Below are positions 1-64,000 of a stretch of DNA of 64,000 nucleotides, in pieces. This stretch comes from Micromussa lordhowensis. Lineage: Eukaryota > Cnidaria > Anthozoa > Scleractinia > Lobophylliidae. The notes beneath the pieces were generated by a model. It was not told the origin of the DNA. It saw nothing but the letters and a program-made list of their open reading frames with translations, and did no database searches. Position numbers and translations under genes: made by a program. Where the stretch lies: contig OZ026601.1 of NCBI GenBank assembly GCA_964020085.1, positions 18,396,930 to 18,460,929 on the forward strand, written 5' to 3'. Every line of letters starts with the position of its first letter. The stretch's first letter is position 1.

Positions 1-233
1 GTTTTTAATTTTTAGTTTTGCATATCTAGATTTAAAATACTCTTAAATTTTTAGCTTTTCTATTTTTGTAATTTAATTATTATTATTATCCTATGAGTGT
101 AATTAGTAATTTAATTCTTAATTTAATTTTTATTTCACAAGTGTAATTAGTAATTTAATTCTTAACTTAGGATAGAAGGCCACTAGTTTGTCAGTGTTAA
201 ACTGTTATGTGTTACCCTCTTTAAATAAAGTTG

Positions 234-272
<39 letters not shown>

Positions 273-285
273 TTAAAAAGATTTC
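1..285 (+). repeat. Retroelement 3' tail with (TAC)n
   Basis: AT-rich sequence ends in TTTAAATAAAGTTGC followed by about thirteen TAC/ACT triplets (about 230-272). An AATAAA next to a short simple-repeat tail is typical of the 3' end of CR1/L2-like non-LTR retrotransposons. No reverse transcriptase coding sequence precedes it in the window, so this is either a 5'-truncated copy or the tail of an element that starts outside. Orientation is inferred from the tail. Confidence 0.45.
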
Positions 286-289
286 TGTT

Positions 290-3200
290 TGTCAGTGAAA
301 CCTTGAATCTCTGAAAGTTGACTTTGAACTGCAGTCAGCTCCTTTTTGAGTTCCTCACACTTTTCTTTTTCAACCCTGTACAGTTGTTGTACCTCTTCCA
401 CATCAATATAATTTGTTAGCCGTTTTTTTTTTGTTTTTCTGCAATATTTAATAAAGACAATATTCAGTTTTGAGGTTTTAGAAAGCTGTGGTGGAATTAT
501 TGTAAAATGGGCTTAATACATTTCTCATGTTAAAGTTACCTTTCGTCTTTCAGTGACAGGCAATCCAGGTTGCTTATAACAAGATGCTCGGCATTTGTAG
601 CGCCATTTCGAGCCTGGGCGGTATTTCTTGGTTTTCCCTCCTTGTTTGTCAATGTAGTGGTACAGTCCCCTCGGTATTGTTGTTAATTTTGGACTGTGTG
701 TTTCTAACAAAGTAGACGAGCATCGGTTGTCAGATCTCCAGTGCTTCAAACAAACTTTTGTGCGAGGTGGTGTACCCGCGATTTTACCTTCTCTTTGATC
801 GGATAGGAGCCTATGTCCCTACTTACCGGCACGGAACCCGATAGTGTAATAAGTGTTCCATGATTGCTGATAGTGTTTTCTCCTATGAACCAGACTATGT
901 TCCACCAGTAAAGTAAGTGTAGTGCCTATTTTCGTCTAATTTTCTTTTTGCAATAATGAGATAATGTACATATAATTTATTAAAGCATTAATATTTGATG
1001 CCCCAGAAAATGAAATACCAGACCCACACAGTCCACACACACAAAATACGCTGGAGCCATTTTTTGTTTGTTTATTTGCCAATTCGGCCCACCAAAAATA
1101 TACTGCATATTTGCTACTTTCTTATCACAAAATCGTTTCGAACTTTACCAAAATAAGTTTATCATGTAGTGCTTGTTACATTTCAGAGAAACACTAAACC
1201 ATCAACCTCCTCTGCGGACAGTATTCAATTGTTTGATAGCACCCAGGTACATGGGCAGTCAACTTGAGAAAACACTGCAAAATAAGGAAATAACATTTTC
1301 AGGTATACATGTACAAGCTTCCACAATTTTTTTCCTGTAGTGTAAAGTACACTGTTGTATAATGTATACTGATTAAAACTAAATAACTCTGATGAGGCAC
1401 TGCAACAAGAGTGAATATGCAGGTATCACAGATGAGTAATTAATTACATGTGTACTTTAAAATACAGTTATTTCTCTGTTTACACATTCCCTTCACATCA
1501 TCCTTCACTGCATTAATTAATGTTTTAAAAAAGAGTTAAAAATAATTAGAAATGGTTCTTCCATTTGATTAAGTGTTTACTCGCATATAAATGTAGTGAA
1601 AAAGCTTTTTTAAAATACCCGTTATGGAATATATTTTGTAGACCTTACCTTTGACCAGTTGGTGGCTCAGTGCTCAGACTTCTTTGTTCAATTACTATGA
1701 AGGAATACCTCTAAGTACCACTCTATGATCCAGCTGTGATGAGGGACTTTTGTGAAAAGAATGCTCCTGGGCTTTTCAATCTTGTACTGAAGTCAATCAC
1801 AAGAGATGACAACAAAGTTTTTCCTGATAGGGAGTTCCTGCAAAGGCAAAGAACAGTTTCACTGTTCCACATTCTATCATACTTCAGGTCTGTAACTTAC
1901 AATTTAATTAATTTGGCTTGTTCATAAACAGGTGCAGAAATGTTAATAGAGTATGTAAAGTAAGAATTTCTATTTAGCCACTTGATATACTGTGTAGTGT
2001 TATGAATTAATTAAAATTACGGGTCGCAGAAGACATGCCAAAAGGACAATGATCTGTACTCATCACTTGTTTGATTATCATAACAGGGATTGTCTCCTGG
2101 ACCAGTGCTAAGCTTCTCAGTTAATCCCAGAACAGTCTAGAACATGAAGACAGACATGGCCAAGACCCACAATGATAATGTTACTAAACAACTACAACAT
2201 GTTAATGCTGTATGTACATGCACAAGACACAACATTGATATCAGTACATGTACATGCACAGACACACCTAGACAGCAGACATGTTCTAACTGACCTGCAA
2301 AAAAACAAGATTGCACACGCTAGACATACATCCACATACACTGTATCCAAGCAATAAAGAGAACAGCTCAGCTCACATGGAAAAGTCAAAGTAAACATCA
2401 GGGGGGAAAACAATATGTGCCCTGGAGGAGCAGACAGTTCTGCTCAGTATTACTACACATCAACAAAGGTTTTAAAGACATGAGAAATCACTTCATCGAT
2501 CAGCTTCCAGCGCAAATAAAAATCTAAATCCAGGAAATTTCCATAATTTGGTGCCAACTTTTAGGTTATAGACTTTTTTCATTATTATTTTATGTGATTG
2601 TCTTGCCATTAGAATATCATTGACTGGACTAGGTATATGCAGTCAACAGTGCCTTCATGGAGTAAAAAATTTTGTCCGTTAAGTCTTACGAGTAAACTTA
2701 CGAGTACATGGAGTTGCTAACCATAAGCTTAAATTTATGTTTTACGACAGTGTTTGTATTCATATTAATTTTTACAACTCGCTCAACAAAGGTGCCGTTT
2801 TGACTTCAAAACAAACTAAGATCGATCGTAGTACTCACCTCTAGAAGACTTGTCCAAACTCTCATGTTGCAGTCAATGTCCCCCAAACATCATTTCTCTC
2901 TCAAACGAAGCAAATTAAACGAGTGTCAGTCAAAGCGAACTGAACCCGTTGTGGCGGAATCGTGGCGGTTAAATCCAAAGCTCTAAAGATTTACTGCAGG
3001 TTTTCTTGTATTCCTTGGTACATGTTAACGAAAAAACTTCGATGTAAACTTCAAAAAGTTTAAATTGTCATTTTCCACATCATTAAAGGAATATATGTAT
3101 GTTTAGTTGCCAAAAGAATGGAAAATTTTCTTCTCTCGCAAGTTGTCGTCATTCCACTGAAAACGAAAGAACCACACATCACATTCGCGCCGAAAATTTG

Positions 3201-3540
3201 ATTTTGTGATGACATATCGCACATGCGCAGACGTTATTCAGCCCTGTTGTGTGTGAGTGTGTTTGTTTTGGTTGCGAAGCCGTGAACGGAAGTGGCGAAG
3301 CTGTGAGGGGATTGGTGAAGAGTCGAGTTGAATTCCCGCCTGCCCAAATTCATAGGGTTTTTTGAATTATGCGAGTAGTATATGTTCAGCAAAGTTAACC
3401 TCATCACTGCGTTCCCTTGCGTTCCGTGTGCGTTCCCTTTGGATTTCCTCAAGAAAGTGTGTTCCCTTTATTAATATGCATAACGGTCGAGTCAATGACG
3501 TCAGCTATTGTTACAACCTAGGGTTGCTGCATAATAATTT
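290..3540. other. Intergenic DNA, no gene recognised
   Basis: Long AT-rich stretch with only short open frames. The one frame with ordinary amino-acid composition is on the minus strand at 525-790. It is rich in Lys, Arg and Cys and ends near a possible splice donor (GAAAG/GTAACT), so it could be an isolated exon, but I recognise no domain in it. Nothing else here is supportable. Confidence 0.4.
525..790 (-). CDS. Possible isolated exon, unknown protein
   Basis: A minus-strand frame of about 85 residues runs from about 790 to a stop at 525. The product is basic (many Lys/Arg) with four cysteines and motifs such as CLKHWRSDNRC. A plausible splice donor, CGAAAG/GTAACT, lies at about 536-548 just before the stop, so the coding part might be an internal exon. 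I recognise no family and see no partner exons. It could equally be chance open sequence. Confidence 0.2.
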
Positions 3541-3632
3541 TTGTCTTCCTCCATACTAATGAAGTGCCTAGCTAGCTAGGTAAAATGCGTTCCTCCATAC
3601 TAATGAAGTGCCTTCCTCCATACTAATAAGCG
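3541..3632. repeat. Short tandem repeat, three copies of TTCCTCCATACTAAT
   Basis: The motif CTTCCTCCATACTAATGAAG occurs around 3,545, 3,590 and 3,613, the last copy ending AATAAGCG. Spacing is irregular, with a palindromic CTAGCTAGCTAG between the first two copies. No coding content. Confidence 0.6.
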
Positions 3633-3690
3633 TCGCTCTAAACAATGAAAACAATAAACTTGCCTAAACTCAACTGTTACTAGTAAACCC

Positions 3691-3955
3691 TGATTGACTC
3701 ATGAAAAATCTATCATGTGTTTAAAATAAAAGCGCCAATTTTGATGAAAGCGCTATCGTTCTTGTAATCGCTTTGCTGCGAAAGTTTATCTCTGAGACTT
3801 TTAGTTTATTCGAGACGTTAATCTTGACTGATTGACTCTTGAAAAATCTATTATCTGTTTAAAATAAAAGCGCGAATTTTAACGAAAGCGCTATCGTTCT
3901 TGTAATCGCTTTGCTGCGAAAGTTTATCTCCGAGACTTTCAGTTTATTCTTGTCG
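3691..3955. repeat. Tandem duplication, ~138-bp period, two copies
   Basis: The block beginning TGATTGACTCATGAAAAATC at 3,691 is repeated at 3,829 with about a dozen differences. Both copies carry GAAAGCGCTATCGTTCTTG and CTTTGCTGCGAAAGTTTATC. It is a simple local duplication in non-coding DNA. Confidence 0.75.
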
Positions 3956-4089
3956 AGTAAATAATATTTTTGAGCGGATAGCTTCCAAACATGCAAGTCA
4001 AAATGTTAATTGTGAAGATGTCTTGCTTGAGCGTAAAGGACATCGAAGCTATTATGTTTTTATCTGACTTTGGTGATGAGAGAAAATAT

Positions 4090-4160
4090 ATTCGGCTTAG
4101 CTAAGTGGTCGAGGTTTCCGCTCTGTTAGTCACGCACTGAACTCTACTTTCAACCCCAGA
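4090..4160 (+). repeat. Possible tRNA-derived SINE remnant
   Basis: The stretch TTAGCTAAGTGGTCGAGG resembles a pol III A box (tRNA-Ser/Leu-like) and is followed about 45 bases later by TTTCAACCCC, a degenerate B box. No tRNA fold could be drawn. Low confidence. Confidence 0.2.
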
Positions 4161-4444
4161 TTTGCATACAAACTCCAACAGAAAAAAACCCATGGGACAG
4201 CTCTACCATTGAAATGACAACAATAGAAGTTTGGACTGCTAATTAATTGTCAACCCGCGACAATAAATTGAACAACATGTTTTCTTGAAGATTACTCTAT
4301 TGCTTGTTAATAGTGAATACACACAGGTTTGAAATGAATACACCAAAATTAATACAACTACAACATGTTTATGAGTAAAGTATCAGGAAATGAATCGTCT
4401 TCACCGTATTGAGAGTACTTGTAAGGCGAGGTCCTGTGTAAACG

Positions 4445-5725
4445 TTAAGATCGTCTAGAGGGTCTCTTTGGTTCATCCAAGTAATTTACAAATTTGACAG
4501 ACTGGAGGCGTTTACGCTTTCTAAATGGTGACAGCGATTCAACTGTGGGAGGGGGTGTCAAAATTGAAGGAGGGAGGGAGGAATGTGAGATAGAGGAAGA
4601 GGTTGCCATGCTAGATAAGGCTTGTGGGGCTGTCACTTGGGTTGGTGTTTGAACTGGAGTCGCTGGTATGGTTTCTGGTGGTTCTTGATTGGGGTTTGGC
4701 ACTGTTGGTAGGCTGCCTGTCAGTACAGTCGTAGACATTTGGTTTGACTCTTTGGGTTGAGTGGATATTGTTGCTTCAGGTATTAACGATTTCAGCTGGT
4801 GTTTATATTTTAAAAACTTGTTTTGCAACTGCATGTACTGCTTCGCTTTTTGGTCCTCTCCAAGGTTTGTACGATACAGGAGATTATCCATATTATTCTG
4901 AATGCGTTGCATCTCCGAAATTGGCGGGGGCACCATGAGAGTTTGCTGTTTCAGATATCTTAGTAACTCCTGAGGGATATTTTCTTCTATCTCTACTTGA
5001 TTAAAGTTTTCTTCTCCAGGGAGCATGTTTGTTCTCAGCCTACAGTCATCTCCAGTGGTAGTTTTCAAATCGATCAAAAGATAACCTTCTTACAGCTTCT
5101 TGATATTGTTTTAGGAAGAAATCGGTATGCCCGGGATACATTTGTTTGGCTAGGGTCAAAACTTGTAGTTTATCACTTGGATTTTTGAACAACACCAAGT
5201 AATGACTGTTTAAGCTGATGCTTCGGTTGCCTTTGCCTTGATGGAACAGATTTTGCACAATGTAAATAACGCTCAGATTTCGGTGATGCGATCCTTTTGT
5301 AAACAGCTTCACGATCCGATCATCTTTTCCTGCTTCAATCATTTGGTCGTCAAAGAAAATTAAATTCTGTTTGTTAACACTTGCTCTAAAGCCGTTGGGA
5401 TTCCCTTGACAAATTCTATATTTGGTATGGCGACTAGCATTTCCATATAGGCGGGCTGCCACTTTGAGGAACAACACACTATCCTTTCGGGAGGAAGATT
5501 AATCATTCAGTAAGCCTGTCTTAGCAGCGATTGGACCCAGATCATCTTGCCTGATCCAGTCATCCTGGCCACCATGCAAGTGAACGGATGTTCAAACTGA
5601 AACCGCTGACACTTTTCTTGAGACATCGGTATGACTGGGGCAAAATTGGAATTACTGTGTTCGCTTTTCATATGTCTTTGCAAATTATCCTTTCTAGAAA
5701 AATCCTTTTGACAAACAGGACAGGA
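4445..5725 (-). pseudogene. Decayed A32-like packaging ATPase (Polinton/adintovirus type)
   Basis: Read on the minus strand, the region gives in order: a C2H2 finger (CPVCQKDF...HMKSEH, about 5,660-5,715); a Walker A-like ARMTGSGK followed by Met where Thr/Ser is expected (about 5,530-5,560); a stretch PPERIVCCSSKWQPAY; then LIFFDDQM (Walker B-like), LFTKGSHHRNLSVIYIVQNL and ISLNSHYLVLFKNP; and after a frame change near 5,070 the motif LLIDLK...RLRTN...PGE. This order is characteristic of the FtsK/HerA-type genome-packaging ATPase of Polintons and adintoviruses. The C-terminal 150 residues are Pro/Ser/Thr-rich and end in a basic tract. At least two frame changes (about 5,480 and 5,070) and the altered Walker A show it is dead. 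No capsid, polymerase or integrase gene of such an element lies nearby, so it is an isolated fragment. Confidence 0.7.
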
Positions 5726-5827
5726 CTAACTCATGTCAACTCACTCAAAGCCTAACGGAACTGACAAAATGAGTATAATGTTCCACATTTCTATAGGCTT
5801 CAACCACCACAGTTCTATTATTGTCCT

Positions 5828-5950
5828 CCACCCCCTCCTCCTCCTCAAGTCTACTGTTTTCCCTCCTCCTCCTCCTCCTCCTCCTCCGCCTGCTCCTCCT
5901 CCGCCTCCTCCTGCTCAATTCTTTATTGTTTTCCCTCCTCCTCCTCAATT
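5828..5950. repeat. Polypyrimidine (CTC)n microsatellite
   Basis: Imperfect runs of CTC/CTG triplets on the plus strand give long proline-, leucine- or arginine-only frames. These frames are simple-sequence artefacts. The run directly abuts the truncated left end of element copy 1. Confidence 0.85.
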
Positions 5951-6244
5951 CCTATACATTTCCCAAAATTTTATCATGGCGCATTTTGCTGCCTTTGAGC
6001 GAATTAAACTTCACCAGACTTTAAAGCCTCCTTCCACTTCACCTTAGCACTTGACATACGCTTTTGTGAGTTTTTCTTGAAGTCTTTAGCTCCTTTTTTA
6101 CTGATTTTAAGTGTTGTTGACTGTTCCGATATTTCAAAAAGGAACGTTCCTCGTTCCTTGTTTTTATGTTCCTATTGAGTATAAGAGGACCAACTTTTTT
6201 ACAAAGTAGGAACAAAACATTCACTCTGCTGTAAAAAAAAAACA

Positions 6245-6507
6245 TTTGGTTCCGAGTTCCTTTATGAGAGTGGAACACACTGTTCCCAAATTGGTCATTT
6301 AGGAATGTTTTGTTCCGAGTTCCTATCTATCAATGGAACACATTGTTCCTAAATTGGTAAATTAGGATTGTTTTGTTCCGAGTTCCTATCTGCCAATGGA
6401 ACACATTGTTCCCAAATTGGTCATTTAAGACTGTTTTGTTCCGAATTCCTCTCCGTGAATGGAACACATTGTTCCCAAATTGGTAAATTAGGACTGTTTT
6501 GTTCCAA
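6245..6507. repeat. 63-bp GGAAC iteron array, copy 1 (~4 units)
   Basis: Four units at 63-bp spacing carry GGAACACATTGTTCC or close variants (about 6,272, 6,335, 6,398, 6,461) and GTTCCGAGTTCC. The last unit is fused directly to recombinase codon ~76 (GTTCCAAGGATTCGCTAAAG), so the recombinase start and zinc finger were deleted together with the end of the array. Confidence 0.85.
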
Positions 6508-7953
6508 GGATTCGCTAAAGGTAGCAAGCAATTTTTTCACTAGAGGGCACAACTCAAGATCAAACAAGTAAGACCACAAAGCATGCTGTAAAGTTACTTC
6601 TCTCATTTTCATTATCTTGTGACATTGGCGAAGTATTCACGAAATGGTTGACTGGAAGTGGTGACAGTTACAAGAAAGATCGTGCAGCCCAACAAATAGT
6701 TACAAGATGCTTTAAGTTTCTTAGATTTTGTTGTGAAGACGAGGAAGAGTTGACTTTTGACGTGGTGGACTTTGGATTGTGTTCTCCAAATTTGTTGTTC
6801 AAGTTTATCGACTACTTACAAGACAAATGCAAGCTCGGCCATGGTGGGTGTTTGGGCTACATAGATGCTATTTCTGAAATGATCGACTTCAGAAAACTTC
6901 ATGGTGCATCAGAGGCTGTCTTTCAAAAGTTCTCTGCAAAAGAGCGCGAAAGACAGTCGCAAAGATGATGCGATTGCAGTGGACACAGGATTTACACATT
7001 GAGACACTGGAAGCAAGAGGCCACTGGGCAACAATGGCAGAGCTATTGGAAGTCGTGAAATTCCATCTGCCACGCTACGAAAACACCGTGAAGATTTGCA
7101 AATCGAGTCCAGCTCAAGTGAACCCCTCAGACTTGACATTTGCCATGAAATGTGACTTATCAATTTGACTTTTCAATTTTTGACGATTGACATGATTGCA
7201 GCAGCTAAGGAAAAGGGTGGATTCATTGATCAGAAAGCTTTCAAGACTGCTGGATAGGATGGATTTGATTCTTTGATTCTGACCGATGCAGACATGCAAG
7301 TGCTCAATGGTTACATCTCGTACATTAGACCTTTGCTTAAACCCCGGTGCAATTTCGTTCTCGTGAACAGAAATGGTGACCAACATGGTAAATTGGGCGA
7401 GATCATGAGCAAACTGGTGTTTGATGCAATTGGAAAGTACATCCATCCCATGCGCTATCGCCAAATCGTTGAAATGCATAGCCTCAATCAGCTTGGTAGC
7501 GAGGAGCAGAGGATTTTGTCAGAAGACCAAAAACACAGCTCTGCTGTTGCTAAAGTTCACTATCAGAAGCAACGATCCCGCGAAGTCGCTTTGAAGGGTC
7601 ACGGGTGCCTACAAAAACTTCAAGGTTCCAAGGGTTCAGAAGTGGCCGAGGAAGTCCACGCAAGACTCGGAGATTAGACGTCCGAGGCCGGGCGTTCAGT
7701 CGAAAGAGTGCAAAATATCAGCCCCTCTCCCGAAAAGGACGCCCTGCCTAAAAGAATCTTGTGCTCTCGCAAGAACATTCATCACGTTTTGAAATTTACA
7801 AAAGAAGAGGACGATTTTCTAAAGGAAGGGATAACTAAGCACGGGTTTGGACAGTGGACTGCTATTTTGAGAGATGACGATTTCCAATTTCAAGACAGAA
7901 GAACAGCGGACTCGCTAAAGAAAAGGGCTGGAATGAAAATGCCGCTCATTTAG
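6507..7953 (+). pseudogene. Tyrosine recombinase-Myb pseudogene, copy 1
   Basis: Homologous to the intact copy-4 protein from about residue 76 to the end. The start codon and C2H2 finger are gone. A deletion of about 16 bases near 6,940 shifts frame. Another deletion of about 40 bases near 7,155 removes the segment with the first catalytic Arg. TAG stops lie near 7,257 (TGGATAGGA) and 7,675 (GATTAGACG). The HPMR box (HxxR), KHS and the nucleophile segment VHYQ are still readable, as is the C-terminal Myb-like domain (FTKEEDDFLK...GFGQWTAIL...RTADSLKKR), which here ends in GMKMPLI. The gene is convergent with remnants of the helicase gene. Confidence 0.85.
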
Positions 7954-7959
7954 CTATAG

Positions 7960-8955
7960 CAATTCAACTGGAAAGAAACAACAAATGCACACCAACTAAA
8001 ATGTAGTGGAAACTGGACCATTTAATTATGAAAATTTGAACAACAGCTAGCTTGTTAACACACTGATGTACGGAATGCGTTTTATAGATGATTAAATTGT
8101 CAGATAAACTTGAATTTCTTGGACACAAAAACCTATTCTTGTAACTAGTTCTTATTGGTACACGTAGCATTCTGATTGCTTAATCCTATTTACTTAATGT
8201 GGGAAAGTGTCCCACCACCGGAGACAACCACTCTATATTACGGCCTATCTTACGAGAAAACAAAAATGCTTTTACTTTTGACTGGTAAAGTATTTAGTTA
8301 GAACGTTCTGGGATTTTTTGGGTACTCGTTGACTGTTGGATTGCCTTTTCCTCTTCTTCTTGTTGGTAGTGCTAGCTCGAAGTAGTCAATCAGAGAGTGC
8401 ACAGTCGCCAAAGCTTGAATGAGGTGTAGACGCACCGCTTGTGCTCGGAAGGGGAGTGATGAAAACGCTCTCTACCTCTACCGTTTCATGTGTGTCATTA
8501 CACTGCTGAGTGATGAAAATACTGCATTCCTCATCCGCCTCATGTGCATGTTGGTTTACTCCCTCTTTGTTGGAACTGAGAACAGGCCTAAGGTGAACAA
8601 GTGATCAGTAATTTTAGGTACTGAGAAAATTCAACGTTAGCGTACTTTGAAATTCCAGGCTAAAGAAAAGTTGATAAATGAGTGATGGTGAAATTGCAGC
8701 TCAGTAAATATATGTGAAATATGAAATAATGTAATTTTTTCCAGGTCCCACGCTCGAGTTACATTATTTCATATTTCATAACTAAAAGTTGTTGAATCTA
8801 ACCGTTCCAATTATCTTGGGCACTTATATGTTTACTGTAAAGCCTGTATTTGCTTTTTTGGTGTTTAATGCCTCGTAATAAGGTAGTAAAAGAGTTATTA
8901 CACTTTATCACTGATTAGTGTCACTTATGTCAAATTTACGATTTGAATAAAGTTG
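7960..8955. other. Non-coding insert replacing helicase exon; small inverted repeat
   Basis: This sits where the large helicase exon is found in copies 2-4. I see no helicase motifs and no other coding sequence. At 8,714-8,782 a short inverted repeat has arms ATGAAATATGAAATAATGTAA and its complement around a loop of about 27 bases. The origin of the sequence is unknown. Confidence 0.5.
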
Positions 8956-8959
8956 TTAC

Positions 8960-9578
8960 CTGATTTGCAAAGACATCCACGTTGCACTACAGGAGGGCCC
9001 GACGGATAACAAGAGGACTACACGGTGCTCCATTTGGCGTGGTCAGAGTGATCCAGTAACTCACACATGGACACAGCTTCTGATTGATGATTGTGGCATG
9101 ACTTGCAACCCATTCTTGGCTTGTTGAATTGCCGTATTGACTCGAATCCGGAAAATTGTTTGCATCGTCACTCCCCTCTTCTTCGGCATGCGCTTTTTTC
9201 CTGCTTTGTTCCTTCTTTAGACTTTTGGTGCTAATGGAGCTGAAAAAGAATGCGACATTCTTCATGCCTGCAAAATAGACGAAACAAGCTATTATTCACT
9301 GAATCTGCATCAATTTATTCCGCCCAAACAACGACAGAAAAGCTCGAAATTTAAAACAGCACACACATAAACAAACCTTTCAGAGCTTTATCATAGGCAT
9401 TTCTAGTTCGACACACGCCATTCCACCCACTTTCAAAACCCTCTTCCTGAACCTTGCAAGCACACTTTGCACTGATAATACTACATTTTCCCAAAACTAC
9501 CGGGCTCAAGTAACACAATGCAGCGCTTTTTATCGTCCTACTGTTTAGTTGACGGCATAGATAACGAGCCCTCTGCAT
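8960..9578 (-). pseudogene. SF3 helicase gene remnant, copy 1 (exons A and B only)
   Basis: Exon A is 9,377-9,578: a Met start, then CRQLN, a Cys-rich stretch KCSIISAKCACK, and splice donor AAAG/GTTTG. Exon B is 8,960-9,267: acceptor CCTGCAG-type at 9,268, an acidic Ser-rich segment, then SYWITLTTPNGAPCSP and donor ATCAG/GTAACA. Both align residue by residue with exons A and B of copy 4. Exon B has an in-frame TAG near 8,993 where copy 4 has Lys. The helicase exon that should follow is missing, so no helicase can be made. Confidence 0.75.
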
Positions 9579-9669
9579 CCTGGACGACAATGTAAGTCCT
9601 GAAACGTGTTTTGCTTTCATAGAGAGAGGACTTGTGAAGTTCTCGGGAATAATTATACCACACAAAATG

Positions 9670-10555
9670 CAATCAACAGAAGATGTAATTATTTGCTTTA
9701 AATGGCCAATTGAGACACCCTTTCAGTTCGCTGGTGCTCTCCTGTGAGTTTTCTACACGACTTTTCTCGCGATGTAATTTTCATGTCAATGCCATTTTTT
9801 GTCGCACCGGTCAGCTATCAACAGCTCTTTCACAGGAAACAATAAAGTAGGTAACGAAGCAACAGTGAGATTTTGAGTCAGCCCATTGTGATACACAATC
9901 AGTTTTCAGACTATTTACAGCTACTTTTGAGCACGAATTTTCTCATTCGTTACTTTCCCGAATTTAGGCTAATGACTCGTGCATTAATATTTGCACTGGT
10001 CAGCAATCAACAGGTGTTTTACTCCAAATAATAAACTATATTAACAACAAGCCACAATGATGGTAAATTCGTTGGAGAGGAATTTAGGAAATACTGTCTA
10101 CACGTGGTCCCAGTAGGGACTAACAACAACATCAACCAGAACTAATGGGGCAAGCAAAAAGAGTTGAGAAAATATCATATACAGCGGCGTGTTTTCATCG
10201 TGTATTTCACTATTATCAAGACTCGTGTTAAAGAAACGAACAAGAATAAATAAACTGAGACGGTTCTCAGCTTGATATTTGGGAAGGTAGATAAGTGATG
10301 TAAAAATGTCAGTGATTTTTTTAAGAAAGGTGTAACGTTTTTCAAGTCACCACAAATGTGGGATGTGATTCAATCAAAACAGTTGAAACTAGAATAAAGA
10401 AACCAGAGATAAGTAAAATCTTGTATTTCAAAGGCCAATCAGTAGAGGAGCAAAATGTTATGCTTACATTTTACAAGCAGATATAAAATTAATCTGAGCA
10501 TGTTCGCAAAATCCATGAAATCCAATCTTTCCGCTGTGATTAAAAGAAAGTTTCA
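9670..10555. other. Upstream/intergenic DNA right of copy 1
   Basis: AT-rich DNA without recognisable coding sequence. It holds what would be the 5' flank of the copy 1 helicase exon A. I see no further element motifs or repeats of note. Confidence 0.4.
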
Positions 10556-10645
10556 TCCCAACTGCCTCCCAGTACTGGAAGTTTCTGCTGGAGCTTTTTC
10601 CTATTAACGGCGGAAAGGACGGATTTTGCGGATTTGTTTTTAATT

Positions 10646-10675
10646 GCTCATGGATGTTACGTAACATCCATGAGC
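10646..10675. repeat. Perfect 30-bp palindrome
   Basis: GCTCATGGATGTTAC is followed at once by its exact reverse complement, with no spacer (centre ACGT between 10,660 and 10,661). Confidence 0.95.
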
Positions 10676-10697
10676 TTAGGAGGCAGTCGGATGGCAC

Positions 10698-10736
10698 TCG
10701 ATCACTCACTCACTCACTCACTCACTCACTCACTCG
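10698..10736. repeat. (CACT)n microsatellite
   Basis: About nine consecutive TCAC/CACT tetranucleotides follow the 30-bp palindrome by about 20 bases. Confidence 0.9.
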
Positions 10737-11879
10737 ATTCTGATTAATTTATTCATTAAACCGGATTAAATCGTTTCTCCCAACCCTCCCCTGCTTAGTA
10801 TGGTTCTTTTCCTAGGCACTTCGTGGTGTAGGTTCAGCAGGTTTTAGCGGGGTACTAGAAAGACGAATTTTTTGTCCGACAACATGGAGTTTGTACATAT
10901 GGCGGCTAACGCGGCACGAAGATGGTTTTTGGTTCAACTCGTGGAGTTGTAAAATTGAAATTTGTCAAGCTAAGCAGCAGTAGCTGTAACAAATGGACAT
11001 GGAAAGACAAGAAGCATAGCGCTCGTCAAAAACCCATGAGTAAATTTATATTGAAAGGTCAAGGTGTTTTTTCATTAGACGTAAACAAAATTCTCCGATT
11101 ACAAGTCACGCTAAACTCACGCTATGCAAAGAATGTAATCAGATACTCTTTTTTTTCCTATATTTGCTGAAGGGCAAGAGAGTCACGTTTCGCAGACAGT
11201 GTAAGTAACCGCGTTTTTTAAAGCTTTTGCGTGATCCGTGAAGAACCTGAAATATTAACCGATATTCGTGATTTTACCACACAACTCTACGTGATTTTGA
11301 GACACAAGTTCTCCGAATAGTTTCAGTGGTCTATCGAGAGTGCCTTAGCCATGCAATATGCAATACGGAGCCTTGATTTAGCCATTCGCGATTTTGCTTC
11401 CTACAAACACTGTTTTTAATGTAAGAACAGGTCCTTACTTTCTTATTTTCGTAATTCGGGAATCGAAATTTTTTTATCCGTGAACCGTGATCCTCTGTAT
11501 TTTAGGTTCGTGAACCGTGCCAGAGACTTCCCTGTACGACCCTCTTGATATCTAAAGCTTTTAATCGGACATTGTAAACAGACCACGAGAAGATGGTAAC
11601 TTGTTTTTTTGTTAGATTATTTTTTATCAGTGCTCGCCTGATGGGCCGCTTGGCACAAATGTAGACTTTGACTTCCACCGTCTGAGTTTCTATTTGCAGA
11701 ACGAGTGCTTGTGCCAAACGTCAGTTTCCCATGAAAATCACTTGATTTTCATGCGAATGACCGTGCAGGTGACATATATCTTCATACCAATAGTTTCGCT
11801 CAAAGACTCGTTTTGCCAAAGTGGCAAAAGTAAACTTGGCATTGGGCTATTCATCCATGAGCTGCTCAGAGAGCCTTTG

Positions 11880-12054
11880 ATTTGTTTTATTTAATACTTC
11901 TCTTTAAAACCGTAAGTAGAATATTTTTATTTTTATAAATAATATTTTACTTCTCTTTAAAACTGTAAGTAGAATATCATTATTTATATATATAATAATA
12001 TATAAATAATAATATTTTACTTACAGTTTTAAAGAGAAGTATTAAATAAAACAA
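11880..12054. repeat. Hairpin with ACTTACAGT motif
   Basis: Left arm 11,880-11,922 (TTTGTTTTATTTAATACTTC then TCTTTAAAACCGTAAGT) pairs with right arm 12,011-12,054. A second partial copy of the left arm starts at about 11,947. The loop is a run of TA-rich DNA. The ACTTACAGT/ACTGTAAGT word recurs in the hairpins at 29.9, 30.2, 37.9, 38.2 and 44.8 kb. Confidence 0.85.
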
Positions 12055-12774
12055 ATTAAAAACATCCGCAAAATCCGTCCTTTCCGCCATTAAAAGGAAA
12101 AAGCTTCAGTAGAAACTTCCAGTGCTGGTAGGCAGTTATGTTAACCTTTTTACTAAACACGGCGGACAAGACGGATTTCACGGATTTTGAAACATTAATA
12201 GATTTAACTTAGTCATTTCCTTCTAGGTCTCAGTCAATTGCCTTCTTCTAAGAGAACAGTTTAGACTGTTTACTTTAAATCCTTCAACTTTGTTTCAAAA
12301 TCCAACAACGTTGACGTTTTTCCATTTATATCGATTGGGAAATTGCAGCTCAACTTCTAAATGCTTTTACGCCAGGAATCGACAGTGGCGTGATATACAA
12401 TCTAAGACTTGAACCGATTGAATGCAACATAGCAAAAGGAACGGGGAGATTTGGAAACGATCCTATACATTTCCCAAAATTCTATTATTGTGCGTTTTAC
12501 TGCCTTTGAGCGGAACAAACTTCACCAAATTTTAATGATGGTTTCCATTTCTCCTAAGCGCTTGACTAACGCTTTTTGGAGTTTTTTCTTTAGTCTTTTC
12601 CTCTTTTTTCACTGATTTTAAGTTTCGTTGGCTGTTCCTATCTTCCAAAAGGAACGTTCCTCTAGTATCAACTGTTCCTCGCTTTTATGTTCCTATTGAC
12701 CATAAGAGGACCAGATTTTTTGCAAGGTAGGAACAAAACGTTCACTCTAGTGTAAAAAAAGAACATTTAGTTTC

Positions 12775-13005
12775 AAGTTCCCAACTGTAAATGGAACACA
12801 TTGTTCCCAAATTGGTCATTTAGGACTGTTTTGTTCCGAATTCCTATCTGTGAATGGAACACATTGTTCCCAAATTGGTCATTTAGAACTGTTTTGTTCC
12901 GAATTTCTATCTGTGAATGGAACACATTGTTCCCAAATTGGTCATTTAGGACTGTTTTGTTCCGAGTTCCTATCTGTAAATGGAACACAAGGTTCCCAAA
13001 TTCCG
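12775..13005. repeat. 63-bp GGAAC iteron array, copy 2 (~3.5 units)
   Basis: Palindromes GGAACACATTGTTCC at about 12,793, 12,856 and 12,919 at 63-bp spacing. A terminal variant near 12,982 ends GGTTCCCAAATTCCGAATTG, the same terminal unit as in copies 4 and 5. Confidence 0.9.
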
Positions 13006-13245
13006 AATTGCTGATTTGGCATTCCTATTTTGTTTCCACATCAAGGTGTCTTTTTTTAGATGAAGCAAACAATAAGGCACGCACAGACCTGCTTGGGCAA
13101 GTTTGGTTGCATCTTAGTGTCATGAATTTTGCACAATGGTAATTAGGGCGGGCAAGTAAGGGCATGCCTTGGCAAATACAAACATATCTGCAGTTCGTTT
13201 ATTTGTCAATGGTTCCTGTGGTTCAAGTGTTCTTAAAAGGGCAAA

Positions 13246-14877
13246 ATGAGCAAGAAGTGCAAAGTGAATTGGTCGGATATTGATGGAGCGTCACCAAAAC
13301 CAAAAGGATGAAACTGACAGTTTGTATCACTGAGAGTGTGACCACGATGGGTTTCAGAGTCAGAGAGGCTGCAGAAAACATGTTAACACCAAGCACAGTT
13401 GGTTCTTTTACTTTGACGAAAAATCCAATTCGAAAGTAATCACGAATTCGCTAAAGGTAGCAAGCAATTTTTCAATAGAGGGCACAATTCAAGATCAAAC
13501 AAGTAAGACCACAAAGAATGGCGTAAAGTTACTTCCCTCATTTTCATTATTGTGCAACATTGGCGAAGTATTCATGCTTTAAGATGCTTTAAGTTTCTTA
13601 GATTTTGTTGTGAAGACGAGGAAGAGTTGACTTTTGACGTGGTGGACTTTAGTTTGTGTTCTCCAAATTTGTTGTTTAAGTTTATCGACTACTTACAAGA
13701 CGAATGCAAGCTCGGCCATGGTGGGCGTTTGGGCTACATAGATGCTATTTCTGAAATGATCGACTTCAGAAAACTTCATGGCGCATCAGAGGCAGTTTTT
13801 CAAAAGTTTTCTTTAACAGAGTTGTACCTCAAAAGAGCACGAAAGACGGTTGCAAAGATGATGAGATTGCAATGGACACAAGATTTGGACATTGAGACAC
13901 TGGAAGCAAGAGGCCACTGGGTAACAATGGAGGAGTTGTTGGAGGTCGTAAAATTCCATCTGCCGCGCTACGAAAATACCGTGAAGATTTGCAAATTGAG
14001 TCCAGCTCAAGCTAACCCCTCAGACTTGACATTTGCCACGAAATTTGTAGCCATGTATTTTTTCATCAAAGTGAAGGGGTCATGTCCCATGACTTATCAA
14101 TATTTGACGCTGGACATGATCGCTACAGCTAAGGAAAAGGGTGGATTTATTGATCAGAAAACGTTCAAGACTGCTGGAAAGTATGGATTTGATTCTTTGA
14201 TTCTGACCGATGCAAACATGCAAGTGCTCAACGGCTACATCTCGTACGTTAGACCTTTGCTTAAACCCCAGTGCAATTTCGTTCTCGTCAACAGAAATGG
14301 CGACCAGCATGGTAAATTGGGCAAGATCATGAGTAAACTGGTGTTTGATGCAATTGGAAAATACATTCATCCCACATGTTATCGCCAAATTGTTGAAACC
14401 CAAAGCCTCGATCAGCTCACTAGTGAGGAGCAAAGGGTTTTGTCAGAAGACCAAAAACACAGCTCTGCCATTGCTAAAGTTCACTATCAATAGCAAGGAT
14501 CCTGTGAAGTTGCTTTGAAGGGTCACGAGTGCCTACAGAAACTTCAAGGTGCCAAGGGTTCAGAAGTGGACGAGGAAGTCCACGCAAGACTCGAAGATTC
14601 GACGTGCGAGGCCGGGCCTTTAGCTGAAAGAGTGCAAAATATCAAGTCCTCCCCCAAAAAGGAGGCCCTGCCTAGAAGAATCTTGCGCTCTCAGAGCAAC
14701 ATTCGTCATGTTTTGAAATTCACAACAGAAGAGGACGATTTTTTAAAGAAAGGGATAACTAAACACGGATTTGGACAGTGGACTGCTATCCTGAGAGACC
14801 ATAATTTCAAATTTCAAGACGGAAGAACGGCGGACTCCCTAAAGAAAAGAGCTGGAATGAAAATGCCGCTGGCGTGA
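13246..14877 (+). pseudogene. Tyrosine recombinase-Myb pseudogene, copy 2
   Basis: The ATG at 13,246 (MSKKCKVNWSDIDGAS) matches copy 4. Deletions of about 17 and 9 bases then remove part of the N-terminus and zinc finger (TGA near 13,330), and about 75 bases are lost near 13,575. From 13,552 a frame of 313 residues keeps the whole catalytic region: an Arg-box equivalent reading GSCPMTYQYLT, where the catalytic Arg is Cys; the Lys region; HPTC, where the Arg of HxxR is Cys; KHS; and VHYQ. A TAG (14,491-14,493) follows the nucleophile segment at once. The Myb-like domain is open at 14,515-14,877. Loss of both Arg residues shows long inactivity. Confidence 0.85.
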
Positions 14878-14879
14878 GA

Positions 14880-15270
14880 AGTTTAAGTTTATTATTATGT
14901 TTTTTTTGCACCATTTGCAAATAGTTACATTAAGGTATATTACAAGGAAGAAACTAGCAATGGAAGAGAAAAGACCAACCGAAATCTAAAACACTCACTT
15001 CTTTGAGTTTCTGATGAGCTAAATCTTTTATGGTACTCTGGAAAATGTATGGGCATTAACATTTACCAAAGCTCCAGCGACTCAAAGAGTTGCCTAAAAC
15101 ATTTCGAGAAAAACTAAATGACATACATTTCAACTGAGATATCCATTTTACTTTAAATTTACAGAATGTAAATTAAGCACTCTTATATTGTTTCTTTACC
15201 CCTCTTTGCTTACATATGTTCTCACTCGACAAGTGACCTCGACCAAGTGATAGTTAAATATTTATACAAA
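14880..15270. other. Spacer between convergent genes, copy 2
   Basis: About 400 bases of AT-rich DNA separate the recombinase stop from the helicase C-terminus. Nothing coding is visible. In copies 3 and 4 this gap is about 195 bases. Confidence 0.5.
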
Positions 15271-15274
15271 GGAA

Positions 15275-18200
15275 ACACTATTTACGCGAGTGTCCTTGTG
15301 AAAGGAAAAAGCTGGAGATTTTTTTCTGTCCCCTGGACAACGGACTCTGGGTCAGACGCGGTCTTTTTCTCTTGTTTGTGGCCAGCGGGATGGGTGATGG
15401 TGGGCACGGAAAGTCGAAGGAAGGAATGTAGGAGGGCGTCTTGGGTTTCTGCGAGATGCACGTTTCGTCATTGTCTTCTTCCTCGTTATGGTCTTCGGTG
15501 CCGTTCTCGCTTTCCGGTGGGGTGAACATTAAAGAGACACCAGGGCTGTTGTCCTCGGCATTCACACTGGCCAACTCCACTATTACGGGCAGGGGAGAAA
15601 ACATGTCTCTTATGATATCAACGCAGGACTTATTTACTAGTCCACGCTCCAAACACCTTCTTTCTCTCTTTTAGAGCTTCTTGCCGTCCAAACGTTCCAT
15701 GGTTCTCGTGGAACAAACGCAATTTGTTGCTGTTAATTTCTAATAGACTCGTCAACGCGGCTCGCATTTCGGCGTCTTCTGTCCCCTCAAGCCGCCTGTT
15801 ACATTCTGCCATCTCCGTTTCCATTCCGATAAGCCAAGGATTGCTAAATGCCTCTCTCGCTCGTTCTTTTTCCTGTTGTTTTCTCTGCGCTTGTATTCGC
15901 TCTTCCCTCTTCTCGCTGGCCCGTCGTTCCATTTGCTGTAGGGTCGATGGCAATGGCTCGTCGGAATCTATCACGCGTTGATTTATCTGTGATTCGCTCG
16001 CCACTCCTAAGTTGACTAGAAATCGACGACGTCCGGCCAGACGATCATCCCAATGGGCTCTAGTGGCGTTTCTCTGATGCGTTTCTGCATTCTTCAATAA
16101 CATGCTCAGCTGCCTATGCCGAATTCCGTCTGGTGTCGCTTTTTCGAGTTTGCGCCGAAGGTTGTCCAGATCAGTCTCATCCGTACTGTCATTTGAGCTA
16201 CCCTCTTCGCTATCTGATACGATTTTGGCGCTGTCAGGTTCGTCTTCCGTTCTGATTTCGGGTTGTGAACAAGTTGGCAGGTTTTCCTCAGCGATAGAGA
16301 CGGACATAATTTGTTGAATGTCCTCACTTGCCAGACCATCTTCTTCCGAGACCTTCGCCGTCAATGGGGCGGTGGAGAAATTGGCAGCCATCTTTTGAGC
16401 CCAGACGATGCAGTCCATGGCGTGCTCTCGTAGCCAATGGTTGGCCTCCAGTTCAACGTGGGGCAAGCTTTTGAAAAAATACTTGTTGAGCCTTTTGTTC
16501 ATTGCGTCGTTGTTTGCATCGCCGAAGTCCATCTCTTGTTGGCAAGTGATGTACATACTGCTTCGACAGTGGAATCCCTGTGCCTTCTTCCACTTCACGT
16601 CGTTGGAAGTAAACCCGCCTTGACAAATGATCTTCCAGTCATCTATCTCTAAAAGGTTAGAGTAGGCCTCATCCAGGAATGTCACTTCGGTGGAGCTTTC
16701 GATCATGGATTTGTTGAAGCTTTTCTGTTTAGTGACACGGGCTATTCGATTAAGTGGCACAATCTGAAACACTGGACTGAACAGGCTCGTCTTACCACTG
16801 TCCGAAGCCCCAATGGCACATGGAACGGGTTGTTTTTGTTCTTTCTGGCGAAACAGTGCAAGAAAGTCGAAACAAAACCGCTTTATCTGTTCTTCGGAAA
16901 GGCTGTTCTCAAGTATCTGCTTGAAGTATCTAGGATCAGGATCAGTGAGGCTGTTGTAAGGTACATAGGCACGTGGAGATGTAAGACCTTGCTGCAAGTG
17001 GAAAAAAGCTTGTCAATTTTAGTATATAAAATTGGCAGATTGAAATGTTACTTCATTATTCTTATCAAAGTGTCATGACATTTAATAACATCCCTAACAT
17101 TTGGTATGACAATTTGTACACGACATTGCCTTTTTGGAACGTTCTTGGCCAATTTTAGTAACGATGCTTTTAATGTAATTGTAATGAAATTGATATAAAA
17201 TGAAATAAAACTTTATTGACCCGAAATAGATTAAAGGATATATAAAGACGATGCATAAGAGGGAGAAAATTGATAGCTAAATGTCTAATAGTATTTGCCT
17301 AAGTTAACGTTCAAAAACATTACAATTTTTTCCTGAGATCTTTATTTGGCGAATCAAGTAAACAGATCTAGAGTGCTCCAGTATCGCCCATTTGGCAAAT
17401 GCAAGTTCAACAGGTTATCGAAAAAGAGCAACCAAAAATAATTGATCATTGATTCTTTACAAGTTCTACTGACCTCGGATTCTGGGATGACTCCTTGAAC
17501 GAAAGAGCCAGCCGAAAAAGACCATAACCAGCCATCCTGTACTTCCACTAAGTTGCGATCGATTGTAAGTTGACTGATTAGATTGCTTTCTGGCTCACTC
17601 AACAGTGGTAGCACACGCTGGAAATGTTGAACAAGCCTGTCTTTGAAGGTCTCATTCCCCATAAGATTCAATAGAAACGTCTTCATAGGACATAGGAACT
17701 TGAATGTAGACTGTGACTCAGCCACTTTCTTGTAAACATCCCCTTGGTACACACTAAAGTGCAGTTTTTTCAAGGCAGCGCAAATGTCATTACAGAGAAC
17801 TGTGATTGGACAAGACAGTGGCTTGTTTAACGTACTTGGTACCGCCAAGCTCGTGGTTCTGTCGGCATTTTCACTCAAACCAAAGCAATCGATTTTTAAA
17901 CCAGCCTGGCGCAATTCTTGGATAGATGCCGCCATCATGGGTTTAAATTCGCCAAGAAGCACTCACACGCGAACCACATTTTCTGTTGCCGATAATTGTT
18001 GAGAATGCTCGTTGTCGCTAACTTCGATTTCCTCTTGAAGGGCTCTGCAATAGAAGAACATGACGTATAAGTTTTTTCATTGTCAATAGTTGACTTCTAA
18101 TAACCCATGAATAGTGATCAAGCACTGTGCAGTAGCCACACACTCTTTTCACTGCAAACTATTCGCCAATTGTAAAAATTTGTAGAGGCCACGGGTTCGA

Positions 18201-18945
18201 ATCCCGTTAAAACCCTGAATTTTTTTTCCAGCTAAAATTTGCAATTGCGATTATCACATCTCCATTCCCGCAGTTCAAATCAACTTCATGTCACATGAAA
18301 GATTAGTCTCTTGCATGTCAGCAAGTGACTAGCAATGAAAAATTTAAATTAACTCCATTTTTGTCTAACCTAATTGACAGCTTTTAATATGGGCGTTTCA
18401 GAAATACATATGATAAATAAATGGCGACCTTGACCCCTGAGAGTGAGCCAAATTAAGGTGCCAACGAAATTTATCATATCTTAACAATTCTAATTCGCTG
18501 TGGCCTTTTGGAAAATGGTTAAACGAAAGCAAAAAGATTGCAATTTGTCGGCTTAACTGTTTTAGAAAGATTTACAAAAACGCTATAGTCATAAGTATTT
18601 ATCAACTAATGAGTAACTGCAACAAACTAAGGTTGATCACTCACCTAAGATAATGCTGATAGGATGCCTCTACGAAATTCATGAGGCAAGGATTTTTGTG
18701 GTCTTTCAGAACCTGGCATAGCTGATTCAGATCGTGGGAAATTTTTTTCCTCGACGCTCTTGACAAGTAAAACTCTAATCCACATTTTACAAGAGCTCAT
18801 TGAATCTTGAATGGATTCACTGCAAAACCGTTGTGAGTTTGACACGCCAGCCAATACGATATTGCAGGAAATATTTGTTTCCCTTGTGATGAGATTTGTG
18901 AAGGATTGATTTGAGATTCTTCATTCGAATCGTCGCTTTCTCTAA
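15275..18945 (-). pseudogene. SF3 helicase pseudogene, copy 2
   Basis: Minus-strand exons: about 18,945-18,645 (acidic ESDDSNEES, then YWLACQTHNGF, running into VLKDHKNP without an intron), 18,044-17,474, and 16,991-15,275. Splice signals are CTTAG/GTGAGT with TTGCAG at 18,045, and CCGAG/GTCAGT with CTTGCAG at 16,992; both joins keep phase. The helicase core has Walker A GASDSGKTS, Walker B EVTFLDEA, motif C-like MYITCQQ and the KRL/R segment, followed by HAMDCIVWA. A coiled, charged tail follows and ends with a PIP-like motif, QKKISSFF. Defects: a TGA in exon B near 18,805, a TGA near 17,966 (RV-stop-VLL) and a frame shift near 15,655. It carries two introns that copies 3 and 4 lack, and lacks one that they have. 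Confidence 0.8.
18150..18275 (+). repeat. tRNA-SINE-like fragment in helicase intron
   Basis: Contains GGCCACGGGTTCGAATCCCG at about 18,188-18,207: a pol III B box in a T-arm-like hairpin, followed by TTAAAACCCTGAATTTTTTT. This is typical of the right half of tRNA-derived SINEs. The A-box half is not clear. It lies inside the 18,046-18,644 intron of the copy 2 helicase. Confidence 0.45.
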
Positions 18946-18949
18946 AATT

Positions 18950-19060
18950 AATAAAGGTATTATTATTATTGTTATTACTATTTATTTTAAATAATAAATA
19001 ATAAATTGTTATGAATTAATTAAAATAAATAGTAATAACAATAATAATAATACCTTTATT
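18950..19060. repeat. Foldback sequence with perfect 40-bp arms
   Basis: 18,950-18,989 and 19,021-19,060 are exact reverse complements, beginning AATAAAGGTATTATTATTAT, with a 31-base AT-rich loop. It interrupts helicase exon B of copy 2 and lies just left of the Penelope-like element. Confidence 0.95.
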
Positions 19061-19096
19061 TATTTTTTTATTATTATTTCATTTTTAATAAATTTT

Positions 19097-21292
19097 TAAC
19101 TATAAAAAATTGCGATAAAATACTTCTAAACATGATAAAAAGTTAAAAAGTTTAAAAACGACGTTTCGATGTACATTACATCATTATCAAGTGAAATAAA
19201 AATGAAAGCTAATTACTATAAATACAAAAATGGACAATAGATAATTAATATAGTAGCATAGAAGAATGCTAAAACAGAAACTTAAACAAAAAGTTTTGCA
19301 CGTATAGAGTCCGCTTGCGTATTTAAGCAAGGCTTAATTTTCTTGATGAACAGCATTTCAAAAATTAAACAATCAAATTTGCTCTGGCACTTACGTAAGA
19401 TCTTAAAATGGCCCTCATTCAATAAGTGTTTATTCCCGTGAACTTCAAGAAAATGCTTGCCAATAGCCGAGTTCTTGTGTTCAGCAACGCGTTGAAAAAG
19501 GTGTCTGGCTGTGTAGCCGACATAATCTAAGTTTGTACATGTTGATGAAAAGCAACCAAAGAGGCGTGGACGTCCAGCTAAACATTTCCATCCGCTCTTA
19601 CAGAAAGAGAAAGAGTTGCGTACAGCCTTGCATCAAATTTTACCTAAAGAGATCGCCAACTCGCTTTCTCCGAAGAGTTCCAGATTGTCACACTTGTATG
19701 GCCTTCCGAAGACCCATAAAACCACACTGAGTATGAGACCCATTTTATCAGCAACTGGCACCTACAACTACAATCTCGCCAAATGGCTTGAAGAGAAACT
19801 TAAGCCACTGTCCACCAATGACTACACAATCACTGATGCCTTTGCTTTTGCTGATAAAATCCGTACCATTTCCGTGAATGAGGATGACATCTTAGTCTCC
19901 TATGATGTGACATCGCTTTTCACTAATGTGCCCTTGAGTGAGACGATTAACATCCTAGTCCACAAAGCGTTCACTGACGATTGGTTCAACAAGACCTATG
20001 GCCTCAACTTACAAAAGGATCAGCTTGCGAAATTACTGGAAATTGCTACAACCAACCAACTTTTCCAGTTCGATGGTCAACTGTACGAACAGACTGATGG
20101 GGTGGCCATGGGCTCCCCTCTTGGCCCTCTGATGGCAAATGTGTTTATGTGTCACCTAGAAGAGAAGCTCTCCCGCGATGGTCTGATACCTGATCTGTAT
20201 AAGTGTTACGTGGATGACACCCTGGCTAAAATGCCTAGCATTGACGCTGCCTCCGAGTTTCTCGATACTCTAAATGGCCTCCATCCCAGCATGGAATTTA
20301 CAATGGAACTCCCTGTCCGTGGTAGGATTCCTTTTATTGGCATTGAAGTCATCAAGAGTGGGACTGAACTTGAAACTCAAGTTTACAGGAAACAAACAAA
20401 CAGTGGCTTACTATTGCATTTCCATAGCCACACTGACAAGCGATATAAGGTGTCTTTAGTTAAAACAATGTTACATCGCGCGTACGCTCTATGTTCTACA
20501 ACACAAGCTTTCATTTTAGAATGTAACAAATTGCGCTCAATTTTCAGTCGCCTAGATTATCCTAGAGCTCTCATAGATTCCATCATTAGTAATTTTGTTC
20601 GTAGTGTGTCGGAGCAGGCGGTGGAGGAGAGGCCTGAAGGCAGTTGTAAGATCAGAATTATTCTTCCTTTTAAGGATCAAGTAGCTGCCAATGCGGTTCG
20701 CAGGCAATTTCACGATCTAAGTAATAAGATTCGCCCCACATTAGAGCCAGTTTTTGTGAGCAGGAAATTGGAGAATGATCTTAAGCCTAGGGAAGTTAAG
20801 CCGTCGATTGTGAATCAGCAATGTGTTGTTTACCATTTTTCATGTGATCTGTGCGATGCAGATTATGTCGGCTACACAGCCAGACACCTTTTTCAACGCG
20901 TTGCTGAACACAAGAACTCGGCTATTGGCAAGCATTTTCTTGAAGTTCACGGGAATAAACACTTATTGAATGAGGGCCATTTTAAGATCTTACGTAAGTG
21001 CCAGAGCAAATTTGATTGTTTAATTTTTGAAATGCTGTTCATCAAGAAAATTAAGCCTTGCTTAAATACGCAAGCGGACTCTATACGTGCGAAACTTTTT
21101 GTTTAAGTTTCTGTTTTAAAATTCTTCTATGCTACTATATTAATTATCTATTGTCCATTTTTGTATTTATAGTAATTAGCTTTCATTTTTATTTCACTTG
21201 ATAATGATGTAATGTACATCGAAACGTCGTTTTTAAACTTTTTAACTTTTTATCATGTTTAGAAGTATTTTATCGCAATTTTTTATAGTTAA
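19097..21292 (+). mobile_element. Penelope-like retroelement with inverted 3'-end copy
   Basis: A 5'-truncated forward copy carries reverse transcriptase plus GIY-YIG. It is preceded by an inverted copy of its own last ~430 bases: 19,097-19,528 is the near-exact reverse complement of 20,860-21,292. Such inverted joined copies are known for Penelope-like elements. Both ends carry the motif TACATCGAAACGTCG or its complement next to a short stem (ATGTA-ATG-TACAT). The unit is inserted at the cut end of element copy 2. I could not resolve a target duplication. Confidence 0.85.
19560..21106 (+). CDS. Penelope-like RT with GIY-YIG endonuclease (5'-truncated)
   Basis: An open frame from about 19,590 to a TAA at 21,104-21,106 encodes about 500 residues. 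Reverse transcriptase motifs in order: YGLPKTHK with RPILSA; motif A VSYDVTSLFTNVPL (about residue 95); motif B GVAMGSPLGPLMANVFM (about 163); motif C YVDDT (about 197); and GRIPFIGIEV. The C-terminus has a GIY-YIG nuclease module, VVYHFSC..CDADYVGYT (about residue 403), with R and EH downstream. This order is diagnostic of endonuclease-bearing Penelope-like elements. The N-terminal fingers region is missing at the join with the inverted segment, and no ATG marks a natural start. The remaining frame has no stops, so the insertion is probably not ancient. Confidence 0.9.
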
Positions 21293-21349
21293 ATGTTTTT
21301 CAAAGTCTTTGGTTCTTCGTTTAATAAATTTTATTAAATTAATATATAC

Positions 21350-21545
21350 CATACCCGTAGTTTACGCTTATCTCGACATACCCTCTATCATCAAGAAAGG
21401 ACTCGAGCTATGTAACATTAGCATTCACGCCATAACCGTAGTTTATGCTTATCTCTATATACACTCTATCATCAGGAAAGGACTCGAGCTGTGTAACATT
21501 AGCATTCATGCCATACCCGTAGTTTACGCTTATCTCGACATACAC
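21350..21545. repeat. Tandem repeat, ~81-bp period, ~2.5 units
   Basis: CATACCCGTAGTTTACGCTT begins at 21,350, again with small changes at 21,431, and at 21,512. Each unit also has AGGAAAGGACTCGAGC or a variant and TGTAACATTAGCATTCA. It lies in the gap between the Penelope-like element and copy 3, where the other copies have hairpin blocks. Confidence 0.85.
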
Positions 21546-22039
21546 TCCAATAACTGTAACAAACAAAGCAGTAAAGTGAAAAGAGTTTTATCCGCTGCAA
21601 GTGCGTGTTCTATTTTCGCACTCAGTGTATAGCAAGTATGACGTGAACAGCGTCTTTTCTGGGATCTTTTACTTCTGTTAACAGCTGTACGGGACCGAAA
21701 TGTAAAAGGAACGGGGACATTTGGGAAACGATCTTCTACATTTCCCAAAATTTTATTATTGCGCGTTTTGCTGCCTTTGAGCAGAACAAACTTCACCAAA
21801 TTTTAATGATGGTTTCCATTTCTCCTAAGCGCATGACTAACGCTTTTTGGAGTTTTTCTTTAGTCATTTTCTCGTTTTTTCACTGATTTTAAGTTTTGTT
21901 GGCTGTTCCTATATTCCAAAAGGAACGTTCCTCTAGTATCGACTGTTCCTCGTTTTTGTGTTCCTATTGACCATAAGAGGACCAGATTTTTTGCAAGGTA
22001 GGAACAAAACGTTCACTCTAGTGTAAAAGAAGAACATTT

Positions 22040-22925
22040 AGTTCCGAGTTCCCAACTGTAAATGGAACACATTGTTCCCAAATTGGTCAATCAGGACTGT
22101 TTTGTTCCGAGTTCCTATCTGTGAATGGAACACATTGTTCCCAAATTGGTCATTGAGGACTGTTTTGTTCCGAGTTCCTATCTGTAAAGGGAACACATTG
22201 TTCCCAAATTGGTCATTTAGGACTGTTTTGTTCCCAGTTCCTATCTGTGAATGGAACACATTGTTCCCAAATTGGTCATTGAGGACTGTTTTGTTCCGAG
22301 TTCCTATCTGTAAAGGGAACACATTGTTCCCAAATTGGTCATTTAGGACTGTTTTGTTCCGAGTTGCTATCTGTAAATGGAACACATTGTTCCCAAATTG
22401 GTCATTTAGGACTGTTTTGTTCCGAGTTCCTATCTGTGCATTTAACACATTGTTCCCAAATTGGTCATTTGGGACTGTTTTGTTCCGAGTTCCTATCTGT
22501 AAATGGAAAACATTGGTCCCAAATTGGTCATTTAGGACTGTTTTGTTCGAGTTCCTATCTGTAAAGGAAACACATTGTTGCAAAATTGGTCATTTAGGAC
22601 TGTTTTGTTCCGAGTTCCTATCTGTAAATGGAACACATTGTTCCCAAATTGGTCATTTAGGACTGTTTTGTTTCGAGTTCCTATCTGTGCATTTAACACA
22701 TTGTTCCCAAATTGGTCATTTGGGACTGTTTTGTTCCGAGTTCCTATCTGTAAATGGAAAACATTGGTCCCAAATTGGTCATTTAGGACTGTTTTGTTCC
22801 GAGTTCCTATCTGTAAAGGGAACATATTGTTCCGAAATTGGTCATTTAGGACTGTTTTGTTCCGAGTTCCTATCTGTGAATGGAACACATTGTTCCCAAA
22901 TTGGTCATTTAGGACTGTTTTGTTT
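22040..22925. repeat. 63-bp GGAAC iteron array, copy 3 (14 units)
   Basis: GGAACACATTGTTCC or a one- or two-base variant occurs at 63-bp steps from about 22,064 to about 22,882, with one 62-bp step near 22,550. Each unit also has GTTCCGAGTTCC and AAATTGGTCATT. The pair of variant units GTGCATTTAACACATTG and AAATGGAAAACATTGGTCC appears twice as a block, so the array grew by multi-unit exchange. Because 63 is divisible by three and the unit lacks stops, long frames run through on both strands. These are not taken as genes. Confidence 0.95.
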
Positions 22926-23134
22926 CCACGTCGAGGTGTCTTTTTTGAATGGATCAAGCAATAGGGCACGCACAGACCTGCTTGGGCAAGTTTGGTTGCA
23001 TCTTACTGTCATGAATTTTGCACAATGGTAATGAGGGCGGGCAAGTAAGGGCATGCCTTGGCAAATACAAACATATATGCAGTTCGTTTATTTGTCAACG
23101 GTTCCTGTGGGCCAAGTGTTCTTAAAAGGGTAAA

Positions 23135-25675
23135 ATGAGCAAGAAGTGCAAAGTGAATTGGTCGGATATCGATGGAGCGTCACCAAAACCAAAACGCCTT
23201 CACTTGGAAAAGGATGAAACTGACAGTTTGTATCACTGCTACCATTATTGGTAGCAGTCAACGACTGAATAAGATTGATTCTATATCATTTAAGGTTGAT
23301 AACATGAATCTTGATGAAGTAAGTTCGTTTAAGTACTTGGGTATTGTTATCAATAACCGTTTAACTTGGCAAGATCATGTAGATCAAATGTCTTCTAAGA
23401 TAAATAAGAAGCTGGGTCTACTTAAACGTATTCGTTATTGTCTACCTTTGGATGCTAGATTGCTGTTTTTTAACAGCTATGTTCTGCCATTGTTTGACTA
23501 TGCAGATATCGTATGGGGGGATAGAGGCAATTCCACTTTAATGTTGCAACTTCAATCTTTGCATAATAAAGCTGCAAAAATAATTTTAGATTTGCCTATC
23601 GGATCATCTGCAAGCGAGGCCCTGAGTAAATTGAAATGGAGAACTCTCGCAAGACGCAGGGCCGAGCATAGGGCAACTTTTATTTTCAAATGTTTAAATA
23701 ACTTATTTTCACATCGTTTCAATATAGAATTTAATAAAGATAAACATGATTATAATACAAGATGTAAGAACAATATCCGTAAGAGTGCATCTAGTAGAAA
23801 TTGGGGGCATTGGTCTTCTACAAATTTTGCCTCAAATGATTGGAATAAATTAGACCTTTCAATAAGACAAAGCCCATCATTAGCTAGTTTTAAAAGAGCG
23901 TTAGGAAATGTAAATAGCTTTTAGTCTAATTTTTATATATTCATATATTAATCTTCATTTTTCCTTTTGTTTTATTTTAATTTTTGAGGACTCTTTTGTA
24001 AATCACTTATCGGTGAAATTGATTACCTCAATAAAGATTATTATTATTATTACTGCCCAATACAAGAGTGTGACCATGATGGATTTCAAAGTCAAAGAGG
24101 TTGCAGAAAACATGTTAACACCAAGCACAGTTGGTTCTTTTACTTTGATGAAAAGCCCAATTCGAAAGAAATCACAGATTCGCTAAAGTTAGCAAGCAAT
24201 GTTCCAATAGAGAGCACAATTCAAGATCGAACAAGGGAGACAACAAAGCACGCCGTAAAGTTACTTCCCTCATTTTTATTATCTTCTGACATTGGCGAAG
24301 TATTTACGAAATGGCTGACTGGAAGTGGTGGCGGTTACAAGAAAGATCGTGCAGCCCAACAAATAGTTAAAAGATGCTTTAAGTTTCTTAGATTTTGTTG
24401 TGAAGACGAGGAAGAGTTGACTTTTGACGTGGTGGACTTTAGTTTGTGTTCTCCAAATTTGTTGTTCAAGTTTATCGACTACTTACAAGACGAATGCAAG
24501 CTCGGCCATGGTGGGCGTTTGGGCTACATAGATGCTATTTCTGAAATTATCGACTTCAGAAACTTCATGGCGCATCAGAGGCAGTCTTTCAAAAGTTCTC
24601 TGCAACAGAGTTGTACCTCAAAAGAGCGCGAAAGACAGTCGCAAAGATGATGCGATTGCAGTGGACACAAGATTTAGACATTGAGACACTGGAAGCAAGA
24701 GGCCACTGGGCAACAATGGAAGAGCTGTTGGAGGTCGTGAAATTCCATCTGCCGCGCTACGAAAATACCGTGAAGATTTGCAAATCGAGTCCAGCTCAAG
24801 TGAACCCTTCAGACCTGACATTTGCCACGAAATTTGTAGCCATGTATCTGTTCATCAAAGTGAAGGGGTCACGTCCCATGACTTATCAATATTTGACGCT
24901 GGACATGATTGCTACAGCTAAGGAAAAGGGTGGATTCATTGATCAGAAAACGTTCAAGACTGCTGGAAAGTATGGATTTGATTCTTTGATTCTGACCGAT
25001 GCAAACATGCAAGTGCTCAACGGCTACATCTCGTACGTTAGACCTTTGCTTAAACCCCAGTGGGATTTCGTTCTCGTCAACAGAAATGGCGACCAGCATG
25101 GTAAATTGGGCGAGATCATGAGCAAACTGGTGTTTGATGCAATTGGAAAATACATTCATCCCACACGTTATCGCCAAATTGTTGAAACCCAAAGCCTCAA
25201 TCAGCTCACTAGTGAGGAGCAAAGGGTTTTGTCAGAAGACCAAAAACACAGCTCTGCCGTTGCTAAAGTTCACTATCAAAAGCAACGATCCCGTGAAGTT
25301 GCTTTGAAGGGTCACGAGTGCCTACAGAAACTTCAAGGTGCCAAGGGTTCAGAAGTGGACGAGGACGTCCACGCAAGACTCGGAGATTCGACGTGCGAGG
25401 CCTGGCCTTCAGTTGAAAGAGTGCAAAATATCAGCTCCTCCCCCAAAAAGGAGGCCCTGCCTAAAAGAATCTTGTGCTCTCAGAGCAACATTCGTCATGT
25501 TTTGAAATTCACAACAGAAGAGGACGATTTTTTAAAGAAAGGGATAACTAAACACGGATTTGGACAGTGGACTGCTATTTTGAGAGACCATGATTTCGAA
25601 TTTCAAGACGGAAGAACGGCGGACTCTCTATAGAAAAGGGCGGGACTCAAATTTTCATCGGGGCCACGCACCTGA
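23135..25675 (+). pseudogene. Tyrosine recombinase-Myb gene, copy 3, broken by LINE
   Basis: The ATG at 23,135 opens the same protein as copy 4. The zinc finger is split by a LINE insertion (23,240-24,051) between codons of the CPIQEC segment. A one-base deletion in an A run near 24,562 (CAGAAACTTC versus CAGAAAACTTC) shifts frame, and a TAG at 25,631 lies near the end of the Myb domain. The catalytic region (GSRPMTYQYLT, HPTR, KHSS, VHYQ) is intact at 24,611-25,270. The rest is almost identical to copy 4, so the breaks arose after the two copies separated. Confidence 0.9.
23240..24051 (+). mobile_element. 5'-truncated LINE insertion with 5-bp TSD
   Basis: The 812-bp insertion is flanked by ACTGC (23,235-23,239 and 24,052-24,056). 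The frame 23,252-23,924 encodes the C-terminal end of a non-LTR reverse transcriptase (FKYLGIVINNRLTWQDHV, LPLFDYADIVWG, LQSLHNKAAKIILD, then a Cys-poor tail with HDYNTR). It ends with AATAAAGATTATTATTATT, an (ATT)n tail as in CR1/L2-like elements. The same site is empty in copies 4 and 5. Confidence 0.92.
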
Positions 25676-25870
25676 ACTGAACACTCTTCCAAATAAGGCA
25701 TATCTGCTACCCATAAGACTATCAGAAAGCTTATCGTACTTTTGCATTAAACCAAAGATTGCAATACCATGACTAATTCATTTCATAAGTTAATGACTCT
25801 CGTAGTTTTATTCACAGTACCTCGACTAAGTAATAAACATGTCACAAAAGCTTTTCAAATGATCACTCCT

Positions 25871-28800
25871 CTATTGCTGGCTAGAAAAGTACTTAGTAAT
25901 GCTGTTGTTACATGCTCTTTTGGTAGTTTTGGATTGCGCACTGTTTGATCGCGGCCTCTTTCCCCTTGTTTGCGAGCTGGCCTTGCCAGTTGTTGCCTTG
26001 CGTGTTCTCTCGAACGCGGTGTGACTCGTATGCCAGCTGGGTACCTGGGTGATGAAGATGTGTTCGTCGTCGTCTACTGCCTGTCCGGTGCTACAATTCT
26101 GATCACCCGTGTGGTCACCCGGATCTTCTTGCGCACACTCTTCTTCGTGCTGTGTTGCAGAGACCGACGACTCGCCAAGCTCTTCTGGGATTGGCAAGGC
26201 CGCGAACACACTCTTCACTAAATGTTCATGGCTGTTTTGGAGGACACCTAGAGACACACAGCCCCCTTTTTGTTTCTTGCAAGGCCTCGCAGGAACCGAG
26301 TGTTCCAAGGTTGCGGTGGTGGTTCTTCAACTTGTCTTCGAGGACTTCGCGGTATGCCGCCAATGACTTTTGCATCTCGGGATCGAGACAAGTGAAGATG
26401 GACTTGACGCAGTCATGTAGCTCCTTCTCCGCACTAAGTAACCAGTGGCCTTCATATGCTTTGCGTGCCTTCTCACGTCGCAACTCCTTCTGGGCCGCTT
26501 CCTGGGCATCGATGAACCTCTGGAGATCCTTTGCAATTGGACTGGGAACGGGCTCGTCTGGGTCATCGGGCACGAGGCTCAGGTTCTGGCTCGAGACGCC
26601 CTTGGCCCTAAGCAGATTCTTTCTGTGTCTGATTCGCTCTTCTCGCGACCGCTGTTCTTCGGTTCGTCTTCGTTCCTCCATCGTCAGCATCTGCTTGAGG
26701 TGTCTGCGACGCAAACTGCCTGGCTGCAGCTGCTCTATGAATCCTTGCAAGAGCTGCACACGATCTGCAGGGAAGAGACTGTTGGAATCGTGCCCCTAAG
26801 CGTCGTCTGAAATCTCCTCGTCCGTCGTCTCGTCAGCTGGTGCTTCTTTGGTCAAGAGTGCTGGTAAAGACAACGATCTTATCTCCCCCTTCTCCTCTTC
26901 CAGTAGAACACCCTCGGCCGCAGGTGATTCCTCTTCTTGGGCACTACTATCGCAACCACTCTCCGAGTCTTCGTCGTCTTTGGACGCCTTAGCCTTCTGC
27001 GCTGCCCAGACAACACAATCCATGGCGTGCTTTTTCATCCAAGCCGAAGCCTTCTTTTTTGGCTGGGACAGGCTTCGGAAGGAGTACGTTCTCAACCTCC
27101 TGTCCATAGCGGCTTGGTCGGCGGAACCGAATTTCAGCTTTTGCTGTGAGGTAATGAGCATTGGGCACCGGTTGATGAATGCTCGGGCACTTTGGTACTT
27201 CACGTCGTGAGCTGCGTACCCCCCTTGGGTGAGAATTTTCCAGTCATCAATGTCCAACGTGGTTTCCGTGGCCTCGTCTATGAATATCACTTCTGTAAAA
27301 GGCGTTATCATCGACTTGTTGAAGGCCCGTTGCTTTGTGACTGTGGCCACGTTTCCGTGATGGATGAGACCTAGAATGGGAAAGAACAAGCTGGTTTTGC
27401 CACTGTTTGCGTCTCCCACTAAGCACGGTACTTTGTCCTTGTGTCTTTTTTTATTGTAGCTGAGCAGCTTGAGGAAATCGTCACAGAATTTGGCCACCTC
27501 CTGGGGTTCGAGACTGTTTTCGAGAACCTCTCTGAAGTACTTTGGGTCAGGATCTCTCGTTGAGTCAAACGGACAAAACGCTCTGGGTGACACTTTTCCA
27601 ATCTGATGATCTTGAATAGTACCGTTCACGAAATCTCGTCTCTTGATGGACCAAAAACAGCCATTGTTGACCTCGATTAAATCATAGTCAACGGTCAGTG
27701 GCGCGAACAGTTCACAATATGGATCTGCCAAAAGATCAGTGACTTTCTTTATTTCACGTATCAGCCTACTCTTGAAGAACTCGTTCGTTGCTAAAGTGTT
27801 GACGAACGCCCTGGCCTCACATTTGTAAGAGTTAGTGTACTTCGAGCGTGAGTCTTTCTTGTACACCTTCCCTCTATAGCTGGCATAGCCTAGCCTGTTC
27901 ATTGCGATGGCGATGTCGTTGACCAAAACTGTCAGTTTGTCTGAGAGCATTTTGGATTCCACATCAGGTTCCTCGGATGAAGCAGGTGGCTCTGTACTAC
28001 CACTAGCGTTAGCAAAGCCAAATTTGTCAACGCGCAAGCCAGCTCCGATGAGTTTGTCGATTGCTCTTGCTAATGGTTGCTCAAACTGTGGGTTGACGAC
28101 GGTCAGTCGAACGACATTCTCGGTCCCGCATTCGTCTAGGTCCTGCGAGCATAATAATGATATTTCAGGGCCACCAGTACTTTGAACTTCTTTTGCGAAG
28201 CTGCTTCTGTAGGAGCACCGAACCAATTCTTCCATAAAGGGGTTTTTGTGGTCCTTTAACACCTTATATAGCTCCTTCATCGCCTCGCATTCTTTAGCCT
28301 CTACAAATGTTGCCTGATGAAAAGCAAAACAAGAAGCAGAATTGTTAATAACGATGATAGTATTATTATTAACCTGTAAACAAGCAAATCAATGAAAAGT
28401 ATGAACGAACTAATAAATGACTGGTTGGCCCACAGGCTGAATGAGTGAATGAACGAACGAACGAATGAATACGTACTTTGTTAGCTGTGACGCTAACACC
28501 ACATTTTAGCAAAGTTCTGTGAACGACTATGGGGCTCGCTGGAGCACCATTGGGCGTCGTCAAAGCCAGCCAGTAGGTTATGGCGGGACAAAGTGATTTG
28601 TTCACAAGTGCAGGGTTTCCGTCAATCCACTCTTGTGTTGTGGTGCTGGGAATTTGACTGGGGGAATCTTCATCACTCTCATCACTCTCTTCATCGTTGT
28701 CTTCATTTACCTTAGCTTTGCTTTTGGCATGTGTGCTTATAGCACTGAAGAAAAATGCCGCGGACTGAATTCCTGAAAAGAAAGAATGACAATCTCTCCG

Positions 28801-29075
28801 TATGTTTTTTTTTACAATGATTACGCCATTTATTCTAGCTTAAAATGTAAACGTCTATTTGATAAATACCAACCTGAAATGGCGGCATCACAAGGATCAC
28901 GAGTCGTGCAAATCGTCTCCCAAGATCTTTTCAAAGCCTTTTCCTTCGCGTTACAGACACATTTTGCAGTAATAATGCTGCATTTTCCCGAAACAACTGG
29001 ACTGAGAAAGCACAAAGCATTGCCCTTGATGGCCTCACTGTTTAGTTGCCTGCAAGGTTGTTTGGCACGTATCAT
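25871..29075 (-). pseudogene. SF3 helicase gene, copy 3 (one stop, one frameshift)
   Basis: Exons on the minus strand are A 28,874-29,075, B 28,477-28,772 and C 25,871-28,313; donor and acceptor positions equal those of copy 4 minus 7,998. The helicase core is open (Walker A GDANSGKTS, Walker B EVIFIDEA, motif C-like PMLITSQQ, DRRL). An in-frame TAG at 26,793-26,795 (Gln codon in copy 4) and a frame shift near 26,265 break the charged tail. The last 145 residues, ending NNSITKYF (PIP-like), are open again. A possible poly(A) signal AATAAA lies at 25,807-25,812 (minus strand). Confidence 0.88.
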
Positions 29076-29079
29076 CTTC

Positions 29080-29737
29080 GATGGCAGCGGTACAAATGAC
29101 TACAGAGAAATGGCTCCTTATATTTTGGTCGGGCACTTGTGAATTCACAAGGAATAAATCTGACAGAAAATTGCACGTTTGACCATTTTTGCACTTTCGT
29201 TTTCAATATGTCTTGAGGAACAAACTTCGAAAAAGGTGCTAATTGGAGTAGGCGCTGTCACTGCCTAATGAACGTTACGGCCTGTACAATGCTTGATCAA
29301 TACCATTCTAGTACCATGAATTGTTGTTCTTAACTGTCAGCAACTAGAGAAAGCACAAGGAATCTCTCTCGCAAAAAATGCATACTGTACTGTCACAATG
29401 ATGGGAGTTACGTTTCTTAAAATTAACACTGTTCCATTGTTTCGAACTCTGCAGTGATGGCTGCAGTGATGGCTATCCTGCTTCTTCAGGGAATAAATCT
29501 GGTGGTCAAGAACTTTCTGGAATATTCTTCGTTTGTCTGTTTTTGCAAATTCAGAGAAAGGTGCGAATTCCACTCAAACTACAAGAACAGTGGTGCTTCG
29601 GTGATGAAGACAGGAACGAAAGTTGCTTGAAAATGTGATGTGCAGTTGATAATGCAAAATTTTTAAGTAGATATTTGGCTCTTTGGCTCATGATAAATAC
29701 AAACCTATACAACCAAGTATCGCTGAGGTGAACATAA
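29080..29737. other. 5' flank of helicase exon A, copy 3
   Basis: No gene is visible. This probably holds the promoter of the helicase gene. A 12-base tandem, CTGCAGTGATGG, occurs near 29,450. The region is duplicated almost unchanged in copy 4 at 37,080-37,735. Confidence 0.4.
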
Positions 29738-30505
29738 TATATCCTTGTTTCCGTCCATTCCGTGTTATCTGTCTTTTCCGTTTATAAAAAGAGAGTTTTG
29801 CATTGGAAATGCATCCCAATTGGAATCATACACACTGCAAGTTTCCCTGCACCGTAAAACCTTTTCAAAAACAAGCGGAAAGTACTGATCTCACGGATTT
29901 CACGGAAGCTGAATATATTATCATGAACTTCTTCTCTTACCTACTGTAAGTATCACCCAAAAGTAATATATTATTTATTTTAATATATTTTTATTGATTA
30001 CTTACAGTAAGAAAAAGAAGTTAAAGTAGTTAATATATTCTTGTTTCCGTCCATTCCGTGATGTCTGTCTTTTCCGTTGTTAAAAAAAGAGTTTGCATTG
30101 TAAATGCATTCCAATTGGAATCGTACGCACTGCAAGTTATCCTGCATCCCAAAACCTTTTTTAAAAACAAGCGGAAAGTACTGATCTCACGGATTTCGCG
30201 GAAACTGAATATATATCATGAACCTCTTCTCTTACCTACTGTAAGTATCGTCAAGAAATAATATATTATTTATTTCAATATATTTTTACTGATTACTTAC
30301 AGTAAGAAAGAGAAGTTAAAGAAGATGACATATTCTTGTTACCGTCCATTCCGTGATGTCTGTCTTTTCCGTTGATAAAAAAAGGGTTTGCATCTTAAAT
30401 GCATTCCAATTTGGAATCGTACGCCTGCAAGTTTCCCTGCACCCAAAACCGTTCTAAAAACAAGCAGAAAGTACTGACTTCACGGATTTCGCGGAAAACT
30501 AAATA
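29738..30505. repeat. Three hairpin repeats (~296-bp period), right end of copy 3
   Basis: Units start at about 29,738, 30,034 and 30,330 with TTGTTTCCGTCCATTCCGTG or a variant. Each has an inner AATGCATTCCAATT-type near-palindrome and AAGCGGAAAGTACTGATC. The first two have a hairpin whose arms read TCTTACCTACTGTAAGTA and TACTTACAGTAAGAAAAAG around an AT-rich loop of about 55 bases. The third unit is shorter and lacks the hairpin. Confidence 0.88.
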
Positions 30506-30784
30506 CATTCATCTCTTTCTCTCTATAATTCTATGATTTTAACCATTACATCCAGGAACGTTTAAAAGCAAAGGGAACGGGGACATTTGGGAAACGATCT
30601 TCTACATTTCCCAAAATTTTATTATTGCGCGTTTTGCTGCCTTTGAGCGGAACAAACTTCACCAAATTTTAATGATGGTTTCCATTTCTCCTAAGCGCAT
30701 GACTAACGCTTTTTGGAGTTTTTCTTTAGTCGTTTTCTCGTTTTTTCACTGATTTTAAGTTTCGTTGGCTGTTCCTATATTCCA

Positions 30785-30800
30785 AAAAGGAACGTTCCTC
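30785..30800. promoter_or_regulatory. Conserved palindrome AGGAACGTTCCT in left end
   Basis: A perfect 12-bp palindrome at about 30,787-30,798. The same word lies in the left end of copies 1 (about 6,139), 2 (about 12,650), 3 (about 21,919), 5 (about 38,786) and 6 (about 46,357), always between CTGTTCC(T/G)AT and GACTGTTCCTCG. Its half-site GGAAC/GTTCC is the one used in the iterons, so it is probably a binding site for an element protein. That role is inferred. Confidence 0.6.
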
Positions 30801-30905
30801 TAGTATCGACTGTTCCTCGTTTTTGTGTTCCTATTGACCATAAGAGGACCAGATTTTTTGCAAGGTAGGAACAAAACGTTCACTCTAGTGTAAAAGAAGA
30901 ACATT

Positions 30906-31715
30906 TAGTTCCGAGTTCCCAACTGTAAATGGAACACATTGTTCCCAAATTGGTCAATCAGGACTGTTTTGTTCCGAGTTCCTATCTGTGAATGGAACGC
31001 GTTGTTCCCAAATTGGTCACTTAGGACTGTTTAGTTCCCAGTTCCTATCTGTGAATGGAACACATTGTTCCCAAATTGGTCATTGAGGACTGTTTTGTTC
31101 CGAGTTCCTATCTGTAAAGGGAACACATTGTTCCCAAATTGGTCATTTAGGACTGTTTTGTTCCGAGTTGCTATCTGTAAATGGAACACATTGTTCCCAA
31201 ATTGGTCATTTAGGACTGTTTTGTTCCGAGTTCCTATCTGTGCATTGAACACATTGTTCCCAAATTGGTCATTTAGGACTGTTTTGTTCCGAGTTCCTAT
31301 CTGTAAAGGGAACACATTGTTCCGAAATTGGTCATTTAGGACTGTTTTGTTCCGAGTTCCTATCTGTAAATGGAACACATTGTTCCCAAATTGGTCATTT
31401 AGGACTGTTTTGTTCCGAGTTCCTATCTGTGCATTTAACACATTGTTCCCAAATTGGTCATTTGGGACTGTTTTGTTCCGAGTTCCTATCTGTAAATGGA
31501 AAACATTGGTCCCAAATTGGTCATTTAGGACTGTTTTGTTCCGAGTTCCTATCTGTAAAGGGAACACATTGTTCCGAAATTGGTCATTTAGGACTGTTTT
31601 GTTCCGAGTTCCTATTTGTGAATGGAACACATTGTTCCCAAATTGGTCATTTGGGACTGTTTTGTTCCGAGTTCCTATCTGTTAATGGAACACATGGTTC
31701 CCAAATTCCGAATTG
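30906..31715. repeat. 63-bp GGAAC iteron array, copy 4 (~13 units)
   Basis: Regular 63-bp units with GGAACACATTGTTCC from about 30,928 onward. The last unit is altered (GGAACACATGGTTCCC then AAATTCCGAATTGCTG), exactly as in copies 2 and 5, marking a defined right edge of the array about 240 bases before the recombinase ATG. A 5-base word in the second unit reads GCGTTG instead of CATTG; copy 5 shares it, copy 3 does not. Confidence 0.95.
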
Positions 31716-31949
31716 CTGATTTGGCATTCCTATTTTGTTTCCACATCGAGGTGTCTTTTTTGAATGGATCAAGCAATAGGGCACGCACAGACCTGCTTGG
31801 GCAAGTTTGGTTGCATCTTACTGTCATGAATTTTGCACAATGGTAATGAGGGCGGGCAAGTAAGGGCATGCCTTGGCAAATACAAACATATATGCAGTTC
31901 GTTTATTTGTCAACGGTTCCTGTGGGCCAAGTGTTCTTAAAAGGGTAAA

Positions 31950-33674
31950 ATGAGCAAGAAGTGCAAAGTGAATTGGTCGGATATCGATGGAGCGGCACCA
32001 AAACCAAAACGCCTTCACTTGGAAAAGGATGAAACTGACAGTTTGTATCACTGCCCAATACAAGAGTGTGACCATGATGGATTTCAAAGTCAAAGAGGTT
32101 GCAGAAAACATGTTAACACCAAGCACAGTTGGTTCTTTTACTTTGATGAAAAGCCCAATTCGAAAGAAATCACAGATTCGCTAAAGTTAGCAAGCAATGT
32201 TCCAATAGAGAGCACAATTCAAGATCGAACAAGGGAGACAACAAAGCACGCCGTAAAGTTACTTCCCTCATTTTTATTATCTTCTGACATTGGCAAAGTA
32301 TTTACGAAATGGCTGACTGGAAGTGGTGGCGGTTACAAGAAAGATCGTGCAGCCCAACAAATAGTTAAAAGGTGCTTTAAGTTTCTTAGATTTTGTTGTG
32401 AAGACGAGGAAGAGTTGACTATTGACGTGGTGGACTTTAGTTTGTGTTCTCCAAATTTGTTGTTCAAGTTTATCGACTACTTACAAGACGAATGCAAGCT
32501 CGGCCATGGTGGGCGTTTGGGCTACATAGATGCTATTTCTGAAATTATCGACTTCAGAAAACTTCATGGCGCATCAGAGGCAGTCTTTCAAAAGTTCTCT
32601 GCAACAGAGTTGTACCTCAAAAGAGCGCGAAAGACAGTCGCAAAGATGATGCGATTGCAGTGGACACAAGATTTAGACATTGAGACACTGGAAGCAAGAG
32701 GCCACTGGGCAACAATGGAAGAGCTGTTGGAGGTCGTGAAATTCCATCTGCCGCGCTACGAAAATACTGTGAAGACTTGCAAATCGAGTCCAGCTCAAGT
32801 GAACCCTTCAGACCTGACATTTGCCACGAAATTTGTAGCCATGTATCTGTTCATCAAAGTGAAGGGGTCACGTCCCATGACTTATCAATATTTGACGCTG
32901 GACATGATTGCTACAGCTAAGGAAAAGGGTGGATTCATTGATCAGAAAACGTTCAAGACTGCTGGAAAGTATGGATTTGATTCTTTGATTCTGACCGATG
33001 CAAACATGCAAGTGCTCAACGGCTACATCTCGTACGTTAGACCTTTGCTTAAACCCCAGTGGGATTTCGTTCTCGTCAACAGAAATGGCGACCAGCATGG
33101 TAAATTGGGCGAGATCATGAGCAAACTGGTGTTTGATGCAATTGGAAAATACATTCATCCCACACGTTATCGCCAAATTGTTGAAACCCAAAGCCTCAAT
33201 CAGCTCACTAGTGAGGAGCAAAGGGTTTTGTCAGAAGACCAAAAACACAGCTCTGCCGTTGCTAAAGTTCACTATCAAAAGCAACGATCCCGTGAAGTTG
33301 CTTTGAAGGGTCACGAGTGCCTACAGAAACTTCAAGGTGCCAAGGGTTCAGAAGTGGACGAGGACGTCCACGCAAGACTCGGAGATTCGACGTGCGAGGC
33401 CGGGCCTTCAGTTGAAAGAGTGCAAAATATCAGCTCCTCCCCCAAAAAGGAGGCCCTGCCTAAAAGAATCTTGCGCTCTCAGAGCAACATTCGTCATGTT
33501 TTGAAATTCACAACAGAAGAGGACGATTTTTTAAAGAAAGGGATAACTAAACACGGATTTGGACAGTGGACTGCTATTTTGAGAGACCATGATTTCGAAT
33601 TTCAAGACGGAAGAACGGCAGACTCTCTAAAGAAAAGGGCGGGACTCAAATTTTCATCGGGGCCACGCACCTGA
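31950..33674 (+). CDS. C2H2 - tyrosine recombinase - Myb protein (intact, 574 aa)
   Basis: Open from ATG 31,950 to TGA 33,672-33,674. Residues 35-59 form a C2H2-type finger (C35, C40, H54, H59). Residues 135-300 are helical and would be the core-binding part. The catalytic domain follows tyrosine recombinase order: R308 in GSRPMTYQYLT, Lys candidates 333/336/340 in the hairpin, HxxR as H403-P-T-R406, H433 in QKHSSAVAKV, and nucleophile Y442 in VHYQK. Residues 519-563 form a Myb/SANT domain of the telobox type (FTTEEDDFLKKGI, GFGQWTAIL, RTADSLKKR). The expected role is strand cleavage and joining at element ends, as in Cryptons; fusion of a finger and a Myb domain is unusual. The frame is uninterrupted, unlike all other copies here. 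The upstream 235 bases are conserved in copies 2-5 and probably hold the promoter. Confidence 0.88.
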   Translation: MSKKCKVNWSDIDGAAPKPKRLHLEKDETDSLYHCPIQECDHDGFQSQRGCRKHVNTKHSWFFYFDEKPNSKEITDSLKLASNVPIESTIQDRTRETTKHAVKLLPSFLLSSDIGKVFTKWLTGSGGGYKKDRAAQQIVKRCFKFLRFCCEDEEELTIDVVDFSLCSPNLLFKFIDYLQDECKLGHGGRLGYIDAISEIIDFRKLHGASEAVFQKFSATELYLKRARKTVAKMMRLQWTQDLDIETLEARGHWATMEELLEVVKFHLPRYENTVKTCKSSPAQVNPSDLTFATKFVAMYLFIKVKGSRPMTYQYLTLDMIATAKEKGGFIDQKTFKTAGKYGFDSLILTDANMQVLNGYISYVRPLLKPQWDFVLVNRNGDQHGKLGEIMSKLVFDAIGKYIHPTRYRQIVETQSLNQLTSEEQRVLSEDQKHSSAVAKVHYQKQRSREVALKGHECLQKLQGAKGSEVDEDVHARLGDSTCEAGPSVERVQNISSSPKKEALPKRILRSQSNIRHVLKFTTEEDDFLKKGITKHGFGQWTAILRDHDFEFQDGRTADSLKKRAGLKFSSGPRT

Positions 33675-33805
33675 ACTGAACACTCTTCCAAATACGGCAT
33701 ATCTGCTACCCATAAGACTATCAGAAAGCTTATCGCACTTTTGCATTAAACCAAAGATTGCAATACCATGACTAATTCATTTCATAAGTTAATGACTCTC
33801 GTAGT

Positions 33806-33811
33806 TTTATT
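33806..33811 (-). terminator. Possible poly(A) signal of helicase gene, copy 4
   Basis: AATAAA on the minus strand, about 60 bases past the helicase stop at 33,870. It is conserved in copy 3 at 25,807-25,812. Confidence 0.45.
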
Positions 33812-33869
33812 CACAGTACCTCGACTAAGTAATAAGCATGTCACAAAAGCTTTTCAAATGATCACTCCT

Positions 33870-36800
33870 CTATTGCTGGCTAGAAAAGTACTTAGTAATG
33901 CTGTTGTTACATGCTCTTTTGGTAGTTTTGGATTGCGCACTGTTTGATCGCGGCCTCTTTCCCCTTGTTTGCGAGCTGGCCTTGCCAGTTGTTGCCTTAC
34001 GTGTTCTCTCGAACATGGTGTGACTCGTATGCCAGCTGGGTACCTGGGTGATGAAGATGTGTTCGTCGTCGTCTACTGCCTGTCCGGTGCTACAATTCTG
34101 ATCACCCGTGTGGTCACCCGGATCTTCTTGCGCACACTCTTCTTCGTGCTGTGTTGCAGAGACCGACGACTCGCCAAGCTCTTCTGGGATTGGCAAGGCC
34201 GCGAACACACTCTTCACTAAATGTTCATGGCTGTTTTGGAGGACACCTAGAGACACACAGACACGTTTCCTTTCTTGCAAGGCCTCGCAGGAACCGAGTG
34301 TTCCAAGGTTGCGGTGGTGGTTCTTCAACTTGTCTTCGAGGACTTCGCGGTATGCCGGCAATGACTTTTGCATCTCGGGATCGAGACAAGTGAAGATGGA
34401 CTTGACGCAGTCATGTAGCTCCTTCTCCGCACTAAGTAACCAGTGGCCTTCATATGCTTTGCGTGCCTTCTCACGTCACAACTCCTTCTGGGCCGCTTCC
34501 TGGGCATCGATGAACCTCTGGAGATCCTTTGCAATTGGACTGGGAACGGGCTCGTCTGGGTCGTCGGGCACGAGGCTCAGGTTCTGGCTCGAGACGCCCT
34601 TGGCCCTAAGCAGATTCTTTCTGTGTCTGATTCGCTCTTCTCGCGACCGCTGTTCTTCGGTTCGTCTTCGTTCCTCCATCGTCAGCATCTGCTTGAGGTG
34701 TCTGTGACGCAAACTGCCTGGCTGGAGCTGCTCTATGAATCCTTGCAAGAGCTGCACACGATCTGCAGGGAAGAGACTGTTGGAATCGTGCCCCTGAGCG
34801 TCGTCTGAAATCTCCTCGTCCGTCGTCTCGTCAGCTGGTGCTTCTTTGGTCAAGAGTGCTGGTAAAGACAACGACCTTATCTCCCCCTTCTCCTCTTCCA
34901 GTAGAACACCCTCGGCCGCAGGTGATTCCTCTTCTTGGGCACTACTATCGCTACCACTCTCCGAGTCTTCGTCGTCTTTGGACGCCTTAGCCTTCTGCGC
35001 TGCCCAGACAACACAATCCATGGCGTGCTTTTTCATCCAAGCCGAAGCCTTCTTTTTTGGCTGGGACAGGCTTCGGAAGGAGTACGTTCTCAACCTCCTG
35101 TCCATAGCGGCTTGGTCGGCGGAACCGAATTTCAGCTTTTGCTGTGAAGTAATGAGCATTGGGCACCGGTTGATGAATGCTCGGGCACTTTGGTACTTCA
35201 CGTCGTGAGCTGCGTACCCCCCTTGGGTGAGAATTTTCCAGTCATCAATGTCCAACGTGGTTTCCGTGGCCTCGTCTATGAATATCACTTCTGTAAAAGG
35301 CGTTATCATCGACTTGTTGAAGGCCCGTTGCTTTGTGACTGTGGCCACGTTTCCATGATGGATGAGACCTAGAATGGGAAAGAACAAGCTGGTTTTGCCA
35401 CTGTTTGCGTCTCCCACTAAGCACGGTACTTTGTCCTTGTGTCTTTTTTTATTGTAGCTGAGCAGCTTGAGGAAATCGTCACAGAATTTGGCCACCTCCT
35501 GGGGTTCGAGACTGTTTTCGAGAACCTCTCTGAAGTACTTTGGGTCAGGATCTCTCGTTGAGTCAAACGGACAAAACGCTCTGGGTGACACTTTTCCAAT
35601 CTGATGATCTTGAATAGTACCGTTCACGAAATCTCGTCTCTTGATGGACCAAAAACAGCCATTGTTGACCTCGATTAAATCATAGTCAACGGTCAGTGGC
35701 GCGAACAGTTCACAATATGGATCTGCCAAAAGATCAGTGACTTTCTTTATTTCACGTATCAGCCTACTCTTGAAGAACTCGTTCGTTGCTAAAGTGTTGA
35801 CGAACGCCCTGGCCTCACATTTGTAAGAGTTAGTGTACTTCGAGCGTGAGTCTTTCTTGTACACCTTCCCTCTATAGCTGGCATAGCCTAGCCTGTTCAT
35901 TGCGATGGCGATGTCGTTGACCAAAACTGTCAGTTTGTCTGAGAGCATTTTGGATTCCACATCAGGTTCCTCGGATGAAGCAGGTGGCTCTGTACTACCA
36001 CTAGCGTTAGCAAAGCCAAATTTGTCAACGCGCAAGCCAGCTCCGATGAGTTTGTCGATTGCTCTTGCTAATGGTTGCTCAAACTGTGGGTTGACGACGG
36101 TCAGTCGAACGACATTCTCGGTCCCGCATTCGTCTAGGTCCTGCGAGCATAATAATGATATTTCAGGGCCACCAGTACTTTGAACTTCTTTTGCGAAGCT
36201 GCTTCTGTAGGAGCACCGAACCAATTCTTCCATAAAGGGGTTTTTGTGGTCCTTTAACACCTTATATAGCTCCTTCATCGCCTCGCATTCTTTAGCCTCT
36301 ACAAATGTTGCCTGATGAAAAGCAAAACAAGAAGCAGAATTGTTAATAACGATGATAGTATTATTATTAACCTGTAAACAAGCAAATCAATGAAAAGTAT
36401 GAACGAACTAATAAATGACTGGTTGGCCCACAGGCTGAATGAGTGAATGAACGAACGAATGAATGAATACGTACTTTGTTAGCTGTGACGCTAACACCAC
36501 ATTTTAGCAAAGTTCTGTGAACGACTATGGGGCTCGCTGGAGCACCATTGGGCGTCGTCAAAGCCAGCCAGTAGGTTATGGCGGGACAAAGTGATTTGTT
36601 CACAAGTGCAGGGTTTCCGTCAATCCACTCTTGTGTTGTGGTGCTGGGAATTTGACTGGGGGAATCTTCATCACTCTCATCACTCTCTTCATCGTTGTCT
36701 TCATTTACCTTAGCTTTGCTTTTGGCACGTGTGCTTATAGCACTGAAGAAAAATGCCGCGGACTGAATTCCTGAAAAGAAAGAATGACAATCTCTCCGTA

Positions 36801-37073
36801 TGTTTTTTTTTACAATGATTACGCCATTTATTCTAGCTTAAAATGTAAACGTCTATTTGATAAATACCAACCTGAAATGGCGGCATCACAAGCATCACGA
36901 GTCGTGCAAATCGTCTCCCAAGATCTTTTCAAAGCCTTTTCCTTCGCGTTACAGACACATTTTGCAGTAATAATGCTGCATTTTCCCGAAACAACTGGAC
37001 TGAGAAAGCACAAAGCATTGCCCTTGATGGCCTCACTGTTTAGTTGCCTGCAAGGTTGTTTGGCACGTATCAT
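33870..37073 (-). pseudogene. SF3 helicase gene, copy 4 (single premature TGA)
   Basis: Exons: A 36,872-37,073 (start MIRAKQPCRQLN, Cys-rich), B 36,475-36,770 (acidic Ser stretch, then YWLALTTPNGAP), C 33,870-36,311. Splice sites are TTCAG/GTTGGT, TTTTCAG, AACAAA/GTACGT and CATCAG, and phases agree. Counting from the internal Met at 36,278: Walker A GDANSGKTS 289-297, Walker B VIFIDEA 331-337, a DDWKILTQGG segment, motif C-like PMLITSQQ 373-380, and Arg finger candidates DRR 393-395. An acidic and coiled tail (about 435-790) follows, with C-terminal NNSITKYFSSQQ, PIP-like. This is an SF3 ATPase of the E1/NS1-like class, known in DNA tumour viruses and parvoviruses as replicative helicases. 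The only break is a TGA at 34,476-34,478 (CGA in copy 3, a CpG change). It lies after the helicase domain, so a truncated helicase lacking the PIP motif could still be made. Confidence 0.85.
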
Positions 37074-37079
37074 CTTCGA

Positions 37080-37735
37080 TGGCAGCGGTACAAATGACTA
37101 CAGAGAAATGGCTCCTTATATTTTGGTCGGGCACTTGTGAATTCACAAGGAATAAATCTGACAGAAAATTGCACGTTTGACCATTTTTGCACTTTCGTTT
37201 TCAATATGTCTTGAGGAACAAACTTCGAAAAAGGTGCTAATTGGAGTAGGCGCTGTCACTGCCTAATGAACGTTACGGCCTGTACAATGCTTGATCAATA
37301 CCATTCTAGTACCATGAATTGTTGTTCTTAACTGTCAGCAACTAGAGAAAGCACAAGGAATCTCTCTCGCGAAAAATGCATACTGTACTGTCACAATGAT
37401 GGGAGTTACGTTTCTTAAAATTAACACTGTTCCATTGTTTCGAACTCTGCAGTGATGGCTGCAGTGATGGCTATCCTGCCTCTTCAGGGAATAAATCTGG
37501 TGGTCAAGAACTTTCTGGAATATTCTTCGTTTGTCTGTTTTTGCAAATTCAGAGAAAGGTGCGAATTCCACTCAAACTACAAGAACAGTGGTGCTTCGGT
37601 GATGAAGACAGGAACGAAAGTTGCTTGAAAATGTGATGTGCAGTTGATAATGCAAAATTTTTAAGTAGATATTTGGCTCTTTGGCTCATGATAAATACAA
37701 ACCTATACAACCAAGTATCGCTGAGGTGAACATAA
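37080..37735. other. 5' flank of helicase exon A, copy 4
   Basis: Near-identical duplicate of 29,080-29,737. No gene seen; presumed promoter region of the helicase gene. Confidence 0.4.
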
Positions 37736-38503
37736 TATATCCTTGTTTCCGTCCATTCCGTGTTATCTGTCTTTTCCGTTTATAAAAAGAGAGTTTTGCA
37801 TTGGAAATGCATTCCAATTGCAATCATACACACTGCAAGTTTCCCTGCACCGTAAAACCTTTTCAAAAACAAGCGGAAAGTACTGATCTCACGGATTTCA
37901 CGGAAGCTGAATATATTATCATGAACTTCTTCTCTTACCTACTGTAAGTATCACCCAAAAGTAATATATTATTTATTTTAATATATTTTTATTGATTACT
38001 TACAGTAAGAAAAAGAAGTTAAAGTAGTTAATATATTCTTGTTTCCGTCCATTCCGTGATGTCTGTCTTTTCCGTTGTTAAAAAAAGAGTTTGCATTGTA
38101 AATGCATTCCAATTGGAATCGTACGCACTGCAAGTTATCCTGCATCCCAAAACCTTTTTTAAAAACAAGCGGAAAGTACTGATCTCACGGATTTCGCGGA
38201 AACTGAATATATATCATGAACCTCTTCTCTTACCTACTGTAAGTATCGTCAAGAAATAATATATTATTTATTTCAATATATTTTTACTGATTACTTACAG
38301 TAAGAAAGAGAAGTTAAAGAAGATGACATATTCTTGTTACCGTCCATTCCGTGATGTCTGTCTTTTCCGTTGATAAAAAAAGGGTTTGCATCTTAAATGC
38401 ATTCCAATTTGGAATCGTACGCCTGCAAGTTTCCCTGCACCCAAAACCGTTCTAAAAACAAGCAGAAAGTACTGACTTCACGGATTTCGCGGAAAACTAA
38501 ATA
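37736..38503. repeat. Three hairpin repeats, right end of copy 4
   Basis: Same three ~296-bp units as at 29,738-30,505, offset by 7,998, with only isolated base changes (for example near 37,810 and 37,820). Confidence 0.9.
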
Positions 38504-38904
38504 CATTCATCTCTTTCTCTCTATAATTCTATGATTTTAACCATTACATCCAGGAACGTTTAAAAGCAAAGGGAACGGGGACATTTGGGAAACGATCTTC
38601 TACATTTCCCAAAATTTTATTATTGCGCGTTTTGCTGCCTTTGAGCGGAACAAACTTCACCAAATTTTAATGATGGTTTCCATTTCTCCTAAGCGCATGA
38701 CTAACGCTTTTTGGAGTTTTTCTTTAGTCGTTTTCTCATTTTTTCACTGATTTTAAGTTTCGTTGGCTGTTCCTATATTCCAAAAAGGAACGTTCCTCTA
38801 GTATCGACTGTTCCTCGTTTTTGTGTTCCTATTGACCATAAGAGGACCAGATTTTTTGCAAGGTAGGAACAAAACGTTCACTCTAGTGTAAAAGAAGAAC
38901 ATTT

Positions 38905-40196
38905 AGTTCCGAGTTCCCAACTGTAAATGGAACACATTGTTCCCAAATTGGTCAATCAGGACTGTATAGGTATAGGTATAGGTATAGGTATAGGTTTATT
39001 AAAGATTCATATAGCAGCCTCTAAGGCTGAATTGCATGAAATTACAGTATAATTGTATAAATGCAAATTGTAAAAAATTATGTAATATATGCTATAAATA
39101 CTAAAAATATAAATTCTAAAAAATTTATAACCATAATAACTAACTAATACTAAAACAGCTCAGTAGCACAGCAGCTCAGTAGCGTCTGCACATTGATGTT
39201 ATGAAAGTTGATGAAAAACGCTTAGTGCGCGTGGCTGGATTGACAAATTTCCGCGGATTACGAAGATTATATTTACAAGTGAACGTTGGTGGGAGGAGTT
39301 GATGTAGCTTGTGATCTGGATTATTTACAATGGATTCGAAAAATTTGTTGCATTGATTTGAACATCTGTGTTCTAAAGATACCATATTGTACAACAGTAG
39401 GCTTTCGCTATAGGACAAGCCTGGCGTGATAATTGCTAGTGCACGCCGTTGTTCCGAGTTCCTATCTGTGAATGGAACGCGTTGTTCCCAAATTGGTCAC
39501 TTAGGACTGTTTTGTTCCCAGTTCCTATCTGTGAATGGAACACATTGTTCCCAAATTGGTCATTGAGGACTGTTTTGTTCCGAGTTCCTATCTGTAAAGG
39601 GAACACATTGTTCCCAAATTGGTCATTTAGGACTGTTTTGTTCCCAGTTGCTATCTGTAAATGGAACACATTGTTCCCAAATTGGTCATTTAGGACTGTT
39701 TTGTTCCGAGTTCCTATCTGTGCATTTAACACATTGTTCCCAAATTGGTCATTTAGGACTGTTTTGTTCCGAGTTCCTATCTGTAAAGGGAACACATTGT
39801 TCCGAAATTGGTCATTTAGGACTGTTTTGTTCCGAGTTCCTATCTGTAAATGGAACACATTGTTCCCAAATTGGTCATTTAGGACTGTTTTGTTCCGAGT
39901 TCCTATCTGTGCATTTAACACATTGTTCCCAAATTGGTCATTTGGGACTGTTTTGTTCCGAGTTCCTATCTGTAAATGGAAAACATTGGTCCCAAATTGG
40001 TCATTTAGGACTGTTTTGTTCCGAGTTCCTATCTGTAAAGGGAACACATTGTTCCGAAATTGGTCATTTAGGACTGTTTTGTTCCGAGTTCCTATCTGTG
40101 AATGGAACACATTGTTCCCAAATTGGTCATTTGGGACTGTTTTGTTCCGAGTTCCTATCTGTTAATGGAACACATGGTTCCCAAATTCCGAATTGC
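38905..40196. repeat. 63-bp GGAAC iteron array, copy 5, split by LINE
   Basis: One unit at 38,905-38,964 and about twelve at 39,450-40,196. The unit order and variants match copy 4, including the GCGTTG variant and the altered terminal unit, so the array was copied as a block. The intervening 480 bases are a LINE fragment. Confidence 0.93.
38965..39449 (-). mobile_element. 5'-truncated LINE, minus strand, (CCTATA)n tail
   Basis: The minus-strand frame 39,418-39,176 encodes the extreme C-terminus of a non-LTR retrotransposon ORF2 (LEHRCSNQCNKFFESI, then HKLHQLLPP and YNLRNPRK). The 3' tail on that strand is AATAAACCTATACC followed by CCTATA repeats (plus-strand TATAGG, 38,965-38,996). It interrupts the first iterons of copy 5 and is absent in copies 3 and 4, so it came after the duplication. 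No clear target duplication. Confidence 0.8.
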
Positions 40197-40429
40197 TGAT
40201 TTGGCATTCCTATTTTGTTTCCACATCGAGGTGTCTTTTTTGAATGGATCAAGCAATAGGGCACGCACAGACCTGCTTGGGCAAGTTTGGTTGCATCTTA
40301 CTGTCATGAATTTTGCACAATGGTAATGAGGGCGGGCAAGTAAGGGCATGCCTTGGCAAATACAAGCATATATGCAGTTCGTTTATTTGTCAACGGTTCC
40401 TGTGGGCCAAGTGTTCTTAAAAGGGTAAA

Positions 40430-42145
40430 ATGAGCAAGAAGTGCAAAGTGAATTGGTCGGATATCGATGGAGCGTCACCAAAACCAAAACGCCTTCACTT
40501 GGAAAAGGATGAAACTGACAGTTTGTATCACTGCCCAATACAAGAGTGTGACCATGATGGATTTCAAAGTCAAAGAGGTTGCAGAAAACATGTTAACACC
40601 AAGCACAGTTGGTTCTTTTACTTTGATGAAAAGCCCAATTCGAAAGAAATCACAGATTCGCTAAAGTTAGCAAGCAATGTTCCAACAGAGAGCACAATTC
40701 AAGATCGAACAAGGGAGACAACAAAGCACGCCGTAAAGTTACTTCCCTCATTTTTATTATCTTCTGACATTGTCGAAGTATTTACGAAATGGCTGACTGG
40801 AAGTGGTGGCGGTTACAAGAAAGATCGTGCAGCCCAACAAATAGTTAAAAGATGCTTTAAGTTTCTTAGATTTTGTTGTGAAGACGAGGAAGAGTTGACT
40901 TTTGACGTGGTGGACTTTAGTTTGTGTTCTCCAAATTTGTTGTTCAAGTTTATCGACTACTTACAAGACGAATGCAAGCTCGGCCATGGTGGGCGTTTGG
41001 GCTACATAGATGCTATTTCTGAAATTATCGACTTCAGAAAACTTCATGGCGCATCAGAGGCAGTCTTTCAAAAGTTCTCTGCAACAGAGTTGTACCTCAA
41101 AAGAGCGCGAAAGACAGTCGCAAAGATGATGCGATTGCAGTGGACACAAGATTTAGACATTGAGACACTGGAAGCAAGAGGCCACTGGGCAACAATGGAA
41201 GAGCTGTTGGAGGTCGTGAAATTCCATCTGCCGCGCTACGAAAATAACGTGAACATTTGCAAATCAAGTCCAGCTGAAGTTAACACCTCAGACTTGACAT
41301 TCGCCACGAAGTTTGTAGCCATGTATCTGTTCATCAAAGTGAAGGGGTCACGTCCCATGACCTATCAATATTTGACGGTGAACACGATTGCTACTGCTAA
41401 GGAAAAGGGTGGATTCATTGATCAGGAAACGTTCAAGACTGCTGGAAAATATGGATTTGATTCTTTGATTCTGACCGATGCAGATATTTAAGTACTCAAT
41501 GGCTACATCTCGTACGTTAGACCTTTGCTTAAACCCCAGTGTAATTTCGTTCTTGTCAACAGAAATGGAGGTCAACATGGTAAATTGAGGGAGATTATGA
41601 GCAAGCTGGTGTTTGATGCAATTGGAAAGTACATCCATCCCACGCGTTATCGCCAAATTGTTGAAATGCAGAGCCTTAATGAGCTCACTAGCGAGGAGCA
41701 GAGGATTTTGTCAGAAGACCAAAAACACAGTTCTGCTGTTGCTAAAGTGCACTATCAAAAGAAACGATCCCGAGAAGTTGCTTTGAAGGGTCACGAGTGC
41801 ATACAGAAACTTCAAGGTGCCAAGGGTTCAGAAGTGGACGAGGACGTCGACGCAAGACTCGGAGAGTCGACGTCCGAGGCCGGGCCTTCAGTTGAAAGAG
41901 AGCAAAATATCAGCTCCTCCCCCAGAAAGGACGCCCTGCCTAAAAGAATCTTGTGCTCTCAGACAAACATTTGTCGTGTTTTGAAATTTACAACAGAAGA
42001 GGACGAATTCCTAAAGAAAGGTATAACTAAGCACGGTTTTGGACAGTGGACTGCTATTTTGAGAGATGATGATTTCTAATTTCAAGATGGAAGAACAGCC
42101 GATTCTCTAAAGAAAAGAGCTGGAATGAAAATGCCCCTAGCTTAA
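40430..42145 (+). pseudogene. Tyrosine recombinase-Myb gene, copy 5 (two stops)
   Basis: ATG 40,430, intact C2H2 finger and catalytic R-box (GSRPMTYQYLT), then TAA at 41,489-41,491 where the other copies have CAA (Gln of MQVLNG). The remainder is open with HPTR, KHSS and VHYQKK, then a second CAA-to-TAA stop at 42,077-42,079 inside the Myb domain, and the natural TAA at 42,143-42,145. Up to 41,246 it is nearly identical to copy 4; beyond that it is divergent. The first stop removes HxxR and the nucleophile, so the gene is dead. Confidence 0.88.
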
Positions 42146-42399
42146 GAAAGTTAATCAAATCTAAAAATGCAGGAATGTGTAACACTTGGTGCGAAATAAC
42201 TGCTCCCAGGGCTAAAGAAAAGGGTGGCCTCAAAATACCGCTGGCTTGACACTAGGGGACATGTACCCACGAGGAAACAGTTACATTCGAGGGTGTCATA
42301 AAGAGGTCTACCTCTTCGCCGTCCTCCATTTCTTCACAAGGGAAGGGTAGGGGGCACCAGATACTGTTTATGCATTCTGCTTGGGACGGGGAAACTCAT

Positions 42400-43565
42400 T
42401 GCATCTCAACGGCCATGCACTTCTTGTTTTTGAAATTTTAACTTCAGCGCTTCGACAGTCACCTCCAGCATGTATTGGAGTGCACGCTGTCGTCCGTCAC
42501 TGCATCCTCTTTTCTCTGGAGGTCTCGAAGCTCTCTTTCTTTCTCCATGATCCACCCATTTTTGAAGTATTCGCGCGCTTTCTTTTCGAGCATCCTCTGG
42601 TCTTCTTGTTTCTTCCACCTAAAGTATTCATCCCTTGACTGCTCTATATTTGGATCGTACGAGCCGGTCACCGTCTGCAGCAAGTGCGCATCTTCTTCCT
42701 TCAACATTCCCAGTGAGATCCACCGTTCCTTGGTTTCCTCCAGCACGCGCAATCGTGCGTGCCCTTCCTGGCGTTCCCGTTCATCGATGGTGCATTTTAC
42801 TTCAGTGGCGAGTAGACCAAGTTGCCTCTGCTTGAGACTGTGGCATGGCTCTTGTACTTGCAGACGTGCTATATTTTTCAGACTCTCCTCCCATGGGTCC
42901 AAATAGGTCGAATCAGGGTTCGACACTTTGCTCTCTCCCTCCACACTACTATCTTCTATGACTGTATTCGTATCCGTTGGCTCACTCCCTTCTTGCTCGC
43001 TTTCGCTTTCGTCTAGTTGCATGTTTCTAATCCGTTCTTTTTCTTCCTCCTCGATGTCACCTTGCTGTACACTGGCCCCAGGCATGGGAGGTGGTAATTC
43101 ATCGTCTGGAGTGATCGTAATGCTACATGCTCATACAACACAGTCCATTGCATTGGTTTGCAAGAATTCTTGTACTCCTGCTACACGCGGCGATGTCAAG
43201 CGTTTGAAGAAGAACTTTTTTAAGCGAACAGCCATGGCGTCATTGTGCTCCCGGCCAAAATCCATGTCCGTCTGACACGTTATAAACATTGGGCATCTTA
43301 TGACTGCTAGACTTGACGTCTTGTACTTGCGGTCGTGTGCAGTGAGCCCTCCTTGCATCAGTATTTTCCAGTCATCTGGATCCATCAGCTTTGCGTATGC
43401 CTCGTCTAGAAAGATTATTTGCGTGTTTTCATCGACCAAGCTCTTGTTAAAAGCCTTCTGTTTACTGATCATGGCAATGTATCTTGCTGGGATGAAACGG
43501 GTGATTGGCGTGAAAAGGCTCGTTTTTCCACTGTTAGGCCCATAGGTTTTGCATCTTTCCAACAC
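42400..43565 (-). pseudogene. SF3 helicase fragment, copy 5
   Basis: The minus strand begins at the Walker A motif, YGPNSGKTS (about 43,535). Then come TKQKAF-like SKQKAFNKSL, Walker B IIFLDEA, DDWKILMQGG, motif C-like PMFITCQT and NAMDCVV, with a TGA at about 43,129-43,131. The charged tail continues in the same frame from about 43,128 to 42,459, then shifts frame near 42,500. The N-terminal half of the protein and the C-terminal PIP region are missing. The 43,566-43,791 minus-strand frame upstream is not clearly homologous to exon A apart from RQLN. Confidence 0.8.
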
Positions 43566-43799
43566 TCCATTGTATCTTAGTTTGACTGGTTAAGACCAGT
43601 AAGCGATGTACAATTTCATTCCCGGTATGGTACATTTTAAGCCGAATATTCCTTAATGCGTTCACTGAAAGAATTGGCAGCAGTTTGTCTTCCTTAACTT
43701 GCTTAATTAAAACTAGCGAAGAAGGAATATCAAATCTTGTACACACCTTATTATTCAGTTGTCTTGCTGGCACTGTGGCCATGACTGTCACCGAGTGAA

Positions 43800-44730
43800 A
43801 TAAGAATGAAGTAGTTTTTCAGTTTACTTTTATAGCATGATAGTTAGATTGTTAAAATTCCTCAGTGTGGTCTATTGTTTTCGATCAATTCCTGGCAAAG
43901 AAAGCTGCAACAGTGCAAAACACAAACACTCAGACAATTGGTGCAGAAACCAAACAACAAACAAAGGCCAGAAAATTTACCGTGATTATGTAATGGATGT
44001 AATCAAATTCTTTTCATTAACGTTGGTCAAACGCAAACATAGTTGTGTTTGAAGTTCACTAACAGTGCAGAATTAGGCATTAATCAAATGTATCATTGCG
44101 ACAGTTTGCTTTAAAATGTGGATTTTCCTTTGCACTTTAAGTGTAGTTTAGTAGGAGCATTCTTTGTTCAATTAACGCAAGCAGTTTAAAAGGCCAAGCA
44201 GTTTGTACATGCTTCATTGTCAAAGAATTCAAAGAGAAAGATTTTTTTATGATTTAAAAATCTGTTTGTACGTTTTCTTTAAAACATGCAAAACAAGCAT
44301 GACTTTTCGTTGGTATGTCATTGTGGATTACTTCTCCTTGGAAAGAAGTGCACTAATAAAGAATCTGGAAAACACCTTGCAGCGCAAACAAGACATGCAT
44401 ACCAGCACATGATCAATGCCTTAAAAGCATGTAACCTGAATACTTTAGCAGAGAACAAGTAGCCTTAAGATCAAGGAAAACACTTTGAAATATCAAGGAG
44501 CTAATATTTGACAGGATAATAAATTTCTGTGACACAATCCTAAATTGATAGTTGTCCCCGGTGTATCCGTGGCATCCGTCACACTATAATGAGGTCACGC
44601 TAAATAAAAAGAGCAAAAACGAATAGCGACTTAAACAGCTCAAAAGACCGCTCCCCGCTGTCTCCATCATATCCGTCACACTCAACAATCAACTGGATTT
44701 GTAGTCTTAAGATCTCAAGTATTACGGGGG
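43800..44730. other. Non-coding gap after copy 5
   Basis: AT-rich DNA without a recognisable gene. From about 44,560 it holds GTATCCGTGGCATCCGTCAC-like words that introduce the foldback block. Confidence 0.4.
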
Positions 44731-44734
44731 GTAG

Positions 44735-45052
44735 CGGATATAACGGGGAAAGAACTTACAGTACATCAGATCTGCTTCAAGGAGCATAAATAAGATTTAA
44801 TTAACTACGATGGAGATGACGGATATGGGGGGAAAGACTTACAGTGCATTAGATCTGCTTTAAGGAATATATTACTACTACTAATACTAGAAGTAGTAGT
44901 AGTAGTAGTAGTGATATATTCCTTAAAGCAGATCTAATGCACTGTAAGTCTTTCCCCGCCATATCCGTCATCTCTATCGTACTTATTAAAATCTTATTTA
45001 TGCTCCTTCAAGCAGATCTTATGTACTGTAATTCTTTGCCCCGTACTAAGTA
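44735..45052. repeat. Large foldback, ~140-bp arms around TAC/GTA repeats
   Basis: Left arm about 44,735-44,873 pairs with right arm about 44,913-45,052 with few mismatches. The inner 65 bases are nearly perfect: GAGATGACGGATATGG, then AAAGACTTACAGTGCATTAG and ATCTGCTTTAAGGAATATAT. The loop is TACTACTACTAATACTAGAAG followed by GTAGTAG repeats. A third partial copy of the arm begins at 45,052 and is cut by the TTAA MITE. Confidence 0.9.
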
Positions 45053-45108
45053 CGATGGAGATGACGGATATGGCGGGTCAACACATACAGTGCATTAGAT
45101 CTGATTAA

Positions 45109-45540
45109 AGTGCACCTAACCCCAAAATATTTTTTTCGCTTAAATAAATCTTTGCACCATTTCGAAACGCAGTGCGCCTTTTCAAACTAAATCTTTACTT
45201 TGTTATAGGCTGTAAAAGTTACGAAATCTAGCCATCATCTGTTGCACGACCTAGCTAGTAAGGGGCATGGGTCTATTCCTGGGTTGACGTCACAGACTGA
45301 TTTGCATCGTATTAAGTCTTTGTAAACGTGCATGCAAAGAAGTTTATGACGTCAACCCAGGAATAAGCCCATTCCCCTTACTTGCTCGGTCGTGGAACAG
45401 ACGATGGCCAGATTTCTTAACTTTTACCGCCTGCAAAAAGTCAAGATTAGGGCTAGAAAAGGGCAAAAAAGGCGCAATGCGTTTCAAACAGGTGCAAAGA
45501 GTTATTTAAGCGAAAAAAATATTTTGGGGTTAGGTGCACT
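45109..45540. mobile_element. 432-bp MITE with ~200-bp inverted arms and TTAA TSD
   Basis: The ends read AGTGCACCTAACCCCAAAAT and its reverse complement. The arms match, with gaps, to near the centre (both sides carry CCTGGGTTGACGTCA and TCGCTTAAAT words inverted). It is flanked by TTAA at 45,105-45,108 and 45,541-45,544. The interrupted sequence is a foldback-arm copy: TGCATTAGATCTG..TTAAGGAATATAT is uninterrupted at 44,845-44,873. TTAA targeting points to a piggyBac- or Kolobok-type transposase in trans; none is encoded here. Confidence 0.92.
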
Positions 45541-45557
45541 TTAAAGGAATATATCAG

Positions 45558-45559
45558 TT

Positions 45560-45597
<38 letters not shown>

Positions 45598-45770
45598 GTT
45601 GCTGCTACCGCTACCGCTACCCCTACCGCTACCGCTACCGCTACCGCTACCGCTACCGCTACCGCTACCGCTACCGCTACCGCTACCGCTACCGCTACAG
45701 CTACTGCTACTGTTACTGCTACTGCTACTGCTACTGCTACTGCTACTACTAGTAGTAGTAGTAGTAGTGA
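45558..45770. repeat. (TAC)n / (CTACCG)n / (TACTGC)n compound microsatellite
   Basis: Runs of CTA triplets, then about 15 CTACCG hexamers, then TACTGC and ACTAGTAG runs. Flanked by foldback-arm sequence (GATATATTACTTAAAGCAGATC). Long Tyr/Arg or Leu/Pro frames across it are artefacts. Confidence 0.95.
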
Positions 45771-46144
45771 TATATTACTTAAAGCAGATCTAATGTACTG
45801 TAAGTCTGTCCCTGCCGTATCTGTTATCTCCGTTGTACTTGAATCTTTTTATGCTCTTTAAAGCAGATCTGCTGTACTGTAAGTCCCTGTTGTAGCCGGT
45901 ATCACTGTTATACTTAAGATCTTTTGAGAGGTCTCTAAAAGTCTAATTATTTGTTTAGTAGGACGGATACAACGGAAACAGTGGGGAACAAACAGTACTT
46001 TGAGCTTGTTTAAGTTTGAGTTATTTTCCCTTTTTGTTTATTTTCTAAGCCGTACTTAACTGGTCTGATATGCACAATTTAATGACCTTAAGGGATATAA
46101 CGGGTGTGCCAGAGAAAAACTTAACTGAGTACCGAAATGCAAAA

Positions 46145-46905
46145 GGAACGGGGACATTGAGAAAATGATTCTATACATTTCCCGAAAATTTATCATAGCG
46201 CGTCTTGCTACCTTTGAGTGAAAAGGACTTCCAGATTTTAAAGATCGTTTCCATTTCAACTAAGCGCTTGACTTACGCATTTTTGAGCTTTTCTTTACTC
46301 TTTGACTTGTTTTTTTCGCTGATTTTAAGTTTCGTTGGCTGTTCCTATATTCCAAAAGGAACGTTCCTCTATTATCGACTGTTCCTCGTTTTTGTGTTCC
46401 TGTTGACTATAAGAGGACCAGATTTTTTACAAGATAGGAACAAAACGTTCACTCTAGTGTAAAAGGGGAACATTTCGTTCCGAGTTCCCAATTGTAAATG
46501 GAACACATTGTTCCTAAATTGATAAATTAGGACTGTTTTGTTCCGAATTCCTATCAGTGCATGGAACACATTGTTCCGAAATTGATAAATTAGGACTGTT
46601 TTGTTCCGAGTTTCTCTCTGTGAATGGAACACATTGTTCCCAAATTGGTCATTTAGGACTGTTTTGTTCCGAGTTCCTCTCTGTGAATGGAACACATTGT
46701 TGCCAAATTGGTCATTTAGGACTGTTTTGTTCTGAGTTCCTCTCTGGATATGGAACACATTGTTCCTAAATTAGTCATTTAGGACTGTTTTGTTCCAAGT
46801 TCCTCTCTGTAATTGGAAGACATTGTTCCCAAATTTGATCATTTGGGACTGTTTTGTTCTGAGTTCCTCTCTGTAAATGTAACACATTGTTCCTAATAGT
46901 AGAGC
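46145..46905 (+). mobile_element. YR-SF3 element, copy 6 (left end and array only)
   Basis: GGAACGGGGACATTGAG at 46,145, preceded by ACCGAAATGC as in copy 3, then the AGGAACGTTCCT palindrome (about 46,357) and about seven degenerate 63-bp units (46,470-46,900) with GGAACACATTGTTCC variants. The array stops at TTCCTAATAGTAGAGCC. No recombinase or helicase sequence follows, so the copy is truncated on its right. Confidence 0.85.
46470..46900. repeat. 63-bp GGAAC iteron array, copy 6 (~7 units)
   Basis: Palindromes at about 46,500, 46,563, 46,626, 46,689 and 46,752, with increasingly altered units to 46,880. Spacing is 63 bp. Several units have AAATTGATAAATTAG in place of AAATTGGTCATTTAG, as in copy 1, suggesting an older array type. 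Confidence 0.88.
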
Positions 46906-47570
46906 CGATATGTGCTTGAATTGCTCACTTTCTGTTAAAAGCACCAAAATTTGCACAAATGTAGTATTAATGAGCTGATCAAAATGAGATATGGAGACAC
47001 AGGCGCAAGTTGTACTTAAGGGTTGTTTATGCATAAATTAAAAATGGCCGCCACCTTGAACCAGAAGTTGATTTCCTTTTAACTAGGGAGCTCTAAAAAA
47101 GACCGAAAACAAGTAAAATTGACCAAAAAGCGGCCTAAAAAGCAATAAATGCTAAAGTTGATCGTTCTCTTGAAAGAAAAAAAAACTGATAAGTAATCGA
47201 AATAAAGAAAAAATTCAAAATGGCCGTTATTTTACCGGAAGTTAGAAATAAAAGAAGTAAAAGACAAATTTAAATCTTCTTAATGGTATAAAAACAGCTG
47301 GGACGAACAGAAACATACAGAAAAAAATATAACGAGAAAGTATAGCCTACACATTCTTGACCGGAAATGGAAAAACTACATTCATTATGACGACTAAAGA
47401 AAAGAAATTCAGTTTCAGTGGAGTTTCTTTTTACTCTTTTTCGTTACTACACTTTCAGATGTTTGTTGCATAAATGTTTCTTCAAAGTGTATGCTGGTAC
47501 AACATCTGTTATGTTCATGTAACAATAACGTATGAACAAATTTTCTGCAAAGTAGAGTTGATTCACTGGT
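46906..47570. other. Intergenic repeat-like DNA
   Basis: Contains two AAAATGGCCG(C/T) words next to ACCAGAAGTTG / ACCGGAAGTTAG (about 47,041 and 47,218), which look like a dispersed non-coding repeat. No gene recognised. Confidence 0.4.
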
Positions 47571-47572
47571 TT

Positions 47573-50500
47573 TCGCATTCCTCTTGACATGCACACAAAG
47601 CTGTACAGCGCAGGCTAACTCTGCGACAACCACATCCTCCACGGCATCCCTTTTTGCAGCCACATTTGACTAGCTCTTGGCACGACTTGGTTATTTCCGG
47701 TAGTGTTGTCCATAGTGGCCTCCACTCTCCATTGTCAGTTATCCAGCCCCAATGTCATGGACTTGGAACAAGAGGACTTGCGATGAGCGCTTGTCCCCAG
47801 ATGTGGCCAGCCTGATAGGCTGTGCGCTTAACGTGCTGAAGCAAAGCATCGCGTGTCGGTGGGATGGAGTCAAACCTACGGGACTTCAGAGTAAACAGTT
47901 GCTTCCGGGCTTCGTCAACAGTCAAGCGGCTACTCGTTCTATCATACAACAGAACGACATATCGCTCAAGGACTTGCATCCAGTCATCATGTATCGATGT
48001 TGGGGAGCTAGACAAGGCGATGAAAATAGGTGTAATCTGAGGGAAACTGTTCCAGGTTTCGAGTGCTGTCTTCTTGGACTTTCCACAGAAGCAGGACACA
48101 GTGTCACATCCAGTGAACGCGTGGAAGGCTGGCAAAGCAACTGCATTGTTCTGACCAAGGGAACTGGCAATCTCATGAGCTGGAACATAGCGCAGATTGG
48201 TACCAGTGCTAAATACTACCCATAGTTGGATGCTCTCTTGTGTTTGCTCCTGCAGCTTCTGCACCAGAGCGACAGCCAGTACGAGAACGTCAGTGTCAAC
48301 GGAACGGACAACGATTCTGACAAAGCCTGACTTGACTGCATCTGCTACATGGAGAAACATCCTTGTATCAGCTTCTTCCTGTGTGCATGGTGCCAGTTGG
48401 GAGACATCTTCGAGAGGGAGAGTGCTGAGCACGCCTTGGCCATGGGATGAGACTACCTGCTTCTCACTGGAGTGAATAGATGCGGCACACAGAGCAAGGA
48501 GCCTGAACAATTCTTGCTTATTGCACCCATCTCGCAGGAATTCCTGCCAGTTTCTTGGAAGCTTGTTTCCAGGTGCAAGTCGTTGCCGCACACCCTGTCC
48601 ATGTTTGTGCCGAGTGGTTGCTTTCAAGCTTGCCTCCACATACTCATCCCAGACAATATTGATGCGCTTAACATGCTGGAGTTGTGCAGAAAAGTACCGG
48701 GCAAATGTGTTAGATGCGTATTCGGCAAACGTTTTGTCTTCAACAGAAGGCTTTATCATGTTCACCAGGGCAGCTCCATCCATCATGATTACTTCTGAGT
48801 TCGCTGGAGCCTCCTTCTGCTGAGTGGTAAGTAACTGAAGAGAAGATGCTAGGTTGGATTTCTGTCGAGGAAGGCGCAAATGCCCATCTTCAGCAATAGA
48901 TGGTGCCAAACTCGGCCAGGCGAAGGGATATCAGGAACACGAGGAGAAGGAGTTCTAGGTGGAAGGCAGTGTACCAGAACAGGAACTGTGGCACTGAAGA
49001 TCGCTGACACGCACACCACTCGTCCAAGGAAAGGACGTCATTATCTCCACCCTCTACATATCTATGACATCAAAACAATAACTAATTTGTATTAGAACGG
49101 CAAGTCATTCATTCAAATGCGACGATTCGCATGCTATAATCTTGCAGGAATATATACTAGTGATACAATGGTTTCGATTGGCATATTGTTTTAATGCCTG
49201 ATATTATAAAAGAAAAATGATTTAAATAACTGTTTTATTAAACTTTGCCACAGAAAAAATATTTTTCATTGGCGACACGTACAATCAAGAATCAAGAATT
49301 AGCAAAATGATTTTTGAAGAATTTTAAGCCAATCAGAGTTGAGTTGCCGAGTAAAATGTATGTTATTACTAATTTAACATATGTTAACATATTTACCTCT
49401 GATATGCACTCTTAAGAACAAGATATAAGGAGCATGCTGTTACTTGGTGCGCCCTTCGGGTCCGTGTAACACTTGTTGCCTTAAGGAAAGACTCTGCAGT
49501 TCCCAGAGTTGCTACATTTGCGTCTGCCAAAGCAACTGTCCAACCACTCCCCTCGAGCCAATCTCCGATAACTTGCAGGAACGCCATCTCAATATGAAGA
49601 CCCCCGAAGACTATTACAAACTTATTCTCTCCGTAATCACTTGGCCACAGCCACTGGATTTCGTTAGCCACTGCAAATAATGGTTGGTCAAAGGCAATAA
49701 CTGGAACTTGCCCAGGGTTCAGTTGCTCTACGGAGAGCTTTATAACCGCCATCGCATGCCTTATCATTGCAATAGATTTGGCCTGATCAGGGAAAAGGGG
49801 CAGTAGCGCAGAGATCGCGACAGACGAAGGAGGGGCACATGACGGTTGGTGCGAGTGAAAAGCCGCCCAAGATATAGGGGTGTTTTTATCCACCATTTCT
49901 TGGCCTGTCACTAACGTGCTTGCTTGATCAAGCCAAGAATGTTTGTCCACTATAGCATGACGGAAGTTGGTTTCGTCTGACTTGAGTTGAGATGTAGTGG
50001 GCGGGAGCTGCAGTTTATATATCGGTGCTTCTACCGGGGCGACGTCAGTATAGGTAGATGGAAGTTCCTTTATGACGGTCTTGTTGCTGCTGTCGCTAAT
50101 GTTGATCCGTTCTCGTGCAGTACCAGGATTGTCAGTAATCATCTGGAATAATGAAATTCCAGTGCCGTGGAATGAATCCTTCCCAGTGGTAGAGCTAGGG
50201 TTGTGATCTATATTGTCCACTGCTGCTGTGGTAAATAAACCAAGACGGAGATTCGGTGGGCACACTGCTTTGTCTTCATGGTATCGGCGACAAACCTCAT
50301 TTCCAAGCTGTGTGGATATACTCAAGACCCTGTCATACGAAACGGAAATTCCAAGGTTGTATAGAGTCTCAACTAGATCGCGGCTACGTGTCTTTGCGTG
50401 TATGGATAACCCGACGTAAATTGGAAGCGGGGATTCTCGAGATTTGTTTCAACGTTCCCGTTTGACTTCCCCCTCACGACGACGGACATAAGTGTTGAAT

Positions 50501-51383
50501 TGGACTAACTGTGCAATCGTAAGAGCTGCCTGACCCTTCGAAGCACTCTCTGCTTGGTCGTTGATGTTTTGTCCAAGTAAAATCATTTTCAGAAAAGAAA
50601 GCAAGGACTGGGGAACAGACCTAACCTGACAGTTCTCATCAACGATCCGTTAAACGAGTATTTATTGCCTAGTATGTCTTTTCGAATTATTGCCGCTGCC
50701 TTTGCTAAGTGCATACCTTCGTCGTCCAGATCTTCTTTATGTCTCTTTTGAAGCACGTTACCTACATCTTCATGAAATACCAAGTAAACATCTCGTCCCT
50801 TGTTGAAATATTCCAGGCTAGCTACTTGGTGAACAATCCGTTCTTTAAGATGATAAGTGTTTAACTTTGCAGTCGTCTTCATACCGAGCTGTTCCAGGGC
50901 AAAGGTTAAAATCTTGGCAAGGTCTGCTAACCTGAAGGTGGGAAGTTCGGCTCCAGTCTTTCGAGATTCTTCAATAAATGTAACTACTTCTGCCATGGCA
51001 ATCCCTTCTAGCCGTTGAGGCTTCTCCTCCTTCGGGATGTTTTCTCGTCTTGCGTACTCAGCTCTTCTATAAAGCATCATTAAGCACGTTACATGATAAC
51101 GTGCCTCTAGTGCGATAAGATCTCCCCCACCAAGTTTAGCTAAAAGCTTCTCATCATTAAGTAAAGTAGCACATTCTCAAACTCGAGCATCTAATTCCAT
51201 AGTTGAGACTTCGTGAAACGGTCCTTTTTCAGATTCGCATATAAAACAAGATGCCGGGGATTCTTTCGTATAAGAAGCAGCATTTGATGGAGGTATTATT
51301 TGGGTCAAATTATGGGCATATAACCACGCAAAGTAACCATGAAGTACGCATATCCACTGCGAGAGTGCATGGCAACGCTGCAT
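47573..51383 (-). pseudogene. Decayed cysteine-rich multi-copy gene (PIN/XPG-like domain suspected)
   Basis: Read on the minus strand: an N-terminal CFICES segment and LDARV (51,383-51,180); LGGGDLIALEARYH (about 51,120); a 163-residue frame (51,080-50,589) ending at donor ACTGTCAG/GTTAGG; then GQNINDQAES, LPIYVGLSIHAKTRSRDLVE and LGISVSYDRVLSIS; DNIDHNPSSTTGKDSFHGTG; GGLHIEMAFLQVIGDWL; QFLFWYTAFHLELL; EEADTRMFLHVADAV; RSVDTDVLVLAVAL; FHAFTGCDTVSCFCGKSKK; and a C-terminal CGCKKGCRGGCGCRR cysteine cluster ending at TGA 47,573. The D-rich EADTR...SVDTDVLVL part resembles PIN/FEN1-type nuclease folds. I associate this protein with large repetitive families in cnidarians and do not know its function. 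Breaks: TGA at about 50,448 (KRER-stop), frame changes near 48,900, and TGA at 47,753-47,755. It is probably mobile-element derived. Confidence 0.65.
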
Positions 51384-51417
51384 GGCAACACATGCGCATC
51401 ACCACAGTAAAAGCAAG

Positions 51418-51728
51418 ATGGCGGACGGCGGTAAACGATCGCGATTCAATCCCGTTTATTTTAACGGTAGAAGAATTTTAGACTTTTCTACTTTAAGGCC
51501 CAAAAACCAGTCTAAGGTTCAAAAACAAAGAGCAGGGTGTTCGGCGAGGTCTCTTGACTTCAACAGGGCTCAGTATATGCCAGAGGATGGTGCAGCAAAC
51601 ACAGTGACGGATGATGAAGCGGAAGTAGATGTTTGTGATGGACTGCACAAGCAGCCGTTGTCGACGACTTGCGAGGCTGTTTCTGAGGATCAGGGCACTT
51701 TGATGGTTGAGCAATTGATAATACAGGA
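51418..51728 (+). CDS. Candidate first exon, unknown protein
   Basis: ATGGCGGACGGCGG at 51,418 follows AAAGCAAGATGGCGG, a strong eukaryotic start context, and opens about 104 codons (MADGGKRSRFNPVYFNGRRI, later LDFNRAQYMPEDG and an acidic stretch) up to a good splice donor, ACAGGA/GTATGT, at 51,729. It is divergent from the cysteine-rich pseudogene about 35 bases away, so the two may share a promoter region. The exon ends in phase 2, which does not fit the phase-0 start of the KDZ exon at 53,780, so it is not directly joined to it. No family recognised. Confidence 0.4.
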
Positions 51729-51869
51729 GTATGTCCTTCTATTTTGTCGGTATGATGGCATGACTATGATTGACCATCAGAGGTTTGCCTTCCTCAGTTT
51801 AACAGCGGTCAGCACAAACTTATGGTTGGTATTTATGAAAGGAATGTCTGTTTAGCCACAAGTGTAATA

Positions 51870-52418
51870 ACTGGTCAAGATTTTAATGAAGGTCACAACT
51901 GACAAGTGCAATATTATTTTGAATAAAATGTCTTATTATGGTCACAAGTGTAATATGGTGCGATCACAAATGTAATTAAAAACGGTTGGTGACAAATGGT
52001 ACACAAAGAAACCTGGATTCAACCTTTTTCCAGACACAAAGTTAACATAACCTGTCAATGAAATTGTTGTGCTGTAGGCCTTTGCCCTTTATCTTTTGTA
52101 GTGTATATATATTTTAAAAAAATGATGTCATGACTAAATAAGCATAGCTATTTTTATTATTTAAAAATAAAGAAACCAATCCGTATTATTACATTTTCCT
52201 CTCATGAACACATTTTAAGGTGGCTTACTACAGTTTTGATGGAGTATAAGAGCACAACTTTTAACTCTTTCGAAAAAGGTTCCAAGCTGTTTTTCCCTTC
52301 ACTTTTTACTGTTTGCTTAAGTCTTTTACCATTCCATGTGAAATTTGAGCAATTAAACGTCAACATATGGCCAAAATGAGCAACTGAGTACCCAATGAGA
52401 GACTCGGCAGTAGTAGGT
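51870..52418. other. Intergenic DNA
   Basis: Short repeated words CACAAGTGTAATA / ACAAATGTAATTA occur at 51,858-51,975. Otherwise nothing identifiable. Confidence 0.35.
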
Positions 52419-52420
52419 TA

Positions 52421-52674
52421 GAGCGGTTTTCATTTGAGTGTGGAAATGTAATTGGTTTTGTGTTTGCGTTTGGTTTTCACGCTACGTGATTGGCTTAAAA
52501 GATTCGCGCCACTTTTTCATCCAATCAGAAGTAAAACCAAAACCAATTGTGTCATTGCTTGCCGCGCTTTTCCTCAGCTACATGTAATTACTTTGAGTTT
52601 TGACTGGTTCACTGTATTGTTTGTGATAAGCTAGTTTTGGTTTTGGTTTTACAACACTCAAATGAAAACCGCTC
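52421..52674. mobile_element. 254-bp MITE, TA target duplication
   Basis: Inverted ends GAGCGGTTTTCATTTGAG(TGT) at 52,421 and its exact complement ending at 52,674, flanked by TA at 52,419-52,420 and 52,675-52,676. There is no coding capacity. The TA duplication suggests a Tc1/mariner-type mobiliser, which is inferred. Confidence 0.85.
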
Positions 52675-52676
52675 TA

Positions 52677-53779
52677 AGACATAGTGAAAAAGACATGTTA
52701 GGTTAAGACACGTTTTTCTCTAAATCTACCCGTATGACCCCACCTCAGAATTTCAGGAACAAGAAATTAGGTCTGAACACATGTTTGAAAGCAGTTGCTA
52801 CATTTTTTTTGTGATTAAATGCCTTTGAAGTGTTAAAGATGTTTTCGTTTTTTCTTAAGTTTAGTTGTGTCATTTTTGCTTGCACGATTAACACTGACAA
52901 CTGGCAGGCAATTGTAGCATGCGCTACTAAGTCTTGGAAAAATTGTAGTAAGCCTCCTTAATGGGCTCTTCTCCAAACTCAGTGTTCTTTCACTTCACTC
53001 ACTCTATAAATTCCATGCATTCTGTTTTGTTTTTTCATATTTCAACAGCCTTCTAACTGCCTCTATTTCCTCACTTCTACAGCTTAATCGTGATTATCAT
53101 GCATTTATCATTAACTCGCCCTCATCCCAAACTACACAAAATCTTGCATCAGTATCAATTTACTATTTAGCTCTTAAGCCGCAAATATTTGGAATAATAT
53201 TCCTTTCAATATAGGCAACAGCCTTTCCATTAGCAACTTAAATAAGAACCTAAACCATATCTTTTAAGTCTGAAAAAAAAAAAATGTTGATCTTACGAGT
53301 GGGCAAAGTTGAGCTATTTCACCTTCAAAAATGGCCAGGAGACTGGAACCGAATTTATTGTGTTGTGACGTCAGTTTGTGTGTTCTGGTTTGTTTGTAAA
53401 CACCTTGTTATTGAAGAAAAATTCAGAGGTGAAGAAAATGTCAAGTGATTCTGAATCGAATAGTTTCGTCAATTTTTGTAGTAGTTCTCATGAAGATATT
53501 ATGGAGGACGAGGAGGATGATGTTGAAGAAAGCTCTAACACACAAACTTACGTCACGCGATTTGTCACGTGACATTTTGACTGCGCAATTCAAATGCCAT
53601 TTTTAAGGGAAAAATAGCTCAACTTTGTGTGCTCATAAAATTAACAATTTTTATCGTAGGCATCCCAAATTGTGGAATTGTGCATTTCAAACGTTATATT
53701 TTCATATTATGTGGAAAAAATTTTCGCTTCATTAAGCCACTTTAAGCTGCAAAAGTTGTTTAAAATGTGACTCTTCCAG
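52677..53779. other. Intergenic DNA with one small acidic frame
   Basis: The plus-strand frame from ATG 53,438 to 53,572 encodes about 44 residues, Ser/Glu/Asp-rich (MSSDSESNSF, MEDEEDDVEESS). Its sequence context resembles the acidic N-terminal exons of transposase-like genes, but I cannot connect it to the KDZ gene. Otherwise AT-rich with no feature. Confidence 0.35.
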
Positions 53780-56700
53780 ATGCTTTTCTATAATAATGAG
53801 TCTGTGGAAAAATGGCATGGAACTAGATGTATCACGTTTATGTCTTTTTTGTGTGTTAAACTTTTAGATTTTTTGGGTGAAGACTGCAGTCATATCAGGG
53901 CATTGCTTGTTTTAGTGGATGAACTGGATAATGTTTTTGACATTACACCAGATCACTTTTTATTGCCATTTGCAGATGATCACAATTATTCAGTAAGTGT
54001 TTGGTGTTTGGTGGATCATGAAAGGTGCTTTTGTGGACCCTAATTTTTGTAGGATGTGGCTAGTTGGTACTGCTGTTTCCTTTCTTTTATTATTGCGTAC
54101 CCTGACATAATTACTGTAAAATTATCTGTTATGCAGCTTATGTGTTGATGTTAATTATTAAAGTAGTTAGAATTACTATTCTTTAATTACTCCAGGACTG
54201 CCATGAAAATTTGTTCATAACGATTGTGTGCAAAAAAAATAATTTTATCTTCCAGTCACAGTTTAAAGTGGTGAAGTTGCGTGGTGCCTCCAGTGCAGTT
54301 GGTGTTATGGAACCAAACCCAGCAGTTGTCTTCTGTGATCATGGGTTTTCCTGTCTAAGTTGTACTCGTTGTCCAAGAGACTGTGATCACACCAAATATC
54401 TTCAGTATCTGAAAGACAATATACATGAAATGTTGCTGACCTACTGCTTGCTTCCACTGAACCAGATACTGCTCAGCCCTTTCCTTCCTCATCTAACAAC
54501 TCTGTTATTCCAGCAACATCTCAACTGCCCATTCCATTTGATTTAACTGAGTCACTACAACATGTTCTTATTGAGCTACCTGAAAACAGGTTGCCTGTAT
54601 GTCCAGACACTGGTGCTCTTCTTGTTGTTCCCTCTTTACCGCTTGTTGGTAGTCTTCATGATAAGTGTTCACAGTGCCAAAGTGCTTGGAGTATTGATGA
54701 CCCACTGGTCAATGGCTGGAAAGATTGTTCCATTAGGCTATATACAAGGAAGCGGTGGTATGAGTGTAATGGTAAGTATCATTGCTGCCTTTTATTTAGT
54801 TGATACCACATTGGTTATAAATTGCAACATCTCACAAAGTTACTTTAGTACGTTTCTGAGAAAGGCATTATTTAATAAGTAAATTAATTATATCAGTGGA
54901 GCGAGGAAAACCAGCACTCATTAAAAATCTTTGAGGCTGACCTTCTTGATTACAATATTGTCATCCTAAGTTTGCATTTGTGTGGTGATAGTTCAATCAG
55001 TAAGGGTGAAAGTGATTAAATGCATTGAATCATTCTTGCAAACATGTTATTAATAAGCAGAATATCAATAGTATTGCCCTAAATTCTTCACAAAAGTATC
55101 TTTATGTTTTTGAATTTACTAGTGGAAAACAAATCATTTCCGTCTCATCATTTTCAATGATGTTTAGGTGCATTGGCTCCTTGGCAACATCAATGGTATT
55201 TTAACACCAATTTATAGACTGATTTACTTACACGTTAATAATGTTACATCAAGTGTTTGTTACTTTGTGAGATTAATTTACAGCTGTCTTTTAATGTTGA
55301 AAGTCTATTACAGACCTTGCTCTGATGTATCATGTGGATCTCGCTTGTTGTATGATGGCAGAGAAAGTGCTATTCTGTGCATGAAAAAATTTGCTGTGAC
55401 ATATGATGTCTTAAGAGATTATATGTTCCATTTTTTAGAGGGAAGGTTAGACTGCTACTTAAATTTTATAACTGTATGGTGTCATATCAGTAATAATGAT
55501 GTAGATGTAGTGCTTTTACATTATACTGAATAAGGACAAGGCTGCTGACTAAGAAAATTTTAAAGGAGCCCTCAGAGCTAAAGGCTGAGAACTTGGGAGC
55601 CCAACATATGAAGTGAAAGGTGTTTCTGTGAAAAATTCAGGTGCCGAGAGTTACTCTTCTGGTTTCCCAGGGTACCGGCCTGCTGTTAAGCAACAGCCTT
55701 GTAGGAAATAGGCATGTGTTGTTATTGTGACAGTTTAACTTCTACTTCAGGTTGTCATGCTGTGTTACTGAACTACTCTTTAAGCATGTCCTGAGAGATT
55801 ACTTCTTCACTTTGAATTATTCTGTTTTGTGGCAATTTGGGTTTGTTAAATATAGGCATTTCAATGTCCATATTGAAGTTAATGCTTACATACATGTATC
55901 TGTCTCTTTCTCCTTGCCTTTCAGGTGCACAATGTATACCTACTACAACATCTGGGGACTTGTTTTGCAGGATGCAGGTGTAGATCAGTTTCAAATGCTT
56001 TTCTCATACAATATGTGGCGATCCACATGGTACGGATTTTTGAACCTCCTAGACATTGACTACTCATCAGGTTTTTGTTGCCCAATTTGTGGCTGTAATA
56101 ATGTGGACACCATCATTTGTGATGGGACAAGTTTGGCTTTCCGCAAGGAGCTTTGTTCTTTATTACAGTCATCGTCAAGTTCAGAGTCGCGTCCTTGTGA
56201 TCTTTTCACTGGAAGATAAGTATAACATATAAGTGGCTTTGGTAAGATGTGGTAAGATAAACTACTGAATTATGGAAGCATTTTTGAAGGTGCTCGTCAT
56301 TTAATAATAATAAGTAGATGGTAAAACAACGTTGTCAAAGTGGGAACAGTTGTTTTTAAATTGAAAAGAATTGGCTGCACACCTTGATATTTGCTCATCC
56401 AGTTGCTAATTTGTAGACTTATAATAATTTTATTGTAATCACTAGGTACAAAGATCGAGTATTTATTGTGGAGAAATCAATCAGGGACACCCTATTAGTA
56501 CTCTGTTCTAACCCTGCCAACATCACTGATGAAATGTACACTGATTTGCAATTGAAGTTGTCATCCACTTACCCAGAGCTGGCTGGGTTTCTTAACTGTT
56601 GCTTCCATCAGTATGGTAAAGATGCCCCATTTCCAAGTGGTATTTCCAAATTCATCCTGGCAATCAGCAAGAACACTCCAATTTGTGCAATCTTCCAACC

Positions 56701-57375
56701 AATTGATGAACTCCAAGGTCTGTGTACAAAGATTTTGCAAGGACATTGTGTTAATCAACACCCAGGCGACATGCTACTGCTACAAAGGAAATGCCCGCTG
56801 TTGTTTGAATTGATAACAGAAATGGATGACCCAGCCCTCATGTCCAAGATGCGAGATCTGCTAAGAAAACTTCTACAGATAGCTGGTGCTCCATTTAGGG
56901 TGAATGGATCTCCAGAGGTCCCCATTGGATCAGAGGGCAATGCCATTGTGGATGGTTTGACATATTTTCCATCACTTCCATTACTAAGAGGAAGGGACTG
57001 TTACCAAGTAGACAGACAGAGAAGTACTTCTGAAGTAATTTGCAACAAAAAAGCTGGAAGACACCCTTCACTGTTACCAGGCATCTTTCTTGTCCACTGT
57101 GAACATGGTACATTTACATAAATTTCATCATATATTTTACACCCTACTGTATTTTTATTTTAATGACATATGTTGAATTTTCCATATACATGTACTGTTA
57201 CCTTTTTTTGCTCAGCCTTTTCATACATTACCTTTTTCTCCTGATACAGTGTATATACATTGCTCTGCCTTGTAATAATATTGAAATTATAATAATAATG
57301 AAATCTGATGAAGATCACCTTAAGATTGTAATTAAGTTTGTTAATTTGTGTCTGTTTTTTGTTATTTGTAACAAA

Positions 57376-60322
57376 GAGGCCTTCCAAGGGGTTTTGGCGA
57401 CAGGCGACATTGCTCAAAAATGTGGCGACAATCTTTTTCTGATTCAGCGACAGCCGACAAAAACTGACAGAAAAAGCGCGACAATTTGCGACAGCGACAA
57501 TCCATTTTTACTTTTGACAAAGCCACATGTTTTCACTTTGCTTTTTTCGACAGCGACGTTGTTACCAAGCAGTGTGATTCCTTTGTGACCACGCCAATAA
57601 ATCATTACAAAGTCAATAAACCATTCAACTGTTGTCACGCAGTCGGTCTCTTGTTTCCTGTTGTCATGTCATGGTACAAAGGTCGGTTCATGTGTTGGCG
57701 TCACTGCTCTTTCGTTATCTTGCGCCAAATGCGAAAGTTCATCCCTGTCATCCCTCGCTTATAGGTGCTTAAGTCGGGCGATATTCCTGGGTCGGCGGAT
57801 CTTTTTCTATTTTTTTTTTATTGGAAAACATCAGAAGAATCCCACAGCATTGTGAGAAAGAACAAAAAAAAAAGACAAAAAGAGTCACAAGAGGGAAGAG
57901 AAGAAAGGTAAGCTGGTTTTAAGTCAATAATGACAATAATTGCAGTTAATTATCTGCATGGCCACTATTGACTTAAATAAAAGGACGGTCAGTGCACGGT
58001 CATGGCATTATAAAGGATCATTGATATTAAGCTGTATTAAGTTGTGTTTGCTAATTAATAATGACGAGTAATCCTATTCATGATTATAATATGGAGATTA
58101 AACATTACGTTCTCGGTGAACTGTGAGCTAACCAGCTCACTTACAGCCTGCGCGAAGTGTTTTGCGGTGAACACAAATGACGGCTTCTTCCTCACATTTT
58201 CGCTTCATTTCTCAGTGCTTGAACACTTACGTTTAATCGACACTTATATACTAAATTAAAGAACCCCTGTCTTGAAAGGCTTTAAAGCAGCGTTTAAAGA
58301 TCATTAAAATTGAGATGAGTTCAGTAGAAACATTGCCCAAGATTCGCTCACAGCATGATATGATGCGGTTAACGTGACAAAAATCCAGATCTCATGGTAG
58401 CAATAGACGACCGATCGTAAATAGTATGATTATGATGGTAATGCTTTGTAGTACAGTATGTGGCGTGTGCCTATAAAACCGGCTTGTTAACAGAAAAGGT
58501 CAGAAAATTTTTGATTTTGCTTCGTCAACAAAATACGTCGAAAAACGAAGGTGTCTCACGATACATCAAGAATTTGTGTGGCTCTCGCGCGAATGCGTGC
58601 GAATAGGCTCGATTACCAGCCGCTGTTTGGGAAATGGGCCAGCACTCCTCCCTCTCAGGGAGGTAGGCCAGACGGGAGCGCTAGAGGAGAAACCAATTTT
58701 TGGTGCAAGGAATTTCTAGAGATTAAGCTACATAAGATCACGTAACCTTTTTTGCTGTACAGTGTAGATAATTCTGACAATTCTAATACATGATAAATGT
58801 TAGGCGAGGCCTGGCCGAAGAGGTCTGTTTTCTCCTTTGCCGGAAAGTGACGTTTGCTGTATATACCGTCATCGTAGTTATCTCTACCACAATAAAAGGC
58901 ATACAAGACCTCATACTGAAAAATGTCAAACCGTCTTTTTAAATTACTTTAGGGTAATTTTCTGGGAAGAAAAGGATAATGTACTCCTACATCAGACCAG
59001 AGCCCCCACCGCAGCCCCTCTCATTTTCTATCTCCCGTGATATTTCTGCTCCAAGACATCCAATGCCAATGTGCTGCTTTCCTCCCAAACTGTTTTGGCC
59101 ATAAAACCAAGCATCGCCGGTATTTTAGGAAGATCGGTGATTTCAACGCCTTTTTATCTTGGAGTTGCAGCTGAGGATATTTATCATGATCAACACGTAG
59201 AAATTTTGTCAAAAATCAACATCTATCTTCCCTCCCTTAAAATAGCGCATCAAGTTGACATACCCGAAGAGACTGTCGGATTGGTCCTTGAATCCTTAGA
59301 AGTAGCGTCTAGCGAAGCAATACTGCTAACCGAGGAAGTGTATGAAGGATCATGAAGGGGTGGTAAATGTTTTCAGGGAGGCAAGGGATCTTTGCATTGA
59401 AGGTGATGACAACAGTGTAGATCTCGTCACAGAGGAAACAGACTGCTTCGACGATGATATAAACAGTGTTGTCTGTGCTGACTCTATCGCGCTGTCTAGT
59501 ACATATGCACTTCCCGAGGAAGTAGTATCCGTCCACCGACGAGGCTGGAATTGTAACTGACTCAACACCTTTGGTTTGTTCTTGCGTTGCGCTTTTTTTC
59601 CTACCAAACTCAATTGATTAACTACTACCATTCTGCTTCCATCCCTGAGGCGTGGTGAATTTAGCGCGGAGTTCTACTTTTGAAACGTTAACACTTTCAG
59701 TTTGTATGGTTACGTGTCACTTTTGATACATCAATGAAACATTTAAAATATGCGACGGCCTCCGTCAAGCCTGGTGCCTCTGTGCGCTATGGTGTTGCTT
59801 CAGCAATCGAAATTCATTTGCACTGATGCTTATTTGATTAGCTGAGTTCCATGCGACGATAGCGCGACGTTTGAATCGTTGAGCTGAGCTCTTTATTCAA
59901 ACGATCAACAGTACGTTAATATATCAACCAAAAAACTTCCAAGAACTGTGTTCCTGTATGACTGTAAATTTAAGTCAGTATGAGACTGAGGAGAGGAACA
60001 AAAGCTAACCACCGATCGACAATGAAACACGACAGGCGGAAAACAAAGTATGGGCGAGTTTTTGTCACTATAGCGATCTTTGTGACTTATATTTCTAATG
60101 AAGCTATTACAAAATTATACGTAAAGTTATACGACGTAGACTTGTGTGTCGTTGATCTTCGTTTTAATACGGGCACTAACAATAGCAGAAAATAGTAAAT
60201 TATAGAAACTACTGACTTTCGTACGACAGCGACATTTGTATTATGACCTATTATGGCGAAAAAGCGACAGCGACATTTGTAACGAGCGACAAAGCGACAT
60301 CAAAAACCCCCTTGGAAGGCCT
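57376..60322. mobile_element. 2.95-kb TIR element with GCGACA subterminal repeats
   Basis: The ends are GAGGCCTTCCAAGGGG(G)TTTT and its complement, flanked by AACAAA (57,370-57,375 and 60,323-60,328; 6-bp TSD). Next to the left end, GGCGACA/GCGACA words recur about ten times (57,396-57,560); next to the right end, inverted and direct copies of GCGACA lie at about 60,225-60,300. It lies in an intron of the KDZ gene. Internal plus-strand frames (59,071-59,355 and 59,342-59,560) have acidic, ordinary-looking composition but no domain I recognise, so it is probably a non-autonomous or decayed element. Confidence 0.85.
59041..59570 (+). other. Unrecognised open frames inside the TIR element
   Basis: Two overlapping plus-strand frames (about 95 and 72 residues; the second is acidic, with EGDDNSVDLVTEETD) share a direction and could be one gene with a frame change near 59,345. 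Helix-like segments such as IYLPSLKIAHQVDIPEET are present. No family recognised and no catalytic motif seen. Confidence 0.25.
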
Positions 60323-62489
60323 CAACAAACGGGGCTTGGTTAGTAAATATTAAAGCTGCAAAAAAAGTCTTGCAATTGGAGCAACAGGGATACAGTTTCA
60401 GCACTACCGGTATCTCCTGGCATAATGCCTCTCTAAATCAATGGCAGTCTCATTACCATTACATCTTAGTTGTTGTTTTATTCACTCACGTTGAGTTTTT
60501 GTTTCTTGTGCAGGAGTAACATATGGCTTTTCTGTTATGATTTCCAGTGAATCACCCAATGTACCATTTACAATTATTCGTACCAGATTCCCACAAGGTT
60601 TGTACTCCCTATCTCTAGTGTACATAATGTATTATAAGATACATTGCTTTCAGAATCGTTCATGTCCAACATCTGCTTTTTCTTCATCTTTTTACAGCTC
60701 CAAAGACCATTGTGTACGATAATGGGTGCAATCTTCATGAATATGCTCTCAACCGAGATCCAGTACACTTCAAGAATTCAACATTTCTAGTTGACCGACT
60801 ACACTGGCGAGATCACACAGGTTATTGACAATCTATAGTTGAAATATGCTTATTCAAACAAAACTCATGACACACGAAGGAATAAGACAAGAATTAAAAA
60901 TTACAGCTCAACCTAGATGGTGGCAGTTGACAATGTCAAAACAAGTCAGCAGCATTATTTCCAAAAAATGGGTTGCAAAAATACATGTTTACGAAAGAAA
61001 ATTGTTCTATGCTTTGTTATCTCTTCTACCGGACCATACACTAGCATTTTGATCATCAATATTGTACTTATGTTATTGCAGGCTGTTCTTCTGCCTACAA
61101 CATATCTATTTACCCAGAGATGGACACACGTAACACCCTAGTTACAGAGCAAAAGGAACTCTGTTCTTCAAAGAGTTAAGAGTGCACTATCTTACATGAA
61201 TCAAGACAATTTCATGCGCCACTGTAAATTTTATCTTTGGTATAGAAATAAGAAAATCATTGCAAGTTCATCAAGGTAGAAGTGTTTTCTTTCTAGCAAT
61301 TCTGGATAATATAGGAGCCCACATTTGAACTAAGGCTTCCAGTGTAAATACGAATTTGCACAGCAGGTCATCAGTAACTTATTGATTTATTACAGTGTAT
61401 GATGTTTCAGTCCTATCAAACACTTTATGCGCCTTACCGGTATATTCTTTTATTCTCAGTGTGATGTCATGTTGAATAATTACAGATAATGATTGCATAC
61501 TTTATGTATTTGACAACCTTATTGTTACAAACTGCTATGGTTAGTGTATGCCCATAGTTTAGGTATCTGATGGACATTGTGATACCTAAGAACGCCTTGT
61601 AATAAGCATTCCACAAGCTTCCCAGAAATGAGACATTCATTGATTTATCTTGTAGTTATCACCGTAGTTCGCTTGTTTATGTAGTGGCTAGATTTATTGT
61701 TACAAAATACGATGGGTAAGGTATGCCCATAATTTGGATATATTGTAACCATTACGATATTTAAGAACTTCTTCCAACAAGAATTGGACACGTTTCCCAG
61801 AAATTAGAGACATTTGGTGCATTCTCTCGTTGTAGTAATGTAGATAGAGGACCACCCTAATTAACTTAGTGTTAGTGTTAACTTAGTGTTAGCTGGTGAT
61901 ATCATCTGTAAATATTGTTTTTATTATTATTATTATTATTATTATAGTAATCGTCGTAGTTCGCTTATATATGTAGTGACTCGATTTTGTATTGTTAAAA
62001 AAAAACCGGGGTTAAGGTATGCCCATAATTTGGGTATATGGTAACCATTGTGATATATAGGCACTTCTTGCAACAAGCATATCGTAAGCTTCAGAGAGAA
62101 TGATCAGTTGTTGATTTTTCTCACCGTAGGTCGCTCGTTGATGTAGTGACTTGATTTAGTATTGCTTAAAAAATCCATGGGTAACGTATGCCCATAATTT
62201 TGGTATATGGTAGTCATTATGATATTTGGGAAGGTCTAACAAGCATTGCATATGCTTCCGAGTGTTTAAAGACATTTGTTGTAGCGATCGTCGTAGCTCG
62301 CTTGTTTATGTAATGACTCGATTTAGTATTGCTAAAAAACTACCATGGTTAATGTGTGCGTATAATTTGGTTATATGGTAACTATTATGATATTTAAGAA
62401 CTTCTTCCAACAAGCATTGCATACGCTTTCCAGAAATTAAAGACATTTGTTAATTTATCTCGTAGCGATCATCCTAGTTCGCTTGTTTA

Positions 62490-62873
62490 TGCACCATGTG
62501 TACATATGAATGTTGTGCCGCGTAGCACTATAAACACAAATGGTGGAACAGAGAATTAACTCTGAAGTGTAAATTAAAGTGCTAATTCAACCCATGAATA
62601 ACCTACTGGGCGTTAGCCCTAATAAAGGGAAACAGGGAACCACATGAGGTAAAGAAAAAATCTTTTGACCTCGATGGGAATCGAACCCACAACCTCCGGA
62701 TTAGATCTACTGTCACTCTGCCGACTGAGCTATGAGATTTGGGACGATTTAGGTGGTGAAGTAAGGGTACATATGAATGTTGTGCCACGTAGCACTATGA
62801 ACACAAATGTTGGAACAGAGAATTATCTCTGAAGTGTAAATTAATGTGCTAATATTATTATTACCGTATATAG
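62490..62873 (-). repeat. tRNA-derived SINE inserted in satellite, with ~87-bp direct repeats
   Basis: The minus strand has an A box TAGCTCAGTCGGCAGAG and B box GGGTTCGATTCCC (62,665-62,740). Acceptor and anticodon stems do not pair well, so this is a tRNA-derived head, not a tRNA gene. It is flanked by direct repeats of about 87 bases (62,502-62,586 and 62,767-62,853, starting TACATATGAATGTTGTGCC). The satellite resumes at about 62,874. Confidence 0.75.
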
Positions 62874-63060
62874 GTAGTAACTCGATTTAGTATTGCTAAA
62901 AAACTACCATGGTTGACGTATGCCCATAATTTGGGTATATGGTAACCATTATGATATTTGGGAAAATCTAACAAGCATTGCATACGCTTCCGAAAATTTA
63001 AAGAGATTTGTTGATTTATCTCGTAGCGATCGTCGTAGTTCGCTTGTTTTTTAGTATTGC

Positions 63061-63422
63061 TAATTAAAAACAATAACAACAACAACAACTAGCTTAATGT
63101 GCATGACCATAAATACATACAGTGTTGCAAAAGCTTTTATAAACTAAGACTAAAACAGTAACAATTATCATAATCGTATAGTAATGGTTTGATAGAGCAA
63201 TTAATTAACGAGCAATTAACGAGAAATTAACGTTGGTTTGATTGGAAAGTAGAATATTACGTAAATCAAAGCAAGATGAAATATATTTTGTTAATTGAAT
63301 ATTAATATAATGATCTGAAGAAGTCATAAGGTCGCTAATGGCTTGTAACGAAGGTAATTGCTTAAAATTGGGAATGATATGTTCTATTTTTTCATAAAAT
63401 TTATTTCTTAGAATAGAGTATT
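63061..63422 (-). mobile_element. LINE 3' end inserted in satellite, 6-bp TSD
   Basis: The insertion is flanked by TATTGC (63,055-63,060 and 63,423-63,428). On the minus strand the frame 63,422-63,205 encodes a C-terminal non-LTR-like segment (IEHIIPNFKQL, MTSSDHYINIQLTKYI, FDLRNILLS), followed by a tail of GTT repeats (plus-strand AAC repeats, 63,069-63,090). Without it the satellite word GTATTGCAAAAAACTACC is restored. Confidence 0.82.
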
Positions 63423-64000
63423 TATTGCAAAAAACTACCATGGTTAACCTTTGCCCATAATTTGGGTATGTGGTAACCTTTGTGATATATAAGCACTTTT
63501 TTTTCTTATTTTCGCAACAAGCACTGGTAAGCTTGAGAGAGAATAAATAAAGTTGTTGATTTTTCTCACCGTAGTTCGCTCGTTGATGTAGTGACTTGAT
63601 TTAGTATTGCTTAAAAAATACCATGGTTAACGTCTGCCCATAATTTGGGTATATGGTAACCATTGTGATATTTGGGAACATCTAATAAGCATTGCATACG
63701 CTTCCGAGAATTTAAAGAGATTTGTTGATTTATCTCGTAGCGATCATCGTAGTTCGCTTGTTTTTTAGTATTGCTAAAAAAAAAACTACCATGGTTAACC
63801 TATGCCCATAATTTGGGTATATGGTAACCTTTGTGATATATAAGCACTTCTCGCAACAAGCACTGGTAAGCTTGAGAGAGAATAAATAAAGTTGATTTTT
63901 CTCACCGTAGTTCGCTCGTTGATGTAGTGACTTGATTTAGTATTGCTTAAAAAACACCATGGTTAATGTATGCCCATAATTTGGGTATATGGTAACCATT

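What the first reader, a model, noticed from the sequence alone, without database searches (positions are those of the whole stretch)
30574..38571. Candidate new mobile element: tyrosine recombinase plus SF3 helicase
Seen: one ~8-kb unit encodes a plus-strand protein with a full tyrosine recombinase residue set (R308, HxxR 403-406, H433, Y442) and a convergent spliced gene with SF3 Walker A, Walker B and motif C-like segments. The same pair occurs in copies 2, 3 and 5. Known: Cryptons carry a tyrosine recombinase without a helicase; DIRS elements carry one with a reverse transcriptase; SF3 helicases belong to viruses and Rep-type replicons. I know of no named eukaryotic element with recombinase plus SF3. 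Inference: a DNA element that integrates by recombinase and replicates with its own helicase.
Basis: partly seen in the sequence, partly recalled or inferred. Interest (0 to 1): 0.95.

Follow-up and report, generated by a model that had tools for sequence, protein, structure and literature searches.

The report
Coral integrating element with replication helicase
A coral-like genome carries many copies of an 8-kb mobile DNA that appears to insert itself as a circle using its own recombinase and also carries its own replication helicase, a pairing I found described for viruses and prokaryotic elements but not for a capsid-less animal element.

Summary
Unit 30574-38571 is one copy in a head-to-tail array and encodes a plus-strand recombinase-like protein and a convergent, spliced SF3 helicase. 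Genome-wide, 39 of 76 merged recombinase loci have a convergent helicase within 6 kb. Element ends abut in arrays as two 12-bp inverted arms (10/12 match) around an 8-bp spacer, the layout of a tyrosine-recombinase site; 26 junctions genome-wide, 0 in the control. Of seven solo copies, five share a 4-7-bp core with the spacer, one only 2 bp, one none; two sit in minisatellites with uninterrupted units beside them, so no target duplication beyond the core. The recombinase keeps R-K-(H/N)xxR-H-Y across 77 sequences, but no profile recognises it and structure prediction was off. Helicase relatives match SF3 families weakly; 62 of 72 end in a PCNA-binding-like motif. No capsid or reverse transcriptase was found in the frames scanned. 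Helicase types are saturated at synonymous sites while adjacent recombinases differ by dS 0.13-0.28: modules were shuffled. Best reading: an animal integrative, plasmid-like element; integration well supported, replication inferred.

The parts
30585..30616 (+). Junction of right end of unit 3 and left end of unit 4: inverted arms 30585-30596 and 30605-30616 around an 8-bp spacer 30597-30604 (same at 21719-21750 and 38583-38614)
30600..30903 (+). Left end of the element up to the repeats
30904..31707 (+). 63-bp tandem repeats (12.8 copies); the consensus unit carries GTTCCCAAA, 8 of 9 bases of the att arm; possible iterons or accessory recombinase sites (inferred)
31950..33674 (+). Tyrosine-recombinase-like gene: N-terminal C2H2-like finger (by eye), catalytic region with R311 K339 H406xxR409 H436 Y445 (numbering of P0001, which starts 3 residues before the Met), C-terminal Myb/TRF-like domain
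33873..36311 (-). SF3 helicase gene, last exon (approximate 5' border), ending in a PCNA-binding-like tail; in-frame stop at 34476-34478 in this copy
36475..36770 (-). SF3 gene, middle exon (approximate borders, counted by hand)
36870..37073 (-). SF3 gene, first exon (approximate borders; matches the N-terminus of Oculina models by eye)
37728..38510 (+). 295-bp tandem repeats near the right end
38572..38597 (+). Right end of unit 4: GGAACGGGGACATTTGGGAAACGATC
5955..12437 (+). Unit 1: decayed recombinase 6537-7941, no helicase found
12438..21707 (+). Unit 2: broken recombinase 13237-14865, diverged helicase 18004-15281 (-), nested inverted-repeat transposon 19084-21304
21708..30573 (+). Unit 3: recombinase 23126-25672 interrupted at about 23240-24047, helicase 28235-25874 (-); 99.4% identical to unit 4 over 6.5 kb
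38572..46144 (+). Unit 5: recombinase 40421-42133 with stops, helicase remnant 43589-42462 (-) of another type
46145..46896 (+). Unit 6: left-end fragment only

Best explanation
This is an autonomous DNA mobile element of about 8 kb from a cnidarian genome that works like an integrative plasmid. Its recombinase, a tyrosine-recombinase-like enzyme with its own zinc-finger and Myb DNA-binding parts, joins the two element ends into a circle and inserts the circle by conservative crossover in an 8-bp spacer between inverted arms, at genomic sites sharing only a few bases with the spacer. Insertion into a resident copy's junction gives the head-to-tail arrays. The convergent SF3 helicase probably melts an origin on the element (perhaps at the 63-bp repeats) and recruits host PCNA through its C-terminal motif, so that the circle is copied before re-insertion. 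Shown by sequence: ends, site anatomy, arrays, uninterrupted targets, pairing, constraint on the recombinase. Inferred: circle, catalysis, origin, replication, PCNA binding.
For: Pairing: 40 of 76 merged recombinase loci have a helicase within 6 kb, 39 of them convergent; 30 of 52 loci clusters have a convergent pair; chance per locus about 0.0016 assuming uniform placement. Of 14 loci (of 76, chosen by me mainly from the best matches) whose downstream DNA was fetched, 13 were readable and 12 of 13 carry the helicase on the opposite strand. Site: 12-bp arms matching 10/12 around 8 bp; 8 of 20000 random window 32-mers do as well; 26 junctions genome-wide with up to 2 mismatches, 14 with none, control 0. 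Core of 4-7 bp shared with the spacer in 5 of 7 solo copies, read by eye. Residues: R311, K339, H436, Y445 in 77 of 77, R409 in 76 of 77; shuffled conserved letters give the pattern in 91 of 20000. Recombinase dN/dS median 0.18 over the 142 of 171 pairs with dS above 0.02. Helicase: members of A1 match DUF5906 (28 of 37, best 1.2e-6), Parvo_NS1 (22 of 37, best 1e-4), PPV_E1_C (13 of 37, best 6e-7) at E up to 0.1. PCNA-like tail in 62 of 72 long helicases, shuffled mean 0.9, maximum 6.
Against: No library recognises the recombinase: Pfam and PDB profiles hit only its Myb end and some zinc-finger models (one search shows 25 of 54 families); hhalign against 5 integrases of the same genome found nothing, with the shallow and the deep alignment. 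The first H of HxxR is N in 37 of 77. 36 of 76 recombinase loci show no helicase and 21 of 62 helicase loci no recombinase within 6 kb; this is a lower bound, since L041 has a helicase that one search did not list. A 4.0-kb recombinase-only copy has both ends (L042), and the C11 array shows no other frame of 80 aa behind the recombinase. Of seven solo copies one gives no clear core and one only 2 bp. The right end was found in 9 of the 14 fetched stretches. 20 of 37 helicase members also match the GTPase model MMR_HSR1 (best 9e-4), and the profile finds no SF3 structure in the PDB (15 listed, best E 0.62). No circle, transcript or activity was seen. Co-location in other species rests only on shared contig lengths.
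Confidence: 0.76

Rival explanations
1. A Crypton-like recombinase transposon in which the helicase is a passenger: mobility needs only the recombinase, and the helicase serves something else or came with a swapped right-hand module.
For: L042 and the 4556-bp-period array on C11 carry the recombinase without a recognisable helicase; helicase types are saturated (pS 0.83-0.90) while recombinases differ by dS 0.13-0.28, so the helicase side is exchangeable.
Against: The convergent layout recurs at 30 of 52 loci clusters; the two stretches read from 5.5-kb arrays (L058, L059) keep a helicase exon, so they look like deletion derivatives; swapped modules still bring a helicase of the same family.
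Confidence: 0.2
2. Remnant or satellite of a small circular DNA virus: the SF3 gene is a viral replication protein and the element was, or is, packaged with capsids supplied by a helper.
For: The helicase resembles viral SF3 families; SF3 plus tyrosine recombinase is known in polinton-like viruses and virophages (passages); a preprint reports papillomavirus-like Rep genes apparently integrated in sea anemones (passages).
Against: No capsid match among 9 of the 10 other frames of 110 aa or more in the unit (31824-32180 was not given); the longest of them are frames of the 63-bp repeats. No relative confirmed in viral contigs by two scans or of the helicase in phages; no PHROGs match for five proteins.
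Confidence: 0.15
3. The plus-strand protein is not a recombinase; the arrays come from unequal crossing-over of a locus and the copies spread by another, trans-acting enzyme.
For: No profile hit to a recombinase family.
Against: Invariant R-K-R-H-Y at recombinase-like spacing; ends form a recombination site whose spacer holds the crossover core; the window's array mixes different right-hand modules joined at the same site.
Confidence: 0.06

Closest known systems
Crypton transposons (CryptonA/CryptonI of animals; PMC3212892, passages)
   Same: DNA element with a tyrosine recombinase and no reverse transcriptase; inferred circular intermediate; no terminal inverted repeats
   Different: This recombinase does not match DUF3504 (PF12012), which scores 150 loci in the same genome, none of them one of the 79 listed matches of this family (lists compared by eye); it has a zinc-finger-like N-terminus and a C-terminal Myb domain, whereas the paper says animal Cryptons have no C-terminal domain and no terminal repeats; it carries an SF3 helicase gene
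Polinton-like viruses and Sputnik-type virophages with tyrosine recombinase (PMC4642659, PMC12220804, passages)
   Same: Recombinase plus SF3 helicase domain, integration into eukaryotic genomes, circular donor inferred
   Different: Those carry capsid genes and are larger (PLVs 14-40 kb by the abstract of PMC12220804); this unit has two recognisable genes in 8 kb and no capsid match
Prokaryotic integrated elements with tyrosine integrase and S3H replication protein (thaumarchaeal elements, PMC6563490, passages; P4-like satellites, recalled)
   Same: Same two functions; tandem arrays by re-use of the site are described there
   Different: Prokaryotic; in the passages S3H is fused to or accompanied by a primase; no sequence match found here (PHROGs, phages)
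DIRS/Ngaro/PAT retroelements (PMC4157794, passages)
   Same: Tyrosine recombinase, circular intermediate
   Different: Reverse transcriptase is defining there; none matched in the frames scanned
Nimavirus telomere-site recombinases (PMC10871703, passages) and fungal Starship/Enterprise elements (recalled; Enterprise named in PMC10871703)
   Same: The nimaviral recombinases also carry a C2H2 domain; Starships are recombinase elements with further genes
   Different: Large DNA viruses, and giant fungal elements; relation of the recombinases not tested here

Membership tests
Tyrosine recombinase | R-K-HxxR-H/W-Y catalytic set at conserved spacing | tested here: met
   first H is N in 37 of 77. 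Spacing ranges recalled. Four of five own-genome integrases (two of them near-identical) also fit, L008 does not
Tyrosine recombinase | Recombination site of inverted arms around a 6-8-bp spacer | tested here: met
   definition from PMC3212892
Tyrosine recombinase | Profile homology to a known recombinase family | tested here: not met
Tyrosine recombinase | Catalytic-domain fold | not testable with these tools
   structure prediction switched off
Crypton | Crypton/DUF3504-type recombinase | tested here: not met
   PF12012 does not hit P0001 and is not among the 25 of 54 families shown for A3; its 150 own-genome hits lie elsewhere
Crypton | Element encodes only a recombinase (plus peptidase in some) | tested here: not met
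   SF3 gene in 12 of 13 readable fetched stretches; L042 has none
SF3 helicase | Walker A, Walker B and motif C in order | tested here: met
   motif C ends in Q instead of N (motif consensus recalled)
SF3 helicase | Profile match to SF3 families | tested here: met
   by database members; the window's own pieces are weak (Parvo_NS1 0.012, PPV_E1_C 7e-4), and no PDB match
Virophage / polinton-like virus | Capsid and packaging genes | tested here: not met
   one frame not scanned and spliced genes in the last 1.5 kb not excluded
DIRS/Ngaro | Reverse transcriptase | tested here: not met

The most novel reading that the evidence does not exclude
A new superfamily of animal mobile elements: capsid-less integrative plasmids that excise as circles, replicate by their own SF3 initiator helicase with host PCNA, re-integrate by a new family of zinc-finger/Myb tyrosine recombinases, and swap helicase modules behind a common integration module as phages do.
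Probability: 0.55. Interest if true: 0.9.

Novelty: new variant of a known kind. Interest (0 to 1): 0.82.

Why it matters
In one published scheme eukaryotic DNA elements with a tyrosine recombinase (Crypton, TEC) have only that domain (PMC4157794, passages); some Cryptons add a peptidase (PMC3212892), and fungal Starships carry cargo (recalled). An animal element that brings a replicative helicase would fill the gap between transposons, plasmids and small DNA viruses, and would offer a source or sink for SF3 Rep genes. Near-identical copies (98-99% recombinase identity) make excision circles and replication testable now.

Tried and rejected
hhalign of the recombinase against five own-genome integrases: nothing with the shallow alignment or the deep one. 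PDB and Pfam profile searches: Myb/TRF, SLIDE and zinc-finger families, no recombinase among those shown. Viral contigs: no relatives confirmed. PHROGs and phages: none; NCBIfam: three weak, unrelated matches. Rfam over 30500-46900: none. Other frames of the unit in Pfam: only weak matches of repeat frames and one of the first helicase exon, to unrelated models. A census of right ends by pattern did not complete. The idea that all recombinase-only forms are deletion products was kept only for L058 and L059 (exon recognised by eye); L042 and the C11 array are open.
Full report
What was checked. The window is G000:C7:18396930-18460929 of a 580.8-Mb genome in 1383 contigs. Named relatives of the helicase gene come from stony corals (Oculina, Montipora, Acropora, Porites, Desmophyllum), so the host is probably a coral or close to one. 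The genome itself is unnamed. The finding lies in a head-to-tail array of five units and a left-end fragment, starting at about 5955, 12438, 21708, 30574, 38572 and 46145. Units 3 and 4 are 99.4% identical over 6.5 kb.

The two genes. The recombinase frame 31941-33674 gives P0001. Pfam sees only a C-terminal Myb domain (2.6e-6) and an overlapping CHD1 model; PDB searches link this end to telomere-repeat-binding factors (TRF2 2.2e-4; TRF1 2.3e-7). The N-terminal C2H2 finger is read by eye. On the minus strand lies an SF3-like gene. Its last exon is cut by an in-frame stop at 34476-34478 in this copy. Other copies and database proteins are open: P0127 has 787 aa, and the C24 copy in L060 is an open frame of 809 residues. 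Two upstream exons are supported by coral gene models such as P0156, 912 aa; their borders here are approximate.

Is it a tyrosine recombinase? Three homology searches gave near relatives of the recombinase (938 proteins at E<=0.001 among 7999 scored candidates, the best 120 listed, all at 84% identity or more), helicase relatives (248, 120 listed) and, with a length-shifted query, distant recombinase relatives, mostly at 40-68% identity, including the hydrozoan Clytia (136, 120 listed). I aligned 77 sequences: P0001, two near relatives and 74 of the 116 newly listed distant ones. R311, K339, H436 and Y445 are the same in 77 of 77, R409 and R411 in 76 of 77, and position 406 is H in 40 and N in 37. 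R to K is 28, K to R409 70, R409 to H 27, and H to Y exactly 9. Of five integrases from the same genome, four (two of them near-identical) have the W at the same distance of 9 from the Y and fit the pattern, and the fifth (L008) does not; for single sequences this test is lenient. Shuffling the letters over the conserved columns of the alignment gave the full pattern in 91 of 20000; I set the spacing ranges from recalled recombinases. Against this, no profile comparison finds a recombinase family (in one search, 25 of 54 families are shown), and structure prediction could not be run. The call therefore rests on residues plus DNA evidence.

The DNA evidence. Solo copies show the ends. The right end is GGAACGGGGACATTTGGGAAACGATC followed by unrelated flank (L039, L040 with one mismatch, L042, L043, L044, L046; variants in L050 and L051); in L047 it is followed by a left end. 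In the other five of the 14 stretches no right end was found (L041, L045, L049, L052) or the stretch is withheld (L048). The left end is TTCTACATTTCCCAAAATT or CTATACATTTCCCAAAATT; it was not found in several of the loci compared, some cut short, and is missing in L040. In arrays the two ends abut, ATTTGGGAAACG-ATYYTMTA-CATTTCCCAAAA: arms match 10 of 12 as inverted repeats around 8 bp. Of 20000 random window 32-mers, 8 do as well. The pattern with up to 2 mismatches occurs 26 times in the genome, 14 without mismatch, and the reversed control 0. PMC3212892 (passages) gives 11-13-bp inverted repeats and a 6-8-bp segment as the typical site. For seven solo copies I compared both junctions by eye. 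Cores shared with the spacer are TCTTC (C2:37522099), ATTCTAT (C3:14784832), ATCC (C5:25691467), TCCT (C8:5308804), ATCT (C1:10874002) and only TC (C8:30404773, no better than weak); C3:8255510 gives no clear core and its two flanks look unrelated. The C2 and C3:14784832 copies sit in minisatellites whose neighbouring units show the uninterrupted target. So insertion is conservative, without target duplication beyond the core. This is what recombinase-mediated integration of a circle leaves.

Pairing. Own-genome searches list 79 recombinase and 73 helicase matches (both lower bounds). Merged to 76 and 62 loci, 40 recombinase loci have a helicase within 6 kb, 39 of them convergent; 38 of the 40 gaps are 0.77-1.76 kb, the others 0.28 and 4.0 kb. 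30 of 52 clusters hold a convergent pair; the chance per locus is about 0.0016 under uniform placement. Of 12 clusters with more than one recombinase, 10 have all on one strand; the two mixed ones change strand across gaps of 25 and 67 kb. I read downstream stretches of 14 of the 76 recombinase loci: 1 is withheld, 12 of the other 13 carry the helicase, and L042 does not. L058 and L059, from 5.5-kb arrays, keep only an exon of the helicase gene, recognised by eye by comparison with L060. In other assemblies three contig lengths (81048, 441454, 831635) occur in both protein lists, which suggests co-location but does not prove it.

Module exchange. Relative to unit 4, recombinases of 18 other copies differ by dS 0.01-0.28. 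dN/dS is 0.15-0.60 in these comparisons, and its median is 0.18 over the 142 of 171 pairs with dS above 0.02, so they are under constraint. Helicases fall into types. In 3 comparisons within a type pS is 0.00-0.01; in 9 between types it is 0.83-0.90 with 38-69% protein identity. Four copies are in both sets (L046, L049, L050, L051): their recombinases differ from unit 4 by dS 0.13-0.28, their helicases are saturated. Protein constraint cannot explain this difference at synonymous sites. The left module (ends, 63-bp repeats, recombinase) must have been exchanged or homogenised across helicase lineages; the similarity of other types to unit 4 breaks at about unit position 3077, just before the recombinase stop.

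How it probably works. Excision and insertion: recombinase at the att site, with zinc finger and Myb as added DNA binding (inferred). Replication: the helicase belongs by motif and family matches with SF3 initiators, although 20 of 37 members also match a GTPase model (best 9e-4) and no SF3 structure is found by profile. Of 72 helicase proteins of at least 740 aa among the 120 listed, 62 have a [ILVM]xx[YF][YF] motif within the last 20 residues; shuffled tails average 0.9, maximum 6. 13 of 72 have the canonical Q (PCNA-box consensus recalled). This points to recruitment of the host sliding clamp. The 63-bp repeat unit carries an arm-like GTTCCCAAA (8 of 9; 91 of 5000 shuffled units do so), and the repeats may be the origin or accessory sites. 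No circle or replication has been seen. Other frames of the unit (9 of the 10 further ones of 110 aa or more) match no capsid or reverse transcriptase.

Known relatives and novelty. The recombinase family is not Crypton by profile: PF12012 scores 150 loci in this genome and none of these copies is among them (lists compared by eye); likewise the 145 loci of PF00589. Polinton-like viruses and virophages (PMC4642659, PMC12220804; passages) and thaumarchaeal elements (PMC6563490; passages) combine a tyrosine recombinase with SF3, with capsids or in prokaryotes. Ten full-text searches of the open library listed no capsid-less animal element with the pair that I could recognise from titles, abstract starts and passages of seven papers. 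Most subscription papers, bioRxiv and Repbase were not searched. I therefore call it a new variant of recombinase DNA elements, and think it may deserve a superfamily of its own.

Noticed in passing
window 19084-21304: A 445-bp, 98% inverted repeat flanks a 526-codon open frame (19526-21106 +): probably a DNA transposon nested in unit 2.
   Followed up: no
window 23240-24047: An insertion of about 0.8 kb splits the recombinase of unit 3.
   Followed up: no
C-terminus of P0001, residues 522-566: The Myb domain is closest in the PDB to telomere repeat binding factors TRF1/TRF2; any telomere link of the element is untested.
   Followed up: partly
G000 genome-wide: 150 scored DUF3504 (Crypton-type) loci and 145 scored Phage_integrase loci, so this genome is rich in several recombinase families.
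   Followed up: partly
window 3690-3949, 61950-62451, 63512-64000: 138-bp and 168-bp tandem repeats outside the array.
   Followed up: no
left flanks of L014 and L036, and the DNA just left of unit 1 at window 5926: Insertions recur in pyrimidine-rich minisatellites (CCTCC / CTTCC), a possible target preference.
   Followed up: partly
window 43131-43133: In unit 5 a stop sits where unit 4 has Trp in the helicase; that copy is also truncated.
   Followed up: no
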